A stretch of 64,000 nucleotides of DNA from a virus, in the IMG/VR virus record IMGVR_UViG_3300027741_000023, positions 1 to 64,000 of that record; one strand, 5' to 3'. The notes under the pieces were generated by a model. It was not told the DNA's origin. It saw only the letters and a list, made by a program, of their open reading frames with translations, and ran no database searches. The position numbers were made by a program, and so were the translations under genes. Each line of letters begins with the position of its first letter. Position 1 is the first letter of the stretch. Below, in pieces: positions 1 through 64,000 of the stretch.

Positions 1-2
1 CA

Positions 3-1166
3 GGATTCCATAGTATCATCAGCTTGGTCTACGACAAGGCCAACAGCACACTCAGCAACAGCCTCAACAGCGTGGTGTATTTCCAAACAGCCAATGTGGA
101 CAGTCTGGTAAGTTCCGGCAACGTCACTGGTGGCAACATCTTGACGGCAGGATTGATCAGTGCCACAGGTAACATCACTGGCAACTGCTTTATTGGTAAT
201 GGTTCACAACTCACAAGTGTTGCTGTTCCTAGTCAAACAATCCTACCCACTGTACAAACCATCACGGTTTCCGACACCAGCGGGGTTGGCAATGCAGGTG
301 GCGGCGGCTCCGCGTTTGCTAATGTAACAGTATCCAATGTAACTCCGGTAACTGAATATGGTGTGATCATCACTTCCGGTACATCGAGTCAAAAGTACGC
401 TACTGGTGCTTTGGGCAGCATTCCTGGAACAGTGAAATTGTCCTTTACAACCGGTTTGAATTCAACACCGTTTACTGTGTTTGCTTATGTGACCAGTAAT
501 GCAGGCACATTCTATTCCAACTCGGCCACCGGAACCTCGGGCATTTGCTTGTTGGCCGGAACTCAGATCGCACTCAGCGATGGCTCACACAAGGCAATAG
601 AAGATATCACCTACACTGACAAACTGTTGAGCTGGGACTTTGATCGCGGCTGCTATGTAGAAACCACAGCCTTGTGGATCAAACGCAGTGAAACTGGAAG
701 TCAGTACAACCTGTTGACATTCAATGATGGCACAACTTTACGAACATTTGATCAACATCGTATCTTTAACAAACAAGCAGGTGCATTTACCTATCCAATG
801 ACAGACGCAACTCCAGTTGGAACCATCACTGTGAACGAACATGGTCAAGAGATCACTCTGACCAACAAGCAAGTGATTCAAGATACCATTGACTATTACA
901 ATGTTATCACCGACCATCACATGAACTTGTTCTCTGACAGTGTTTTGACCAGTTGCAGATTCAACAATATCTATCCAGTAATAGATATGAAGTTTGTGAA
1001 AGATTCAAGAACTCCGCGCACACGAGCAGAATTTGCAAATATTCCAGATAGATTTTTCCATGGTTTGCGACTGGCAGAACAAACTGTAGATGTTGAAACT
1101 GTTGAATGGTATGTGGACAGACTTGTGGCAACTGAAGCTTCAACTCAAGTGGAACTGACATTTTGA
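3..1166 (+). CDS. Tail-fibre protein with C-terminal Hint (intein-like) domain, 5' truncated
   Basis: The reading frame is open to the left edge, so the true start lies outside; the first in-frame start-like codon (TTG at 24) is probably internal. Numbering here counts from 24. Residues 1-80 hold the Asn/Gly/Thr-rich repeat type also found in the giant fibre at 7324. Residues 175-315 form a Hint domain: Cys175 begins block A (CLLAGTQIALSDG), block B is TFDQH with His245, and the F-block region contains HHMNLF (298-303). The domain ends in RFNN without the usual penultimate His. Another 65 residues follow. Hint domains of known families cleave or splice their own chain. No homing-endonuclease domain is seen, so this is a bacterial-intein-like or processing domain rather than a mobile intein. 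It probably belongs to a virion fibre that self-processes. The next gene overlaps its stop. Confidence 0.75.
   Translation, partial: GFHSIISLVYDKANSTLSNSLNSVVYFQTANVDSLVSSGNVTGGNILTAGLISATGNITGNCFIGNGSQLTSVAVPSQTILPTVQTITVSDTSGVGNAGGGGSAFANVTVSNVTPVTEYGVIITSGTSSQKYATGALGSIPGTVKLSFTTGLNSTPFTVFAYVTSNAGTFYSNSATGTSGICLLAGTQIALSDGSHKAIEDITYTDKLLSWDFDRGCYVETTALWIKRSETGSQYNLLTFNDGTTLRTFDQHRIFNKQAGAFTYPMTDATPVGTITVNEHGQEITLTNKQVIQDTIDYYNVITDHHMNLFSDSVLTSCRFNNIYPVIDMKFVKDSRTPRTRAEFANIPDRFFHGLRLAEQTVDVETVEWYVDRLVATEASTQVELTF
546..968 (+). other. Hint (Hedgehog/intein) domain inside the tail-fibre gene
   Basis: The segment runs from Cys175 to the Asn-Asn pair at 314-315 (counted from base 24). Block A Cys, a Thr-x-x-x-His block B and an aromatic F block are present. 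The expected penultimate His before the terminal Asn is Phe here. In known Hint proteins the Cys performs the N-S acyl shift and the terminal Asn cyclises. N-terminal cleavage or transesterification is therefore plausible while full splicing is uncertain. Confidence 0.7.
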
Positions 1167-1654
1167 AAATACTGTTCTTGGATCATTACGGCGTGATGTG
1201 TCTTGGTGCTACTGAGATAATTAGAACTGAACACAGCATGCCTACTGCGGATGAATTTGCAGGCACTGACAAGACCTATTTCAGTGACTTTGATCCGTCA
1301 GCAGTTGAAATTCTAAATCAAATACTAGATCAAACTGGTGCTGAAATTGTTGTAAGCAGTGATTGGAAATTAAAAACCAGCATTGAAGGCATGTGTGAGT
1401 TTTATCAGACTCAAGGCATTAAAAAAATGCCCGTTGATTATACTGCATGGTTGCCTGGTGCTGTCACATATCATGAACAAAGAGCAACAGAAATAAAAAC
1501 ATGGTTACAACAGCATCCTGAAACCACTCAATGGGCAGCCGTGGATGATTTATACATGGGAACTTGGTTGACAAATTTTGCGTGGGCAAAAAATGTGCAT
1601 CTAGGACTAAATGATGTCACGGTGCAACAACAACTTTTAGATATTTTGACATAG
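1163..1654 (+). CDS. Small HAD-superfamily protein (phosphatase-like)
   Basis: A 163-residue protein started by TTG, overlapping the preceding stop (translational coupling). Motif I reads FLDHYGVM: the nucleophile Asp7 is kept but the second Asp of the usual DxDG is Tyr9. Motif II is IVVSSDW (Ser after a hydrophobic strand), and VDDLYMG near residue 130 resembles motif IV. The size and the SSDW signature fit stand-alone HAD domains of the RNA-repair-associated (SAK) type. Loss of the acid/base Asp would weaken ordinary phosphatase chemistry, so it may act by another mechanism or only bind. It sits between two fibre or adhesin genes, so a virion-linked role cannot be excluded. Confidence 0.6.
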   Translation: MKILFLDHYGVMCLGATEIIRTEHSMPTADEFAGTDKTYFSDFDPSAVEILNQILDQTGAEIVVSSDWKLKTSIEGMCEFYQTQGIKKMPVDYTAWLPGAVTYHEQRATEIKTWLQQHPETTQWAAVDDLYMGTWLTNFAWAKNVHLGLNDVTVQQQLLDILT

Positions 1655-1662
1655 GATAATAC

Positions 1663-2400
1663 ATGGCACTCTCAATCGGCACCGGACTCACCATAGGTGG
1701 TGGAATCACATTTGAAGCAATATTACCACCGCCCGCACCGTTGCCGGCAGCGTTAAATCTTGACGCCGGCGATCCTGCAAGTTATCCTGGATCAGGGGGC
1801 TACTCTACCTGGACTGACACAGTTGGATCAATAACTTTTATACTAGTAAACGGTCCCACATACAACAGTGCCAACGGTGGATACATACAGTTTGATCCTG
1901 GTTCAGGACAGTATGCAGCCAGCTCCACAAACTTAGGCACATTGGCCAACTGGTCAATTGAAGCTTGGCATTACTATGATGGAACTAACACCGCAGCTGG
2001 ACCTAATATATTTACAGAATACTCATACGGTGGTGGCACCATCAATCTTGGCCTGGGTTCAGTTAGCGGTACTGTTAATGATTTACAGGCTTGGTGGTAT
2101 GGTGCAGGATTTCAAGCTACTGCCCCATATACATTAACACCTGGAGCATGGTATCAGATTGTGGGCACATTTGATGGAACCACTCTCAATTTGTATGTAA
2201 ACAACACATTGGTACAAACTCAAGCGGCACCACCGGGTGGTGCCGCTAATCCTTCAATTGGATATGGGTTAATGACACGCTGGGATCCGGGCGGGTTATG
2301 GGGAGGCCGCTTGGCTATTGTTCGTGTGTATAATACGGACATTGATGCCGCCGGTGTTGAACAAAACTGGCTTGCTGATCGAGCCAGATTTGGTCTGTAA
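1663..2400 (+). CDS. LamG / concanavalin A-like adhesin
   Basis: A 245-residue protein. The first ~30 residues are Gly/Pro-rich (GTGLTIGGGITFEAILPPP), like the attachment segment of small fibre subunits. Residues ~35-235 show the Laminin_G_3 pattern: YIQFDPGSGQYA, WSIEAWHYYDG, WYQIVGTFDGTTLNLYVN and a final RLAIVRVYNTDI strand. Such jelly-roll domains bind glycans or pack as fibre tips. An AGGA Shine-Dalgarno six bases before the ATG supports the start. It follows a Hint fibre and precedes a glycosyltransferase block with its own promoter. A receptor-binding or accessory adhesin role is likely; the ligand is unknown. Confidence 0.7.
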   Translation: MALSIGTGLTIGGGITFEAILPPPAPLPAALNLDAGDPASYPGSGGYSTWTDTVGSITFILVNGPTYNSANGGYIQFDPGSGQYAASSTNLGTLANWSIEAWHYYDGTNTAAGPNIFTEYSYGGGTINLGLGSVSGTVNDLQAWWYGAGFQATAPYTLTPGAWYQIVGTFDGTTLNLYVNNTLVQTQAAPPGGAANPSIGYGLMTRWDPGGLWGGRLAIVRVYNTDIDAAGVEQNWLADRARFGL

Positions 2401-2403
2401 TAA

Positions 2404-2432
2404 TTGACACACCCACTACATCCTGTTATAAT
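2404..2432 (+). promoter_or_regulatory. Consensus sigma70 promoter, leaderless output
   Basis: TTGACA (2404-2409), a 17-base spacer and TATAAT (2427-2432) form a perfect consensus promoter. The ATG of the next gene is at 2441, where transcription should begin, so the mRNA would have essentially no leader and no Shine-Dalgarno site. Confidence 0.85.
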
Positions 2433-2440
2433 TACTCAAT

Positions 2441-3433
2441 ATGTTTGAACACTATTGGGGTGCAGATTCCAGTTGGAATACTCCCGTAAGTCATCGATCT
2501 CAATTTGAATATTTTGGACTGTCAAACTTGTCAGACCAGTTGATATTCTTCTTTGATGGTCACTTGCGATTAAATCAAAGTCTGGAATATGGCGTTGATT
2601 TAATAATCAACGCCACTCGACAAACAGGAAGATTACCTGTGTTATGTCTTGATGGCAATCCTTGTGATGCCAATTTAATACATCAAGAATTGTGTAAACA
2701 TCTAGACATCAAAGATTTTTTCATATTTCATCCTGATATTAGACCACAGCAGAGTGATCAACCCAACATGTCACCTTGGCCCAGCTGGTGGTTTTATCAA
2801 TTGGTAGAACACAATCATCAAGAGAATCGGCCAAAAAAACATCGAGTGAGTTTCTTGTCTGGTAGTTCTAGATATCACAGAGTGAAACTGTTGCGTGATA
2901 TAAAACCCTACGTGACTGACCAGGATGTGATGATTGTGAATCAGATTGGCGACTTTAAAAATTTATTACCTCCAGGATGGTGGGAAGAATTGCCATGGAC
3001 CAACCGACCAGAATTTTTTGACTATGTTGGTACCGGTGGATATCCACCAAAGATGGAGCAGAACAATCATCCAGCGTTTGCAGCCTGTGTGAATATCAAT
3101 GGAGAAACTAGCCATACTGATCAAGTGTTGCTGAGTGAAAAAACTTGGAAAGCATATCGCAGCGGTTGTTTGGTCATTAACTATGGTCCCGAACAGGCCA
3201 CACAAACACTCAAAGATCTTGGCTTTGAAATCTGGAACGAATTTGATCAAGTGGGCACGCACGAACACAAAGCCAATCTTATTGTTGAACTCATGCAGAG
3301 AGATGACATTGCAGATCTGTATCAAAAGAATTTAGACATGGTCAAACACAATGTTGCTTGGTTTCACAATCCAGCAGCCATACGACAAGTTACTGAAATA
3401 GCTGTGTTAAAATTAGAAAACTTATTGACATGA
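2441..3433 (+). CDS. Glycosyltransferase, fucosyltransferase/exostosin-like
   Basis: A 330-residue cytoplasmic protein. The C-terminal half carries LLSEKTWKAYRSGCLVINYG (~residues 228-247), like the donor-binding SEKxWKA signature of family-10-type fucosyltransferases and exostosin-like enzymes. The N-terminal half has no recognised motif. It is read from a consensus early promoter placed at the start codon. Its stop overlaps the next gene's start by four bases (ATGA), giving a two-gene operon with a distant relative. Probable role: modification of host surface glycan, of phage-borne glycan or of a nucleotide-sugar product. Donor and acceptor cannot be told from sequence. Confidence 0.6.
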   Translation: MFEHYWGADSSWNTPVSHRSQFEYFGLSNLSDQLIFFFDGHLRLNQSLEYGVDLIINATRQTGRLPVLCLDGNPCDANLIHQELCKHLDIKDFFIFHPDIRPQQSDQPNMSPWPSWWFYQLVEHNHQENRPKKHRVSFLSGSSRYHRVKLLRDIKPYVTDQDVMIVNQIGDFKNLLPPGWWEELPWTNRPEFFDYVGTGGYPPKMEQNNHPAFAACVNINGETSHTDQVLLSEKTWKAYRSGCLVINYGPEQATQTLKDLGFEIWNEFDQVGTHEHKANLIVELMQRDDIADLYQKNLDMVKHNVAWFHNPAAIRQVTEIAVLKLENLLT

Positions 3434-4551
3434 CAGTAAATTATTGGTTATATGCCAATCTCAATGATGGCCCTTCAGAGAATACTATTTCTATAGTAAA
3501 AAAATGTTTTCCTCAAACAATTTTATGTGACAATTTTGATCAATTGCAATTGAATGTCAACAACAATCAGCAACATGTGGTTCTGATAGTAGAACCCACT
3601 GATACAAAATATCTCAACTGCAACGAAGTTGATCAGAAAAATGAATGGTGTCGGAAAATTAAAAAACTGGTGTCTAATCCTATACAATGTGTTTGGTTTG
3701 TACCAGAAATTTTTAGCTTTCGCTTATTCATTGATTGGGTATCTGTATACTCGAACTTACTAATAGTATGCCCTGGACAACAGAATTTTGGCAATCTCCA
3801 TTATCCTTGGGTTATCTGGCAGCATTGGTTGCAGGATGCAGTAGATGTATACCAACATCCAACCATGCAAACTTATATCAACAAGTTTGACCCTACAACT
3901 ATTAAACCCATGTTATTTGATGCCTTGCTAGGAGGAGAAAGACCGTATAGAACTTTATTGCATGATTGGATTGAAAAAGATTCAGTGCTGTCACCTCAAA
4001 CCATTATGTCTTACTATGGCGGTAAAACTACTAGGCCAAGAGAAATATTGGAGCCTGACATGATTGTGCCTGGCCCAATAACACATTTTGGAATTCCATG
4101 TAAATTTCACGATATTGTTACTCGCACAGGACTAATACCACCGGTCAGTGTGTATCAACAAACTGCGTACTCGGTAGTTACTGAAACTAATGCACAGCAC
4201 AATCAAGTATTCTTTACTGAAAAAATAGCCAGGGTCATGGTCTGCAGACGATTGTTTATAGTATTGTCAAGCTACAGGTATCTATACTATCTTAGAGAGT
4301 CAGGTTTTAGAACTTTTGATCATATCATAAACGAAAGTTACGATTTAGAAGTAGATGATGTGCGCCGGTGGAAAATGGCATTTGAACAGATGCAAGCACT
4401 GGCTGCAATGGATCAGCAAAAAGTTCTAGAACAGATACAACCAATAGTAGAACACAATCTACAAGTATTGATGAACACCAATTGGCATAAAAAAATGTCC
4501 AATGACGTTGATCAAATACTAACCGCACGATTAAATTTTAAAGAAGCCTAA
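3430..4551 (+). CDS. Glycosyltransferase-like protein, second member of the pair
   Basis: A 373-residue protein starting in an ATGA overlap with the preceding gene. Residues ~255-300 read VFFTEKIARVMVCRRLFIVL, then YLRESGFRTFDHIINESYD, a pattern frequent in phage proteins related to family-10-like glycosyltransferases and matching the SEKTWKA region of its neighbour. The N-terminal part is unlike known domains. It converges with the minus-strand gene at 4531, sharing 21 bases, and no terminator is visible. Function beyond a glycosyltransferase-like fold is inference. Confidence 0.5.
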   Translation: MTVNYWLYANLNDGPSENTISIVKKCFPQTILCDNFDQLQLNVNNNQQHVVLIVEPTDTKYLNCNEVDQKNEWCRKIKKLVSNPIQCVWFVPEIFSFRLFIDWVSVYSNLLIVCPGQQNFGNLHYPWVIWQHWLQDAVDVYQHPTMQTYINKFDPTTIKPMLFDALLGGERPYRTLLHDWIEKDSVLSPQTIMSYYGGKTTRPREILEPDMIVPGPITHFGIPCKFHDIVTRTGLIPPVSVYQQTAYSVVTETNAQHNQVFFTEKIARVMVCRRLFIVLSSYRYLYYLRESGFRTFDHIINESYDLEVDDVRRWKMAFEQMQALAAMDQQKVLEQIQPIVEHNLQVLMNTNWHKKMSNDVDQILTARLNFKEA

Positions 4552-5682
4552 AAATTTGTGTAGTTTGTTTACTACACTATCCCAGTCGCCTATTTTGGGT
4601 TGACGATAAAGTCTAGCACTGGGATACCAGGGTGAATCTTCACGATTCAACAACCACCGCCAGCAATTACCATATGCATTCAACGGTATCCAAACAGGGC
4701 GACCCATTGCTCCTGCCAAGTGTGCATTGGCAGTATCTACAGATATCACAAGATCCAAGTGATGCATGAGTCCTGCTGTGTCTGCAAAATTTTGAATTGA
4801 TCCTGGAAAACATTCACCACCGGCTGCAATTATGATTTGTGATTCTTCCTCGGTACTATCTACAGTTAGGTTGATCCATTGATGTTCAGGATTGCGTCGT
4901 ATGAGTTCGGCCATCTTTTCCACAGGCATGGCTTTGTGATTGTGTATCCATGAATCTGGTCGGCCTCTCCAACATACCCCAATTCTCATACGCTTTTTTA
5001 ACCCTAGTTTATTGTCCCACTCTTGTGCTTTTTCAGGGGTGGCAGCTACATATTGCAATTGGTGTGCGATTGTTTCTAATCGTAATCCAATGACTCTAGG
5101 TATACTCATCATGGAAATCCAATAATCGTATTCACCAAGATCTTCACCAGGAGCGTAGATGCCAATGATATTTCCAGCTGGAGTAGGAAACAATGCTTTG
5201 ACACCGGGACTCATTACTAATTTTATTTTGGCACCAGTTGATTGTAAGTTAGCAGTGAATCTCAAGAACTGGATTTGATCACCCAGTCCTTGCTCGCCCA
5301 CAACTAATATAGTTTTGTCTTTGAGATCTTGGCCAGTCCATTCGGGCTTTGGCAATTGTGGCTTAACACCAGCCATGTGTTCATAGCGCCAACGTGATTC
5401 GTAATATTGCCACCCAAGTTCGTAATCACCTTTGAGCAAATAAGCCACAGCTAGATTGAATTCAGCAGTGACATTTGACGGATCGATGTCGCGGGCAGCA
5501 TGAAGAAATGGTATAGCACGAGCAGGATAACCCATCTCACGTAGCACATTTCCATAATTGTTGAATGCAGCACCATGATTGAAATCTTCTCCCAGTACAG
5601 CAGCATAGCATTTTAATGCCAGTTCTGGTTGGTGATTGGCGCGATGTTGATTGCCTTGTTCAAGAGTTTGATTGATATTCAT
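4531..5682 (-). CDS. TPR-GT9 fusion glycosyltransferase
   Basis: A 383-residue protein with two domains. Residues ~1-100 form about three tetratricopeptide repeats (AFNNYGNVLREMG; AEFNLAVAYLLKGDYELGW). Residues ~125-380 resemble the ADP-heptose/GT9 (GT-B) fold: GEQGLGDQIQFLRF near 130-145, GVCWRGRPDSWIHNHKAM near 236, and DLVISVDTANAHLAGAMG near 310 as the nucleotide-sugar site. Such proteins add a sugar to protein or glycan acceptors, the TPRs binding the partner. It is transcribed against the two preceding glycosyltransferases, with a probable early promoter directly before the ATG. Confidence 0.75.
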   Translation of the reverse strand: MNINQTLEQGNQHRANHQPELALKCYAAVLGEDFNHGAAFNNYGNVLREMGYPARAIPFLHAARDIDPSNVTAEFNLAVAYLLKGDYELGWQYYESRWRYEHMAGVKPQLPKPEWTGQDLKDKTILVVGEQGLGDQIQFLRFTANLQSTGAKIKLVMSPGVKALFPTPAGNIIGIYAPGEDLGEYDYWISMMSIPRVIGLRLETIAHQLQYVAATPEKAQEWDNKLGLKKRMRIGVCWRGRPDSWIHNHKAMPVEKMAELIRRNPEHQWINLTVDSTEEESQIIIAAGGECFPGSIQNFADTAGLMHHLDLVISVDTANAHLAGAMGRPVWIPLNAYGNCWRWLLNREDSPWYPSARLYRQPKIGDWDSVVNKLHKFLGFFKI

Positions 5683-5687
5683 ATGGA

Positions 5688-5716
5688 TATTTAATAAGTT
5701 TTTGCACCTGACTCAA
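5688..5716 (-). promoter_or_regulatory. Probable early promoter for the TPR-GT9 gene
   Basis: On the minus strand TTGAGT, a 17-base spacer and TAAATA end five bases before the ATG at 5682. Geometry matches the leaderless promoters at 2404, 37153 and 39431, but the -10 box is weak and resembles the late motif. Confidence 0.45.
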
Positions 5717-5731
5717 AATATCTCACTATCC

Positions 5732-5738
5732 ATAAATA
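5732..5738 (+). promoter_or_regulatory. Late promoter motif (CATAAATAAG)
   Basis: ATAAATA resembles the T4 late -10 TATAAATA and recurs before most structural genes here. It would give an ~80-base leader for the gene at 5827. Confidence 0.65.
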
Positions 5739-5826
5739 AGTGTTGTACGCAATCCTGCGTCTTATGCGGTTTAACCCGCCGCGTAGAAGCTAGAACCTTC
5801 ATCGGACTTCTTTAAGGAGAAAACAA
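5739..5826 (+). promoter_or_regulatory. Structured 5' leader with strong ribosome site
   Basis: A perfect small hairpin (arms 5747-5751 and 5756-5760, loop ATCC) is followed by a GC-rich element near 5766-5783. A strong Shine-Dalgarno site, TAAGGAG, stands seven bases before the ATG at 5827. Such leaders often stabilise abundant structural transcripts. Confidence 0.5.
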
Positions 5827-6642
5827 ATGGGACGTCCTCTTAAAATACAAAAATACAGTTTAAATACTGGTGTTGGTAGCCCTGGCGCCGCCACACCTGT
5901 GGATCTTGCTTATCCACCTTTCAGCGCACTGGATGTTCCAGTTTATAATGCACCCACGCAGACTCTAAATGCAGCACAGTTCTTGGGCGTGGTTGGCGGA
6001 TCACCTGCCACAAGCCAACCCAGTGCCACCTATCCTGAAGTGTTGGCCACGGTGAATATTCTATATCCTGATGGTAACACCACTGGTGCTGGTGCTGGTC
6101 GTATTATTCGACAGAAAGGCAATCACAAGTATTTGGTAGCTTATACAGCAGCCACAGTTTCCGATGGCAGTTTTACCGTGGGTCAAGCATATCAAATTGC
6201 TGTGCTAGGAACTACCAATTGGCAAACAGTTGGTACAGGAACTGGCAATGTGTCACCTGGCGATATTTTCACAGCCAGAGCAGCTGACGGCGGTGGCAAT
6301 GGAACCGCATACCCAGTAGGTGTGTGCATTTTGAGCAACACTGGTGCACCAGCAGGTGGTTACATGAGCATTGGTTACGAATCTGGTGACAGCTCAGACG
6401 CTTACGCTAGCAATCTCAGCAACAAGTGGGTACGTGACTGGGCAGGAACTGCCGGCGATTACAGCAATGCTAATCTTGGTGAAGTCGACTACAGTAATGA
6501 ACTTTTCTATGTGGCCAACTTCTTTACAGACGAAGGTGGCGTTGCACAGTCAGGTTCAGAAACAGATACTGCTACAGAATCGGTTGCAGGTGCACCGGCT
6601 GGTTACATTCCATTGGCAGTTATTGACAATGTTACTTCCTAA
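5827..6642 (+). CDS. Structural / decoration-like protein
   Basis: A 271-residue protein beginning MGRPLKIQKY, then mostly Gly/Ala/Thr/Ser with beta-strand character and only a few Cys. It has no catalytic motif. The segment VAYTAATVSDGSFTVGQAY followed by TVGTGTGNVSPGDIF looks like a small beta-sandwich insertion. Late promoter, long structured leader and strong ribosome site suggest high late expression, and a strong terminator follows directly. It is most likely a virion surface or head decoration component; exact location unknown. Confidence 0.55.
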   Translation: MGRPLKIQKYSLNTGVGSPGAATPVDLAYPPFSALDVPVYNAPTQTLNAAQFLGVVGGSPATSQPSATYPEVLATVNILYPDGNTTGAGAGRIIRQKGNHKYLVAYTAATVSDGSFTVGQAYQIAVLGTTNWQTVGTGTGNVSPGDIFTARAADGGGNGTAYPVGVCILSNTGAPAGGYMSIGYESGDSSDAYASNLSNKWVRDWAGTAGDYSNANLGEVDYSNELFYVANFFTDEGGVAQSGSETDTATESVAGAPAGYIPLAVIDNVTS

Positions 6643-6657
6643 TATTTAGGAACTCAC

Positions 6658-6691
6658 AATCCTCTCAGCTACATACTGGGAGGATTTTTTT
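6658..6691 (+). terminator. Intrinsic terminator doubling as Shine-Dalgarno site
   Basis: An 11-bp stem (6658-6668 with 6676-6686, one G-U pair) and a 7-base loop are followed by seven T (6685-6691). The ATG of the next gene begins at 6692, and the 3' arm contains GGGAGG at ribosome-site distance. Confidence 0.8.
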
Positions 6692-7279
6692 ATGACCGTG
6701 GCATTTGTTTTGGGAAATGGGCAGAGTAGAACTGCATTGGATTTGACCAGATTTCGATCTCTAGGATCTATCTATGGCTGCAATGGCTTGTATAGAGACC
6801 ACACGCCAGACTGTCTTGTGGCAACTGATCGTCCAATAGCAGAAGAAATACAACGGTCAGGATACAGTAAAAATCATAGATTTTACACAAGAAAACCACT
6901 GCCGGATTTGGGTGCAAATGTAGTTCCTAGAAAGTACCATGGCAATAGTTCGGGTCCTATTGCCTGTGCAATTGCTGCGCTGGACGGGCATGATCGTATC
7001 TATATGTTGGGATTTGACATGGGACCCAGCCCATCCATGCGATTTAACAATGTGTATGCTGGCACAGCATTTTACAAAAGTGCAGATGCTGCACCAACTT
7101 ACACAGGCAATTGGATACGTCAGGTTGTTACATTGATAAAAGATTTCTCAACTACTAAATTTATTCGTGTTTGCGGACCCACTACAGCAGAAATCAAAGA
7201 GTTCAAGAATATTGAAAATTTTGAACACATAGATATCAACACATTCCAGTATCGTGTAGATACCAATCACGAGCTGTAG
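6692..7279 (+). CDS. DUF115/sialyltransferase-like Rossmann protein
   Basis: A 195-residue protein with FVLGNGQSR at the N terminus (nucleotide-binding-like loop), GSIYGCNGLYRDHTPDCLVA near 25-45, and YMLGFDMGP near 110. This arrangement occurs in small phage proteins related to motility-accessory-factor (DUF115) or CMP-sugar transferase folds. The NSSGPIACAIAA segment resembles the SG-rich donor loop. The start is preceded by GGGAGG inside a terminator. The setting between a structural protein and the giant fibre makes glycan or fibre modification attractive, but this is inference. Confidence 0.5.
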   Translation: MTVAFVLGNGQSRTALDLTRFRSLGSIYGCNGLYRDHTPDCLVATDRPIAEEIQRSGYSKNHRFYTRKPLPDLGANVVPRKYHGNSSGPIACAIAALDGHDRIYMLGFDMGPSPSMRFNNVYAGTAFYKSADAAPTYTGNWIRQVVTLIKDFSTTKFIRVCGPTTAEIKEFKNIENFEHIDINTFQYRVDTNHEL

Positions 7280-7299
7280 CACCTGTTCGCAGAGTCTGG

Positions 7300-7305
7300 T
7301 AAATA
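7300..7305 (+). promoter_or_regulatory. Late promoter motif before the giant fibre
   Basis: GGTAAATACA lies 18 bases before the ATG at 7324. The short leader includes no strong Shine-Dalgarno sequence. Confidence 0.6.
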
Positions 7306-7323
7306 CAATCAGAGACTCTACAA

Positions 7324-10300
7324 ATGACACAATACACCATTGATATTGGCGCAGTACCCGATGACGGACAAGGTGATCCGTTACGTACTGCCTTTAGTTA
7401 CACTAATCAAAACTTTGATCAAGTTTTTGCTGCGGGCCCAGTGCTGAGCAATGTAGCCATAGCCAACAACACTATTCGCACAATCAACAGCAATGGTAAC
7501 TTGATCCTGTCGCCAAACGGCATTGGCAAAATACAAGTAACAAATACTGTAATCCCCAGCTGGGACAATGTGTACGATCTAGGTAGCCCAACTTTACGAT
7601 TCAATTCAATCTATATAGGATCTGGTGGATTGAATATTCCCAGTATCAGTGTTACTGGGAATATCAGTGCTAATAATTTTCTAGCATCTGGAATAGTATC
7701 GGCCGCAGGTAATATCACTGGTAATTATTTCTTAGGAAACGGGGCTTTCTTAAGTGGTGTTATTACCTCAGTTGCTAATATCAACAATGGATCATCCAAT
7801 GTAACTGTGGTTAGCTCTGGCGGTAATATCACAGTAAGTGTGGGCGGAATTTCTAATGTAGCAGTTTTTGATACTACTGGGTTGTTGGTAGCAGGAAATA
7901 TCACCAGCGGCAATCTAAGTTCTCTTGGTCTAGTAACTGTTACTGGGAATGTGACAGCAGCCGGATTTTACTATGCAAATGGTGATCCCGTGGCAGGATC
8001 CGGAGCTCAAGGTACACAAGGCGTACAAGGTACTCAAGGCGTACAGGGTGTTCAAGGCGTACAGGGTGTTCAAGGCGTTGAGGGATTACAAGGTGTACAA
8101 GGCATTCAGGGTGTTGAAGGATTGCAAGGTGTACAGGGTACACAAGGTGTTGAAGGATTACAAGGCGTACAGGGCACACAAGGTGTGCAGGGCGTTCAGG
8201 GCGTTCAGGGTACACAAGGTGTGCAAGGAGTACAAGGTGTTGAGGGATTACAGGGTGTACAAGGCGTACAGGGCACACAAGGCGTTCAGGGTACACAAGG
8301 CGTGCAAGGTACACAAGGCGTTCAAGGTATACAAGGCGTTCAAGGTATACAAGGCGTTCAAGGCGTACAGGGTACACAAGGCGTTCAAGGCGTACAGGGT
8401 ACACAAGGCGTTCAAGGTGTTCAAGGCACACAAGGCGTACAAGGCGTACAGGGCCCTCAAGGCGTGCAAGGTACACAAGGTGTTCAGGGTGTTCAGGGTA
8501 CACAAGGTGTTCAGGGTACACAAGGTGTGCAAGGCATACAAGGTACACAAGGTGTTCAAGGCGTACAGGGTACACAGGGCGTAGTAGGTCCAGGCAATAC
8601 TATAAATGCCACTGACAATAACACAACCACTACATTGTATCCTGTAATGGTAGGTGCTGCTGGTAGCAATCAATTGGCCAATGTCACAACTGCTGGATTT
8701 GTATTCAATGCACAAACCAATGCATTGTCAGTTGCTGGAAATGTGTCAGCTGGTAATCTAGTTCTTACAACAGGTAATCTAACACTCAGCAATGTTAACG
8801 TAAATTCCAGTACCAGTGCAATTCAAGGCTGGAGTTATTCAAACGTTAGCTTGTCAACTGCTGCATCCGAATCTAACGGTACTGGACTTTTCTTTGGTAA
8901 CGCAGGCTCAAGTTTTTATCTAGTTGGTACTACGAATGATCGTGTGTTTCAATACAACATGTCAACTACCAATATGGCCAACACTGGCACAGTGTTTGGT
9001 AATGTTAGTGTAACCACACAAGATGGCAGTCCCAATGACTTGTTTATTGACAGTACTGGTGCTAACTTGTATGTGTTGGGGCAAACCAGTAGATCTGTGT
9101 ATCAATACACCATGGCGACGCCATGGAATATTACCACAGCCACATATGCAACACTAAGCGCCAACGTTTCAGCACAAGACTCTGCGCCATCTGGATTGTG
9201 GTTCAGACCTGATTTGACCACAATGTACATGGTTGGTACTACCAACAGCACAGTTTATCAATACACATTGTCTACTCCAGGCAATATTGCCACAGCCGCT
9301 TACGCTAACAAATCATTTAATACCACCAGTTCTGCTGGAGGCAGCACACATGCAGTTAATTTAAGCAGTGACGGCGCCAAGATGTGGGTCACAGCCCAAA
9401 ACATACCTGCTTTTTATGAGTACAATCTTGCCACACCATGGGATGTAAGCACAGCAACTTTTGCATTGGGAAATAGTTTTGGTATACTGGCACAAGAAAG
9501 CACGCCCACTGGCATATTTGTTGACTTGGCCAATAGTCGAGCTTGGATGATTGGTACTGCCGCCGATACTGTTTTTCAATATAACACAGCCAATTCTATC
9601 ATGCTCACTGCCAATGCTGTGGGTATTCAAGGACAATTGGCAGTTCAAGGTAACACTTGGTTTGGTCAACAAGTACAACTTGGCGGTGCAGTAAGAGCAG
9701 AATCCACATTCACAGTTGATAGTACATTCACGGCTGGAAGTACATTTACTGTTAGTACCACAACAGGCACAATCAGTATTGGAACAAGCCAAACAACTGG
9801 CACAACCACAATTGGTGCCACTGCCCAAACTGGTAATATCTTAATTGGGCAATCCACAGCCACACAAATCTTGAACATTGGTATAGGTGCCACATCCAGT
9901 GGTAACATCAAGACAATCAATATTGCTGCCAATGGTGTTGCAAACTCAATCAGCAATGTGACAATTTTCAGTAATGTGGCAGGCAATTCAACATTGACCA
10001 TTGGTGCAAGCACTGGTAATACCACAGTGAGTTACACTGCCAATACCGCAGTTGCTATTGCCAACGTTTCGAACACAGCACTGAGCGTGGCAGGGAATGT
10101 ACAAGCGGGTAATTATGTTGCAGCAAGTGGCGGATTTTTTGGCTCGCTTTTATCTACAACCGGAACAGTAACTTTTGCCACAACTCTTTCAACTATTAAT
10201 ATCGGTACTGGACAATTAACACCAGCACTCACGTTAGGTGGACCTATACAAACTGGTACAATCACCGTTGGGCAATCGAATGCAACACAAATTTTGGCAA

Positions 10301-13300
10301 TTGCCAATGGTGCGACCACATCGGGCAATACCAAAACCATCAGCATTGGTGAAAATGGCGCAGCCAACTCCACTACCACAATCTCAGTAGGTCCTGGTCT
10401 TGGCAATGGCACAGTTACCTTTGGGTCAAACACAACTGTAAACATATCAAACACATCAGGCACAGCACTAAGTGTGGCTGGTAATATTTCTGTAGCTGGT
10501 AATATACAAGCAGCCGGATTTACCTACGCCAACGGCACTCCTGTAGCAGGATCAGGTGCTCAAGGCACACAGGGTGTTCAAGGCGTACAGGGCAGACAAG
10601 GTGTGCAGGGTGTTCAAGCTGCCCAAGGAACACAAGGCACACAAGGCACACAAGGCGTACAGGGCGTTCAAGGTACAACCGGCGCTCAAGGCGTACAGGG
10701 CGTGCAAGGCGTACAAGGCGTGCAGGGCACCACTGGCGCTCAAGGTACAACAGGTGCTCAAGGCGTTCAAGGTACTCAAGGTGTACAAGGTACTCAAGGC
10801 GTTCAAGGTGTAACTGGCACACAAGGCACACAAGGTGTACAGGGCGTTCAAGGTGTACAAGGCGTTCAAGGTGTAACTGGCACACAAGGCGTTCAAGGTA
10901 CTACCGGTGCACAAGGCACTCAGGGTGTTCAAGGCACACAAGGTGTTCAAGGATTACAAGGCGTTCAAGGCACACAAGGTGTTCAAGGTACACAAGGTGT
11001 ACAAGGCGTGCAAGGTACACAAGGTGTACAAGGTGTACAGGGCGTTCAAGGCACACAAGGTGTTCAAGGTACTACTGGCGCTCAGGGCACTCAAGGATTA
11101 CAAGGCGTTCAGGGTGTACAGGGCGTTCAAGGATTACAAGGCGTTCAAGGATTACAAGGCGTTCAAGGCACACAAGGTGTACAGGGCGTTCAAGGATTAC
11201 AAGGCGTTCAAGGCACACAAGGTGTACAGGGCGTTCAAGGCACACAAGGTGTACAGGGCGTTCAAGGATTACAAGGCGTTCAAGGCACACAAGGTGTACA
11301 GGGCGTTCAAGGCACACAAGGTGTTCAAGGTACTACTGGCGCTCAGGGCACTCAAGGTGTTCAAGGCATTCAAGGTACACAGGGCGTTCAAGGATTACAA
11401 GGCGTTCAAGGATTACAAGGCGTTCAAGGCACACAAGGCGTTCAAGGCGTCCAGGGTGTAACTGGCACACAAGGTGTACAGGGCGTTCAAGGCACACAAG
11501 GTGTTCAAGGTACTACTGGCGCTCAGGGCACTCAAGGATTACAAGGCGTTCAGGGTGTACAAGCCGCACAAGGCACACAAGGCACACAAGGCACACAAGG
11601 CACACAAGGCGTTCAAGGTGTTCAGGGTACACAAGGCGTGCAGGGCACACAAGGCGTGCAGGGCACACAAGGCACACAAGGCGTTCAAGGTACACAAGGC
11701 GTTCAAGGTGTTCAGGGCATTCAAGGTACACAGGGCGTTCAAGGATTACAAGGCGTTCAAGGATTACAAGGCGTTCAAGGCACACAAGGTGTTCAAGGCG
11801 TCCAGGGTGTAACTGGCACACAAGGTGTACAGGGCGTTCAAGGCACTCAAGGATTACAAGGCGTTCAGGGTGTACAGGGCGTTCAAGGTGTACAAGCCGC
11901 ACAAGGCACACAAGGTGTTCAGGGTGTACAGGGTGTACAGGGCGTTCAAGGCACACAAGGCACACAAGGCACACAAGGCACACAAGGCACACAAGGCACA
12001 CAAGGCACACAAGGCACACAAGGCACACAAGGCACACAAGGCGTTCAAGGTGTTCAGGGTACACAAGGCGTTCAAGGTGTTCAGGGTACACAAGGCGTGC
12101 AGGGCACACAAGGCGTGCAGGGCACACAAGGCACACAAGGCGTTCAAGGTACACAAGGCGTTCAAGGTGTTCAGGGCATTCAAGGCGTACAGGGCGTTCA
12201 AGGATTACAAGGTACCCAAGGCGTGCAGGGCACACAAGGCACACAAGGCGTTCAAGGTGTTCAGGGCATTCAAGGTACACAGGGCGTTCAAGGATTACAA
12301 GGTACCCAAGGCGTGCAGGGTACACAAGGCGTTCAAGGTACACAGGGCGTTCAGGGTATACAAGGCGTTCAAGGTACACAAGGCGTTCAAGGCATTCAGG
12401 GCATTCAAGGTACACAGGGCGTTCAAGGATTACAAGGTACCCAAGGCGTCCAGGGTGTAACTGGCACACAAGGCACACAAGGTGTACAGGGCGTTCAAGG
12501 ATTACAAGGTGTACAGGGCATTCAAGGCGTACAGGGCATTCAAGGTGTACAGGGCATTCAAGGTACCCAAGGCGTCCAGGGTGTAACTGGCACACAAGGC
12601 TTACAAGGCGTTCAAGGCGTTCAAGGATTACAGGGTATCCAAGGTGTACAGGGCATTCAAGGATTACAAGGTGTACAGGGCGTTCAAGGATTACAAGGTG
12701 TTCAGGGCGTTCAGGGTATTCAAGGCGTACAAGGCGTTGAGGGATTACAAGGTGTACAGGGCGTTCAAGGATTACAGGGTATCCAAGGTGTACAGGGCAT
12801 TCAAGGTGTGCAAGGTGTACAGGGCATTCAAGGTGTACAGGGCATTCAAGGTACCCAAGGCGTCCAGGGTGTAACTGGCACACAAGGCACACAAGGTGTA
12901 CAGGGCGTTCAAGGTGTACAGGGCGTTCAAGGTGTACAGGGTGTACAAGGTACGCAAGGATTAGCTGGTCCTAGCACTACCATAAACGCTACTGATGTTA
13001 CATCAGGAACATTATATCCTGTGATGGTGGGTGCTAGTGGCTCAAATCAAACTGCCAACGTTGATACTGTTGGATTATCTTTTACTGCCACTGGTAATAT
13101 ACTTTCTATAGCTGGCAATGTTGTTGGTGGAAATGTTAAAACTGCTGGTATAGTAAGTGCTGTGGGAAATCTATACACCTCCAACGCGGTAACATACAGC
13201 GATACTTCCAACATTGCCGGTTGGTGGGCTAGCAACAGCTTGAGCATTCTTGCTCAGGACGCATCTGCAACCGATGTGTTTTTCAACAGTAGTGGTAATA

Positions 13301-16300
13301 CCATGTTCTTGTTGGGTAGTGCAAACCGTGCAGTTTATCAATACAATGTTGCTACTCCTTGGGCGGTGGCCACAGCTTCTTACGCCAGTTTAAGTTCCAA
13401 TGTGAATGGACAGGCTACCAGTCCTCAAGGATTTTGGTTCAACAGCAGTGGCAACACCATGTTTGTGCTGGACACAACCACTCGTATTGTGTTCCAATAC
13501 GGTATCAGCAACGTTGCCAATATTGCCACAGCTTCTTACTCTAATCTAAGCGCAAACATCAGTGCTCAAGAAACTGCACCAACTGGAGTGACATTCAGTC
13601 CTGATGGTGCCAACATGTATATTGTTGGAACTACTAACGATACTATCTATCAGTACACAGTCAGCAATGTCGCCAACATTGCCACAGCCGCGTATGCTAA
13701 CAAATCTCTGAGTGTAAGTGCTCAAGATGGTGCACCAAGTGGAGCAACGTTCAACAGCACAGGAACTGTGTTATGGTTACTTGGTAATAGTAATAGAAAC
13801 ATCAGTCAATATCAGTTATCTGTACCTTATGATATCAGCACTGGCGTATATTCTAATAATTATTTTAACGTGGGGTTCCAAGAGGCCACACCAACTGGGA
13901 TATATGTTAATCTAGCCAACAACTCAGTATATGTTTCTGGGTCAACCACGGATCGAGTTTGGCAATATGATACTGGTAATAGTACCATTGTTAACTCTAA
14001 CTCGCTGGGCATACTGGGATATGCTCACATTGTAGGTAATCTACAAACCAATAACATTCAAGCAGTTGGCGGAATAAACGTGGTCGGATCAATAAGCGCC
14101 ACTAGCACACTGACTGCTGGTACAGCTGTCACGTTTAGTACAACCACTAGTGCTATCAACATTGGTACCAGTCAGACCACTGGTGTAATAGCTCTGGGAG
14201 GTACTGCTCAAACTGGTATAATCACAGTTGGCAGATCAACTGCGACACAAACACTTTATATTGCCAATGGTGTGACCACATCGGGCAATACCAAAACTAT
14301 TAGTATTGGCGAAAATGGTGCAGCTAACTCCACTACCACAATCTCAGTAGGACCAGGACTTGGTAATGGCACAGTCACCTTTGGGTCAAACACCACAGTA
14401 CTCATATCAAACACATCAGGCACAGCATTGAGTGTGGCTGGTAATATATCTGCTGCCGGTAATGTACAAGCTGCTGGATTTACCTACGCCAACGGCACTC
14501 CTGTAGCAGGATCAGGTGCTCAAGGTGTTCAGGGTGTACAAGGCACACAGGGTGTACAAGGCGTTCAAGCCGCCCAGGGCACACAAGGCGTTCAAGGTGT
14601 GCAGGGTACACAAGGCGTTCAAGGCGTGCAAGGCACACAAGGCGTTCAAGGTACCCAAGGCGTACAAGGCACACAAGGCGTTCAAGGCCCACAAGGTGTT
14701 CAGGGCACACAAGGTGTTCAAGGCACACAAGGTGTTCAAGGCACACAAGGTGTGCAAGGCGTTCAGGGTGTTCAAGGCCCACAAGGTGTTCAAGGCGTTC
14801 AGGGTACACAAGGCGTCCAGGGTGTTCAAGGCGTTCAGGGTACACAAGGCGTCCAGGGTGTTGAAGGCCCACAAGGTGTTCAGGGCGTTCAAGGCGTCCA
14901 GGGTACGCAAGGCGTTCAAGGTACACAAGGTGTACAGGGCATCCAAGGTACTCAAGGTGTACAGGGCATCCAAGGTACTCAAGGTGTACAGGGCATCCAA
15001 GGTACTCAAGGTGTGCAAGGCGTTCAGGGTACACAAGGTGTACAGGGCATCCAAGGTACTCAAGGTGTACAGGGCATCCAAGGTACTCAAGGTGTACAGG
15101 GCATCCAAGGTACTCAAGGTGTGCAAGGCGTTCAGGGTACACAAGGTGTACAGGGCATCCAAGGTACTCAAGGTGTACAGGGCATCCAAGGTACTCAAGG
15201 TGTACAGGGCATCCAAGGTACTCAAGGTGTGCAAGGCGTTCAGGGTACACAAGGTGTACAGGGCATTCAAGGATTACAAGGCGTACAGGGCACGCAAGGC
15301 GTACAGGGTACGCAAGGCGTACAGGGCATCCAAGGCCCACAAGGTGTGCAAGGCGTTCAGGGTACACAAGGTGTACAGGGCATCCAAGGCCCACAAGGCG
15401 TACAGGGCACACAAGGCGTTCAAGGTATACAAGGCGTTCAGGGTACGCAAGGCGTACAAGGTACGCAAGGCGTACAGGGCATCCAAGGCCCACAAGGTGT
15501 TCAAGGTACACAAGGTGTTCAAGGTACACAAGGCGTACAGGGCATCCAAGGCGTACAAGGCGTACAAGGCGTTGAGGGATTACAAGGTGTACAGGGCGTT
15601 CAAGGTGTACAGGGCATTCAAGGTACACAAGGTACACAAGGTACACAAGGTACACAAGGTGTTCAGGGTACACAAGGCACACAAGGTGTAACTGGCGCTC
15701 AAGGTACACAAGGCGTTCAAGGTACACAAGGCGTTCAAGGTACACAAGGCGTTCAAGGTACACAAGGCGTTCAAGGTGTACAGGGCGTTCAAGGTGTACA
15801 GGGTGTACAAGGTACGCAAGGATTAGCTGGTCCTAGCACTACTATAAACGCTACTGATGTTACATCAGGCACATTGTATCCTGTGATGGTAGGTGCTAGT
15901 GGCTCAAATCAAACTGCCAACGTTGATACTGTTGGATTGTCCTTCACTGCCACTGGCAATATACTTTCTGTGACAGGTATTGTAAACACAGCCAGCTATA
16001 CTGGTGATGTAGTCAGTGTTACAGGCAGTGTTACTAGTGGAACAGTAAATGGCGGCAACGCCTCTATCACTGGCAATGTACAAGCAGATGGTTATACAGG
16101 TGGAAACTTATCTGTAACTGGTAGGGTTGATGCTACAACCCTAAGTGCGACGGGTTCTGTAAATTCACCATCATACACTGGCACTAACATGTCACTGTCC
16201 GGTATTGTGCAAGCAACATCTTTTACAGGCACTACAATCACCAGTACCGGTGCTTTGAATTTAAACCCTAGCGGCAATGTGGTATTGAAAGCTAACACAT

Positions 16301-19300
16301 ACATCAATAATCTTGCTATGCCTGTACAAGATTATGATGCAGCAACTAAGTTATACGTTGATAATTTTGCCACAACTGGGATAACATTTCACCAGCCAGT
16401 GTATGCAGCTACCACAACCACTCTGGAAACAGCTACCAGTGGTACCATAACTTATAACCAACCCAATGGAGCAGGTAATGGCGTAGGTGCCACATTAAAA
16501 ACTACTGGTGTATTCAATCTTATTGACGGAGCCAATATTCAAACTGTAGGCACACGGGTATTGGTGCAAAATCAGGCCAATGGCGTACAGAATGGTGTGT
16601 ATACCTATGCCAACACCACTGCTATTATACGTTCCTCAGACACTGATCAATACGGAGCAAACAGCACAGAAGAAATCAGTATCAACGACTATTTCTTTGT
16701 GCAAAGTGGAAATGTCAATGCTGGCGCTGCATTTGTTGTGAGTTCGCCATCTGGTACAATCACATTTGGTACCAGTAACATACAGTTTGCAGAATTCAGC
16801 AGAAGTCAAGTGTACACTGCAAATACCTCCGCTGGATTGACTTTGGTAGGCACAGTGTTCAGTGCCAAGGTAGACAACACAACCACAGCATTTGATGGAA
16901 CAGGAAACATTGTTGTTAAAACCAGTGCTAACTTAACAACCCCTAACATTGGTGCTGCCACCGGTACTAGCCTAAGCACTACTGGTAATGTTACCACCGC
17001 TGGTATTGTGGCCACTGGTAATATTTCAACCACAGGGAATGTACAAGGGGGTAATTTTGTTGCAACTGGCGGATTTCTTGGATCTAGTATATCTGTAAAT
17101 GGTGGGGTAAATTTTAGTGCTACCTCATCTAATATCAATATTGGTACCAGCTTACTTGCTTCGTTACTTGTATTAGGTGGTGTATCACAAACCGGTGCGA
17201 TACAAGTTGACAGATCAACTGTGACACACACTCTGGCAATTGCCAATGGTGTGACCACATCAGGCAACACCAAAACCATTAGCATTGGTGAAAATGGCGC
17301 AGCTAACTCCACTACCACAATCTCAATAGGACCAGGACTTGGCAATGGTACTGTTACATTTGGTTCAAACACCACAGTAAACATATCAAACACATCAGGC
17401 ACAGCATTGAGTGTGGCTGGTAATATATCTGTGGCTGGTAATGTAAAAGCAGCAGGATTTACCTACGCCAACGGCACTCCTGTAGCAGGATCAGGTGCTC
17501 AAGGAACTCAAGGTGTGCAGGGTCTCCAAGGTGTGCAAGGTGTGCAAGCTGCCCAAGGCACACAAGGCGTACAGGGTACACAAGGCGTACAGGGCACACA
17601 AGGCGTACAGGGTGTACAGGGTGTTCAAGGTACAATTGGCGCACAGGGCACAACCGGCGCTCAAGGCGTACAAGGCGTACAAGGTGTTCAAGGTGTTCAG
17701 GGTACTCAAGGCGTACAAGGCGTACAAGGTGTTCAAGGTACTCAAGGCGTGCAGGGCACACAAGGTACACAAGGCGTTCAAAGCACACAAGGTGTTCAAG
17801 GTGTTCAGGGTACTCAAGGCGTGCAGGGCACACAAGGTACACAAGGCGTTCAAGGCACACAAGGTGTTCAAGGCACACAAGGCACACAAGGCACACAAGG
17901 TGTTCAAGGCACACAAGGCGTGCAGGGCGCACAAGGTACACAAGGCGTTCAAGGCGTACAAGGTGTTCAAGGTGTTCAGGGTACTCAAGGCGTACAAGGC
18001 GTACAAGGTGTTCAAGGTGTTCAAGGTGTTCAGGGTACTCAAGGCGTGCAGGGCACACAAGGTACACAAGGCGTTCAAGGCACACAAGGCGTGCAGGGCA
18101 CACAAGGTACACAAGGCGTTCAAGGCACACAAGGCGTACAAGGCACACAAGGCGTACAAGGCACACAAGGTGTTCAAGGCACACAAGGCACACAAGGCAC
18201 ACAAGGCGTACAAGGCGTTCAAGGCACACAAGGTGTTCAAGGCACACAAGGTGTTCAAGGCGTCCAGGGTGTAACTGGCACACAAGGTGTACAGGGCGTT
18301 CAAGGCACACAAGGTGTTCAAGGTACTACTGGCGCTCAGGGCACTCAAGGATTACAAGGAGTTCAGGGTGTACAGGGCGTTCAAGGCGTTCAAGGCGTGC
18401 AGGGCACACAAGGTGTTCAAGGCACACAAGGTGTTCAAGGCATTCAAGGTGTAACTGGCGCTCAAGGTGTTCAAGGCACACAAGGTGTTCAGGGCACACA
18501 AGGTGTTCAGGGCATACAAGGTACTCAAGGTGTTCAAGGCACACAAGGTGTTCAGGGCACACAAGGCGTTCAAGGCGTGCAGGGCACACAAGGTGTAACT
18601 GGCGCACAAGGCACCACTGGTGCTCAGGGCACACAAGGCGTGCAGGGCACACAAGGCGTTCAAGGCGTGCAGGGCACACAAGGTGTTCAAGGCACACAAG
18701 GTGTAACTGGCGCACAAGGCACCACTGGTGCTCAGGGCACACAAGGTGTACAAGGCGTACAAGGCGTACAGGGTACACAAGGTGTCCAAGGCACACAAGG
18801 CACCACTGGTGCTCAGGGCACACAAGGCGTGCAGGGCACACAAGGCGTTCAAGGCGTGCAGGGCACACAAGGTGTTCAAGGCACACAAGGCGTGCAGGGC
18901 ACACAAGGCGTGCAGGGCACACAAGGCGTTCAAGGTGTTCAAGGCACACAAGGCACCACTGGTGCTCAGGGCACACAAGGTGTACAAGGCGTACAAGGCG
19001 TACAAGGCGTACAGGGTACACAAGGTGTCCAAGGCACACAAGGAGTAACTGGCGCACAAGGCACCACTGGTGCTCAGGGCACACAAGGCACACAAGGCGT
19101 GCAGGGCACACAAGGTGTTCAAGGCACACAAGGCGTGCAGGGCACACAAGGTGTTCAAGGCACACAAGGCGTTCAAGGTGTTCAAGGCACACAAGGCGTT
19201 CAAGGCGTGCAGGGCACACAAGGTGTAACTGGCGCACAAGGCACCACTGGTGCTCAGGGCACACAAGGTGTACAAGGCGTACAAGGCGTACAAGGCGTAC

Positions 19301-22300
19301 AGGGTACACAAGGTGTCCAAGGCACACAAGGAGTAACTGGCGCACAAGGCACCACTGGTGCTCAGGGCACACAAGGTGTACAAGGCGTACAAGGCGTACA
19401 GGGTACACAAGGTGTTCAGGGCGTGCAGGGCACACAAGGTGTTCAGGGCACACAAGGTGTTCAGGGCACACAAGGCGTGCAGGGCACACAAGGTGTTCAA
19501 GGCACACAAGGCGTGCAGGGCACACAAGGTGTTCAAGGCACACAAGGCGTTCAAGGCGTGCAGGGCACACAAGGCGTGCAGGGCACACAAGGCGTTCAAG
19601 GCGTGCAGGGCACACAAGGTGTAACTGGCGCACAAGGCACCACTGGTGCTCAGGGCACACAAGGTGTACAAGGCGTACAAGGCGTACAAGGCGTACAGGG
19701 TACACAAGGTGTCCAAGGCACACAAGGAGTAACTGGCGCACAAGGCACCACTGGTGCTCAGGGCACACAAGGTGTACAAGGCGTACAAGGCGTACAGGGT
19801 ACACAAGGTGTTCAGGGCGTTCAAGGCGTAACTGGCGCTCAGGGTGTGCAAGGTCGGCAAGGTGTGCAAGGCACACAGGGTGTACAAGGCGTACAAGGCG
19901 TCCAGGGCGTTCAAGGCGTCCAGGGTACGCAAGGATTAGCTGGACCTAGTACCACTATAAACGCTACTGATGTTGTCACAGGCACATTGTACCCTGTGAT
20001 GGTAGGTGCTAGTGGCTCAAATCAAACTGCCAACGTTGATACTGTTGGATTGTCCTTCACTGCCACTGGTAATATACTTTCAGTGACAGGTATTGTAAAC
20101 ACAGCCAGCTATACTGGTGATGTAGTCAGTGTTACAGGCAGTGTTACTGGCGCAAACTTGTATGCAGGCAGCGCCACTATCACTGGCAATGTACAAGCAG
20201 ATGGTTATACAGGTGGAAACTTATCTGTAACTGCCGCAGTTTATAGTACAGATGTAAGCGCATTAGGCACTATAAATTCACCATCATACACTGGCACTAA
20301 CATGTCACTGTCCGGTATTGTGCAAGCAACATCTTTTACAGGAACTACAATATCAGTTAGTGGAGGCATAACAGGCACTACGATAACACTTACTAATCCA
20401 GGTGCATTAGTGGCCAACGCTAACAATGCAGGTATGGAACTAGGAAATGTTGCAGCAGTTAATACTCCATATATTGACTTCCACAGCAGTGGTAATAGCA
20501 CCTTGGATTATGATTCAAGAATCATAGCCAGCGGCGGCAACATAGGCAGAGCAGCTGGAACTGGCACGTTAAGCATTATTGGTTCAATTTTTCAAGTATC
20601 AGGAAATATTTCCGCTGTGGGCAATGTGCAAGCAGCTGGATTTACCTATGCTAATGGTGTTGCAGTGTCTACTCAGGGCACACAAGGCACACAAGGTGTT
20701 CAAGGTGTACAAGGCGTTCAGGGTGTGCAAGCTGCACAAGGCACTCAAGGTGTTCAAGGTACACAGGGCACACAAGGTGTGCAAGGCCGTCAAGGTGTAC
20801 AGGGTGTTCAAGCTGCCCAGGGAACACAAGGCGTACAGGGTGTACAGGGTGTACAGGGCGTTCAAGGTACAACCGGCGCTCAAGGCGTACAGGGCGTACA
20901 GGGCGTACAGGGCGTGCAAGGAGTACAAGGTGTACAAGGCGTGCAGGGCACCACTGGCGCTCAAGGTACAACAGGTGCTCAAGGCGTTCAAGGTGTGCAA
21001 GGTGTGCAAGGCGTAACTGGCGCACAAGGTGTGCAAGGCGTACAAGGTGTAACTGGCGCACAAGGCACACAAGGTGTGCAAGGTGTACAAGGCGTTCAAG
21101 GTGTGCAAGGTGTGCAAGGTGTGCAAGGTGTAACCGGTGCTCAAGGTACAACTGGCGCTCAAGGTGTGCAAGGAGTACAAGGTGTACAAGGCGTTCAAGG
21201 TGTGCAAGGCGTTCAAGGTGTGCAAGGTGTGCAAGGTGTAACCGGTGCTCAAGGTACAACTGGCGCTCAAGGTGTACAAGGCGTTCAAGGTGTGCAAGGT
21301 GTAACCGGTGCTCAAGGTACAACTGGCGCTCAAGGTGTGCAAGGAGTACAAGGTGTACAAGGCGTTCAAGGTGTGCAAGGTGTAACTGGTGCTCAAGGTA
21401 CTACTGGCGCTCAAGGCACAACAGGTGCTCAAGGCGTGCAAGGCGTACAAGGCGTGCAGGGTGTAACTGGTGCTCAAGGTACTACTGGCGCTCAAGGCAC
21501 AACAGGTGCTCAAGGTGTGCAAGGCGTGCAAGGTGTGCAAGGTGTACAAGGCGTTCAAGGTGTGCAAGGTGTAACCGGTGCTCAAGGTACAACTGGCGCT
21601 CAAGGTGTGCAAGGAGTACAAGGTGTACAAGGCGTTCAAGGTGTGCAAGGTGTAACTGGTGCTCAAGGTACTACTGGTGCCCAAGGCACAACTGGTGCTC
21701 AAGGCGTGCAAGGCGTGCAAGGTGTGCAAGGTGTAACTGGTGCTCAAGGTACTACTGGCGCTCAAGGTACTACTGGCGCTCAAGGTGTGCAAGGCGTGCA
21801 AGGTGTGCAAGGCGTACAAGGCGTACAAGGCGTGCAGGGTGTAACTGGTGCTCAAGGTACTACTGGCGCTCAAGGTGTGCAAGGTGTGCAAGGTGTGCAA
21901 GGCCGCCAAGGTGTACAAGGTGTGCAAGGTGTAACTGGTGCTCAAGGTACTACTGGCGCTCAAGGCACAACAGGTGCTCAAGGTGTGCAAGGCGTACAAG
22001 GCGTACAAGGCGTGCAGGGTGTAACTGGTGCTCAAGGTACTACTGGCGCTCAAGGTGTGCAAGGCGTGCAAGGTGTGCAAGGCGTACAAGGCGTGCAAGG
22101 TGTGCAAGGTGTAACTGGTGCTCAAGGTACTACTGGCGCTCAAGGTGTGCAAGGTGTGCAAGGTGTGCAAGGCGTACAAGGCGTGCAAGGTGTGCAAGGT
22201 GTAACTGGTGCTCAAGGTACTACTGGCGCTCAAGGCACAACAGGTGCTCAAGGTGTGCAAGGCGTACAAGGCGTACAAGGCGTGCAGGGTGTAACTGGTG

Positions 22301-24855
22301 CTCAAGGTACTACTGGCGCTCAAGGTGTGCAAGGCGTGCAAGGTGTGCAAGGCGTACAAGGCGTGCAAGGTGTGCAAGGTGTAACTGGTGCTCAAGGTAC
22401 TACTGGCGCTCAAGGTGTGCAAGGTGTGCAAGGTGTGCAAGGCGTACAAGGCGTGCAAGGTGTGCAAGGTGTAACTGGTGCTCAAGGTACTACTGGCGCT
22501 CAAGGCACAACAGGTGCTCAAGGTGTGCAAGGTGTGCAAGGCGTACAAGGCGTGCAGGGTGTAACTGGTGCTCAAGGTACTACTGGCGCTCAAGGCACAA
22601 CAGGTGCTCAAGGTGTGCAAGGCGTGCAAGGCGTACAAGGCGTGCAGGGTGTAACTGGTGCTCAAGGTACTACTGGTGCTCAAGGTACTACTGGCGCTCA
22701 AGGCACAACAGGTGCTCAAGGTGTGCAAGGTGTGCAAGGCGTACAAGGCGTGCAGGGTGTAACTGGTGCTCAAGGTACTACTGGCGCTCAAGGTGTGCAA
22801 GGCGTGCAAGGTGTGCAAGGCGTACAAGGCGTTATTGGAACCGGATATTCAGGTTTAACTTCCGCATCAAGTGCTACAATTGCCAGTTCGGGGTCAATTG
22901 CCTTTACAACCAATTTGGCAGTAACCGCCACAGCATTCACAGTTGGTGAACGAGTTCGTGTGTTCAACACAGCCACACCTGCCAACTTCATGGAAGGCTC
23001 AATCACTGGATTTACTGGTGTCAATTTGACATTTGCACCTACCAACAGTGGTGGTTCGGGCACATTCTCTGCTTGGACATTTGTAGCAGCAGGCTTGCAA
23101 GGTACTCAAGGCGTTCAAGGTGTAACTGGCGCTCAAGGTATTACTGGCGCTCAAGGCACAACTGGTGCTCAAGGCGTGCAAGGCGTGCAAGGTACACAAG
23201 GTGTAACTGGTGCTCAAGGTATTACTGGCGCTCAAGGCACAACTGGTGCTCAAGGCGTGCAAGGCGTGCAAGGTACACAAGGTGTAACTGGTGCTCAAGG
23301 TACTACTGGCGCTCAAGGCACAACAGGTGCTCAAGGTGTGCAAGGTGTGCAAGGTGTGCAAGGCGTGCAGGGTGTAACTGGTGCTCAAGGCACAACCGGC
23401 GCTCAAGGTGTGCAAGGAGTACAAGGTGTACAAGGCGTACAAGGCGTGCAAGGTGTGCAAGGTGTAACCGGTGCTCAAGGTGTAACCGGTGCTCAAGGTA
23501 CTACTGGTGCCCAAGGCACAACTGGTGCTCAAGGCGTGCAAGGCGTGCAAGGTGTGCAAGGTGTAACTGGTGCTCAAGGTACTACTGGCGCTCAAGGCAC
23601 AACAGGTGCTCAAGGTGTGCAAGGCGTGCAAGGTGTGCAAGGCGTGCAGGGTGTAACTGGTGCTCAAGGTACTACTGGCGCTCAAGGTGTGCAAGGCGTG
23701 CAAGGCGTACAAGGCGTACAAGGCGTTATTGGAACCGGATATTCAGGTTTAACTTCCGCATCAAGTGCTACAATTGCCAGTTCGGGGTCAATTGCCTTTA
23801 CAACCAATTTGGCAGTAACCGCCACAGCATTCACAGTTGGTGAACGAGTTCGTGTGTTCAACACAGCCACACCTGCCAACTTCATGGAAGGCTCAATCAC
23901 TGGATTTACTGGTGTCAATTTGACATTTGCACCTACCAACAGTGGTGGTTCGGGCACATTCTCTGCTTGGACATTTGTAGCAGCAGGCTTGCAAGGTACT
24001 CAAGGCGTTCAAGGTGTAACTGGCGCTCAAGGTACTACTGGCGCTCAAGGTACCACCGGTGCTCAAGGCACTCAAGGCGTTCAAGGTGTAACTGGCGCAC
24101 AAGGAACAACTGGCGCTCAAGGTACCACCGGTGCTCAGGGCACACAAGGTACTCAAGGCGTTCAAGGTGTAACTGGCGCACAAGGAACAACTGGTGCTCA
24201 AGGCACAACCGGCGCTCAAGGCACACAAGGTGTAACTGGCGCACAAGGCACAACCGGTGCTCAAGGCGTACAAGGCGTTCAAGGCGTTCAAGGTACACAA
24301 GGTTTAGCTGGACCTAGCACTACCATAAACGCTGCCAATATTACCACAGGTACAATGTATCCTGTGATGGTAGGTGGTTCAGGATCAAATCAAGCTGCCA
24401 ATGTTGACACAACTGGGTTGTCGTTTGATGCTTCAACTAATATACTTTCAGTATTAGGAAACATTCTTGTGGGTCCATTTACAACGTCGGTTGCAAAAAG
24501 ACTCACAGTGGTTGGTGAAGGTTCATTTACAGACGCAAGTAATAACATTAGATTGTACATGGGATATGGAACTATTCCAGGTACTGGGTCAACCGGCGCA
24601 TACGTATTCAACCAAGACAATTCACCTTTGGCACTTGGTACAAATAATATATCAAGAGTGCTGGTTGATACAAACGGTAATGTTGGTATTGCTAATTCAT
24701 CACCAACTACCACACTTGGTGTTACTGGTAATGCATATGTTAGTGGTAACATCACCGCAGGGAATTATTTGAACCTAGCAAACAACTCGGGCGGAGTGTC
24801 AGGACACATGGTATACAATCCAACTTTGATCAGTATAGATTTTACTTTTAATTAA
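7324..24855 (+). CDS. Giant collagen-like tail fibre, 5843 aa
   Basis: One uninterrupted frame of 17.5 kb. Residues 1-226 form a fibre head ([12 protein letters not shown]... [14 protein letters not shown]... [12 protein letters not shown]). Seven tracts of Gly-X-Y follow, about 3300 residues or 57% of the protein, mostly Gly-(Val/Thr/Ile/Leu/Ala)-Gln and Gly-Thr-Thr, nearly free of proline. Between them lie two ~240-residue sections each with five propeller-like repeats (S-x-D/N-G...LY-V/L-G-T-T-x-x-x-V-Y-Q-Y), repeated beta-rich linkers, a unit beginning [10 protein letters not shown] typical of tail fibres, and an ~85-residue module present twice. The last ~180 residues are globular ([20 protein letters not shown]). 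No autochaperone was recognised. Likely a trimeric fibre of extreme length, expressed late. Confidence 0.85.
8002..8592 (+). repeat. Collagen-like tract 1 (197 aa)
   Basis: In-frame 9-base units encode Gly-Val-Gln, Gly-Thr-Gln, Gly-Ile-Gln and occasional Gly-Leu-Gln with Val-Glu at the preceding step. It ends GVVGPGN. Residues 227-423 of the giant fibre. Confidence 0.9.
8869..9590 (+). repeat. Propeller-like repeats, set 1
   Basis: Five ~45-residue repeats with the core [14 protein letters not shown] or close variants, spaced by TP-W-N/D-I/V-(S/T)-T-A segments. This resembles the blades of a beta-propeller; a sixth blade may be completed from the ends. Residues ~516-756. Confidence 0.6.
10555..12972 (+). 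repeat. Collagen-like tract 2 (806 aa)
   Basis: Gly-X-Gln triplets with ten consecutive Gly-Thr-Gln units near 11950-12039. Gly-to-Ala breaks (VQAAQG) occur near 10618, 11569 and 11896. It ends [12 protein letters not shown], a linker reused after tracts 3, 4 and 7. Confidence 0.9.
13240..13975 (+). repeat. Propeller-like repeats, set 2
   Basis: Five repeats such as [30 protein letters not shown] and [15 protein letters not shown], clearly duplicated from set 1 at 8869. Spacing and linker composition are the same. Confidence 0.6.
14515..15834 (+). repeat. Collagen-like tract 3 (440 aa)
   Basis: Gly-X-Gln triplets including long blocks of Gly-Ile-Gln-Gly-Thr-Gln and some Gly-Pro-Gln, the only tract with noticeable proline. 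A nearly perfect ~90-base higher-order repeat runs from about 14930 to 15250. One Gly-to-Ala break lies near 14569. Confidence 0.9.
17494..19947 (+). repeat. Collagen-like tract 4 (818 aa)
   Basis: The longest tract. Gly-Thr-Gln, Gly-Val-Gln and Gly-Val-Thr-Gly-Ala-Gln-Gly-Thr-Thr units form higher-order repeats between 18590 and 19800. A single Gly-to-Ser change (codon AGC at 17782) interrupts it, and an Ala break occurs near 17549. Confidence 0.9.
20677..22836 (+). repeat. Collagen-like tract 5 (720 aa)
   Basis: Dominated by Gly-Val-Gln runs punctuated by [12 protein letters not shown]. DNA is highly repetitive with ~180-base periodicity from 21470 onward. A few Gly-Arg-Gln triplets supply charge. 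Confidence 0.9.
22831..23145 (+). repeat. Long direct repeat, copy A (85-aa beta module)
   Basis: Encodes [20 protein letters not shown] and a continuing beta-rich module ending [11 protein letters not shown]. By eye it is identical to 23725-24039 over roughly 310 bases, including the start of the following collagen tract. The offset is 894 bases. Confidence 0.85.
23092..23730 (+). repeat. Collagen-like tract 6 (213 aa)
   Basis: Gly-X-Y tract between the two copies of the 85-residue module, rich in Gly-Val-Thr-Gly-Ala-Gln-Gly-Thr-Thr. Confidence 0.9.
23725..24039 (+). repeat. Long direct repeat, copy B
   Basis: Second copy of the module at 22831, apparently identical in DNA. The lack of drift indicates recent duplication or gene conversion. 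Confidence 0.85.
23986..24315 (+). repeat. Collagen-like tract 7 (110 aa)
   Basis: Final Gly-X-Y tract, mainly Gly-Ala-Gln-Gly-Thr-Thr, ending [12 protein letters not shown] before the C-terminal globular part. Confidence 0.9.
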
Positions 24856-24864
24856 GGATAACGC

Positions 24865-26823
24865 ATGGCAAATGTTGTGATAGCTTTAACATCATCTGGA
24901 AAATGGCAGGTGCCTGCTGATTGCAATTCTATCCAGATTGAATTAATTGCTAGTGGTGGTGGTTACGATACCATTGAGGATATTGCAGGAGGTGGCGGCG
25001 CATACACTAAACTTACTGGATTTTCTGTAACCCCGGGCCAGACCCTTACTTATGCCACACAAAACCCTACTTGGATAAGCAATACTGGGGGAGTACCAAC
25101 AAACACATCACAAGGCGCAAAAGCAGCAGGGACGACAGGAAGTTATGGACAAGTAGGCGGTGCAGCGGCAGATTGCATTCCTTCAGTAGGTGCTTTTTCT
25201 GGCGGAAATGGCGGATTTCTAAATGGGTGCGGCGGCGCTGCTGGCCCAAATGGAAATGGTGGTAGTGGAGGACCCAGTAACGGCGTACTTGGTGGCGGAG
25301 GTGGTGGTGCAAATGGAGGCTCTAACGGCGGCTACGGTACAGGTGGTGATGGCAGAGGTGGAACTGGTGGTGGAACTGCCGGAGTTAACGGAACTACAGG
25401 AACAGGTGGAGGAGGTGGTGGACAACCCTCCGCCGCTGTTTCTTCGGGGGGAGGAGCGCAGGACAATGTTTGGACCGACTACCTAAATAACGTTTACGGT
25501 CCAGGTGGTGGCGCCGGAGGAATAATAGCAACTTCATCAGGTTCAGTTATTGGTGTGGGAGTAGGCTATGGAGGAGGTTATAGTATAAACCAGGGCCTAA
25601 TTATTATTACCTACACACCCGTGGCAATAACAGGAGGCCCGTATACCGAAGTCTTTACTCTTCCATACTACTCAACTACCGCCATTCCTTGGCGCACTCC
25701 TTTGGGAGTTACTTCTGTACAGGTAGAGGCCATTGGAGGTGGCGGCATTCCTTTAGACGCTATTTCTGGGCGCGGCGGCGGCGGTGGTGCCTATGCAAAA
25801 ACTACCTCACTAGCTGTAACACCAGAAAATATAGCATATGTTCGCCCTGCGTATACACCTGTATTTGGCACACAAGTTTATGCAACACCAATTGACTCTT
25901 GGTTCAACAGAAACGCCAATACCGCGCCCGCGCCGGGCGATACGTCTGCTGGGCTTCTTGCAGCCGGCGCGGCATCAGGACTTGGAGGAACAGCAGCAAA
26001 TTGCATTGGGGTAGACTTAAAGTACAGCGGTGGCAATGGCGGCTTAAACAATACCACAGCTTCGGGTGGTAAATTCCGCGGCGGCGGTGGCGGTGGCGCA
26101 GCAGGGCCAAGTGGTGCTGGTAAGGACGGCGGTAATGGCTGGCCCACTGGCACTGGTTCAGGCACAGGCGGTGGAGGAGGAGGCTCAAATGGTGGCTCCT
26201 CTACTGCTGGGCAAACAGCACCCAGCGCCACTGTTGGTGGCGCTGGGGGCAATGGTACTGGTGGCTTAGGCGGCGGTGCAGGTGGAACGGCCACCACCAA
26301 TGCTGTTGCAGGAACAGCAAACACAGGTGGCGGCGGTGGTGGCGGTAGCGCAAGTGCAACAGGTTTTAGGACTGATGGTAAGCCTGGCGCCGCATCAACG
26401 GTATGGACCATTGGCGGCGTAAATTATGGTCCTGCTGGTGGAGCAGGCGGAGCAGGGGCCACTACAAGCACAACAGGACAAGCAGGATATCATGATCTTG
26501 ATATCAACTTTGGTGCTGGAGCAGGTTCGGGCAACCCAGCAGGTTTTGTAGGAAGCAGTACCCGGGGCCTCGTGATCATCACCTACAGCGCAGTATCGGC
26601 AATACCAGCAATATCAGCAAGATTGTTCAGTACTGGCACGCTGGCAATAGCAAACACAATGCAATTTAATGAAATTGCGCAAAACAATGCATCTATACAG
26701 TCAAATGTGGTGTATTCCAGTCTGTTTGATGAAGTATCTCAATCTGCTGTGGCCATGAGAATATTGAGCAACGGGTCAATTCAAGTGTCAAACATCTTTG
26801 ATGAAGTCACCGGTATCTCTTGA
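24865..26823 (+). CDS. Glycine-rich fibre/adhesin with duplicated domain
   Basis: A 652-residue protein made of two related halves (~1-255 and ~262-580). Each starts with a short strand set (KWQVPADCNSIQIELIASGG; IPWRTPLGVTSVQVEAIGGG), passes through GGGGAY(A/T)K and VTP, continues as very Gly-rich stretches, and ends GL(I/V)IITY. This is the phage glycine-rich adhesin domain whose Gly runs can pack as polyglycine-II helices, as in gp38-type tips. The final ~70 residues have two similar FNEIAQNN / FDEVSQS / FDEVTG repeats. AGGA lies nine bases before the ATG and ten bases separate it from the giant fibre, so co-translation is likely. Probable receptor-binding or tip protein. Confidence 0.7.
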   Translation: MANVVIALTSSGKWQVPADCNSIQIELIASGGGYDTIEDIAGGGGAYTKLTGFSVTPGQTLTYATQNPTWISNTGGVPTNTSQGAKAAGTTGSYGQVGGAAADCIPSVGAFSGGNGGFLNGCGGAAGPNGNGGSGGPSNGVLGGGGGGANGGSNGGYGTGGDGRGGTGGGTAGVNGTTGTGGGGGGQPSAAVSSGGGAQDNVWTDYLNNVYGPGGGAGGIIATSSGSVIGVGVGYGGGYSINQGLIIITYTPVAITGGPYTEVFTLPYYSTTAIPWRTPLGVTSVQVEAIGGGGIPLDAISGRGGGGGAYAKTTSLAVTPENIAYVRPAYTPVFGTQVYATPIDSWFNRNANTAPAPGDTSAGLLAAGAASGLGGTAANCIGVDLKYSGGNGGLNNTTASGGKFRGGGGGGAAGPSGAGKDGGNGWPTGTGSGTGGGGGGSNGGSSTAGQTAPSATVGGAGGNGTGGLGGGAGGTATTNAVAGTANTGGGGGGGSASATGFRTDGKPGAASTVWTIGGVNYGPAGGAGGAGATTSTTGQAGYHDLDINFGAGAGSGNPAGFVGSSTRGLVIITYSAVSAIPAISARLFSTGTLAIANTMQFNEIAQNNASIQSNVVYSSLFDEVSQSAVAMRILSNGSIQVSNIFDEVTGIS

Positions 26824-26826
26824 CCA

Positions 26827-26832
26827 TAAATA
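26827..26832 (+). promoter_or_regulatory. Late promoter motif (CATAAATACA)
   Basis: TAAATA 22 bases before the ATG at 26854 and directly after the preceding stop. Confidence 0.6.
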
Positions 26833-26853
26833 CAATCTAGCAATAAAGATACC

Positions 26854-28155
26854 ATGGCAAAATTACAAACCGGCACACGAATTTATGGAACAGCAAGCAC
26901 AGATAGCGTGTTGATTGTGGGTAATGTCACGCTCAGTAATTCTACCAGCACCACGTCTGGGTCATTACAAGTCACCGGCGGAACAGGTATCACTGGTAAC
27001 TTGTACATTGGTGGATTGGCCAATGCCACAGGTAATGTACAAGCAGCTGGATTCACCTACGCCAACGGTGTGGCAGTTGCTGGATCAGGCGCTCAAGGTA
27101 CTACCGGCGCTCAAGGTACTACCGGCGCTCAAGGCACAACCGGCGCTCAAGGCACAACCGGCGCTCAAGGCACAACCGGCGCTCAAGGCACAACCGGTGC
27201 TCAAGGCACACAAGGTGTGCAAGGCCGCCAAGGTGTACAAGGCGTACAAGGTGTAACCGGTGCTCAAGGCACAACCGGTGCTCAAGGCACACAAGGTGTA
27301 CAAGGCGTACAAGGTGTAACTGGCGCTCAAGGCACAACCGGCGCTCAAGGCACAACCGGTGCTCAAGGCACACAAGGTGTACAAGGTGTACAAGGTGTAA
27401 CCGGCGCTCAAGGCACAACCGGCGCTCAAGGCACAACCGGTGCTCAAGGCACAACCGGTGCTCAAGGTGTACAAGGTGTGGCAGGTCCGGGTACAAGCAT
27501 AAACGCCACTAACAATACCACAACCACTACATTGTATCCTGTGATGGTAGGTGCCGCTGGCAGTACTCAAGTTGCTAACGTTAACACAGCTGGATTTGTA
27601 TTTAATGCCTCGGCAAATTTGTTAACTTTGGGAGGAACAGCAGCGGCAAGTAGTGCTGTGTTAATTGTTGCAGGCAATATACAGACCAGTGCATCTAATA
27701 ATACAGCTAATATTGGTAATGTCACTAACTATTTCAACACTGTCCATGCCAAAGCAACCACAGCACAGTACGCTGACTTGGCCGAGATGTATACCACAGA
27801 TGCAGAATATGCTCCCGGCACGGTGATGATATTTGGCGGCAATCAAGAAGTCACTATCAATTCTGTAAGCCATGATTATAGAGTTGCCGGTGTGGTATCT
27901 ACCAATCCTGCACACATAATGAATTCTGGATTGCAAGGAGAATTCACAGTGGCAGTGGCACTGACCGGACGTGTGCCTGTGAGCGTGGTTGGTAACATTT
28001 CTGCAGGTGACCGAGTTGTGACCAGCAATCGAGCAGGTGTGGCCGAAGCATTGGATATGGTCAGATATCAACCGGGTGTGATTATTGGTAAGGCACTGCA
28101 ATCATACTGTGGGAACGGTGTGGGTGTGATTGAAGTGGTTGTGGGCAGACTGTGA
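26854..28155 (+). CDS. Collagen-like tail fibre with peptidase-G2-like C terminus
   Basis: A 433-residue paralogue of the giant fibre's parts. Residues 1-78 are the GNVTLSNST... [12 protein letters not shown] head; residues 79-212 are a 134-residue Gly-X-Y tract rich in Gly-Thr-Thr-Gly-Ala-Gln. Then comes the [16 protein letters not shown] linker. Residues ~310-433 (ATTAQYADLAEMY, HDYRVAGVVSTNPAHIMN, AGDRVV) match the pattern of the C-terminal domain often labelled peptidase G2 / autocleavage domain in phage appendages; assignment is by pattern only. That domain can act as a trimerisation chaperone and cut itself off. It may assist only this protein or the giant fibre too. Confidence 0.7.
   Translation: MAKLQTGTRIYGTASTDSVLIVGNVTLSNSTSTTSGSLQVTGGTGITGNLYIGGLANATGNVQAAGFTYANGVAVAGSGAQGTTGAQGTTGAQGTTGAQGTTGAQGTTGAQGTTGAQGTQGVQGRQGVQGVQGVTGAQGTTGAQGTQGVQGVQGVTGAQGTTGAQGTTGAQGTQGVQGVQGVTGAQGTTGAQGTTGAQGTTGAQGVQGVAGPGTSINATNNTTTTTLYPVMVGAAGSTQVANVNTAGFVFNASANLLTLGGTAAASSAVLIVAGNIQTSASNNTANIGNVTNYFNTVHAKATTAQYADLAEMYTTDAEYAPGTVMIFGGNQEVTINSVSHDYRVAGVVSTNPAHIMNSGLQGEFTVAVALTGRVPVSVVGNISAGDRVVTSNRAGVAEALDMVRYQPGVIIGKALQSYCGNGVGVIEVVVGRL
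27088..27489 (+). repeat. Collagen-like tract in the short fibre (134 aa)
   Basis: Gly-X-Y triplets, nearly all Gly-Ala-Gln, Gly-Thr-Thr and Gly-Val-Gln, closely matching tracts 5-7 of the giant fibre. Confidence 0.9.
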
Positions 28156-28178
28156 TTGTGCCGTAATTGAACAGATTT

Positions 28179-28219
28179 AGTCACACCTGTATTACACAGG
28201 CATAAATGTATGTGTGACT
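28179..28219 (+). promoter_or_regulatory. Inverted repeat around a late-like motif and the GTG start
   Basis: AGTCACAC (28179-28186) pairs perfectly with GTGTGACT (28212-28219), which includes the GTG start at 28214. An inner hairpin (CTGT/ACAG) and the late-like CATAAATG (28201-28208) lie between. Full transcripts would hide the start codon; transcripts starting at the late motif would not. Confidence 0.45.
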
Positions 28220-30841
28220 ACATCATTATCCCAACAAATTTATAAAAACGGGTTGGCCAAACCTGTGATTGCTGCCGGCGGCAGTGTACATCCCTTGATC
28301 ATTCCGGCAGATTTGTCAGGCACCGGCCTAATGAATCCTTCTGTGTATGTGGACGGACAAACAATTTTGGTAAATCTGCGCCATGTGAATTACACATTAT
28401 GGCACAGTGAACACAAAAAGTTTGAACACAGATACGGTCCGCTGCAATATCTGCATCCAGAAAACGATATCCATCTTCGCACATGGAATTACATGTGTGT
28501 ACTCAACCCTGATCTCACAATCAAACAAGTGATGAATGTGGATACATCTGCTTGTGACAAAGAACCAATGTGGGAATTTGTAGGGTTAGAGGATGCAAGA
28601 CTCATGCGATGGGATCACAAATTGTGGCTGACTGGAGTACGTAGAGATACCACCACTCACGGTGAAGGACGTATGGAACTGTCCGAGATCACTATCTCTC
28701 CAGATCAAACCAAAGAAACCAGGCGCAAACGTATTCCTGCATTGGGAGACAACACCAGCTATTGCGAAAAAAACTGGATGCCAGTTTTGGATCAACAGTT
28801 CACCTATGTTAAGTGGACCAATCCCACAGAGGTAGTAAAATACGACATCAACACTGGCGAAACACGTACTGTATTTGCTGATCCTGGACCTCGCATACCC
28901 GGTGTTCCAGATTTCCGTGGCGGCAGTCAGGTTATTCCCTACGGCAACAATTACATAGCCATAGTTCATGAAACCAACTTGTTCAACAGCCCAGCTGGCA
29001 AAAAAGATGCCACATACAGACATAGATTTGTAATGTGGGATCGCAATTGGAAACTGCTGGCCTATACTGATGCATTTAGTTTCATGAACGCCGACATTGA
29101 ATTTTGCTGTGGTGCAGCTTGGTACGACAATCACTTGTTGGTCACATTTGGATTCCAGGACAACTGTGCATTTATCATGAAGATACCACGAACCACTGTG
29201 GACGAATTTATCAAAGAAGCAAACTATACTGATTCAGTAGTACCAACCATAACTCACAATGGTGCAACACACAATTTTGATTGGGGAAATCTGGTCAAGA
29301 ATAAATCTTTTTACAACACTGTCACTAATGAAATATTTGTAGACAATGCCTATCAGAGATTTGGTGAAGTTGCTGCCGGTGATATTGTTGTGGACATAGG
29401 TGCTAGTTCAGGTCCGTTTACCTGGAGTATTGCATCCAAAAATCCCAGCCGTGTGATTTGTCTTGAACCACATAAAGATTTATATCCTACTCTGGTAAAA
29501 AATGCCAGTAACACAGGCATATCTGTTGTTACCATAAACAAAGCAATAGGGCATTCAGATGGGCAGAACTATAGCTGCGGTATGTACAATGAGAACAAAG
29601 TAGATCACAGTGACGGCACAGATGGGATCGTATTAGATACTATCAAATTCAGTACATTGATAGCTGAACAACAGCTCACACACATTGATTTTCTCAAGAT
29701 GGATTGTGAAGGTGGAGAATATGATGTTCTCAACGATGAAAATTTTGATTGGATCAAGAACAATGTGCGTAAGATTGCTATGGAAGTGCATCTTACTACT
29801 CCTGCCCTCAAAGAAAAATTCCGTAAGTTTAGAGACACTTACTTGAAAGAACTCACTGACTTCCAGGTGCTCAGCATTGATTATGTGGATATCAAATGGT
29901 CCTTGTGGAGTGATTGGTTCACAGATCGCTATATTGCAATCATGATTTATATCAACAATCCAGTTGCAGTTCCAGTCAAGCAAAAGTGGCAAAACTATCC
30001 AGCCCCCACACTTGAAATTACCACAATCATTCCTGAAAAAGGTTGTGTGGTTGATTGTGTGTTCTGCCCACAACGCACACTGGAAGAAGTTTACAAAGGT
30101 ACAAGAATCTTGACCTTGGATGCATTCAAGACCATAGTTGACAAAGTGCCCACAGATGTACGCATTACATTTGCTGGATTCACCGAACCCTGGATGAACA
30201 AATACTGTACTGAGATGGTGGTATACGCACACGAGCAAGGACATCCTGTGAGTGTGTTTACCACAGGAGTTGGTGTGAGCATTGAAGATATGGAAGCAAT
30301 TGTAGATATACCATTTGCTGGAAACCCCAACGGTGGTTTTGTATTGCACTTGCCTGATGCTGAAATGTTAGCAAGACACCCTATCACTCCTGGATATCTC
30401 AAAACACTAGAGTGGATCCGAGACAACCAACATAGAATAAAGAACTTCTCTGTGATGAGCATGGGCAAAGAACTGCATCCTAGTGTGAGACACATATTTG
30501 ATTGGGCACCCAGTTACGAGATGTGGAGCAGAGCCGGCAATCTCATTAAAGAAAGCGTGGCCAAGCCACAATTGGTTACCTTGCGGGATCGTTGGAATGC
30601 TATCACACACACAGGATCTAAAACTTGTGGATGTGTTGAAGGACTGTATCACAATGTACTATTGCCCAATGGTGATGTGAGTTTATGCTGTATGGATTAC
30701 GGATTAGAACATATCATTGGCAACCTGAACACTCAGTCATATGAGGATGTTATACCGGAGGATCAGACCTGTTACAGCTTGTGTAACTACTGTGAGAACG
30801 CTGTAGATCCCAAAGAAAAAATTGTAACCTTCCACCGTTAA
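28214..30841 (+). CDS. Triple enzyme: GH130-like propeller + FkbM methyltransferase + radical SAM
   Basis: An 875-residue protein started by GTG. Residues ~35-330 look like a five-bladed GH43/GH130-type propeller (NPSVYVDGQTILVNLRH, FVGLEDARLMRWDHKLWLTG, FRGGSQVIPYGNNYIAIVHE, FGFQDNCAF), a fold of mannoside phosphorylases and sugar transferases. Residues ~365-575 are an FkbM-type SAM methyltransferase (VVDIGASSGPFTWS with Asp394; IDFLKMDCEGGEYDVL). Residues ~600-870 are a radical SAM domain with Cys611, Cys615 and Cys618 (CX3CX2C) and a Cys-rich SPASM-like end (TCGCVEG, LCCMDYG, CYSLCNYC). No frameshift is visible. It likely builds or methylates a sugar or peptide. It follows the fibre genes and abuts another multidomain enzyme (1-base gap). 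Confidence 0.75.
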   Translation: MTTSLSQQIYKNGLAKPVIAAGGSVHPLIIPADLSGTGLMNPSVYVDGQTILVNLRHVNYTLWHSEHKKFEHRYGPLQYLHPENDIHLRTWNYMCVLNPDLTIKQVMNVDTSACDKEPMWEFVGLEDARLMRWDHKLWLTGVRRDTTTHGEGRMELSEITISPDQTKETRRKRIPALGDNTSYCEKNWMPVLDQQFTYVKWTNPTEVVKYDINTGETRTVFADPGPRIPGVPDFRGGSQVIPYGNNYIAIVHETNLFNSPAGKKDATYRHRFVMWDRNWKLLAYTDAFSFMNADIEFCCGAAWYDNHLLVTFGFQDNCAFIMKIPRTTVDEFIKEANYTDSVVPTITHNGATHNFDWGNLVKNKSFYNTVTNEIFVDNAYQRFGEVAAGDIVVDIGASSGPFTWSIASKNPSRVICLEPHKDLYPTLVKNASNTGISVVTINKAIGHSDGQNYSCGMYNENKVDHSDGTDGIVLDTIKFSTLIAEQQLTHIDFLKMDCEGGEYDVLNDENFDWIKNNVRKIAMEVHLTTPALKEKFRKFRDTYLKELTDFQVLSIDYVDIKWSLWSDWFTDRYIAIMIYINNPVAVPVKQKWQNYPAPTLEITTIIPEKGCVVDCVFCPQRTLEEVYKGTRILTLDAFKTIVDKVPTDVRITFAGFTEPWMNKYCTEMVVYAHEQGHPVSVFTTGVGVSIEDMEAIVDIPFAGNPNGGFVLHLPDAEMLARHPITPGYLKTLEWIRDNQHRIKNFSVMSMGKELHPSVRHIFDWAPSYEMWSRAGNLIKESVAKPQLVTLRDRWNAITHTGSKTCGCVEGLYHNVLLPNGDVSLCCMDYGLEHIIGNLNTQSYEDVIPEDQTCYSLCNYCENAVDPKEKIVTFHR

Positions 30842-30842
30842 T

Positions 30843-32753
30843 ATGAAAAATCTAGCTAACTTTATCGAAAACTCCGAAGATCCTGTGATCAACTTTGAGT
30901 TAGGAAAAGAATATGAAAGTATAGGCCAAACTGGCGCAGCTATCAGCTTTTATCTGCGCACAGCAGAACGCAGCTCAACTGATTTGCAGCAATACGAAGC
31001 ACTGATGCGATGCTGTATCTGTTTAGAAAAACAAAAAACTAGAGACGATACAGAAAAAGGTCTGCTGCTGAAATCCATAGCATTGATACCAACTAGACCA
31101 GAGGCATACTTCTTGCTGAGTCGTGTGCATGAAAATCGCACCGAATGGCAAGAAAGTCATAGTATGGCGGTGCTAGGATTGACTCTGGCTGACTTTAGCA
31201 CTGAATCTGTAATTCCGGAAAATTATCCAGGATACTATGCATTGTTGTTTCAGAAGGGAATGACCAGTTGGTGGGTAGGACTAACTGAGCAAAGTCGACA
31301 AATCATGCTGTTCCTCAAAGACAACTACAAAATGTTGCCCATGTATGAAACTGTTGTGAACAACAATCTTACAAATTGTGGCTTGCCTCGGATTCCCCTG
31401 CACGAAACACCCAAGTGGAACAATGCTCCTGAAGTAGTTCCGTTGTTTACTCACACTTATTATGATTCTAGCATGATTGACAGCGTTCGATTGTCGTTTG
31501 ATGGAATTAAAAATATTAAAAAGAACTTTAGTCAAAGCTATCAAGACTTGTTTGTGTTGGCAGCAACCCAAGGCAAACGCAATGGTCAATATCTTGAAAT
31601 TGGTAGTGCTGAACCTTTCTATGGCAACAACACAGCACTATTGGAAACCATGTTTGATTGGACAGGTCTAAGTATTGAGTATGAATTAAGCAAAGTAAAA
31701 GACTTTGAGCATCGACGCAAAAACTCTGTAATATGCACAGATGCAACCACAGTTAACTATGCTGCAATTCTTGCTACCAAAGGATTCTCCAAGGACATTG
31801 ATTACTTGCAAGTGGATTGCGACCCACCAGAAATTTCATTTACAGTTCTGAAAAGTATACCTTTTGATCAATACAGATTTGCTGTGATAACATTTGAACA
31901 TGATTATTACTATAATCAAAACGTAAGAGATCAAAGTCGAGAATTTCTTCAAAGCAAAGGTTATGAACTATTAGTCGGCGATCTTGCATATAACAAAGTT
32001 CATAGTTATGAAGATTGGTGGGTACATCCTGAACTGGTGAATGAAGCCACCAGAAACAGTTTAAGATCTGTTGGCAACAACATAAATTTTGCCACAGATT
32101 ATATGTTTCCTGCAAGTTTGCCAATGGTACAAGCAACAATTGTTCCTAAAGCAAACATTGCTCGAACTGCTTCCACCATAATTAATCAGCAACCCATGCC
32201 TGGTGTATGGATAGTTGATAATTTTTATCAGAATCCTGATGCAATACGTAAGTTTGCCTTGGAACAGGAATATGATAAAGGTGGCTTAGGTAAACTTTAC
32301 ATAGGCGATCGTACCAAAGAACAATTTTTATTTCCCGGACTTAAAGAAGAATTTGAATACATCATGAATCGCAAAATTGTAAACTGGGAAGGGCATGGCA
32401 TGAACGGTCGATTCCAGGTGTGTAAGGAAGGTGAGCCAATTCCTCATCATTGTGATAATCAAACTTGGGCAGCTATGTTGTACCTAACTCCTGATGCACC
32501 GTATCAGTCTGGCACATCAACCCATGCACTCAAAGGCACAGACATTAGGCATATCACTCATCCTGACATTTCGAAATGCTTTAGACCCGGCAGTCAGAAT
32601 CTAGATCGAACTATCTTTGAACCAGTGGATTCATTTGGTAACGTATACAATCGATTAGTTATATTCAATGCTGGATACATTCACTCAGCCACAGACTATT
32701 TTGGATTTACCAACGAAAACTGCCGACTGTGGCATATATTCTTCTTTGATTGA
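30843..32753 (+). CDS. Triple-domain protein: TPR + methyltransferase-like + HxD...H oxygenase-like
   Basis: A 636-residue protein directly after the radical SAM gene. Residues ~10-170 are helical TPR-like repeats (FELGKEYESIGQTGAAISFY, EAYFLLSRVHENRTEWQES). Residues ~225-400 look like an FkbM-like Rossmann domain (SQSYQDLFVLAATQGKRNGQ, then YLEIGS; DIDYLQVDCDPPE; FAVITFEHDYY). Residues ~445-636 start WIVDNFYQNPDAIRKFAL and carry His536-x-Asp538 and His614, the facial triad of Fe(II)/2-oxoglutarate dioxygenases in a DUF6445-like setting. Roles inferred: acceptor docking, methylation or sugar-linked transfer, and hydroxylation. The stop touches the convergent Nudix gene's stop with no terminator. 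Confidence 0.65.
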   Translation: MKNLANFIENSEDPVINFELGKEYESIGQTGAAISFYLRTAERSSTDLQQYEALMRCCICLEKQKTRDDTEKGLLLKSIALIPTRPEAYFLLSRVHENRTEWQESHSMAVLGLTLADFSTESVIPENYPGYYALLFQKGMTSWWVGLTEQSRQIMLFLKDNYKMLPMYETVVNNNLTNCGLPRIPLHETPKWNNAPEVVPLFTHTYYDSSMIDSVRLSFDGIKNIKKNFSQSYQDLFVLAATQGKRNGQYLEIGSAEPFYGNNTALLETMFDWTGLSIEYELSKVKDFEHRRKNSVICTDATTVNYAAILATKGFSKDIDYLQVDCDPPEISFTVLKSIPFDQYRFAVITFEHDYYYNQNVRDQSREFLQSKGYELLVGDLAYNKVHSYEDWWVHPELVNEATRNSLRSVGNNINFATDYMFPASLPMVQATIVPKANIARTASTIINQQPMPGVWIVDNFYQNPDAIRKFALEQEYDKGGLGKLYIGDRTKEQFLFPGLKEEFEYIMNRKIVNWEGHGMNGRFQVCKEGEPIPHHCDNQTWAAMLYLTPDAPYQSGTSTHALKGTDIRHITHPDISKCFRPGSQNLDRTIFEPVDSFGNVYNRLVIFNAGYIHSATDYFGFTNENCRLWHIFFFD

Positions 32754-33188
32754 TTATCTGATGCAGGTACGTTCAAGAGAAGTTATCTTCTTTTGAATAG
32801 TATCTAAGTTCACAGTGTTCCACAATCCTGGATGCAATGGCCTTGGCCAGCGTCCAGTTTTGATCCAGGCATAGCCAATGTGTTCGTGATTTAGATCAGG
32901 AAAGAACTCATGGTCAACTCTGCACCAGAAGGTGTGATATTCAAATGCAGAGTCTGGGCTTGTGAATTTTTCAATTGGAATCAACTGCTGATATTCAGGA
33001 ATAGATCCTAATTCTTCGGCACATTCACGCTCCACAGCAGCAATTAATGTTTCGCTGTGCTCTACTTTTCCGCCAACCAATCCCCATGTATCAGGGTACT
33101 TTGAATCGTTGCGCAACAGATATAGATATCTACCGGTGCTTGCGCAATAAAACCAAACTCCTACAGCTTTTACAATACCAGATTCCAT
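32754..33188 (-). CDS. Nudix hydrolase
   Basis: A 144-residue protein with a complete Nudix box at ~residues 38-61 (GGKVEHSETLIAAVERECAE then ELG), all catalytic Glu present. The family hydrolyses nucleoside diphosphates linked to another moiety; substrate here is unknown. AVGVWFYCASTGRYLYLLRN before the box fits ADP-sugar or GDP-mannose-type members. It is the last gene of the minus-strand neck operon, overlapping the end of gp15 by 19 bases. Confidence 0.85.
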   Translation of the reverse strand: MESGIVKAVGVWFYCASTGRYLYLLRNDSKYPDTWGLVGGKVEHSETLIAAVERECAEELGSIPEYQQLIPIEKFTSPDSAFEYHTFWCRVDHEFFPDLNHEHIGYAWIKTGRWPRPLHPGLWNTVNLDTIQKKITSLERTCIR

Positions 33189-34576
33189 GAGCCTCCAGTG
33201 TATAATCCATCAATGCTTTTGACCCATTTGGTACCATTCCAATAAAATTGAATGCCAGTGGTCAGGTTGATTACATATTGTGCATCTGTTGTATCTCTAC
33301 TGTTGAATGCGACAACCCATCGTGCGCCGTCGTATTCAATGATGTCATTGGCATGTGCAATCAAGGGTTGGCCACCGGTACCTAGCCATGCTTCTGGATT
33401 GGAAGGATTATTATCATAGCCGGTGCTTTCGTTTATCAAGTATCTTTGCCCGGTTAGACTGCTATCTAACCCATCTCCGGGTGCTGTGGTCAGTGGATTA
33501 ATAACAGCATCCACAGGACTCAATGTGTTTTGTGGTGCAGTGTCGGGATCAATATTGTAAATCAACAATCGATCATCAGCTGGATTTACTGCAATGGTAC
33601 CAATGATACTGCTATCCGGTGCCCAGGGATTATCCAGAGTAATATAGCTGATGCCCGGACGTAACACACCGTATGCACCAATTACTGTGGGCCAAGTGAT
33701 CTGTGGACTTTCTACTATGGGAAATCCAAAAGGTGCCAGGCTAATACGATCTGGATTCACCGGTTGCGGTGGCTGTAATACCTGTAATTGTCCGTCCAGT
33801 AGCAAAACTTGATAACTCCACGGTGTGACTTTGACTCGAGTGCCTAGTAGCAAATCATTGTCAGTTAGGGCATTGACAGCATCCCCTTGTGCATCAAATA
33901 TACTAGCAATCACACGCTCTACCACACCCAGTTTCTTGACCTTGGCTGGTGAGCTGATCCAGATAGGCAAGCTGAATGTCATGGTCATGATGTCAATAGG
34001 ATTGTCAGTACCTACTGGAATAGATCTTGAACTCCATTTCACAGTTTCGAGATTGCACACTGTGAGACTGGTCCAATCAATGTAGTTGTCTGTGGCCTGT
34101 ATTTCTAGTGCAGGATTAAACAACGTGGCAATTTGTTCAAACAACTGCATCTTTTGATTGGTGTTTGAGGTCCAGATATCCAGGTTTATGGTCAGCTTGT
34201 AAGGCACAGGCATGAGTCTTTCAATTTGAAATGCATTGCCTTGTGTGGTTTCGTAGCTTTCTGTACCTGTGTCATATGTGCGTTGACGCACAAACATTTT
34301 GTTCACATGATATGGCTCTTGCATGCGATCTCTGTCATAGGCCAACTCGGTAATATAAAATGTCATCAGTGGCGTGGCATTTAAACTGTTGGCAGAGTTT
34401 TGATTTAGGATTGTCTGTGCTTGTCGACTGGCATCGCCATAACGAATAGGTACACGTATCAAGTCTGACGTGCCCTGTTCGTTGCGTCCGTATTCAACTT
34501 CAAACAAGCTGAACATGCGTGTAAATTGCAGTAGATATCGACGTATTTGTTCGTCGTAAAAAAATAATTGGCTCAT
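33170..34576 (-). CDS. 15: gp15-like tail completion / sheath-stabiliser protein
   Basis: A 468-residue protein. Residues 1-~240 follow T4 gp15 (MSQLFFYDEQIRRYLLQF, IRVPIRYGDASRQAQ, ERLMPVPYKLTINLDIWTSN, TMTFSLPIWI), which caps the tail tube and sheath before joining the head. It is much longer than the ~270-residue T4 protein; the extra C-terminal part holds small beta modules (IIEYDGARWVVAF; IQFYWNGTKWVKS). It overlaps the bilin reductase gene by four bases (ATGA) and the Nudix gene by 19. Confidence 0.75.
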   Translation of the reverse strand: MSQLFFYDEQIRRYLLQFTRMFSLFEVEYGRNEQGTSDLIRVPIRYGDASRQAQTILNQNSANSLNATPLMTFYITELAYDRDRMQEPYHVNKMFVRQRTYDTGTESYETTQGNAFQIERLMPVPYKLTINLDIWTSNTNQKMQLFEQIATLFNPALEIQATDNYIDWTSLTVCNLETVKWSSRSIPVGTDNPIDIMTMTFSLPIWISSPAKVKKLGVVERVIASIFDAQGDAVNALTDNDLLLGTRVKVTPWSYQVLLLDGQLQVLQPPQPVNPDRISLAPFGFPIVESPQITWPTVIGAYGVLRPGISYITLDNPWAPDSSIIGTIAVNPADDRLLIYNIDPDTAPQNTLSPVDAVINPLTTAPGDGLDSSLTGQRYLINESTGYDNNPSNPEAWLGTGGQPLIAHANDIIEYDGARWVVAFNSRDTTDAQYVINLTTGIQFYWNGTKWVKSIDGLYTGGSWNLVL

Positions 34577-35253
34577 AGTCTGTGCTCTGGGTATAATACT
34601 TCGTCAATGAACTTCTTGATCACAGCCTCTTCCACGCCCATGCTGATCATGCTGCGAGCCACATGCGGATTTAACTTGTTGTTGGCATTGTACTTGCTCT
34701 GTACTGGCCAGTAATCATGTTCAGACTGTGCAGTTTTGCCCACGTTATTGAGATAGTAATCCAAGTTTGCTTCTGCCAGTTGGCACAAGTTTTCTAGTTC
34801 AGCTTCGTCGCTTACATTGCCTGCGGCCACAATGTTTGAACTGAAAATTTCTGATGCCCACTGTGGCAATACTCTAGGTTTGTTCCAGGTCACATCTTTC
34901 ACAGTTTCAGCAAAGTGTTTCATCATGAAGTGGTTGGGATCGCCACCATCACTGAAGTCATGAAATGCTCCTGTGATCTTGTTTGGCCCGCACACAGCAT
35001 CAAATCCCCAGATTGGGCTGGGATCGTTATAGTGTGGAAACACTGTGCAATGTAGCACAAGAATCTTGTGAGTGGCAGTTTTGTCCACAATCTCGACGTG
35101 TGCTCTGCGATATGTAGGGCTGGTGTACAGTCGATTGTACCAGTCGTAGGATTCGGCCACATTCACAATGGGTGTGCCTGTTTCTCTGAACCGTGATTCA
35201 AAGAACTCTGCTACTTTCAAAACTCGTTGCCAAAGATTAGTGGTCATATTCAT
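34573..35253 (-). CDS. pcyX: Ferredoxin-dependent bilin reductase, PcyX-like
   Basis: A 226-residue FDBR. Key positions match the PcyA lineage: YRRAHVEI (His52, like His74 of Synechocystis PcyA), LHCTVFP (His68, like catalytic His88) and GFDAVCGPNKITGAFHDFS (Asp85, like catalytic Asp105). Phage PebS has Asn where His68 stands, so this is PcyA-type, as in PcyX, which makes phycoerythrobilin from biliverdin by four-electron reduction. The enzyme needs ferredoxin; host or phage supply is not visible. It overlaps heme oxygenase (17 bases) and gp15 (4 bases). The start may be the second Met two codons in. PcyX versus PcyA product is inference. Confidence 0.8.
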   Translation of the reverse strand: MNMTTNLWQRVLKVAEFFESRFRETGTPIVNVAESYDWYNRLYTSPTYRRAHVEIVDKTATHKILVLHCTVFPHYNDPSPIWGFDAVCGPNKITGAFHDFSDGGDPNHFMMKHFAETVKDVTWNKPRVLPQWASEIFSSNIVAAGNVSDEAELENLCQLAEANLDYYLNNVGKTAQSEHDYWPVQSKYNANNKLNPHVARSMISMGVEEAVIKKFIDEVLYPEHRL

Positions 35254-35755
35254 TCAGTATTTGGATTGCCCAGTCAAAGGCAATATTGGCTTCATCGGCC
35301 ATATCGTCGGATAGTTTGCTTCTCATGGCTGCAATCAACACAGGAGGATCTTGAAAATCCAAACTGCTGTGCGGTCCATCCACAAGTTTTTTAATCATTT
35401 GTCCACCAAACAAATCTCCCATGTGCCATGTGTACAAGTGTGACATGATTCTTGTGGGATCTGTTAGTGTCTGTATGTAGTTATGGTATTCAAGCACAGC
35501 TGGTTTGAATTCACGAGCACTGCCATCCATTTTTTCATAATCTTGCAAGAGCAATGCTGATCTACGCACGGGTTCAATATCACTCATCAAGCCCTGCTCA
35601 GTTGCTGCTGCTTCTATTGTGTTGTAGAACAATGATTTTTGATAGGTAAAGTCCACCCAATGATCACGTGGCAGGGTTTTTGCAAACACTGCTTTCATGA
35701 ACTGTGTGGTCTCTGCTTCGCGATGTTTATCTGCTGTAAGTTCTTTAAGGCTCAT
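35237..35755 (-). CDS. ho: Heme oxygenase
   Basis: A 172-residue protein with proximal heme ligand His11 in LKELTADKHREAE and the distal-helix motif HLYTWHMGDLFGGQMIKKLV near 106-125. It opens heme to biliverdin, iron and CO, giving the substrate of the overlapping bilin reductase. It is shorter than most cyanobacterial or phage HO proteins (about 200-240), but both heme-contact helices are present. It begins two bases after the gp14 stop with no strong ribosome site, suggesting translational coupling within the late neck operon. Confidence 0.85.
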   Translation of the reverse strand: MSLKELTADKHREAETTQFMKAVFAKTLPRDHWVDFTYQKSLFYNTIEAAATEQGLMSDIEPVRRSALLLQDYEKMDGSAREFKPAVLEYHNYIQTLTDPTRIMSHLYTWHMGDLFGGQMIKKLVDGPHSSLDFQDPPVLIAAMRSKLSDDMADEANIAFDWAIQILNEYDH

Positions 35756-35757
35756 GT

Positions 35758-37131
35758 TTAGCTGGATTTCTGATAAGGTTGTGTTGGCGGATATGGCTTA
35801 GGCGGCAAATTGCCACCTTGATCACCGTTGGCAGCATTGGGGATCAGTGCTTCACTCAAGCTCTGACGGCTAGGTATGTTGCCAAGGTCTGTGGTATTCA
35901 CAGTGTATGTATTGTTAACAAAGCCGGAGCGTAAAGTATCGTTGGTGGCACCCGGTGTGAGATTGGTTCGTACATTGCTTTCAATTTTGACCCAACCTGA
36001 TCCATTGAAACGAAACAGTCGATTGGGAAAGTAATCCAGGCGTAATGCAAACTGCCCAGCAACAGGATTAGGTGGAAAATTAACACCAGCGGTCACAGGC
36101 AATCCGTTGGGTGCTTTGCCATCACCAGTCAGGTAACCTGCTGTGTAGCCATCACTTCTGGGTGAGTTACCATCGTTGGCCACAGTACGGCTGGCATCAC
36201 TTATGGTATAGTCAGCAGTGTATGTGGCAGATTCAGGATTAGCCGGTGTGCCGTCAGGATTGGTTGCCACAATGTAAAATTTCACAACATCAAACCCCGA
36301 GCGTGGTACTTCGGCTTCGGCTTGCACAAGTATAGCATCATTGATAGCCAAGTCTCGTGGACGGGTACTTTGACGGTCTTCAACGGTTTGAGGATTGGTT
36401 TTTTCTGTCCAGTATTCTGCGTTGGTAATGTCTGTGCCCGGAGGAACATTTTTGTTTGATGTATAGTATTTGTCGCCATAAAGCACTGTGACACCACCTG
36501 GATAAAAATTGCCCGGATCCCAAATGTTAATGGGCTCAAACGGTTGTTTGGTAATCTGATCAAACTCTTGTGCATTGACCATAGGAGTGGCCTTCACACG
36601 CCACAAGTGAGGCAACCAAGTTTGGCTGAATCCTTCGCTGGCAAACGCAGCATCCTGTATCACATACCACTTGGGCAAGGCTCTGGGTATGGTACTATCC
36701 AAGGGATTGTAGTCACGCAAGTTTGGTAATTCTAGCACATCACCGCTCATGAGTTTGCGACCCATGGTATCAATCATGTCGTTGTAGTGGAATGTGATAA
36801 ACACAGTGTCGTTGTTCAAGAACAGGCCAAACTGTGTGAGGTCAAAGTCGATGTCTTGTGTTTTGTAAATACCGCGCATGACATAGATATCTGGATCGTA
36901 TGTTCGGTCACGATTTTCTAACAATAGCAAATCTTCGATAAACAGCGGATTGGTTGTGTCGTATTTGGGCAGGGTAGCATCGTTGTTACCAGTATTGTCA
37001 CCAGTTTGCGGACCCATGTATTTGTGCAGATACATGTCTACACCGCCAACTTGATACATTTCACTTATAGTGCGATCAAAAAAACGGTAATCTGCTGTTC
37101 GGTTAGGGCGGTATAGGCTTAATCTTGGCAT
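35758..37131 (-). CDS. 14: gp14-like neck protein
   Basis: A 457-residue protein. N-terminal features of T4-like gp14 are visible: SEMYQVGGVDMYLHKYMGPQ, NPLFIEDLLLLENRDRTYDP, FGLFLNNDTVFITFHYNDMI, MSGDVLELPNLRD, LPHLWRVKATPM. The C-terminal half adds modules: a chitin-binding-like segment (Trp204 to Trp241) and FALRLDYFPNRLFRFNG, GWVKIES. gp14 joins head and tail with gp13. It heads the minus-strand operon behind a TAAATA motif, on the strand opposite gp13. Confidence 0.75.
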   Translation of the reverse strand: MPRLSLYRPNRTADYRFFDRTISEMYQVGGVDMYLHKYMGPQTGDNTGNNDATLPKYDTTNPLFIEDLLLLENRDRTYDPDIYVMRGIYKTQDIDFDLTQFGLFLNNDTVFITFHYNDMIDTMGRKLMSGDVLELPNLRDYNPLDSTIPRALPKWYVIQDAAFASEGFSQTWLPHLWRVKATPMVNAQEFDQITKQPFEPINIWDPGNFYPGGVTVLYGDKYYTSNKNVPPGTDITNAEYWTEKTNPQTVEDRQSTRPRDLAINDAILVQAEAEVPRSGFDVVKFYIVATNPDGTPANPESATYTADYTISDASRTVANDGNSPRSDGYTAGYLTGDGKAPNGLPVTAGVNFPPNPVAGQFALRLDYFPNRLFRFNGSGWVKIESNVRTNLTPGATNDTLRSGFVNNTYTVNTTDLGNIPSRQSLSEALIPNAANGDQGGNLPPKPYPPTQPYQKSS

Positions 37132-37138
37132 AGTGTGT

Positions 37139-37144
37139 TATTTA
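37139..37144 (-). promoter_or_regulatory. Late promoter motif for the minus-strand neck operon
   Basis: CATAAATAAC on the minus strand, seven bases before the gp14 ATG. It would drive gp14, heme oxygenase, bilin reductase, gp15 and Nudix. Confidence 0.6.
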
Positions 37145-37152
37145 TGGGCAGG

Positions 37153-37181
37153 TTGACCGGAAATGCCTGATCAGCTATAAT
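37153..37181 (+). promoter_or_regulatory. Sigma70 promoter, leaderless output
   Basis: TTGACC (37153-37158), 17 bases, TATAAT (37176-37181), with the ATG seven bases later at 37188. Confidence 0.85.
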
Positions 37182-37187
37182 ACACAC

Positions 37188-37466
37188 ATGAAAGTCATAA
37201 AGCTAAACCGCCGTTACAAAGTGTATAAAGAACAGGGCTATCAAGCTGGACTGCGATTTGACAACTGGTGTGACAATGCTCGTAATATTGAAAAAATTTG
37301 TCGTGAACGGCTAGAGACCTCAGGATATTGTCCTACCAATTCCAATTGGTATGGCTATTTTGGACAGAGAAACGTACACGGCCCAACTCCGTACTTTATC
37401 ATGTTCCAAAAAGAATCTGACTTGAGTTTTGTGCTACTTTGCGCAGACTTGACCAAAAAAGACTAA
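37188..37466 (+). CDS. Small basic protein, unknown function
   Basis: A 92-residue protein, Lys/Arg-rich at the N terminus (MKVIKLNRRYKVYKEQGYQ), then aromatic-rich with SNWYGYFG and a hydrophobic strand SFVLLCADL. Two Cys pairs are not zinc-like. The start is fixed by the leaderless promoter. Its end contains the -35 box of the next promoter. An early host-directed role is possible, unproven. Confidence 0.65.
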   Translation: MKVIKLNRRYKVYKEQGYQAGLRFDNWCDNARNIEKICRERLETSGYCPTNSNWYGYFGQRNVHGPTPYFIMFQKESDLSFVLLCADLTKKD

Positions 37467-37477
37467 CGTGCTATAAT
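37449..37477 (+). promoter_or_regulatory. Sigma70 promoter, leaderless output
   Basis: TTGACC (37449-37454), 17 bases, TATAAT (37472-37477), then ATG at 37484. The -35 lies inside the preceding coding region. Confidence 0.85.
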
Positions 37478-37483
37478 TACAGT

Positions 37484-38644
37484 ATGACAACCACTAAAGC
37501 AAAACCCATGGCCCTAGCTGCAAAAGCCAACGTCAAAGCGTTGAACCCTCGTAGTCCAGATACCAAGTATGTGGGTAATGAACCAGAATGGCACATTCAA
37601 CCTGTGAGCAATCGCACCAGTAGCTTGAGCAATGCGTTTGGTTGGTACAATTATTTCTACGGCAAGAAAGACGCCAAGGACTTTATTGCATACTACCTGG
37701 ATGCACACAATCGCACCAAGGAAGCAAAGAAAATTCGTGCCTTACCTGACAGCCAAATCCGTCTGACCACAGGTTGGTTGTGCCGTATGAGCACCATGGG
37801 GCTGGAACTGAGCGACCATGAGCAAGCCAAACTGGACGCTTTTATTCTGGAAGCATTGGTAGAAGAAGCTGATGAACCGGTAGCAGTGGTAGAAACCAAG
37901 GCAGCAGGTCCTTCTATTCAAGACCGACTGCGGGAAAAAGCAACAGATTGTGCCGGTGAGATCGAAGGCTTGTTTGACGATTTTGTTGCAGCAGGTGCAA
38001 AGATGAGTGCGCAGTTTCAACCCATCACAATCATTCGTGGGCACAATGTAGCACCACAATTGATCAGCCAAATTCAACAGATCTGGAAGCGCCATCTAAC
38101 AGAACTAGAAGCTGTGGTAGCAGGCAAAGATGCACAGTTGGTAGAAGGCTACGGCTATTTGACTAAAACTCAAGCCAAGCAGTTGGTAAAGTTTGCTGAA
38201 CAAGTGATCACTGACTGCAACAACTATGTGCAGATCAAGAAAGTTGAACGCAAGCCACGTGCCAAGAAAGCAGTGAGTCCAGAAAAAGTAACAGCCCGGT
38301 TCAAGTATCTCAAAACATTCCCAGATCTCAAACTGGTAAGTGAACCTGCTGTGAAGCTGGTGGATGCAACTGAAGCATGGTTGTACGACACTGTGAAGCG
38401 CAAACTGATCCATGTGATGGGAGATGCGCATCGCGGTAGCTTTACTGTGAAAGGTTCTGCTGTGATTGGATTTGATACAGGCACAAGCTCGCAGAAAACA
38501 CTGCGCAAGCCTACAGAAACTATCAAAGCACTGATGTCTGCAGGCAAACCTGCCACACGCAAGATCTTCAAAGAACTCACAACAACTGAGACCACGTGGA
38601 ACGGGCGTGGCAACGAGAATCTCATCATTCTCAAGGTGTGGTAA
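37484..38644 (+). CDS. Conserved phage protein, unknown function
   Basis: A 386-residue protein counted from the ATG placed exactly at the promoter's start point; a longer upstream frame overlaps the promoter and is unlikely. Residues ~30-130 are compact (WHIQPVSNRTSSLSNAFGWY, GWLCRMSTMGLEL); ~140-230 are helical; ~230-260 are Lys/Arg-rich (KVERKPRAKKAV), suggesting nucleic-acid contact; the rest is beta-rich (GSFTVKGSAVIGFDTGTSS). No catalytic motif. Early promoter plus basic linker hint at a DNA/RNA-associated early function. Confidence 0.6.
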   Translation: MTTTKAKPMALAAKANVKALNPRSPDTKYVGNEPEWHIQPVSNRTSSLSNAFGWYNYFYGKKDAKDFIAYYLDAHNRTKEAKKIRALPDSQIRLTTGWLCRMSTMGLELSDHEQAKLDAFILEALVEEADEPVAVVETKAAGPSIQDRLREKATDCAGEIEGLFDDFVAAGAKMSAQFQPITIIRGHNVAPQLISQIQQIWKRHLTELEAVVAGKDAQLVEGYGYLTKTQAKQLVKFAEQVITDCNNYVQIKKVERKPRAKKAVSPEKVTARFKYLKTFPDLKLVSEPAVKLVDATEAWLYDTVKRKLIHVMGDAHRGSFTVKGSAVIGFDTGTSSQKTLRKPTETIKALMSAGKPATRKIFKELTTTETTWNGRGNENLIILKVW

Positions 38645-38649
38645 CGGGC

Positions 38650-38655
38650 TAAATA
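38650..38655 (+). promoter_or_regulatory. Late promoter motif for gp13
   Basis: GCTAAATATC just after the preceding stop, 18 bases before the gp13 ATG. Confidence 0.6.
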
Positions 38656-38656
38656 T

Positions 38657-38673
38657 CAGGAACGGAGTTCCTG
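38657..38673 (+). promoter_or_regulatory. Hairpin holding the gp13 ribosome site
   Basis: A perfect 7-bp stem (38657-38663 with 38667-38673) with loop GGA ends directly before the ATG at 38674. The GGAG Shine-Dalgarno site sits at the loop and upper stem. Confidence 0.55.
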
Positions 38674-39444
38674 ATGCAAGAACAACAACCTATAGACCTA
38701 ACAACACTCAAAAACAACTTGTTTGAGTACGTGCGCCTGATGCTGGGCCACCAGATCATTGATATTGAACTGGACCCAGCGCACTTTGAAGCTGCATATC
38801 AAAAGACCATTGGCACTTACCGCCAACGTGCTAACAATGCATATGAAGAAAGCTACAGCTTCATGCAGCTGGTTAATCAACAAAACATCTACACTTTGCC
38901 CCAAGAAGTGCAGAGTGTTAGACAGATTTTCAAACGCAGTTTTGGTATAGCATCTGGGCCTTTTGGGTCAAACTTTGATCCATTCAGTCAAGCACAGATG
39001 AATGTGTATCTAATCAACTTTAACCAGTCCGGTGGCCTGGCCACATACGACTTCTACAGTCAATACGTAGAGCTAGCAGCTAGAATGTTTGGTGGATTCT
39101 TGAACTACACATGGAATCCAGTTACTAAAAAACTACAGCTGATCCGTAGTCCCCCAGGCGGTGGCGAAGTAGTGCTGCTGTGGACCTACAATCTCAAGCC
39201 CGAAATACAATTGCTAAGTGACTTCCAGATTCAACAATGGATCAAAGATTACTTGGTAGCGGCTAGCAAGATGATCATAGGTGAAGCAAGAGAGAAATTT
39301 GGCACTATCGCCGGACCGCAAGGTGGTGGAACTCTCAACGGTGCTGCCATGAAGGGTGAAGCCAAAGCCGAAATGGATGCGTTGATCTCACAATTGGTGA
39401 ATTATGTTGATGGTTCACAGCCATTAACCTTTGTAATCGGCTGA
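38674..39444 (+). CDS. 13: gp13-like neck protein
   Basis: A 256-residue protein matching T4-like gp13. Helical N terminus (NNLFEYVRLMLGHQIIDIEL), then FEAAYQKTIGTYRQRANNA, and the C-terminal signature IKDYLVAASKMIIGEAREKF, GTIAGPQGGGTLNGAAM. gp13 closes the head after packaging and recruits the tail with gp14 and gp15, encoded here on the other strand. Late motif and hairpin precede it. Confidence 0.8.
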   Translation: MQEQQPIDLTTLKNNLFEYVRLMLGHQIIDIELDPAHFEAAYQKTIGTYRQRANNAYEESYSFMQLVNQQNIYTLPQEVQSVRQIFKRSFGIASGPFGSNFDPFSQAQMNVYLINFNQSGGLATYDFYSQYVELAARMFGGFLNYTWNPVTKKLQLIRSPPGGGEVVLLWTYNLKPEIQLLSDFQIQQWIKDYLVAASKMIIGEAREKFGTIAGPQGGGTLNGAAMKGEAKAEMDALISQLVNYVDGSQPLTFVIG

Positions 39445-39459
39445 TATCTATGCTATAAT
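39431..39459 (+). promoter_or_regulatory. Sigma70 promoter, leaderless output
   Basis: TTGTAA (39431-39436), 17 bases, TATAAT (39454-39459), then ATG at 39466. The -35 is inside the end of gp13. Confidence 0.75.
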
Positions 39460-39465
39460 CAGAAC

Positions 39466-39990
39466 ATGGCTGATTTAATGATTGATATCGAAACGGTGAG
39501 CACTGGTCCAGAAGCATGTATTCTTACCATTGCTGCGCAGAGTTTTAACCCGCTGGGTACCGGATACTATCCACAGTATTTCTATGCCCGAATTGATCCT
39601 GATAGTCAACCAGGCCGCAACATTGAACAAGGCACCATAGACTGGTGGGCAACTCAACCACCTGAAGCACAAGAAGAAGCATTTGGCGAAGATAATCGTG
39701 TTTCACTAGATTCAGCACTAGACGATCTAGGCAAACTAATTTGGCAATCAAACTTGATTTGGGCCAATGGTCCTACATTTGATATGAACATATTGGAACA
39801 CGCTTACAAGAGTTTTGATCGACCCCTGCCTTGGAAATACTACAAAGTAAGAGATGCAAGAACAGTATATTCACTGTACCCTGATCTAGGCAAGCCTCCA
39901 GCAAGCCATCATGCATTAGAAGATTGCCGACGGCAGATTGATCTACTGCAAGCCACCCTTAAACACCTTAACGTTGAAAGATTAGTATGA
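39466..39990 (+). CDS. 3'-5' exonuclease, RNase AS / DexA-like DEDDh
   Basis: A 174-residue protein with the DEDDh motifs in order: Exo I MIDIETVS (Asp7, Glu9), Exo II GPTFDMNILE near 105, Exo III HHALEDCRRQ near 148-157 with His and Asp. Short single-domain enzymes of this type trim RNA or DNA 3' ends. It is read from a leaderless early promoter and heads a three-gene nucleotide-metabolism operon with 4-base overlaps. Confidence 0.8.
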   Translation: MADLMIDIETVSTGPEACILTIAAQSFNPLGTGYYPQYFYARIDPDSQPGRNIEQGTIDWWATQPPEAQEEAFGEDNRVSLDSALDDLGKLIWQSNLIWANGPTFDMNILEHAYKSFDRPLPWKYYKVRDARTVYSLYPDLGKPPASHHALEDCRRQIDLLQATLKHLNVERLV

Positions 39991-40475
39991 AAATTTACCT
40001 AGACATGGACGACGTAGTCGCCGACTGGATGCCCGCTGCCCGAGCAATTGTCAATCGCAATTGGGAATATGGTGAACGTATACCAGATACAGATTGGGAT
40101 AAAGTCAAAGCCAAACAACGTTTCTATCGTGACTTGCCCATCAAGCCCGGCGCATATGAGTTGGTTGAATACTGCCAGGACTTGTTGAGTAAAGGTCAAA
40201 TCAAAGACTTGAATTTCTTGACAGCACTGCCGCATGACTACAGTGTGCCATTTGCCAGTTATGACAAAGTTTTGTGGGCATTTGAACGCTTTCCGGGTAT
40301 TCCTGTACTTTTTGGTCCATTCAGTCATGACAAGTGGCGACACTGTGAGCCTGGGGATATCTTGATTGATGACCGTGTTAGTAATTGTGAAGAGTGGGTC
40401 AGAGCCGGTGGCCGGGCTCATATTTACAGACAGTGGCCTGAGTGCCATGTATGGTTGCAGGAGATCCTGAAATGA
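39987..40475 (+). CDS. 5'(3')-deoxyribonucleotidase (HAD)
   Basis: A 162-residue HAD enzyme with motif I YLDMDDVVADW (nucleophile Asp6, acid Asp8) and GDILIDDRVSNCEEW as motif IV. Family members remove the phosphate from dNMPs or act on nucleotide 5' ends. It overlaps the exonuclease by four bases and the dNMP kinase by four, suggesting combined salvage of host nucleotides: degradation, dephosphorylation control and rephosphorylation. Confidence 0.8.
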   Translation: MKIYLDMDDVVADWMPAARAIVNRNWEYGERIPDTDWDKVKAKQRFYRDLPIKPGAYELVEYCQDLLSKGQIKDLNFLTALPHDYSVPFASYDKVLWAFERFPGIPVLFGPFSHDKWRHCEPGDILIDDRVSNCEEWVRAGGRAHIYRQWPECHVWLQEILK

Positions 40476-41119
40476 TCATTGGTATTTGTGGACTGATTGG
40501 TGCAGGTAAAGACACTGCTGCTGACTATTTGGTAAACTTTCACGAGTTTCGTCGAGACTCATTTGCTAACACACTAAAAGATGCTGTGGCTGCGGTGTTT
40601 GGATGGGATCGTGAATTGCTAGAAGGGCGTACCAAAGAAGCTAGAGAATGGCGAGAACAAGTTGATCCTTGGTGGAGCAATCGTTTGAGCATGCCTGCTC
40701 TAACTCCACGATGGATATTGCAAAACTGGGGCACAGAAGTATGTAGAAATGCGTTTCACACGGACATTTGGATTGCCAGTTTAGAAAACAAACTGCGTCG
40801 CACTGGCAATAATACCGTGATTTCGGATTGTAGATTCCGCAATGAAGTGGCAGCAATCAAGAATCAAGGTGGCCGAGTGATTTGGATTCAGCGTGGAATT
40901 ACTCCTCACTGGTACAATATTGCAGCACAGGCCAATCGTGGGGACACAGCAGCATTGCGTTGGTTAGAACAACAAGGTATTCATGCCAGTGAGTATTCTT
41001 GGGCTGGTACTGAGTTTGATCATGTGGTGGAAAACAACGGTACAGTTGCTAGCCTATACAGCCAACTCAACGATCTGCTTGTAGTGGATTTGGTACCCAC
41101 GGAACATCAAGCCGCTTAA
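40472..41119 (+). CDS. Deoxynucleoside monophosphate kinase, gp1-like
   Basis: A 215-residue protein from the ATG in an ATGA overlap; an upstream in-frame ATG at 40442 is less likely. P-loop GICGLIGAGKDTAADYLV is at residues 4-21. The lid/acceptor region contains PRWILQNWGTEVCRN and VISDCRFRNEV, as in T4 gp1. It phosphorylates dNMPs to dNDPs for phage DNA synthesis. It converges with the HNH-like gene, sharing 53 bases. Confidence 0.8.
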   Translation: MIIGICGLIGAGKDTAADYLVNFHEFRRDSFANTLKDAVAAVFGWDRELLEGRTKEAREWREQVDPWWSNRLSMPALTPRWILQNWGTEVCRNAFHTDIWIASLENKLRRTGNNTVISDCRFRNEVAAIKNQGGRVIWIQRGITPHWYNIAAQANRGDTAALRWLEQQGIHASEYSWAGTEFDHVVENNGTVASLYSQLNDLLVVDLVPTEHQAA

Positions 41120-41411
41120 CCTCCTCTACACAATTCAAGCATACAGTTCTAAGATTGGTCAACGCAACATTTTGCATGTTACTGTCCATGTGATACACTA
41201 GAGTTTGACTGGTCAGTTTAGATTTGAACCCACAGCGATCGCATGTGGGTTTTTTCTTGTAGCCTGCTTTTTTCCACAATGCGTCTGGAGGACGAATTTT
41301 CTTTTTTTGTTTGATACATCGGTCACATCTTGATCGATAATGAACAACATCATCTTTGCGATAGTTTACCGCTACCAGCCGTTGATTGCATACATTGCAC
41401 ATGGGTCTCAT
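41067..41411 (-). CDS. HNH-like zinc-finger protein
   Basis: A 114-residue protein with three Cys pairs (CNVC, CDRC, CDRCG) and an HNH-type end: LVYHMDSNMQNVALTNLRTV followed by CLNC. The His/Asn pattern resembles treble-clef HNH nucleases, but the catalytic site is incompletely clear. It could be a small homing or DNA-processing nuclease, or only a zinc-binding protein. The ATG follows a minus-strand TAAATA motif by four bases. Confidence 0.6.
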   Translation of the reverse strand: MRPMCNVCNQRLVAVNYRKDDVVHYRSRCDRCIKQKKKIRPPDALWKKAGYKKKPTCDRCGFKSKLTSQTLVYHMDSNMQNVALTNLRTVCLNCVEEVKRLDVPWVPNPLQADR

Positions 41412-41415
41412 GCAG

Positions 41416-41421
41416 TATTTA
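41416..41421 (-). promoter_or_regulatory. Late promoter motif, minus strand
   Basis: GATAAATACT on the minus strand just before the HNH-like start, divergent from the gp18 motif at 41476. Confidence 0.5.
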
Positions 41422-41475
41422 TCTCAAAACCTTTGCAAAGGGCATCGCAACACCATGACTTTTGGTGACATCCGA

Positions 41476-41481
41476 TAAATA
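41476..41481 (+). promoter_or_regulatory. Late promoter motif for gp18
   Basis: GATAAATATC followed by a strong AAAGGAG ribosome site (41497-41503) before the ATG at 41509. Confidence 0.7.
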
Positions 41482-41508
41482 TCTGTAACAGTTTTTAAAG
41501 GAGCCACC

Positions 41509-44500
41509 ATGGCACTAGTATCACCCGGAGTCCAAGTCACAGTGATTGACGAAAGTCAATATCTTCCAGCCGCTACTAATTCAGTACCGTATTTTCTTAT
41601 TGCCACAGCACAGAACAAAGTGTCTGGCAGCGGCGTTGGTGTAGCAGCAGGCACACTCAAAATCAATTCTAATCGTGTTTATCAGATCACCAGTCAACGT
41701 GATCTTGCAGCCACATTTGGCAATCCGTTTTTCTACAAGACCACAATTGGTACTCCAATCAATGGATATGAATTGAATGAATATGGTTTGTTAGCAGCGT
41801 TTAGCGCATTGGGTGTTACCAATCGTGCGTATGTACAACGTGTGGATATTGATCTTACCCAGCTCACAGCCACATTGGTACGTCCAACAGGCGAACCAGA
41901 TAACGGTACGTACTGGCTGAATACCGCAACAAGTCAATGGGGTATTTTTGAATGGAATCAAACCACAGGTGCATTTACCAACCGGATTCCTTCAGTTATT
42001 ACCAGCACAACTGAATTGCTAAATGGTGTACCGTTGCAAGATTATGGCATTATCAATGGTTATGCTATTGTTGCTACCAACGTTCAAAATCCACTTTACT
42101 ATAAAAATGGTGCAGTGGCTACAGTTGCTAGTTACAATTCTACTACATTAACTAGTTTGTATAACAATTGGGTCCTGGTAGGCAGCGACGAATGGAAATT
42201 GAGTTGGCCAGCTATCCAAGGTGCCAATGCCGTGACCACAGCATTGACTGCAGGTAACACTATTGTGATCAACGGTACTAGTGTGGCAGTTCCTGTTTCT
42301 ACCAACAACACCATACAGGGACTTAGCGCAGCTATCAATAGTGCTAGTATCACTGGTGTTTATTCAGCGGTGATCAGCAACAAACTTTGCTTGTTTGCCA
42401 ACAGCACTGCCACAGCAGACGGATCCACAGCAGATGATGGTGCTATTGTTATAACTTTGACTGGATCAACTCCAGCATTGTTAACCACACTGGGTCTCAC
42501 AGCAGACACCACATACTATGCTCCTGGTCTGCAACAAAGTCCTAACTACACATTCCCACGTTGGTTAGCCACAGATACCACACCACGTCCTACAGGTAGT
42601 GTGTGGAACAAAACAACTGTGCAAAATCTAGGTACATCGATGGTAGTGCAAAAATACAGCACACCGTTGGGTAGCTGGGTACAACAAGCTGCCCCAGTTT
42701 ACGAAAATGACTGGAATGCCAATGCAGCATTGGATGCAACAGGTGGCGGTAAAAATATTGCTGCTGGAAATACCTACACACAATACAATGTAAATCCTGC
42801 ATCAACTGGGTATGCTACTTGGAGTGCTGCTACAACTTATGCAGCAGGAACTCGAGTAATATACAATAATTTAACATATCAGTCTTTACAAAGTGCTAAT
42901 GTCAATCACAATCCGGCTGCGCTGAGCAGCATTTGGTGGGTAGAAATTCAAAGTGAACTTCCTTACAATAACACTTACACATTGCAGGTGTTTAAACGAG
43001 CCAGTCAAGGTGCCACAATTGTTACAGGTAGTGTGGCTGTGCCCACATTTGTAAATGGCAATCAATTTACTATTACCACAAGCATTGCAAACTCTACCAG
43101 TTTGACTGCTACTGTAACAGTAACCATCAATGGCACTGATGCAGCAGCATTTAATACTGCTGTGAGTTCTGCAGGTTTACCATATGTGGTAGCTTCTGTC
43201 AATTCAACTGGTGCAATTGTGTTGACACAAACTCAAGGTGGTGTTATCTTGCTGCAAAATGTCACTGGAACTCCGGTAACAACTGCTGGGTTTGCAACCA
43301 GTACCACAGGTTGCCGCAACATTGTTGATGGCGATCAAATTGCTTACTTGCAACTCAGCAGCTGGATTCCATTGGATTACACAGCCAGTGCTGTGGCACC
43401 CGATCAAGATCCTGCTGACGGAACCTACTGGTATTACAGCAGCCCAAGTCAAGTTGATATCATGATCAATACTGGAACTGCGTGGGTTGGGTATCAAAAC
43501 GATACCAACGACACACGTGGTTACAATCTAAGCACCACTAACCCAACTGGCCCTATTATTTCGGCTACTGCACCTACTACCCAAACAGATGGTACAGTGT
43601 TGGTATACGGTGACTTATGGGTTGATACCAGCGACCTTGAACGGTATCCATTGTTGAATCGTTGGCAAGTGGTTGAAGGTGTAAATCAATGGGTGACTCT
43701 GGACAACACTGATCAACAGACTTCAAATGGTATTTTGTTTGCAGATGCTCGTTGGAGTACAACAGGAACAGTAAATCCTATCACAGACAATCTGCCGTCG
43801 ATCACTAGCTTGTTGACCAGCAACTATCTGGATGTGGATGCACCTGATCCTGCATTATATCCCGCAGGTATGCTGCTATGGAACACACGTCGATCAGGTT
43901 ACAATGTCAAGAGTTTCCAGGTTGATTACTTTAATGCCAGTAGCTTTAGCTATTCAACATGGTCTAGTTCTACTACCTATGCAGTAGGAGACCAAGTTTT
44001 GTACGACGCAGTATTATATGTGGCTATCCAAGCTGGTAATAATCAAAATCCAGCCACACAAACTTCGTACTGGGATTTGTTGCAGACTAACTCATGGGTA
44101 ACTGCATCGGGCAACAGGGTTGATGGATCGGCATATATGGGACGTTTTGCTCAACGTGCATTGATTGTGGCTGCATTGAAATCTGGTATTGACACCAGCG
44201 TTACAGCACGTGAAGAACAAGCACAGTTTAACTTGGTGGCATGTACTGCATATCCAGAATTGATTCCCAACATGGTAGCGCTCAGCAATGAGCGTAACAA
44301 CACTGCATTTGTGGTAGGTGATACACCAATGCGCCTGGGATCAAACGGTACAGATATTGCTGCCTGGGCCACAAACAATGGTGGAACAGGAGCCGGAACG
44401 GGACTATTTGCAGAAGATGGATTAACAACCAGTACTCCATATGCCGCAGTGTTCTATCCAAGTTGCCAGACCACTGACCTTGGTGGTAGTGCAGTGGTTA

Positions 44501-45117
44501 CTGCACCTAGTCACATGATGGTACGTACTATCATACGTAGTGATTCAGTCAGCTATCCGTGGTTGGCACCAGCTGGCACACGACGTGGTGTGATTGACAA
44601 TGCTGCCAGAATTGGTTATATTAATTCTATCACTGGTGAGTTTGTTACAATTGGTAATAATCAAGGTCTACGTGACATTGAGTACATCAACAAAATCAAT
44701 CCAATCACATTCATTCCAGGAGTGGGCATTACCAACTTTGGTAACAAGACCATTTACGGTGTAGACAGTGCATTGGATCGTATCAATGTAGCACGACTGG
44801 TTGCATTCATGCGCGGTAGACTTGAACAAATTGGTAAACAGTTTTTGTTTGAACCCAATGACCAAATCACTCGCAATGAGATGACCAATGCAGTGAATGG
44901 ATTATGTATTGATCTTGTGGCCAAACGTGGTATCTATGACTTCTTGGTAATCTGTGATGATTCAAACAACACACCTGCCAGAATTGATGCCAACGAACTG
45001 TGGGTTGATATTGCTATCGAACCTGTGAAGGCTGTGGAATTTATCTATATTCCATTGCGTATCAAAGCAACTGGTGCTATTGCTAACTCACAAAGCGCCA
45101 CGCAAACTTCTATCTAA
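41509..45117 (+). CDS. 18: Tail sheath protein gp18 with large insertion
   Basis: A 1202-residue protein, nearly twice the 659 residues of T4 gp18. The conserved sheath core is split: N-terminal MALVSPGVQVTVIDESQY and GLLAAFSALGVTNRAYVQR, and C-terminal ~880-1202 (YPELIPNMVALSNERNN, DRINVARLVAFMRGRLEQIG, NELWVDIAIEPVKAVEFIY). Between ~130 and ~870 lie beta-rich modules, including two chitin-binding-like units at ~438-480 and ~818-860 (WxxxTTYAxG-x-x-VxY...Y). Sheath subunits form the contractile tube; the insertion should lie on the outer surface. Strong ribosome site before, strong terminator after. Confidence 0.85.
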   Translation: MALVSPGVQVTVIDESQYLPAATNSVPYFLIATAQNKVSGSGVGVAAGTLKINSNRVYQITSQRDLAATFGNPFFYKTTIGTPINGYELNEYGLLAAFSALGVTNRAYVQRVDIDLTQLTATLVRPTGEPDNGTYWLNTATSQWGIFEWNQTTGAFTNRIPSVITSTTELLNGVPLQDYGIINGYAIVATNVQNPLYYKNGAVATVASYNSTTLTSLYNNWVLVGSDEWKLSWPAIQGANAVTTALTAGNTIVINGTSVAVPVSTNNTIQGLSAAINSASITGVYSAVISNKLCLFANSTATADGSTADDGAIVITLTGSTPALLTTLGLTADTTYYAPGLQQSPNYTFPRWLATDTTPRPTGSVWNKTTVQNLGTSMVVQKYSTPLGSWVQQAAPVYENDWNANAALDATGGGKNIAAGNTYTQYNVNPASTGYATWSAATTYAAGTRVIYNNLTYQSLQSANVNHNPAALSSIWWVEIQSELPYNNTYTLQVFKRASQGATIVTGSVAVPTFVNGNQFTITTSIANSTSLTATVTVTINGTDAAAFNTAVSSAGLPYVVASVNSTGAIVLTQTQGGVILLQNVTGTPVTTAGFATSTTGCRNIVDGDQIAYLQLSSWIPLDYTASAVAPDQDPADGTYWYYSSPSQVDIMINTGTAWVGYQNDTNDTRGYNLSTTNPTGPIISATAPTTQTDGTVLVYGDLWVDTSDLERYPLLNRWQVVEGVNQWVTLDNTDQQTSNGILFADARWSTTGTVNPITDNLPSITSLLTSNYLDVDAPDPALYPAGMLLWNTRRSGYNVKSFQVDYFNASSFSYSTWSSSTTYAVGDQVLYDAVLYVAIQAGNNQNPATQTSYWDLLQTNSWVTASGNRVDGSAYMGRFAQRALIVAALKSGIDTSVTAREEQAQFNLVACTAYPELIPNMVALSNERNNTAFVVGDTPMRLGSNGTDIAAWATNNGGTGAGTGLFAEDGLTTSTPYAAVFYPSCQTTDLGGSAVVTAPSHMMVRTIIRSDSVSYPWLAPAGTRRGVIDNAARIGYINSITGEFVTIGNNQGLRDIEYINKINPITFIPGVGITNFGNKTIYGVDSALDRINVARLVAFMRGRLEQIGKQFLFEPNDQITRNEMTNAVNGLCIDLVAKRGIYDFLVICDDSNNTPARIDANELWVDIAIEPVKAVEFIYIPLRIKATGAIANSQSATQTSI

Positions 45118-45135
45118 CGATACCGCTAGACTAGA

Positions 45136-45163
45136 AAATGGGGTGGAAACACCCCATTTCTTT
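45136..45163 (+). terminator. Intrinsic terminator after tail sheath
   Basis: A perfect 10-bp stem (45136-45145 with 45150-45159), GAAA tetraloop, then CTTTT. Confidence 0.9.
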
Positions 45164-45178
45164 TGACCTCAACAGAGG

Positions 45179-45184
45179 TAAATA
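45179..45184 (+). promoter_or_regulatory. Late promoter motif for gp19
   Basis: GGTAAATAAC 21 bases before the tail-tube ATG, with GGAG in between. Confidence 0.65.
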
Positions 45185-45205
45185 ACTGCATAGGAGATTA
45201 CAAAT

Positions 45206-45823
45206 ATGGCCGTTTCATCATTAACAAGAATGACAGTGCCCTTGGCAAGCGATCAAAGCGCGAGCAATCAAGGCTTGCTCATGCCCAAACTCAGCTATCG
45301 CTTTCGAGTGATATTTGAAAACTTTGGAGTAAGCACACCCCGAACAGAACTTACCAAACAGGTGATAGACTTCAAGCGCCCTACCTTGAGTTTTGATCCC
45401 ATCGTTATTCCAATTTACAACAGTGATCTAAAGCTGGCTGGCAAATACAAATGGGCCGATGTCACATGTAACCTACGTGACGATGCATCAGGTGCAGTCA
45501 GCCGCCTGGTTGGTGAACAACTACAAAAACAGATGGACTTCCTAGAAATGGCGTCAGCAGCAAGTGGTATCGACTACAAGTTTACCACACGTTACGAAGT
45601 GCTAGACGGTGGCAATGGTGCTGCTACACCTGTTGTGCTAGAAACATGGGAACTGTATGGTTGTTATCTTTCACAGGCAGATTACGGAACCACTAGCTAT
45701 GCTGATAGCAAGCCCATGCAGATTGCTATGACTATTGTGTACGACAATGCCAATCAAGTACCTAACGGAACTGGTGTGGGTAGCACTATTGCTAGAACGG
45801 TCAACGACGTAGTTACAGGATAA
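45206..45823 (+). CDS. 19: Tail tube protein gp19
   Basis: A 205-residue protein with T4-like tube features: LMPKLSYRFRVIFENFG, VIDFKRPTLSFDPIVIPIYN, GKYKWADVTCNLRDDASG, and ELYGCYLSQADYGTTSYAD near the C terminus. It polymerises into the tube through which DNA passes. It has its own promoter after the sheath terminator and is followed by a second tube-like protein six bases later. Confidence 0.8.
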   Translation: MAVSSLTRMTVPLASDQSASNQGLLMPKLSYRFRVIFENFGVSTPRTELTKQVIDFKRPTLSFDPIVIPIYNSDLKLAGKYKWADVTCNLRDDASGAVSRLVGEQLQKQMDFLEMASAASGIDYKFTTRYEVLDGGNGAATPVVLETWELYGCYLSQADYGTTSYADSKPMQIAMTIVYDNANQVPNGTGVGSTIARTVNDVVTG

Positions 45824-45829
45824 TACTGT

Positions 45830-46975
45830 ATGGCCTGGGGAGAAGATTTCCTCAAAGGCTTTTTTGGTGGGCAAGGTCTTAAAGATTATGCCCACGCTTC
45901 AAAGACCTTTCGCACCAATGGGTACGAGTATGCACCACGGAACAAATTCCTGTTCCATTGCTACTTCAATATCAACACATCAATGATTCCAAGTCTAGCG
46001 GCGGTGTACAACAGCACAGAAAAAGCCACAATTGGGCTTATGGTCAAGACCATTCAACTGCCTAAGTTTAAACTAGAAACCGAAACGCTGAATCAATACA
46101 ATCGCAAACGAGTTATTCAAAAGAAGATTAACTACCAGCCTGTAACAACTACATTTCACGATGACGGTGGCGACTTAATACGCAACCTGTGGTATAACTA
46201 TTACAGTTATTACTACAAGGATCCCAATCAAGCATATGGCCCACCAGCACAGAATGGATCAATTGGCCCTATTCAAACCTTGCCAGGGTTTAGCTACAAT
46301 GCTAGAGATATCTATGCCAACGATAGAGTGGTCAACGACTGGGGATATGTTGGCGAAAGCTACGATCAAGGCAATGCTGGCGGTGATGGAGTAGGGTCAG
46401 GCGGAGATCAAACTTCAGGTAAACCGCCATTTTTTAGAGACATAACCATTTACGGTATGAATCAACATAAATGGGCCAGTTATACCTTGATCAATCCGCT
46501 GATCAGCAGCTGGGATCATGACACCTACAACTACAGTGAAGGTAGCGGTACCATGCAAAACTCAATGACTATTGAATACGAAACTGTAAAATATTACACA
46601 GGTGCCATTGGTGGAGTTAGACCAGATACCAACGTGGTTGGATTTGCCGACCCTGCATACTATGACAATGTTCGTAGTAGCCTGGCAAGACCGGGTAGCA
46701 CACAAACTGTGTTGGGGCAAGGCGGATTACTGGATGCTGGTATTGGTATTGTAGAAGATTTGCAAAGTGGCGGTGTAGCAGGCGTTATTGGTGCTGTACA
46801 AAAAGCAGGAACAGCCTACAACACTTTCAAAGATGCTCCCATACGATCAATTGTGAACGAAGAAGCCAACGCTGCACTCAACAGCGTATTACGAACCAGT
46901 ATTCCAGCCGCAGTAAGACAAGCTCAAAACAGCAGCGGCGGATTTATTTTTCCAAGACCACCGGGACCTAGATAA
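45830..46975 (+). CDS. Tube-like structural protein, possible gp54/gp48 analogue
   Basis: A 381-residue protein. NKFLFHCYFNINTSM, LMVKTIQLPKFKLETETLNQ and TTFHDDGGDLIRNLWYNYYS parallel the tube-fold sequence of gp19 (RFRVIFENF; VIDFKRPTLSFD), with an insertion (residues ~135-205) and a helical C terminus. T4 tube-initiator proteins gp48 and gp54 share this fold, so a tube-baseplate junction role is plausible. Its stop overlaps the next start by one base. Confidence 0.5.
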   Translation: MAWGEDFLKGFFGGQGLKDYAHASKTFRTNGYEYAPRNKFLFHCYFNINTSMIPSLAAVYNSTEKATIGLMVKTIQLPKFKLETETLNQYNRKRVIQKKINYQPVTTTFHDDGGDLIRNLWYNYYSYYYKDPNQAYGPPAQNGSIGPIQTLPGFSYNARDIYANDRVVNDWGYVGESYDQGNAGGDGVGSGGDQTSGKPPFFRDITIYGMNQHKWASYTLINPLISSWDHDTYNYSEGSGTMQNSMTIEYETVKYYTGAIGGVRPDTNVVGFADPAYYDNVRSSLARPGSTQTVLGQGGLLDAGIGIVEDLQSGGVAGVIGAVQKAGTAYNTFKDAPIRSIVNEEANAALNSVLRTSIPAAVRQAQNSSGGFIFPRPPGPR

Positions 46976-47337
46976 TGGGCGGAACAGTCAACTCACTCAA
47001 CACCAACGTAGATCTCACAGTTAGAATCTACGATCAATTCTACGCCTACGAAACTTATGTAAGTGCAGAAGAATATGACATAGTATTCAGTTACATGAAG
47101 TCGGTATTTACTACAGACCTTGCTGCTGGCAATTTCACTGTGGCATTGTTTAGAATAGCTGATCAAACACGTACACCAGTGCTGACTATATTAGCAAATA
47201 TACAAGGGCAAGATTCAATTCAACTCACACAAACACTATGTTACTATCTCAACAATTTGAGAAGTGGCAGCACATTGTTGGGTTTTGGTTCTAGTGTAAC
47301 TCCCAACTATTACACCGCAAGGAATGTGTTAGCATGA
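46975..47337 (+). CDS. Small conserved structural-operon protein
   Basis: A 120-residue protein of alternating strands and helices (LTVRIYDQFYAYETYVSAEE, LNNLRSGSTLLGFGSSVTPN). No recognised motif. It lies between a tube-like protein and gp4 with one- and four-base overlaps, so it is probably a virion or assembly component. Confidence 0.5.
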   Translation: MGGTVNSLNTNVDLTVRIYDQFYAYETYVSAEEYDIVFSYMKSVFTTDLAAGNFTVALFRIADQTRTPVLTILANIQGQDSIQLTQTLCYYLNNLRSGSTLLGFGSSVTPNYYTARNVLA

Positions 47338-47765
47338 GCCGCTGGGCCAACGGCTTGTATGTGATTACCAACCCAGAAAAGTATGTGGGGAAAAATCAAC
47401 CTAGATACAGATCGGGATGGGAGCATGCATTTTTTAGATTTTGTGACAATAACAAAGCTGTGTTGCAATGGGCCAGCGAAAGCATAGCTATACCTTATAT
47501 AAATCCAGTTACAGGAAAAAACTCCATGTATATTCCTGATGTGTTTATTACATATAAAACCAGAGCCGATCAAGTCAAAGCTGAATTAATTGAAATCAAA
47601 CCCAAAAATCAAAGTGTAATTGAAAGCAAGATGTCTCAGAGAGATAGAGCAGTAGTAGCTATTAATCATGCCAAATGGCATCAGGCAACCAAATGGGCTA
47701 GACGAAACGGAATGACTTTCCGTGTACTAACAGAACATGATCTTTTTGTAAACGGCAATAAATAA
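47334..47765 (+). CDS. 4: Head completion protein gp4
   Basis: A 143-residue protein matching T4 gp4: MSRWANGLYVITNPEKYVG, RSGWEHAFFRFCDNN, ASESIAIPYINPVTGK and YIPDVFITY followed by ELIEIKPKNQS. The last two segments form a PD-(D/E)xK-type nuclease core (IPD, ExK). gp4 acts in head maturation and completion at the packaged DNA end. The stop contains a TAAATA motif. Confidence 0.85.
   Translation: MSRWANGLYVITNPEKYVGKNQPRYRSGWEHAFFRFCDNNKAVLQWASESIAIPYINPVTGKNSMYIPDVFITYKTRADQVKAELIEIKPKNQSVIESKMSQRDRAVVAINHAKWHQATKWARRNGMTFRVLTEHDLFVNGNK
47759..47764 (+). promoter_or_regulatory. Late-like motif before the GIY-YIG gene
   Basis: AATAAATAAA at the end of gp4, about 60 bases before the next ATG. 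The flanking context is A-rich, so chance is possible. Confidence 0.35.
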
Positions 47766-47825
47766 AAGTGCCAGTCGCGATGCTACCAACATCCACTGAC
47801 TCTAACATTGTAAAGGAATGTCAGC

Positions 47826-48473
47826 ATGAATACTTATTATGTTTACGCTTATTTGCGTAAATCAGACTTATCTCCATACTATATAGGCAAAGGAACAGCA
47901 GGACGGGCCTGGGCCAAAGATCATCGTGTAAAAGTTCCTTCGGACGACTATCGCATTATTATTGTTGAAAACAATCTTACCAATTTAGGTGCATTAGCCA
48001 TTGAACGAAGATTAATACGTTGGTATGGACGTAAAGATACAGGAACAGGTATACTTAGAAATCTGTCTGACGGCGGTGATGGTTCAGCTGGATATAAACA
48101 TACAACTGAATGGAAAAATCAACAATCTATTAGAACAAAAGGTGTTCCGCAACCATTCAACCGGAAACCAAAATCTCAAAGAACAAAAAATAATATGAAA
48201 ATTGCCTGGCAGACCAGAGATAGAACTGTTAAAGAATCAACATCGGCGCTACTATCAACTTCAGGAAAATCGTATTGGGCAAATGAAGATAACAAACAAG
48301 AACAGAGAAAAAAAAGAAAAACTTATTTGCAAAATAACCCATCTGTATTACATGCACAAGTACAGAATTTAAATCAAACTAGGTACACATGTCAACATTG
48401 CGGAATTACTACAAATAAAGGAAATTATTCTCGCTGGCACGAAGATAACTGTCGGGCAACAGTAATCCGGTAA
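47826..48473 (+). CDS. GIY-YIG homing endonuclease (free-standing)
   Basis: A 215-residue protein with a GIY-YIG-like core: [20 protein letters not shown] at 7-26, Arg28 in GRAW, and [12 protein letters not shown] near 62-73. A NUMOD3-like segment ([16 protein letters not shown]) and a Cys/His pair end (CQHCG..HEDNC) follow. Such proteins nick DNA to spread themselves between phages. Codon use is visibly more A-rich than in gp4 and gp16 around it, a sign of separate origin. The TAA stop overlaps the late motif of gp16. Confidence 0.75.
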
Positions 48474-48476
48474 ATA
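48471..48476 (+). promoter_or_regulatory. Late promoter motif for gp16
   Basis: GGTAAATATA four bases before the ATG at 48481 and overlapping the preceding stop. Transcripts would be nearly leaderless unless initiation is further upstream. Confidence 0.45.
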
Positions 48477-48480
48477 TAGT

Positions 48481-48975
48481 ATGAAAAAATTAGAAGAATT
48501 GTTTGACTTACCGAGATCCGACGAATTAGATTCTGAAGAACACTCACTGAGTATAGATGAAACAAAAATAGCATTAGCAGAAATTGACAGTACCATTGAT
48601 AAAATAGATTCTGCATTACCGATGGTTAGAGATTTACAAGCATCTGATTTAGAAATGGACGATTTGGCAAAAAAAGCAACTGAATCGTTTGACGAGTTGA
48701 TGTCACTAGGGATGAATGTGGATTCACGATTTGCTGCTGAAATCTTTAGTGTAGCAGGTGCTATGCTAGGGCATGCACTCACAGCCAAACAAGCCAAACT
48801 CAACAAGAAGTTAAAAATGATTGATTTGCAATTGAAAAAAGCAAATCTAGACGCCAAACTATTGGATTCAGATCGAGCACCAGCAGCACAGCCGGGACAA
48901 GGCCATGTGTTAGATCGTAATGAATTACTGGATAGATTGTTAGGCGATAGAAAGACAAATGCCAAAAAAGGCTAA
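48481..48975 (+). CDS. 16: Small terminase subunit, gp16-like
   Basis: A 164-residue mostly helical protein with the pattern of marine T4-like gp16: MKKLEELFDLPRSDE, IDSALPMVRDLQASDLEMDD, ATESFDELMSLGMNVDSRFA, AKLNKKLKMIDLQLKKANLD. Long coiled-coil regions fit ring oligomerisation. It recognises DNA and regulates gp17. It is separated from gp17 (54261) by internal-protein candidates. Confidence 0.7.
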   Translation: MKKLEELFDLPRSDELDSEEHSLSIDETKIALAEIDSTIDKIDSALPMVRDLQASDLEMDDLAKKATESFDELMSLGMNVDSRFAAEIFSVAGAMLGHALTAKQAKLNKKLKMIDLQLKKANLDAKLLDSDRAPAAQPGQGHVLDRNELLDRLLGDRKTNAKKG

Positions 48976-48978
48976 ATA
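48973..48978 (+). promoter_or_regulatory. Late promoter motif
   Basis: GCTAAATATC at the gp16 stop, 17 bases before the ATG at 48996. Confidence 0.6.
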
Positions 48979-48995
48979 TCACATAGGACACTGAT

Positions 48996-49604
48996 ATGAA
49001 AAAATTTCACCAATATCTTGCAGAATCGGAAAGAACATATGACTACAGGATCAAAATCCTGGGTGATGTGCCACCAACCTTTATCAAGGATCTTGAACAA
49101 AAACTCGAACAGTTTGACATTGTAAAAATGTCAGGCAAGAAAACTACCCCTGTACAACGTTTGTTGAAGGATTTTCCCGAAGCAGAAAATGACATGGTAA
49201 CATCCGTGGATGTGAGTTTTCGTTATCCAGCTATTGAACCACAAATACAACAACTGGCTCAACTGTTGGGATTTAGTCCCAACAGAATCCGTTTGTTAAC
49301 ACAATCATATTCAGATAGCATTGACAAGGAAATCACTGACATCCGAGCACAGAACAAGGATCTGATCGCCGATACCGATTATCCTGCACCTGATGCCGAA
49401 CAGCAAGCATTGAAGAAAGATTACTCTGCTAATCCTTATCAGCATTCGGTATTGCAAAATGCATATCGTTCAGATTTCACAGTAGCCGGTGGCAAAACAC
49501 CTCCAGCAAAAACCACAAATGACATCAAGCAAGACAACAAGAGTCCAATGACTGACGTCAAACGCATGCCACGGCCTGCTACTTTCGCAACACCAAGAGG
49601 ATAA
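48996..49604 (+). CDS. Probable virion protein with capsid-targeting-like N terminus
   Basis: A 202-residue protein beginning MKKFHQYLAESE, similar to the T4 internal-protein tag MKTYQEFIAEA cleaved after Glu. The rest shows a ferredoxin-like alpha/beta domain (YDYRIKILGDVPPTFIKDLE, MVTSVDVSFRYPAIEPQIQQ) and a disordered tail. Similar proteins accompany gp16/gp17 in marine T4-like phages. Packaging inside the head is inference. Confidence 0.55.
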   Translation: MKKFHQYLAESERTYDYRIKILGDVPPTFIKDLEQKLEQFDIVKMSGKKTTPVQRLLKDFPEAENDMVTSVDVSFRYPAIEPQIQQLAQLLGFSPNRIRLLTQSYSDSIDKEITDIRAQNKDLIADTDYPAPDAEQQALKKDYSANPYQHSVLQNAYRSDFTVAGGKTPPAKTTNDIKQDNKSPMTDVKRMPRPATFATPRG

Positions 49605-49607
49605 ACC

Positions 49608-52193
49608 ATGAGCGATTATTTTTTCTACGACTTAAACAAAAAGATGGCCGACTTGGCTAGTCAACAACAACTGAATGAGAATGCTGCCGCTGCTCCAGTC
49701 AAGTCTGTTAGAGGTCAACTCAATGAGCGTGACATGGGCAAGCACAACAATGCCACCACTGGGTTTGCTGCATTGGCCAAGAAGACCGGTGGCGGCGAAA
49801 AAGGTGCGAGAATCGCCGGCGCACAGCTGGCAAAGATGCGTGCCAAAGGACAAGTGGAAGAAGGCAGCAAGCCAGACTTCTTGGACCTGGACAAAGACGG
49901 CGATCGCAAAGAGCCAATGCGTTCAGCAGCTGGCAGCGCCAAGAAAGGTGTGGCAAAAGGCTCTGTTGCCCAACTGCCAACTCGCGGTGCGGATTATAGC
50001 AAGTATGACACTGACCATTTAAAAATGATGTTGAGACCAGGTATCTTACATCGTGATGAATCGAGATTCAAAGCATTGATTCGTAAAGAATTACAAAAGC
50101 GTGAACAGCAAGGTCAGCAAGGTGTGGCGGAAGGCATGTGTTCTGCATGCAATTGCGATCCATGCAAATGCGACAGCGTGGATGAAAGTGCATTCCAAGC
50201 AGCCATTGGCAAAAAGAAATACGGCGATCAAGGCATGAAGGCGCTGCAAAAAGCCGGAAGAGATCATGCCAGTGCTAGCACTATGAAAAAGATTCGCAAC
50301 AAATATGACAAGTATGATGAAAGCATAACAGACGAAGGCAACGCTTTCTCGGGTGCAGTGGCCAAGGCCAAAGCCAATGGTATCCAACCTGGTGAAAAAG
50401 TCCGAGTTGGCGGCAAACAGTATCCATTGAAACAAGAAGGCGTCATGGATGTGGTTAAAGCAGTTGCACCTGGTATAAAAAAAGCAGTTGGGACAGGAAT
50501 GGCATTAAACGCCGTTGGTGCATTAGAATCATCCAAGGGCGGCATGCCACAAACTCCCAAGCAAAAAGCCTTTGCCAAACTAGCACCTCCTGTGGACAAA
50601 ATCACGTTTGCTGACAAGATTGTTGGTGCCAAGAAAGAAGTTGATGAGATGTTAGGCGACGTAGCGGCCATGGCTATGAAAAAAGCTGTACGCGGTCGTA
50701 ATCGTGACATGGAAGAAGGATTCGTAGATGACGATCCCTTTAGCCGCAAATCAAGCACCGGTGGTAGAATTGATACCACCCGTGCAGGTGTAACACGTCA
50801 CCACGCAGGCAAGAGTTACAGCGGTGCCGGACATGATGCAGGTGCCGATGATGCGCCAAGTGGTGCAGTGGGTCGACGTAAGGTTGGCGCTGGTAAAGGC
50901 ACAAAAATTGGTGCCAAAATCAACACTGGAAAATCTAAATTGATGACACGCGAAGGTGACATGGATCCAGCAGATCAAGGTGAGTACGATCAAGAAGGCG
51001 AAATGGCCAAAGACAGTATCAAGACTGTGGTACGTCATGCACAGGCCCTGGAAAAGATCCTTGGCGACAACGATAACTTGCCAGAATGGGTGCAGTCCAA
51101 GCTGGCCAAGATTGAAAGCATGATGAGTGCTGTGGATGACTACATGCAGAATCAACAAGGCGATGACCAGGGCAGCGACGACATGGAAGTGGACGAAGAG
51201 TCTACCAACAAGCGTGACAACCGTGCCGAAAAAGCTGGTAAGCGAGTTGCCAAAGACATCGAGTACGACGAGAAGAAAAAAGATGGTATCCATGGCAAGC
51301 GTCGTGACAGTGAAGACAGCAAGGCCGAGCGTGCCGGTAAAAAAGTTACCAAAGACATTGAATACGACGAGAAAAAAAGCAAGAAGAAAAAAGAAGTAGA
51401 CGAAACCACTAGTTCTGGTTCAGTAGCTACTAGCAGTGCAGCACCCACGTCGGGCGGCGGAACCAGCTACGGCAAAGGCATCTACGACAGCATGAATCGT
51501 GAAGTAGAAAAAATGATTTCTGAATCCATGAGCATAGACATGAGCATGAACAACGACAGCCACGGTGGTCCTACACAAAGCATCACGGTTACTGCCACAG
51601 ACGAAGATGCAATGTTACTGGCCAAAATGCTAAGAGCAGCCGGCATTGATCAAGGCCATGATATCAGTGACATTCACAGCATGACTAGCAATGATTCAGA
51701 CATGTATGCTATCCATGACATGGACAATGACATGGGCCAACAAGAATCTTGCCCTGCATGCGGATCTAGTTCATGTGGATGCGAATCCGTGGACGAAGCC
51801 TACGGTGATACTGACGCTACCAACAACGATCCAGACTACCCTACCAATCAAGAAGGCACCGATGATGCCATGATGTACAGCGGCGGATTGAATGGCCCTA
51901 AATCAACTGGTCAAACTACTGTTCCTGTGATTGCCGGACAAGATGACCGCATGGGATACGAAGGTACTGATGCACTGCGTCGCATGATGGAAATGGCTGG
52001 GCTTACAGAAGCCGCTGCTACTCCTCAAGACGTGCCCGAAGATCCCCCAACTAAACCTGCTGCTAAAGCATCTGCATCTAAAACAACTACAACTAAACCA
52101 CCAGTTAAATTGGCTACTCCACAAGCTGTTGACGATCCATCAACAAAGATCAAAGAAAGTCTGTTGACACAATTGCGTAACTTTAAGTATTGA
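49608..52193 (+). CDS. Large low-complexity head-linked protein
   Basis: An 861-residue protein rich in Lys, Asp, Glu, Gly. Features: DLDKDGDRKEPM near 100 (calcium-loop-like), Cys clusters CSACNCDPCKC near 177 and CPACGSSSCGC near 716, each followed by SVDE, and a 34-residue tandem repeat (AEKAGKRVAKDIEYDEKK / AERAGKKVTKDIEYDEKK) near 540-590. QLNE and VAEG sites resemble prohead-protease cuts. No enzyme domain. Probably a processed internal or scaffold-like virion protein. Confidence 0.5.
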   Translation: MSDYFFYDLNKKMADLASQQQLNENAAAAPVKSVRGQLNERDMGKHNNATTGFAALAKKTGGGEKGARIAGAQLAKMRAKGQVEEGSKPDFLDLDKDGDRKEPMRSAAGSAKKGVAKGSVAQLPTRGADYSKYDTDHLKMMLRPGILHRDESRFKALIRKELQKREQQGQQGVAEGMCSACNCDPCKCDSVDESAFQAAIGKKKYGDQGMKALQKAGRDHASASTMKKIRNKYDKYDESITDEGNAFSGAVAKAKANGIQPGEKVRVGGKQYPLKQEGVMDVVKAVAPGIKKAVGTGMALNAVGALESSKGGMPQTPKQKAFAKLAPPVDKITFADKIVGAKKEVDEMLGDVAAMAMKKAVRGRNRDMEEGFVDDDPFSRKSSTGGRIDTTRAGVTRHHAGKSYSGAGHDAGADDAPSGAVGRRKVGAGKGTKIGAKINTGKSKLMTREGDMDPADQGEYDQEGEMAKDSIKTVVRHAQALEKILGDNDNLPEWVQSKLAKIESMMSAVDDYMQNQQGDDQGSDDMEVDEESTNKRDNRAEKAGKRVAKDIEYDEKKKDGIHGKRRDSEDSKAERAGKKVTKDIEYDEKKSKKKKEVDETTSSGSVATSSAAPTSGGGTSYGKGIYDSMNREVEKMISESMSIDMSMNNDSHGGPTQSITVTATDEDAMLLAKMLRAAGIDQGHDISDIHSMTSNDSDMYAIHDMDNDMGQQESCPACGSSSCGCESVDEAYGDTDATNNDPDYPTNQEGTDDAMMYSGGLNGPKSTGQTTVPVIAGQDDRMGYEGTDALRRMMEMAGLTEAAATPQDVPEDPPTKPAAKASASKTTTTKPPVKLATPQAVDDPSTKIKESLLTQLRNFKY

Positions 52194-52194
52194 T

Positions 52195-52374
52195 ATGACA
52201 CAACAGTTTCAAACATACGCAGAAACCATGAGTAGGCTGGCAGAAAGACATCCGCCGGCACCTACACCTCAAGAGGTGCGTAACCAACCTGTGATGATTC
52301 CTGGAGTGTTCAGTCAGACCACAAATCTGTTCCGTCCTGTAAACATGGCAGATCTAAATAAGGATAACAAATAA
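52195..52374 (+). CDS. Small 59-aa protein in the late operon
   Basis: An uninterrupted frame from ATG at 52195 to TAA at 52372-52374. It begins MTQQFQTYAETMSRLAERH and ends NMADLNKDNK. It starts one base after the preceding stop and its stop shares one base with the next ATG, so spacing supports a real gene. Its last third contains the next gene's late motif. Function unknown. Confidence 0.65.
   Translation: MTQQFQTYAETMSRLAERHPPAPTPQEVRNQPVMIPGVFSQTTNLFRPVNMADLNKDNK
52355..52360 (+). promoter_or_regulatory. Late promoter motif
   Basis: TCTAAATAAG with AAGGA following, 13 bases before the ATG at 52374, inside the small gene. Confidence 0.5.
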
Positions 52375-52658
52375 TGGCCATGATCCAAGTAATCAAAGAC
52401 ACACCAGGCAATGTTTTGTGGACCACAGACAAAGCCCAGATCAATTCTGAAAGCAACAATGTTACCTATCAAGTATTTGCTACTGCCTTGGGCAACGCCG
52501 CTGCTGTGGGTAATCTATATTCTAATGCAGTATCTGTGCCCAATGGAACCATCCAGGAAATTTATGTGGGTGCAGGCAACTATTTGACCATAACAGGCAA
52601 TAATTTTACAGCCGTGGCATTGGGCACTCAAAGTTCAGCACAATACAGCGTGTTCTAA
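52374..52658 (+). CDS. Small beta-rich protein
   Basis: A 94-residue protein of predicted strands (IQVIKDTPGNVLWTTDKAQI; NLYSNAVSVPNGTIQEIYVG; NYLTITGNNFTAVALG), Ig- or jelly-roll-like, no Cys. Likely a virion surface or packing protein in the late operon; function unknown. Confidence 0.55.
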   Translation: MAMIQVIKDTPGNVLWTTDKAQINSESNNVTYQVFATALGNAAAVGNLYSNAVSVPNGTIQEIYVGAGNYLTITGNNFTAVALGTQSSAQYSVF

Positions 52659-52660
52659 TC

Positions 52661-53035
52661 ATGCGAGCCAATGAGTTTATCGCCGAAACTAGAACAATAG
52701 GCCGGCTCAGCAAAACAAAAAGTTATGCCACAGTAGGCCTGCACAAATTTGTTGATCCCAATCGAGCCGATCGAGTGTATGAACTGAATCGTATCATGAT
52801 GGCAGCAGCCAGCACCGACGGAACTTTTGTTCCTGACATAGATGGTGAATCCTGGGCTGGTCGCTACAACATTTCCGCACCTTACACCGAAGAAGAACAC
52901 AACATGCTGAAAATGGCATACAAAGCCATCGGGTCAGAAGTTGAGGATCTCAACCACGGTGACCTTCGCAGCCTAGAAATCCCCAGCACTAGCACAGTGA
53001 GTCCGGTAAAGGCGTTTAAAGGATACAAGCGATGA
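52661..53035 (+). CDS. Probable internal head protein A
   Basis: A 124-residue protein starting MRANEFIAET, nearly the T4 capsid-targeting tag (MKTYQEFIAEA), with the cleavage-type FIAE. It ends SPVKAFKGYKR. The middle contains VPDIDGESWAGRYNI and helical segments. It overlaps the next, related gene by four bases. Packaging with DNA and injection are inferred. Confidence 0.55.
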   Translation: MRANEFIAETRTIGRLSKTKSYATVGLHKFVDPNRADRVYELNRIMMAAASTDGTFVPDIDGESWAGRYNISAPYTEEEHNMLKMAYKAIGSEVEDLNHGDLRSLEIPSTSTVSPVKAFKGYKR

Positions 53036-53424
53036 GAGCCAGAGAATTCATCACTGAGGACCTAGCACACTTGCCAGCAGAAATAGCAGAGCCCTTGAGA
53101 TATACCTATGTGTTGCCCGGTGTGAATGGTAGCGATCCCTATGGCTCGTATAGATTGTCGGTGGCCATGGCTCGGGCTAGATCAGATGCTGGTCAGCAGG
53201 ACGGTGTGAATGATTTCATGATTCCGTGGACATCAGAAACTGCGTTTGGGGAACATGCTGTGATATCCGGCATGGACGAACAAGTGATACCCATCATTGA
53301 TCAAGCATTAAAGATGACCAATACTCCAGGCGGCAAACAGATGGTATCAACACCTCAAAGTTCGGAACCAGCCTTTGTAGACAAAACAAGTCCGGTGAAA
53401 GCCTTCCGGGGCTACCCAAGGTAA
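53032..53424 (+). CDS. Probable internal head protein B
   Basis: A 130-residue protein starting MRAREFITED and ending SPVKAFRGYPR, the same ends as its neighbour while the middles differ (YGSYRLSVAMARARSDAGQQ; WTSETAFGEHAVISGMDEQV). Shared ends with different cores suggest modular internal proteins. Confidence 0.55.
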   Translation: MRAREFITEDLAHLPAEIAEPLRYTYVLPGVNGSDPYGSYRLSVAMARARSDAGQQDGVNDFMIPWTSETAFGEHAVISGMDEQVIPIIDQALKMTNTPGGKQMVSTPQSSEPAFVDKTSPVKAFRGYPR

Positions 53425-53430
53425 TCACAT

Positions 53431-54240
53431 ATGAAAAAACTTTTAGCAATCTATTTAATCTTTCTCGCGGCCACAGCAAATGCTTGGACACAACGCCCAC
53501 CACAGGACATTAGAACCTGTGCCGTGCATGCTCCTTATGGACTGCCTGCTACCATAGCAACACAATCAATCTGTAGACAAGCATATCTCGTGGGCTACGA
53601 TGCAGCTGCCAAGATACCCAGATATGTCACATACACACTGATACCACGAAACGCATTAGGTTGTGTGGCAAGGACCAATGCGTTCGCTAGTGATCAATCA
53701 GTGCCCAGTGGTGCCACACCCGATGACTACGCCGGCACCGGCTACGACAAAGGCCATATGAGCCCAGACGGTGACCTATCCTGGGATCCACAGGTGGAGT
53801 TTGAATCATTTCTCATGACCAACATGGCACCACAAGCAGGTAGTTTAAATCGTGGTATCTGGAAACTGCTGGAAACAAGTGTGAGAGGCTGGGCTGTGCA
53901 GCACAACAACAGTTTCACCATCTATGTGGGTGCCATATACAACGCACAAGACAAGCGAATTGGCTCAGGTGTAGTGGTGCCACATGCGTTCTACAAGATC
54001 GTGATCAACAACCAGACCAACGAGATCGCAGGCTGGATGTTTCCACATGTGCCACCTTACCCAAATCTGGGCAATGACTTGACTCGTTTCCGTGTGCCAG
54101 TGGAACTGATCGAACGAGAATCTAGAGTGAACTATGCATTTCCGCTCCAAGCAAAAGAACTCAACCCAGGATCAGAATGGACAGTGGACTTTGGCCAACT
54201 CACACAAGCCAAAAGAGCCAAATGTGGTCGATCCAAATAA
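53431..54240 (+). CDS. Secreted DNA/RNA non-specific endonuclease
   Basis: A 269-residue protein with a clear signal peptide (MKKLLAIYLIFLAATANA, cut before Trp19). The NUC/EndoG-type active site is visible: YDKGHMSPDGD with catalytic His109 (DRGH in many relatives) and FLMTNMAPQAGSLNRGIW with the metal-binding Asn. The mature protein would act in the periplasm or outside. Position in a late operon near gp17 suggests a role in host DNA breakdown, blocking incoming phage DNA, or nucleotide supply. Confidence 0.8.
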   Translation: MKKLLAIYLIFLAATANAWTQRPPQDIRTCAVHAPYGLPATIATQSICRQAYLVGYDAAAKIPRYVTYTLIPRNALGCVARTNAFASDQSVPSGATPDDYAGTGYDKGHMSPDGDLSWDPQVEFESFLMTNMAPQAGSLNRGIWKLLETSVRGWAVQHNNSFTIYVGAIYNAQDKRIGSGVVVPHAFYKIVINNQTNEIAGWMFPHVPPYPNLGNDLTRFRVPVELIERESRVNYAFPLQAKELNPGSEWTVDFGQLTQAKRAKCGRSK

Positions 54241-54260
54241 ATCTCGATAACTAACTGACT

Positions 54261-55832
54261 ATGGCAACTGCAACCGAAACGGTGCTGATCAAGGCACCAC
54301 ACCGTCGTCAGAAATTCACAGAAGATGAACTGGACGAGTTCTTGAAATGTGCTGACCCCGACACAGGTCCGCACTACTTCATGGACAACTTCTTCTACAT
54401 TCAGCATCCCACACAGGGCAAAATGCTGTATCATCCCTTTGAATATCAAAAGAAACTGATTGATACCTATCATCACAATAGATATTCAATCTCCATGATG
54501 CCGCGACAGACTGGAAAGTCTACATCAGCAGCAGGTTACATCTTGTGGTACGCTATGTTTGTACCAGATTCAACAATCCTAATTGCAGCACACAAATATA
54601 CCGGTGCTCAGGAGATTATGCAGCGTATCCGCTTTGCTTACGAACTATGCCCGGATCACATCAGAGCAGGTGCTACCAACTACAACAAAGGTTCCATAGA
54701 CTTTGAAAACGGCTCACGTATTGTATCAGCTACCACAACTGAAACAACTGGTCGTGGTATGAGTATTACCTTGCTGTACGCAGATGAGTTTGCGTATGTG
54801 CGACCTACTATAGCATCTGAGTTTTGGACTGCCATGGCACCTACACTGGCCACTGGTGGTAAAGCTATTATCACAAGCACACCCAACTCAGACGAAGATC
54901 AGTTTGCATACTTGTGGAAAGGTGCCAACAAGTGTGAAGATGAATATGGCAACCCCACTGAACTGGGCATGAATGGATTCAAAGCCTATCGCAGCTACTG
55001 GGAAGAACATCCAGATCGTGATCAAGCCTGGGGCGACTCCATGCGAGCACAGTTGGGCGATGATCGATTCCGTCGAGAGATGGGTTGCGAGTTTATTATC
55101 AATGACGAAACATTGATCGCTCCTGCTAAACTGTTGGATTTACAAGGACGGGATCCCTCACACAAAACTGGACAAGTTCGTTGGTTTGAACCCATACGCA
55201 AGGATCAAGTATACGTTGTGGCATTAGATCCTAGCTTGGGAACAGGTGGAGATCCTGCTGCTATACAGATTTTTGAAGCCAACACCACACGGCAAGTGGG
55301 TGAATGGCGCCATAACAAAACACCTATTCCTGAACAGATACGCATCTTGGCAGATATCATCAAGTACATATACGACACTGTAGGCGATGACAAAAGCATT
55401 TACTATTCAGTAGAAAACAATACCATTGGTGAAGCAGCATTGATTTCTATTGCTGAGTGGGGTGAGGAAAACATCAAAGGGTATTTCCTTAGTGACACTG
55501 CTTCTGCTGGACCGCGTAGGTTTCGCAAAGGATTTAACACCACAAATAAAACCAAGCTGGCTGCTTGCTCCAAACTGAAAAATCTAGTAGAATCAGGAAG
55601 AATGACTGTTAACAGCAAGAGTCTGATTAGTGAGTTTAAGAACTTTGTGGCACACGGCACTAGTTATGCAGCCAAGCCCGGAGAGACCGACGACTTGATT
55701 ATGGCCACTATTCTAGCTGTTCGCATGCTTACTGTACTGCAAAGTTTCTATGCTGAACTAAGCACACACATGCGAGATCATGGTGAAGAAGTGATCGAAC
55801 CCATGCCATTCATCTCTGTAATGATGCGCTAA
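54261..55832 (+). CDS. 17: Terminase large subunit gp17
   Basis: A 523-residue protein. ATPase: Walker A MMPRQTGKST near residue 78, Walker B TLLYADEFAYV near 168-178, coupling motif ITSTPNS near 205. Nuclease: VVALDPSLGTGGDPAAIQIF near 318 with catalytic Asp, then YSVENNTIGEAAL and TDDLIMATILA near 483-493. It pumps DNA into the prohead. A weak late-like TAAATC lies just before. Confidence 0.9.
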   Translation: MATATETVLIKAPHRRQKFTEDELDEFLKCADPDTGPHYFMDNFFYIQHPTQGKMLYHPFEYQKKLIDTYHHNRYSISMMPRQTGKSTSAAGYILWYAMFVPDSTILIAAHKYTGAQEIMQRIRFAYELCPDHIRAGATNYNKGSIDFENGSRIVSATTTETTGRGMSITLLYADEFAYVRPTIASEFWTAMAPTLATGGKAIITSTPNSDEDQFAYLWKGANKCEDEYGNPTELGMNGFKAYRSYWEEHPDRDQAWGDSMRAQLGDDRFRREMGCEFIINDETLIAPAKLLDLQGRDPSHKTGQVRWFEPIRKDQVYVVALDPSLGTGGDPAAIQIFEANTTRQVGEWRHNKTPIPEQIRILADIIKYIYDTVGDDKSIYYSVENNTIGEAALISIAEWGEENIKGYFLSDTASAGPRRFRKGFNTTNKTKLAACSKLKNLVESGRMTVNSKSLISEFKNFVAHGTSYAAKPGETDDLIMATILAVRMLTVLQSFYAELSTHMRDHGEEVIEPMPFISVMMR

Positions 55833-55835
55833 ATA
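55830..55835 (+). promoter_or_regulatory. Late promoter motif
   Basis: GCTAAATACT at the gp17 stop, four bases before the ATG at 55840. Confidence 0.5.
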
Positions 55836-55839
55836 CTAT

Positions 55840-57717
55840 ATGGCACAAAATTCAATCGCAAGCGAACTCAACAATCTCTTAATCACACGTGATTTTGACG
55901 TTGACGCACTCAGTACCAAGACCGGAAAGCCCGCTGTAAACGAGCGCGGAGTTCCTGATGTTTCCGAAGCAGACATGTTTAGCTTTGACTGGGTAGGTCC
56001 TACTGGCAAAAACTACGGAACTATGGTAATTCTGCTGGATCAAAACGGCGGAATGACTGTGTACTTTGGCGACAATCTAGGCCGCACCATGGACCCAGAA
56101 GATAAAAAAGCCTGGTACGGTGATCCGGAAGCAGGTGAAACAGGGTTCTTAGAACAACTTAAAAACTTTGCCATCCGCACTAGTAAAGTGCGTGGTGGAT
56201 TCAGCTTGGACAACATCAGCAGACTCAAGTATGCCATTGCTGGCCAAGCAGCACTCACAGAGAGTTTTTACGGCACACGCAAGATCAGTTACTCAGGTGA
56301 GCCAACTGATGCTAGACTAATGATCAAGCATTCTAAACCCATAGCGGAAGGCGACAAGCGTTATCGCTATGTGGAAAGTTTGTTTATTGAAACTGCCTTA
56401 GGTGAACGATTCCGTTTGCCATTTCGTAAGTTAGCTGGTGGTCGAGCCATGGTAGAACATGTGCGTCAAGGTGGCAACCCCTACGATCCTCGTGGACAAC
56501 ACATTTCTGAAACAGTAAGCCAACTCAACACTCTGAGTCAGTTTCGCAGAGCACAGCAGGGTCGTGTGTATGAAGGATCTGCTGCTAGTTTGGTAACAGA
56601 AACTGATCAATACTATCAACGACTCAATCAAAATCTAAAACACATGTCCAACAGTCGTGGCTATCACAAGTATTTTGAATCATGGCAACCGGCAGAGATC
56701 AGTGATTCTGATATGGTTGTAGAAGATCTACGCAGTATGTTTATTGAAACACGTATTGATCCTAGAATAGAGCAAGCATTGCCCATGCTAGCAAGAATAC
56801 AGAAAGAAGCACAGGCCATGAAAGAAGCTGAAATATTTGAATCATGGGCAACCAAACTGGTAGAAGGAACATGGATAGTGCCTGAAACTCCTGAACAAAT
56901 TGATGAACTCAAAATGTGGATGAGTCAGCCGCAACCACTGGGACCTGATGCGGAAGATGTAACAGATGTGTTATACAGCTTGATTGGTGATGACGCATTG
57001 TTTGATCAACTGAGTGCCATGGCCGAAGAGGACCCCACAGCAGATTCAGTACCATTGGTGCAGGCCTGGATTGATAGAAATGCAGATCGTATTCCTGAAC
57101 TTGCCGAATTGGTCACTGCCCTACAACAACCAGCAGACCCAGTAGCCGAGCCAGTGCCAGTTGAGGAGCCAATGGCCGAGCCAGTGCCGGCAGAAGCCCC
57201 GCCTCCGGATCAAGTGGCACCTGTGGCAGAAGGTGACAATCCGGATACATTTGAAGAAGAAGTAGATGAGGATACTGTGAGTCCACGGTTTGCCGGCGTG
57301 CAACAAACACAGCATGACGATGGTAGCAAAACTACAGACTATTCAATGGGTCCTTTACAAACTACAAAGAAAGTAGATGCACAAGGTCGTCCACTCAAGA
57401 CCACAGCAAGTTATGATCTAGGAGTTGGCAAGATTGGTCAGGAGCAAGATCACGCAAGTGGAATTCGAACCACAACTGCAACTCCTGCAGATCCCAATGC
57501 AGACCCTAATACACTAATGCCCACTAGTGCAATTGCTGCTGCGAGAGGTGTTGATCCAAATAAATTTGCAGATTTTCAAGTACAGCAACAACCTGTAAAA
57601 GAATGCAACTACACCATGGAGAATCATTACTGTCCAGTACATGGTCTGGCAGAATGCTCCGACGGCATCTACGAAACACAATTGGCAAGAATAAAATTAT
57701 TGAGTTTGCTCAAATGA
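55840..57717 (+). CDS. Large conserved phage protein, probable virion component
   Basis: A 625-residue protein. N-terminal alpha/beta region (MFSFDWVGPTGKNYGTMVIL, GGMTVYFGDNLGR), helical middle (~270-400), an acidic Pro/Glu-rich linker (~430-490), and a C-terminal Cys/His element ENHYCPVHGLAECSDG. No enzyme motif. A separate late motif and a terminator bracket it, so it is its own transcription unit. Confidence 0.5.
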   Translation: MAQNSIASELNNLLITRDFDVDALSTKTGKPAVNERGVPDVSEADMFSFDWVGPTGKNYGTMVILLDQNGGMTVYFGDNLGRTMDPEDKKAWYGDPEAGETGFLEQLKNFAIRTSKVRGGFSLDNISRLKYAIAGQAALTESFYGTRKISYSGEPTDARLMIKHSKPIAEGDKRYRYVESLFIETALGERFRLPFRKLAGGRAMVEHVRQGGNPYDPRGQHISETVSQLNTLSQFRRAQQGRVYEGSAASLVTETDQYYQRLNQNLKHMSNSRGYHKYFESWQPAEISDSDMVVEDLRSMFIETRIDPRIEQALPMLARIQKEAQAMKEAEIFESWATKLVEGTWIVPETPEQIDELKMWMSQPQPLGPDAEDVTDVLYSLIGDDALFDQLSAMAEEDPTADSVPLVQAWIDRNADRIPELAELVTALQQPADPVAEPVPVEEPMAEPVPAEAPPPDQVAPVAEGDNPDTFEEEVDEDTVSPRFAGVQQTQHDDGSKTTDYSMGPLQTTKKVDAQGRPLKTTASYDLGVGKIGQEQDHASGIRTTTATPADPNADPNTLMPTSAIAAARGVDPNKFADFQVQQQPVKECNYTMENHYCPVHGLAECSDGIYETQLARIKLLSLLK

Positions 57718-57720
57718 CAT

Positions 57721-57726
57721 AAATAA
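57721..57726 (+). promoter_or_regulatory. Late promoter motif upstream of gp32
   Basis: CATAAATAAC immediately after the preceding stop, four bases before the sigma70 -35 box, allowing late as well as early gp32 transcription. Confidence 0.5.
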
Positions 57727-57729
57727 CAT

Positions 57730-57758
57730 TGACACAGAGACAGAAAGCGCATATACTA
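57730..57758 (+). promoter_or_regulatory. Sigma70 promoter of gp32
   Basis: TTGACA (57730-57735), 17-base spacer, TATACT (57753-57758). Unlike other early promoters here it yields a leader of ~85 bases. Confidence 0.85.
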
Positions 57759-57778
57759 CACTGTGTTTGCGCTTTTTC
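57745..57778 (+). terminator. Terminator enclosing the gp32 promoter -10
   Basis: An 8-bp stem (57745-57752 with 57769-57776), 16-base loop and a short T run. The loop begins exactly with the -10 TATACT. Confidence 0.7.
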
Positions 57779-57780
57779 AT

Positions 57781-57843
57781 TTGTGGCACAGGCAACACAA
57801 TCTAAATCATTAGATAGGCATTTTACATAGGCATTTACAGGAG
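57781..57843 (+). promoter_or_regulatory. gp32 leader: hairpins and tandem repeat (candidate operator)
   Basis: Hairpins at 57781-57800 and 57800-57815 are followed by a tandem repeat (57815-57827 and 57828-57839, core TAGGCATTT) running into the AGGAG ribosome site. T4 gp32 represses its own mRNA by binding an unstructured leader; this is a candidate equivalent. Confidence 0.5.
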
Positions 57844-57850
57844 AAACACT

Positions 57851-58849
57851 ATGGCAACTTTATCAGAAATTCGAGCACGACTACAGGCAGCAGAAAACAA
57901 AAGCAAAACATCCACAGGTGGAGGCGATAATTCAATCTACCCACACTGGAACATGGATGAAGGACAAGCTGCAACCTTCCGATTCTTACCGGATGGCAAT
58001 ACCAAAAACACATTCTTCTGGGCTGAACGGGCCATGATTCGACTGCCCTTCAACGGCGTCAAAGGAGAGATGGAATCCAAACAAGTTATGGTACAAGTAC
58101 CTTGCATGGAAATGTGGGGAGAAACTTGCCCAATACTTACTGAGGTACGTCCTTGGTTCAAGGACAAGAGCCTTGAGGAAATGGGTCGTAAGTATTGGAA
58201 AAAGCGCAGCTACATCTATCAAGGTTTTGTACGTGACAATCCTCTCACAGACGACAAGACCCCAGAAAATCCCATCCGCAAATTTGTGATTGGACCGCAA
58301 ATCTTTGCAATTATTAAGGGTGCATTAATGGACCCAGAATTGGAAAACCTGCCAACTGATTACTCAGCTGGCCTGGACTTCCGTATTGCCAAGACTCAAA
58401 AGGGCGGCTATGCTGATTACAACACTTCAAAGTGGGCACGTAAAGAGTCGGCACTTACCGAAGCTGAACAAGCAGCAGTTGAAAAATATGGCTTGTTTGA
58501 TCTCAGCACCTTCTTGCCCAAGAAGCCCACCTCAGTGGAACTCAACGTGATCAAAGAGATGTTTGAAGCCAGCGTAGATGGCCAACCATTTGATTCTGAA
58601 CGTTGGGGACAATACTACCGTCCAGCTGGAATGAGCGCTCCGGTTGGCACAGCAGCCATGTCAGCAGTCGATGTGGATGAGGATACACCAGTATCCAAGG
58701 CAGCGTTTAAACCAGCAGCTAAGGCACCAGTGGCAACAGACTTTGATGATGAACCATCAACAGCATCTGCACCAGTGGCCAAGCCAGCTGAAGGCAACAA
58801 AAAAGCCGAAGACATTTTGGCCATGATTCGCGCCCGCCAAAACAAGTAA
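57851..58849 (+). CDS. 32: Single-stranded DNA-binding protein gp32
   Basis: A 332-residue protein. N-terminal TLSEIRARLQAAENKSK matches the cooperativity region. OB-fold part: ATFRFLPDGNTKNTFFWAER, QVPCMEMWGETCPILTEV (zinc-site-like Cys), FVRDNPLTDDKTPENPIRKF. The C terminus is acidic (VDVDEDTPVS, FDDEPSTAS) for partner binding. It coats ssDNA during replication and recombination. Confidence 0.85.
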   Translation: MATLSEIRARLQAAENKSKTSTGGGDNSIYPHWNMDEGQAATFRFLPDGNTKNTFFWAERAMIRLPFNGVKGEMESKQVMVQVPCMEMWGETCPILTEVRPWFKDKSLEEMGRKYWKKRSYIYQGFVRDNPLTDDKTPENPIRKFVIGPQIFAIIKGALMDPELENLPTDYSAGLDFRIAKTQKGGYADYNTSKWARKESALTEAEQAAVEKYGLFDLSTFLPKKPTSVELNVIKEMFEASVDGQPFDSERWGQYYRPAGMSAPVGTAAMSAVDVDEDTPVSKAAFKPAAKAPVATDFDDEPSTASAPVAKPAEGNKKAEDILAMIRARQNK

Positions 58850-58866
58850 TCAACAGCAGCAGCATC

Positions 58867-58895
58867 ACACAGAGGGTATTACCCTCTGTGTCTTT
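58867..58895 (+). terminator. Intrinsic terminator between gp32 and uvsX
   Basis: Perfect 10-bp stem (58867-58876 with 58882-58891), loop TATTA, then CTTT. The short T run suggests partial termination that would lower uvsX relative to gp32. Confidence 0.7.
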
Positions 58896-58914
58896 CTATA
58901 TTTTAAGGTAATAT

Positions 58915-59973
58915 ATGGGTAAACCATTTGACGTGAGTAAGTTTCGTAAGGAGATTACCAAATCGATCGAAGGATTGAGCATTGGGTTTAACGATCCCAC
59001 TGATTGGGTATCAACAGGCAACTATGCCCTGAACTATTTGATCTCCGGAGACTTCAATAGAGGTATTCCACTGGGTAAAGTTACAGTGTTTGCTGGTGAG
59101 TCGGGCGCAGGTAAAAGTTATATCTGTAGTGGCAACATCATCAAGAACGCACAAGCACAAGGTATCTATGTGGTGCTGGTGGACAGTGAAAACGCACTGG
59201 ACGAAGACTGGCTCAAAGCACTGGGAGTGGATACTAGTGATAGCAAATTGCTCAAACTAAGCATGGCCATGATTGACGATGTGGCCAAGACTATCTCCAC
59301 ATTCATGAGCGACTACAAGGCCTTGCCAGAAAATGATCGCCCTAAAGTAATGTTTGTGATTGACTCGTTGGGTATGTTGTTGACTCCTACTGATGTGAAT
59401 CAGTTTGAAGCCGGAGACATGAAAGGTGACATGGGTCGTAAACCCAAGGCACTCACTAGTTTGGTGCGTAACTGTGTGAACATGTTTGGTTCATACAATG
59501 TGGGTCTAGTGTGTACCAATCACACATACGCAAGTCAAGATATGTTTGATCCAGATGACAAGATATCCGGTGGTCAAGGGTTCATCTATGCCAGCTCAAT
59601 TGTTGTGGCCATGAAGAAACTCAAACTGAAAGAAGATGAGGATGGCAACAAGATCACCGATGTCATGGGCATCCGTGCGTCTTGTAAAGTAATGAAAACA
59701 CGTTATGCCAAACCCTTTGAAGGTGTGCAGGTCAAAATTCCTTACGAAACAGGTATGAGTCCATATTCTGGCATGGTTGATCTCATGGAAAAACGCAACT
59801 TGTTAAAGAAGGAAGGCAACAGTTTAGTGTTTGTTACTACTGATGGTGAAATTATCAAGAAGTTTCGCAAGAAGTGGGAAGCCAATGATGAAGGCTGTCT
59901 GGACCGTGCCATGGCAGACTTTGGAAATCACAAAGAAGAAATAAGTACCCAGGAGGAAACAGTAGATGAATGA
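58915..59973 (+). CDS. uvsX: UvsX recombinase (RecA-like)
   Basis: A 352-residue protein. Walker A GESGAGKSYICS near 62-73, Walker B KVMFVIDSLG near 144-153, DNA-loop region DDKISGGQGF near 215. Acidic C terminus. It forms filaments for strand invasion in replication and repair. AAGG precedes the ATG after the terminator. It overlaps the next gene by eight bases. Confidence 0.9.
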   Translation: MGKPFDVSKFRKEITKSIEGLSIGFNDPTDWVSTGNYALNYLISGDFNRGIPLGKVTVFAGESGAGKSYICSGNIIKNAQAQGIYVVLVDSENALDEDWLKALGVDTSDSKLLKLSMAMIDDVAKTISTFMSDYKALPENDRPKVMFVIDSLGMLLTPTDVNQFEAGDMKGDMGRKPKALTSLVRNCVNMFGSYNVGLVCTNHTYASQDMFDPDDKISGGQGFIYASSIVVAMKKLKLKEDEDGNKITDVMGIRASCKVMKTRYAKPFEGVQVKIPYETGMSPYSGMVDLMEKRNLLKKEGNSLVFVTTDGEIIKKFRKKWEANDEGCLDRAMADFGNHKEEISTQEETVDE

Positions 59974-60232
59974 AGCAGTGGCAGTGGCCAACGAACTCTG
60001 GTCAGAACTCAAGAGATATGTAAACACAGTTGATCGAGATGAAGCAGCTGAAACCATAGTTGCAATCTTGATTGATAACGATTGTGACGTGGATGATATC
60101 AAAAATGCTTTCAAAGGTGATTCAGATATCAAACGTGCTCTCACAGCATATCTTGACAATGACAAGAGCTATGAGGACGAGGAAGAAGCTGACGAAGAAG
60201 AAGATTATCACGACGACGACTGGGAAAACTGA
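59966..60232 (+). CDS. Small acidic protein between uvsX and uvsY
   Basis: An 88-residue protein. Residues 1-60 helical (NELWSELKRYVNTVDRDEAA), then an almost fully acidic tail (YEDEEEADEEEDYHDDDWEN). Overlaps uvsX by eight bases and uvsY by one. Acidic tails often mimic DNA or bind gp32-type partners; a recombination accessory role is inferred. Confidence 0.6.
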   Translation: MNEAVAVANELWSELKRYVNTVDRDEAAETIVAILIDNDCDVDDIKNAFKGDSDIKRALTAYLDNDKSYEDEEEADEEEDYHDDDWEN

Positions 60233-60684
60233 TGTGGTACAGCAGAGTAGTGGCCGACTTAGCAGCCATTCCTGATTTCATAGACCATTACGAAACAGAG
60301 CTTGATCTGGCCAAAAACGATTGCAAAATCCGTGGTGTTTTAGAAAAGAATATCACGGCCTTGCCTGGCATCACAGAACAACGTTTCAATCAGCTACAAG
60401 AGATTGAAGCTGTTCTAAACTATCTCAACATACAACTACGCAAGATACGCAGGAAACATTTCCAAAAGTATCTAGAAGGCTATGCTCGTGCTCTCTCCAG
60501 TAGAGATGCTGAAAAATACGCCGAGGGCGAAGATGAAGTAATTGATTTTGAAACTATCATCAATGAAGTAGCATTGCTACGTAATCGCTGGTTGGGCATC
60601 CTTAAGGGACTGGATACCAAACAGTGGCAGATGGGTCATGTGGTACGGTTGCGCACAGCAGGCATGGAAGATATTACACTCTAA
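60232..60684 (+). CDS. uvsY: UvsY-like recombination mediator
   Basis: A 150-residue basic helical protein. FDxxINEVALLRNRWLGILKG and the end QWQMGHVVRLRTAGMEDITL match marine T4-like UvsY; T4 UvsY ends in a similar arrangement. It loads UvsX onto gp32-coated DNA. It starts in a one-base overlap with the acidic gene. Confidence 0.75.
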   Translation: MWYSRVVADLAAIPDFIDHYETELDLAKNDCKIRGVLEKNITALPGITEQRFNQLQEIEAVLNYLNIQLRKIRRKHFQKYLEGYARALSSRDAEKYAEGEDEVIDFETIINEVALLRNRWLGILKGLDTKQWQMGHVVRLRTAGMEDITL

Positions 60685-60708
60685 CTGTGCCAAGAGATAC
60701 ATACTGTT

Positions 60709-61686
60709 ATGAAACATACAGCATTTATAACAGGCATGACCGGCCAAGACGGTCCATATCTTGCCAAGCTATTGGTTGAAAAAGGCTATCATGTGTATGG
60801 TCTTGTAAAACGTTATTCAAATCCAAACTTGGATAATATCAAGTGGCTGGGCATAGAAAATGATATTGAGTTAATCACCGGTGATATCACCGATGAAAAC
60901 AACATGAATCATCTCATGCAAACACTCAAGCCACAAGAAGTGTATAATCTTGCAGCACAGAGTTTTGTAGGGTCAAGTTGGGATCTCAACAAACTCACTA
61001 CCGAAGTAAACTCAATTGGTGCATTGAATTTATTAAATGCAATTCGCAGGCACACACCTAACACACGTTTTTATCAAGCCAGCACAAGTGAAATGTTTGG
61101 TAACTTCACAGAAGACGGGCAGCAAGGAGAAAATACACCATTCCGCCCCCGCAGTCCATATGGAATTAGCAAACTGTATAGCCATTGGATGACCGTAAAC
61201 TTTCGTGAAAGTTACAGTCTATATGCATGTTCGGGTATCTTATTCAATCACGAAAGTCCATTACGTGGCCGTGAATTTGTCACACGTAAAGTAACCGACG
61301 GTGTTGCACGTATCAAACTGGGATTAGAAAAATCTATCATATTAGGTAATCTTGATGCACGTCGTGACTGGGGATTTGCTGGCGACTTTGTAGAAGCCAT
61401 GTGGTTGATGCTACAGCAACCTCAAGCCAGAGACTATGTTATTTCTACAGGTGAACAACACAGCATTAGAGAACTGTGTGATATTGCATTCCGCCATGCA
61501 GGCATCATTAATTGGCAAGCCATGGTCATGTCGGATCCTAGATTCAAACGTCCTGCCGAACTGCATAGCTTGTGTGGAGATTCAACTTCGGCTAGGGAAA
61601 TACTAGGATGGAAGCCACGTACTGATTTTGTCACAATGATTTGCAATATGGTTGATGCTGACCTAGCCAGGCTGCAATCTAACTAG
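60709..61686 (+). CDS. gmd: GDP-mannose 4,6-dehydratase
   Basis: A 325-residue short-chain dehydrogenase fold. NAD(P) site TGMTGQDGPYLAKLL at 9-23, catalytic ASTSEMFG near 125-132 and YGISK near 151-155, plus NHESPLRGREFVTRKV and RRDWGFAGDFVEAMW typical of GMD. It makes GDP-4-keto-6-deoxymannose, the precursor of fucose- or rhamnose-type sugars. No clear promoter was seen. It converges with the next gene, overlapping 24 bases. Confidence 0.85.
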   Translation: MKHTAFITGMTGQDGPYLAKLLVEKGYHVYGLVKRYSNPNLDNIKWLGIENDIELITGDITDENNMNHLMQTLKPQEVYNLAAQSFVGSSWDLNKLTTEVNSIGALNLLNAIRRHTPNTRFYQASTSEMFGNFTEDGQQGENTPFRPRSPYGISKLYSHWMTVNFRESYSLYACSGILFNHESPLRGREFVTRKVTDGVARIKLGLEKSIILGNLDARRDWGFAGDFVEAMWLMLQQPQARDYVISTGEQHSIRELCDIAFRHAGIINWQAMVMSDPRFKRPAELHSLCGDSTSAREILGWKPRTDFVTMICNMVDADLARLQSN

Positions 61687-62505
61687 TAGTCTGCCAATTG
61701 GAATACCAGCAGTGATCTCGCCTAGCGTCCACTCTGTATGACACAACTCGTCCAACCACGTTTCTCTATCGGGCATGCGTGGTTTTTCTATTAGAGCATA
61801 GTCTAAATTGGCCACAGGTGCTGCCATTGAGTACGCACCCACAAATGCTGGTACACCATCTAATACAGCTTGACTACCAGGTCCTGAATTTTCATTAACC
61901 ACTGCCCAGGCATTATTTAAATTTGATCTAAAATCAAATTCATCATATGTTCCACACAATGCCAGTGGTGTTTGAAACTTCACCCCCATCTTGGGTTGCA
62001 GTTTTTGTCTAGGGTGCGGTCTCACCACAATAGGTCGATCAGTGTGTTTACGTATCCTGGCAATGGTCTGATCCAGCCATTGTTGTGCTGGCGGCAGTCC
62101 TGCCCATTGTTCACTATCACTACGTTGCATGGCTATGAGAATATGATCGCCTTGATGCCATGGCTGTAATCGCATTGCTAGTTTTTTTGCACGTCCAGGT
62201 TCAATACCTTCGCCAAACCATCCACGAGCATTGACACCATTGATGCCCATTTTCCATGTGACACCACGATTCAATTGTCCTACTTCTAACACAATCACTG
62301 GTCGTCCTGAAGCAGAAAATTCTTCCCAAACTGCTCTATTAGGGGCCATACGTCCGGTCCATAGTTGACTCCAGATCACTGCCACGTCTGCTGACATGTT
62401 GTGTTCGGTCACACGTATACGGTGTTTTTTGCAACCGTTACGAAATGCCTCAAACACTGGCCCAGAGTTGAGGGCGCCAAATTGATTAAAAATACTGATG
62501 TTCAT
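61663..62505 (-). CDS. Capsule-type (KpsS-like) glycan transferase
   Basis: A 280-residue GT-B-like protein. PIVVRPHPRQK near 160 and NENSGPGSQAVLDGVPAFVG near 205-225 resemble the donor site of capsule synthesis (KpsC/KpsS) and related enzymes. The N-terminal half has VIVLEVGQLNRG. Opposite strand to GMD. Substrate unknown. Confidence 0.6.
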   Translation of the reverse strand: MNISIFNQFGALNSGPVFEAFRNGCKKHRIRVTEHNMSADVAVIWSQLWTGRMAPNRAVWEEFSASGRPVIVLEVGQLNRGVTWKMGINGVNARGWFGEGIEPGRAKKLAMRLQPWHQGDHILIAMQRSDSEQWAGLPPAQQWLDQTIARIRKHTDRPIVVRPHPRQKLQPKMGVKFQTPLALCGTYDEFDFRSNLNNAWAVVNENSGPGSQAVLDGVPAFVGAYSMAAPVANLDYALIEKPRMPDRETWLDELCHTEWTLGEITAGIPIGRLLVRLQPG

Positions 62506-62515
62506 GATATTGTGT

Positions 62516-62521
62516 TAAATA
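62516..62521 (+). promoter_or_regulatory. Late-like motif
   Basis: GTTAAATAGT 21 bases before the ATG at 62543. The context differs slightly from other copies. Confidence 0.4.
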
Positions 62522-62542
62522 GTTATTCAGAACTGGAAGCCC

Positions 62543-63364
62543 ATGACAAAATATGCAGTAGTTACTACATTCAACCAAGCAGGTTACGACAAGTATGCCA
62601 GCCGCATGATTGATACTTTTTTAAAAAGTTGGCCAAACGCAGTTGATCTATATGTGTATACCGAAGATTGCGCTATCACACAATCGGCTGGTAATTTACA
62701 TGTGAGGGATCTACATGCATCAAGTCCTGAAATTGTTGCATTCAAGCAACGATGGGGCCCGGATCCCAGAGCTCGCGGAGAAGTAGCAACAGGTCCTGTT
62801 GATGCCAAGGGAAAAGCAAACGGATTGGGATTTCGCTGGGATGCCTTAAGATTCAGTCACAAAGCATATAGTGTATTTCATGCTGCTGCTAACTGCAAAA
62901 CTGATGTGTTATTTTGGATGGATGCTGATATGATATGTCATACCAGCCTTAGTGAAGCATTTTTGTTGCTGCAAATGCCATCAGACGTGGGCCTGGCCTA
63001 TCTGGGTCGTGAAAAGAAGTTCTCAGAATGCGGGTTGTACGCAATGAATCTACGAAACCCAATTACACGCAAGTGGCTTGCAGAGTTTCAACTGGCATAC
63101 GATTCGGGTCGACTCATGACCATGGCTGAATGGAATGATTGCTGGGTGTTTGATGAAACACGTAAAGAAGTTCAAGCAGCTCATCCTGAATGGCGAGTGT
63201 TAAATTGGAGTGCAGGTCTTATCAAAGGAGAAGGGCATCCACTGATCAACACAGCTTGGGGAGCGTATCTAGATCATCTCAAAGGCAATCGAAAAACCAC
63301 AGGGCGTAGCCTTGGCTCAGACCTTATTCGTCCCAGAAACGAACAGTATTGGCGTAACAATTAA
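62543..63364 (+). CDS. GT-A-type glycosyltransferase
   Basis: A 273-residue protein with a DxD metal site in VLFWMDADMICHTSL near 126-140. N-terminal YAVVTTFNQAGYDKYASRMI fits a Rossmann-like donor domain; the C-terminal NWSAGLIKGEGHPLINTAWG contains a conserved His. It resembles family-8/DUF-type phage transferases. It converges with and is related to the next gene. Confidence 0.65.
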   Translation: MTKYAVVTTFNQAGYDKYASRMIDTFLKSWPNAVDLYVYTEDCAITQSAGNLHVRDLHASSPEIVAFKQRWGPDPRARGEVATGPVDAKGKANGLGFRWDALRFSHKAYSVFHAAANCKTDVLFWMDADMICHTSLSEAFLLLQMPSDVGLAYLGREKKFSECGLYAMNLRNPITRKWLAEFQLAYDSGRLMTMAEWNDCWVFDETRKEVQAAHPEWRVLNWSAGLIKGEGHPLINTAWGAYLDHLKGNRKTTGRSLGSDLIRPRNEQYWRNN

Positions 63365-63999
63365 TCGTTGTCGGCCACACAAATTCCATCAACATCGCCT
63401 TGTACATATTCAGCCTTGGAGTGTTTGGCTTTGTAGTGTATGAGGTGATCACCTAATACGGTATGCCGTAATGGAGTTTTGTAACTCTTCTTGAATCCTG
63501 CACATAGATCCAACACAGCAGCGTCGGGCACAACTGCTAACGCAGCACCAAACACATCATTGTCATAAAATCTGCGCAGGTCTGTGTAATCGCGTTCACG
63601 ATAACGTCTACAATACTCTGCTCTAAAGGCATCAAAATCCGCATGACGAGTGTTCACAGCAAACACACCGGTCTCAGGAACTAACCAATTGCCTGGATTG
63701 CCACTTTTGTCTGTGACGTATGTCACACCCATATACATAGCTAGATGATCTGAGCTTAATACTCTTTGTAACAACTCAATGGGTAAAGATTGTACTGTGA
63801 TCACATCGGCATCTAACCATACTATCCATTCTGCCTTACTGTTGTTCATGGCGTGCATGAAACTATAGGCTTTCTTGGCAAACTTTTTCATGCTTTGATT
63901 CAATGCAGGATCCAGTTGATATTGCTCATAGTCCGGATCTAACTTGGAAAATTTAATCTGAACAACTCGATTATTCTTTGGCAACTGTAACCCTTCTAC
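63361..63999 (-). CDS. GT-A-type glycosyltransferase, 5' truncated by window edge
   Basis: At least 213 residues; the frame stays open to the right edge, so the start is outside. DxD motif in WIVWLDADVITVQSLP; later VFAVNTRHADFDAFRAEY and LGDHLIHYKAKHSKAEYVQG with metal-type His. It is a paralogue of the convergent gene at 62543 (WMDADMI / WLDADVI), ends overlapping four bases. Confidence 0.65.
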   Translation of the reverse strand, partial: VEGLQLPKNNRVVQIKFSKLDPDYEQYQLDPALNQSMKKFAKKAYSFMHAMNNSKAEWIVWLDADVITVQSLPIELLQRVLSSDHLAMYMGVTYVTDKSGNPGNWLVPETGVFAVNTRHADFDAFRAEYCRRYRERDYTDLRRFYDNDVFGAALAVVPDAAVLDLCAGFKKSYKTPLRHTVLGDHLIHYKAKHSKAEYVQGDVDGICVADND

Positions 64000-64000
64000 A

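Follow-up and report, generated by a model that had tools for sequence, protein, structure and literature searches.

A 5,843-Residue Collagen-Like Frame in the Tail Fibre Cluster of a Metagenome-Derived T4-Related Virus

The Locus and Layout of the Giant Gene

The 64,000-nucleotide stretch of DNA analysed here ("the window") has no N letters and belongs to a metagenome-derived record, G000, that is linear, partial and 157,083 bp long; it opens within one fibre gene and stops, on the right, partway through a second collagen-like ORF. The record encodes a tail sheath, a tail tube, the large terminase subunit (TerL) and a gp32-like single-stranded DNA binding protein. The tail sheath gene (41509..45117, + strand) marks a contractile-tailed phage, and its nearest counterparts, at about 42–46% identity, are those of Agrobacterium phage Atu_ph07, Sinorhizobium phage Phosso and Pseudomonas phage PA5oct. 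This is a large freshwater bacteriophage related to T4, a myovirus of the T4 superfamily. A circular or complete record was considered and rejected, since the ends do not overlap (the longest suffix with an earlier copy is 22 bp) and G000 shows no match to the gp23-type capsid gene of the relative G009; in G009 this gene and a T4-type prohead protease gene lie just upstream of the fibre region, and the lack of a match for either in G000 indicates that the record is an incomplete fragment.

Within the tail-fibre cluster of this phage, at 7324..24855 on the + strand, lies a single ATG-started frame of 17.5 kb with no internal stop codons, annotated from the ORF and its Pfam Collagen matches as a giant collagen-like tail-fibre gene. 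Its 5,843-aa product has a mass of ~562 kDa, no cysteine and 135 charged residues, and 57% of it (3,312 residues or 1,104 triplets) is Gly-X-Y sequence arranged in seven tracts, T1 to T7, whose lengths were counted so as to tolerate Gly->Ala and Gly->Ser interruptions. From the N-terminus onward, and all on the + strand, the order is as follows: a 226-aa N-terminal domain (7324..8001) that is kept in relatives and whose first 35 residues are gp10-like and are the proposed baseplate anchor; tract T1 (198 aa, 8002..8595); module M1 (653 aa, 8596..10554), which contains propeller P1 (~8770-9666); T2 (807 aa with three Gly->Ala sites, 10555..12975); M2 (513 aa, 12976..14514), which contains the five-bladed propeller P2 (~13102-14058); T3 (441 aa, one Gly->Ala, 14515..15837); M3 (550 aa, 15838..17487), a common phage-fibre module; T4 (821 aa, one Gly->Ala and one Gly->Ser, 17488..19950); M4 (245 aa, 19951..20685), which matches a tail fibre PHROG; T5 (720 aa, two Gly->Ala, 20686..22845); insert K1 (82 aa, 22846..23091); T6 (216 aa, 23092..23739); insert K2 (82 aa, 23740..23985), whose DNA is 100% identical to that of K1; T7 (111 aa, 23986..24318); and a C-terminal part of 178 aa (24319..24855). 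An earlier note on this DNA had described one unbroken frame with tracts of 197, 806, 440, 818, 720, 213 and 110 residues in a collagen-like fibre gene; the recount above, the Pfam matches and the fibre-cluster surroundings confirm that observation, and its interpretation is supported in part (below).

Two ORFs follow the giant gene on the same strand, a Gly-rich ORF of 652 aa (24865..26823) that is possibly a member of the fibre operon and a small second collagen-like fibre ORF of 433 aa (26854..28155), which carries the C-terminus ADLAEMY...EVVVGRL that closes the long fibres of some relatives. Upstream, a freshwater-2 RNA (Rfam RF02980, 70.1 bits; 5745..5829, +) immediately precedes the ORF at 5827-6642 and heads the fibre operon. 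It has the same place in five of the five syntenic relatives tested and occurs nowhere else in G000, and its position at the operon head here and in those five relatives ties this cis-regulatory motif to the phage fibre operon. At the left end of the window, the fibre-like ORF at 3-1166 (+), truncated by the end of the record, has in its C-terminal part a weak match to a Hint module (24.8 bits, below the curated cut-off of 29.7); a domain of intein-like or self-processing type may be present in this phage fibre. Beyond the window, a collagen-like fibre ORF rich in QAAQG and GIAAIQA interruptions occupies 153870-157082 of the record, which ends inside it. The genes at 60709-63999 and at 64-69 kb of the record look by eye like sugar-nucleotide and glycosyltransferase genes (e.g. 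60709-61686, MKHTAFITGMTGQDGPYLAKLL) and could form a surface-modification cluster.

Relatives of the Gene and the Reality of Its Length

The flanking gene order is kept in four relatives, G006 to G009, and we took as orthologues those fibres that lie downstream of the orthologue of window ORF 6692-7279. Fibres in IMG/VR records 3300011335_000731, 3300009184_002579, 3300042549_006660 and 3300027782_004387 share the locus and its neighbours, have N-termini 84-95% identical to that of the window gene, and carry collagen tracts with Gln in the Y position. The seven complete collagen-bearing orthologues are 938, 1,562, 1,862, 1,949, 1,997, 2,421 and 2,675 aa long with 101-428 triplets, and collagen-free fibres of 2,632 and 2,702 aa occupy the same locus in other relatives. 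None of the complete fibres found at this locus reaches half the length of the window gene. In the two nearest relatives (N-termini 95% and 87% identical), which also have the multi-tract architecture, the contigs end within collagen after 1,327 and 1,750 aa. Because the locus and the N-terminal virion anchor (whose docking is predicted) are conserved while the distal parts vary among relatives, the shaft is interchangeable.

The 60 distinct complete collagen-like frames in all fetched loci have a median length of 947 aa and 119 triplets. Of the 117 collagen-like frames in these loci, 57 are truncated where a contig or stretch ends, which suggests that such fibres are under-counted. The longest perfect run among the frames examined, 399 consecutive Gly-X-Y triplets, is in a 2,970-aa frame at ~152.5-161.4 kb of IMGVR_UViG_3300043399_000877.

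A frame of comparable size exists in an unrelated virus, G001 (IMGVR_UViG_3300022752_000020, 159,920 bp, 36.5% GC), where a 6,482-aa collagen-string ORF lies at 27848-47293 on the - strand. Like the window gene it strings adhesin-like modules and collagen tracts into a giant chain, with Val or Ile in X and Gln in Y; unlike the window gene, it has its 1,187 triplets in 31 short runs that alternate with W-rich modules, a CBM_5_12 domain in the N-terminal 1,000 aa (46.3 bits) and no propellers that we saw. Giant collagen-string fibres thus recur, although G001 is also metagenomic and so supports the kind of gene and not its exact length. The same virus has two giant collagen-free ORFs of 6,904 and 4,916 aa.

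Could the length of the window gene be an assembly artefact, in which an ordinary fibre of one to three thousand residues was extended by the chaining of internal or strain-shared repeats into an over-long frame? Repeat units of 9 bp would leave the frame open through mis-joins, the gene contains exact repeats of 347, 325, 239 and 239 bp that could be mis-joined, K1 and K2 are identical, the record itself breaks inside another collagen ORF, and the complete orthologues are all shorter. On the other hand, collapsing all exact repeats of at least 200 bp shortens the gene by only ~1.7 kb, modules M1 to M4 differ from one another, most of their paralogous stretches reaching 71-94% identity and not 100%, the two nearest relatives cross several tracts up to their contig ends, and the even longer G001 frame stands in an unrelated record. 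A simple tandem-repeat artefact in particular is opposed by the differing modules and by the distinctness of the 9-mers, which nevertheless leaves room for mis-joins: between neighbouring 9-mers the wobble positions, three per unit, vary in 54-68% of comparisons, but bases one and two of the Gly codon never do. This wobble variation around invariant Gly codon bases indicates that it is the protein pattern that is kept and not a DNA repeat. We regard an artefactual frame as unlikely, though it is the most serious of the alternatives considered here. The exact repeats leave ~1.7 kb of the gene length uncertain, the frame could be a chimera of strains living together, and the gene, which rests on one metagenome-derived record, is probably truly longer than ~5,000 aa.

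Composition and Conformation of the Collagen-Like Tracts

Of the 1,104 triplets, 1,096 (99.3%) have Gly in the first position, the others having Ala (7) or Ser (1). The X position is filled by Val (575), Thr (311), Ala (125), Ile (41), Leu (36), Pro (12) and Arg (4), and the Y position mainly by Gln (962, or 87%) and Thr (120); Lys and Arg are nearly lacking from the tracts. Triplets almost free of proline with Gln in the third position had been noted before, and these counts bear that description out; such a composition is usual among the relatives and is not special to the window gene. Pfam Collagen (PF01391) matches all five of the pieces scanned, with E values from 2.8e-31 to 1.8e-161. The longest perfect Gly-X-Y run, 240 triplets, lies in T4, and 200 shuffles of the same composition gave at most 8 consecutive positions with Gly at every third residue, so a chance or compositional origin of the pattern was rejected. 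The Gly->Ala sites are isolated, take the form QAAQG and are found in T2 to T5; sites of this form are also present in three relatives and in the collagen ORF that the record's right end cuts. In the PDB the best sequence match, the 'spindle/axial fibril' of 8zxl/9ius, is to a generic Gly-X-Y repeat, and resemblance among low-complexity collagens is uninformative on descent.

We infer that the tracts would coil up as triple helices of the collagen type. The alternative, that they form a different glycine-rich structure (such as a polyglycine-II type bundle) or disordered linkers, gains from the near lack of proline, the beta-branched Val in X and the seven Gly->Ala sites, and a search for a structure of any GVQ repeat found none. 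We nonetheless consider it improbable, as the perfect runs extend for up to 240 triplets without turn motifs, phage fibres are usually trimers, one relative keeps the Gln/Thr pattern in Y and places Pro in X, and the collagen tract of another phage fibre is triple-helical by circular dichroism (CD) and rotary shadowing (PMC3368898). If the tracts are triple helices, then such nearly Pro-free GVQ/GTQ sequences may have a low melting point.

The earlier note had estimated that the tracts laid end to end would reach about 0.9 micrometre. Collagen rises 2.9 Å per residue (PMC8968730), and the arithmetic stands (947 nm at 0.286 nm per residue); an end-to-end reach of that size is hypothetical, since folded modules and Gly->Ala sites break up the tracts. 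The value of ~0.95 micrometre is a ceiling for the fully extended contour and not a measured reach, and the real reach would be shorter because of bends at the modules and Gly->Ala sites.

The N-Terminal Anchor, Modules and Borders

Residues 4-35 of the giant protein align with residues 3-34 of T4 gp10 (32 residues, E = 3.5e-4), and the N-terminus matches the baseplate wedge family phrog_958 (E = 0.0012). The likeness to gp10, which is a 602-aa structural baseplate wedge protein without collagen, is confined to these residues and the remainder of gp10 is absent; for this reason the window protein was not filed as a gp10. An AlphaFold2 (AF2) model of the N-terminus was unusable (pLDDT 41), and a tblastn search with the N-terminus plus T1 against isolate phages gave no matches. 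The beta repeats at 7618-7980 in the N-terminal domain have a match in protein P22 of PDB 8h2i that spans many repeats and totals 1.3e-21, and this N-terminal fibre repeat thus also occurs outside this phage group.

Two sections of the gene had been called propeller-like, and both are upheld here: P1 and P2 score 27.1 and 36.7 bits, respectively, against the Pfam SGL family (cut-off 26.3), and an AF2 model of P2 built with two homologues is a five-bladed propeller, its four-stranded blades closing into a ring, with pLDDT mostly ~90. Among predicted viral structures the nearest to P2 are those of an uncultured marine virus protein (TM 0.78), followed by a protein of Lentibacter phage ICBM2 (TM 0.76) and a 'baseplate wedge subunit' protein (TM 0.73); PDB propellers give a general match only (TM ~0.5). 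M3 has matches in 106 fetched loci and is common among phage fibres. In Pfam and PHROG searches the 178-aa C-terminal part has no recognised chaperone or receptor domain, and Peptidase_S74 is absent from it at Pfam E<=1; the G009 orthologue, by contrast, ends in a Peptidase_S74 chaperone (34.1 bits). T1 to T5 are entered through a similar border of 16 residues, and T1 to T4 and T7 are left through a second common border of 33 residues; at the DNA level these borders, along with the module sequence next to them, share up to 94% identity.

The gp10-like N-terminus, the shorter syntenic orthologues, the fibre cluster near head and tail genes, and the propellers and fibre modules together argue for a tail fibre. 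A head-decoration or other non-tail virion fibre has a precedent in gp12 of SPP1, a collagen-like capsid protein (PMC7602432), and the G009 locus lies a few kb downstream of a gp23-type capsid gene. We think such a location very unlikely, however, given the baseplate-wedge-like N-terminus, the tail-fibre PHROG modules and the match of a cultured analogue, S-SCSM2R (below), to a baseplate connector. The suggestion that the protein is a host-surface mimic, or a cell-surface protein of some kind and not an adsorption fibre, found no supporting evidence, and fibre-cluster synteny, the baseplate-like anchor and modules common to other phage fibres make it scarcely credible.

Comparison with Known Collagen-Like Fibres

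The cultured cyanophages S-CRM01, DSL-LC02 and S-SCSM2R have, like the window virus, fibre genes with collagen tracts, but their main collagen fibres are smaller (376-971 aa, 60-134 triplets). In S-SCSM2R a gp10-like N-terminus is joined to collagen and matches the PHROG 'baseplate wedge tail fiber protein connector'. EPclA, a prophage fibre of E. coli O157:H7, has a shaft that CD and electron microscopy proved to be a collagen triple helix (PMC3368898); compared by description, EPclA and EPclB differ from the window protein in being short, with a single collagen tract, a coiled coil and PfN/PfC domains and no string of tracts and modules. No side-tail-fibre domain was found in the window gene in Pfam at E<=1. 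Fibres of the eBAP3 group of eCIS combine beta-propellers with collagen shafts, a flexible arrangement that was called as yet undescribed in the phage and virus literature (PMC12923769); they share propeller and collagen with the window gene but belong to contractile injection systems and not to phages. Our search of the open-licence literature found no phage collagen protein of comparable size. Collagen-like phage fibres are thus already known, and what is new here is the size and the many-bead string.

Proposed Function, Growth and Significance

We consider it likely that the gene encodes a giant, modular, baseplate-anchored homotrimeric tail fibre of a T4-superfamily myovirus, with collagen shafts between adhesin-like modules, that has been lengthened by cassette duplication. 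In such a fibre the N-terminus would dock three chains at the baseplate, the collagen triple helices would act as thin, semi-flexible spacers, and the propellers and C-terminal parts would serve as knobs that bind host glycans or other surface polymers, so that one fibre could hold many weak contacts. A receptor-probe role of this kind, which the earlier note had also proposed, is suggested by the anchor, the gene context and the domains. Growth could have come about by duplication of tract cassettes through recombination between the near-identical borders, together with slippage within tracts.

More tentatively, and with more doubt than confidence, we propose that large aquatic phages have repeatedly evolved collagen-string fibres of more than 5,500 aa, with a contour of ~1 micrometre and several propeller or carbohydrate-binding beads per trimer, which would act as multivalent sweepers of the surroundings of the cell and would be under-recorded by short-read assemblies as contigs break. 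If the length of the window gene is real, the contour of a single virion protein would exceed the length of a T4-size virion several times over, and the phage would possess an adhesin able to carry many binding beads far from the capsid. It would also provide a natural, nearly Pro-free collagen of ~1,100 triplets as a model for triple-helix stability without hydroxyproline.
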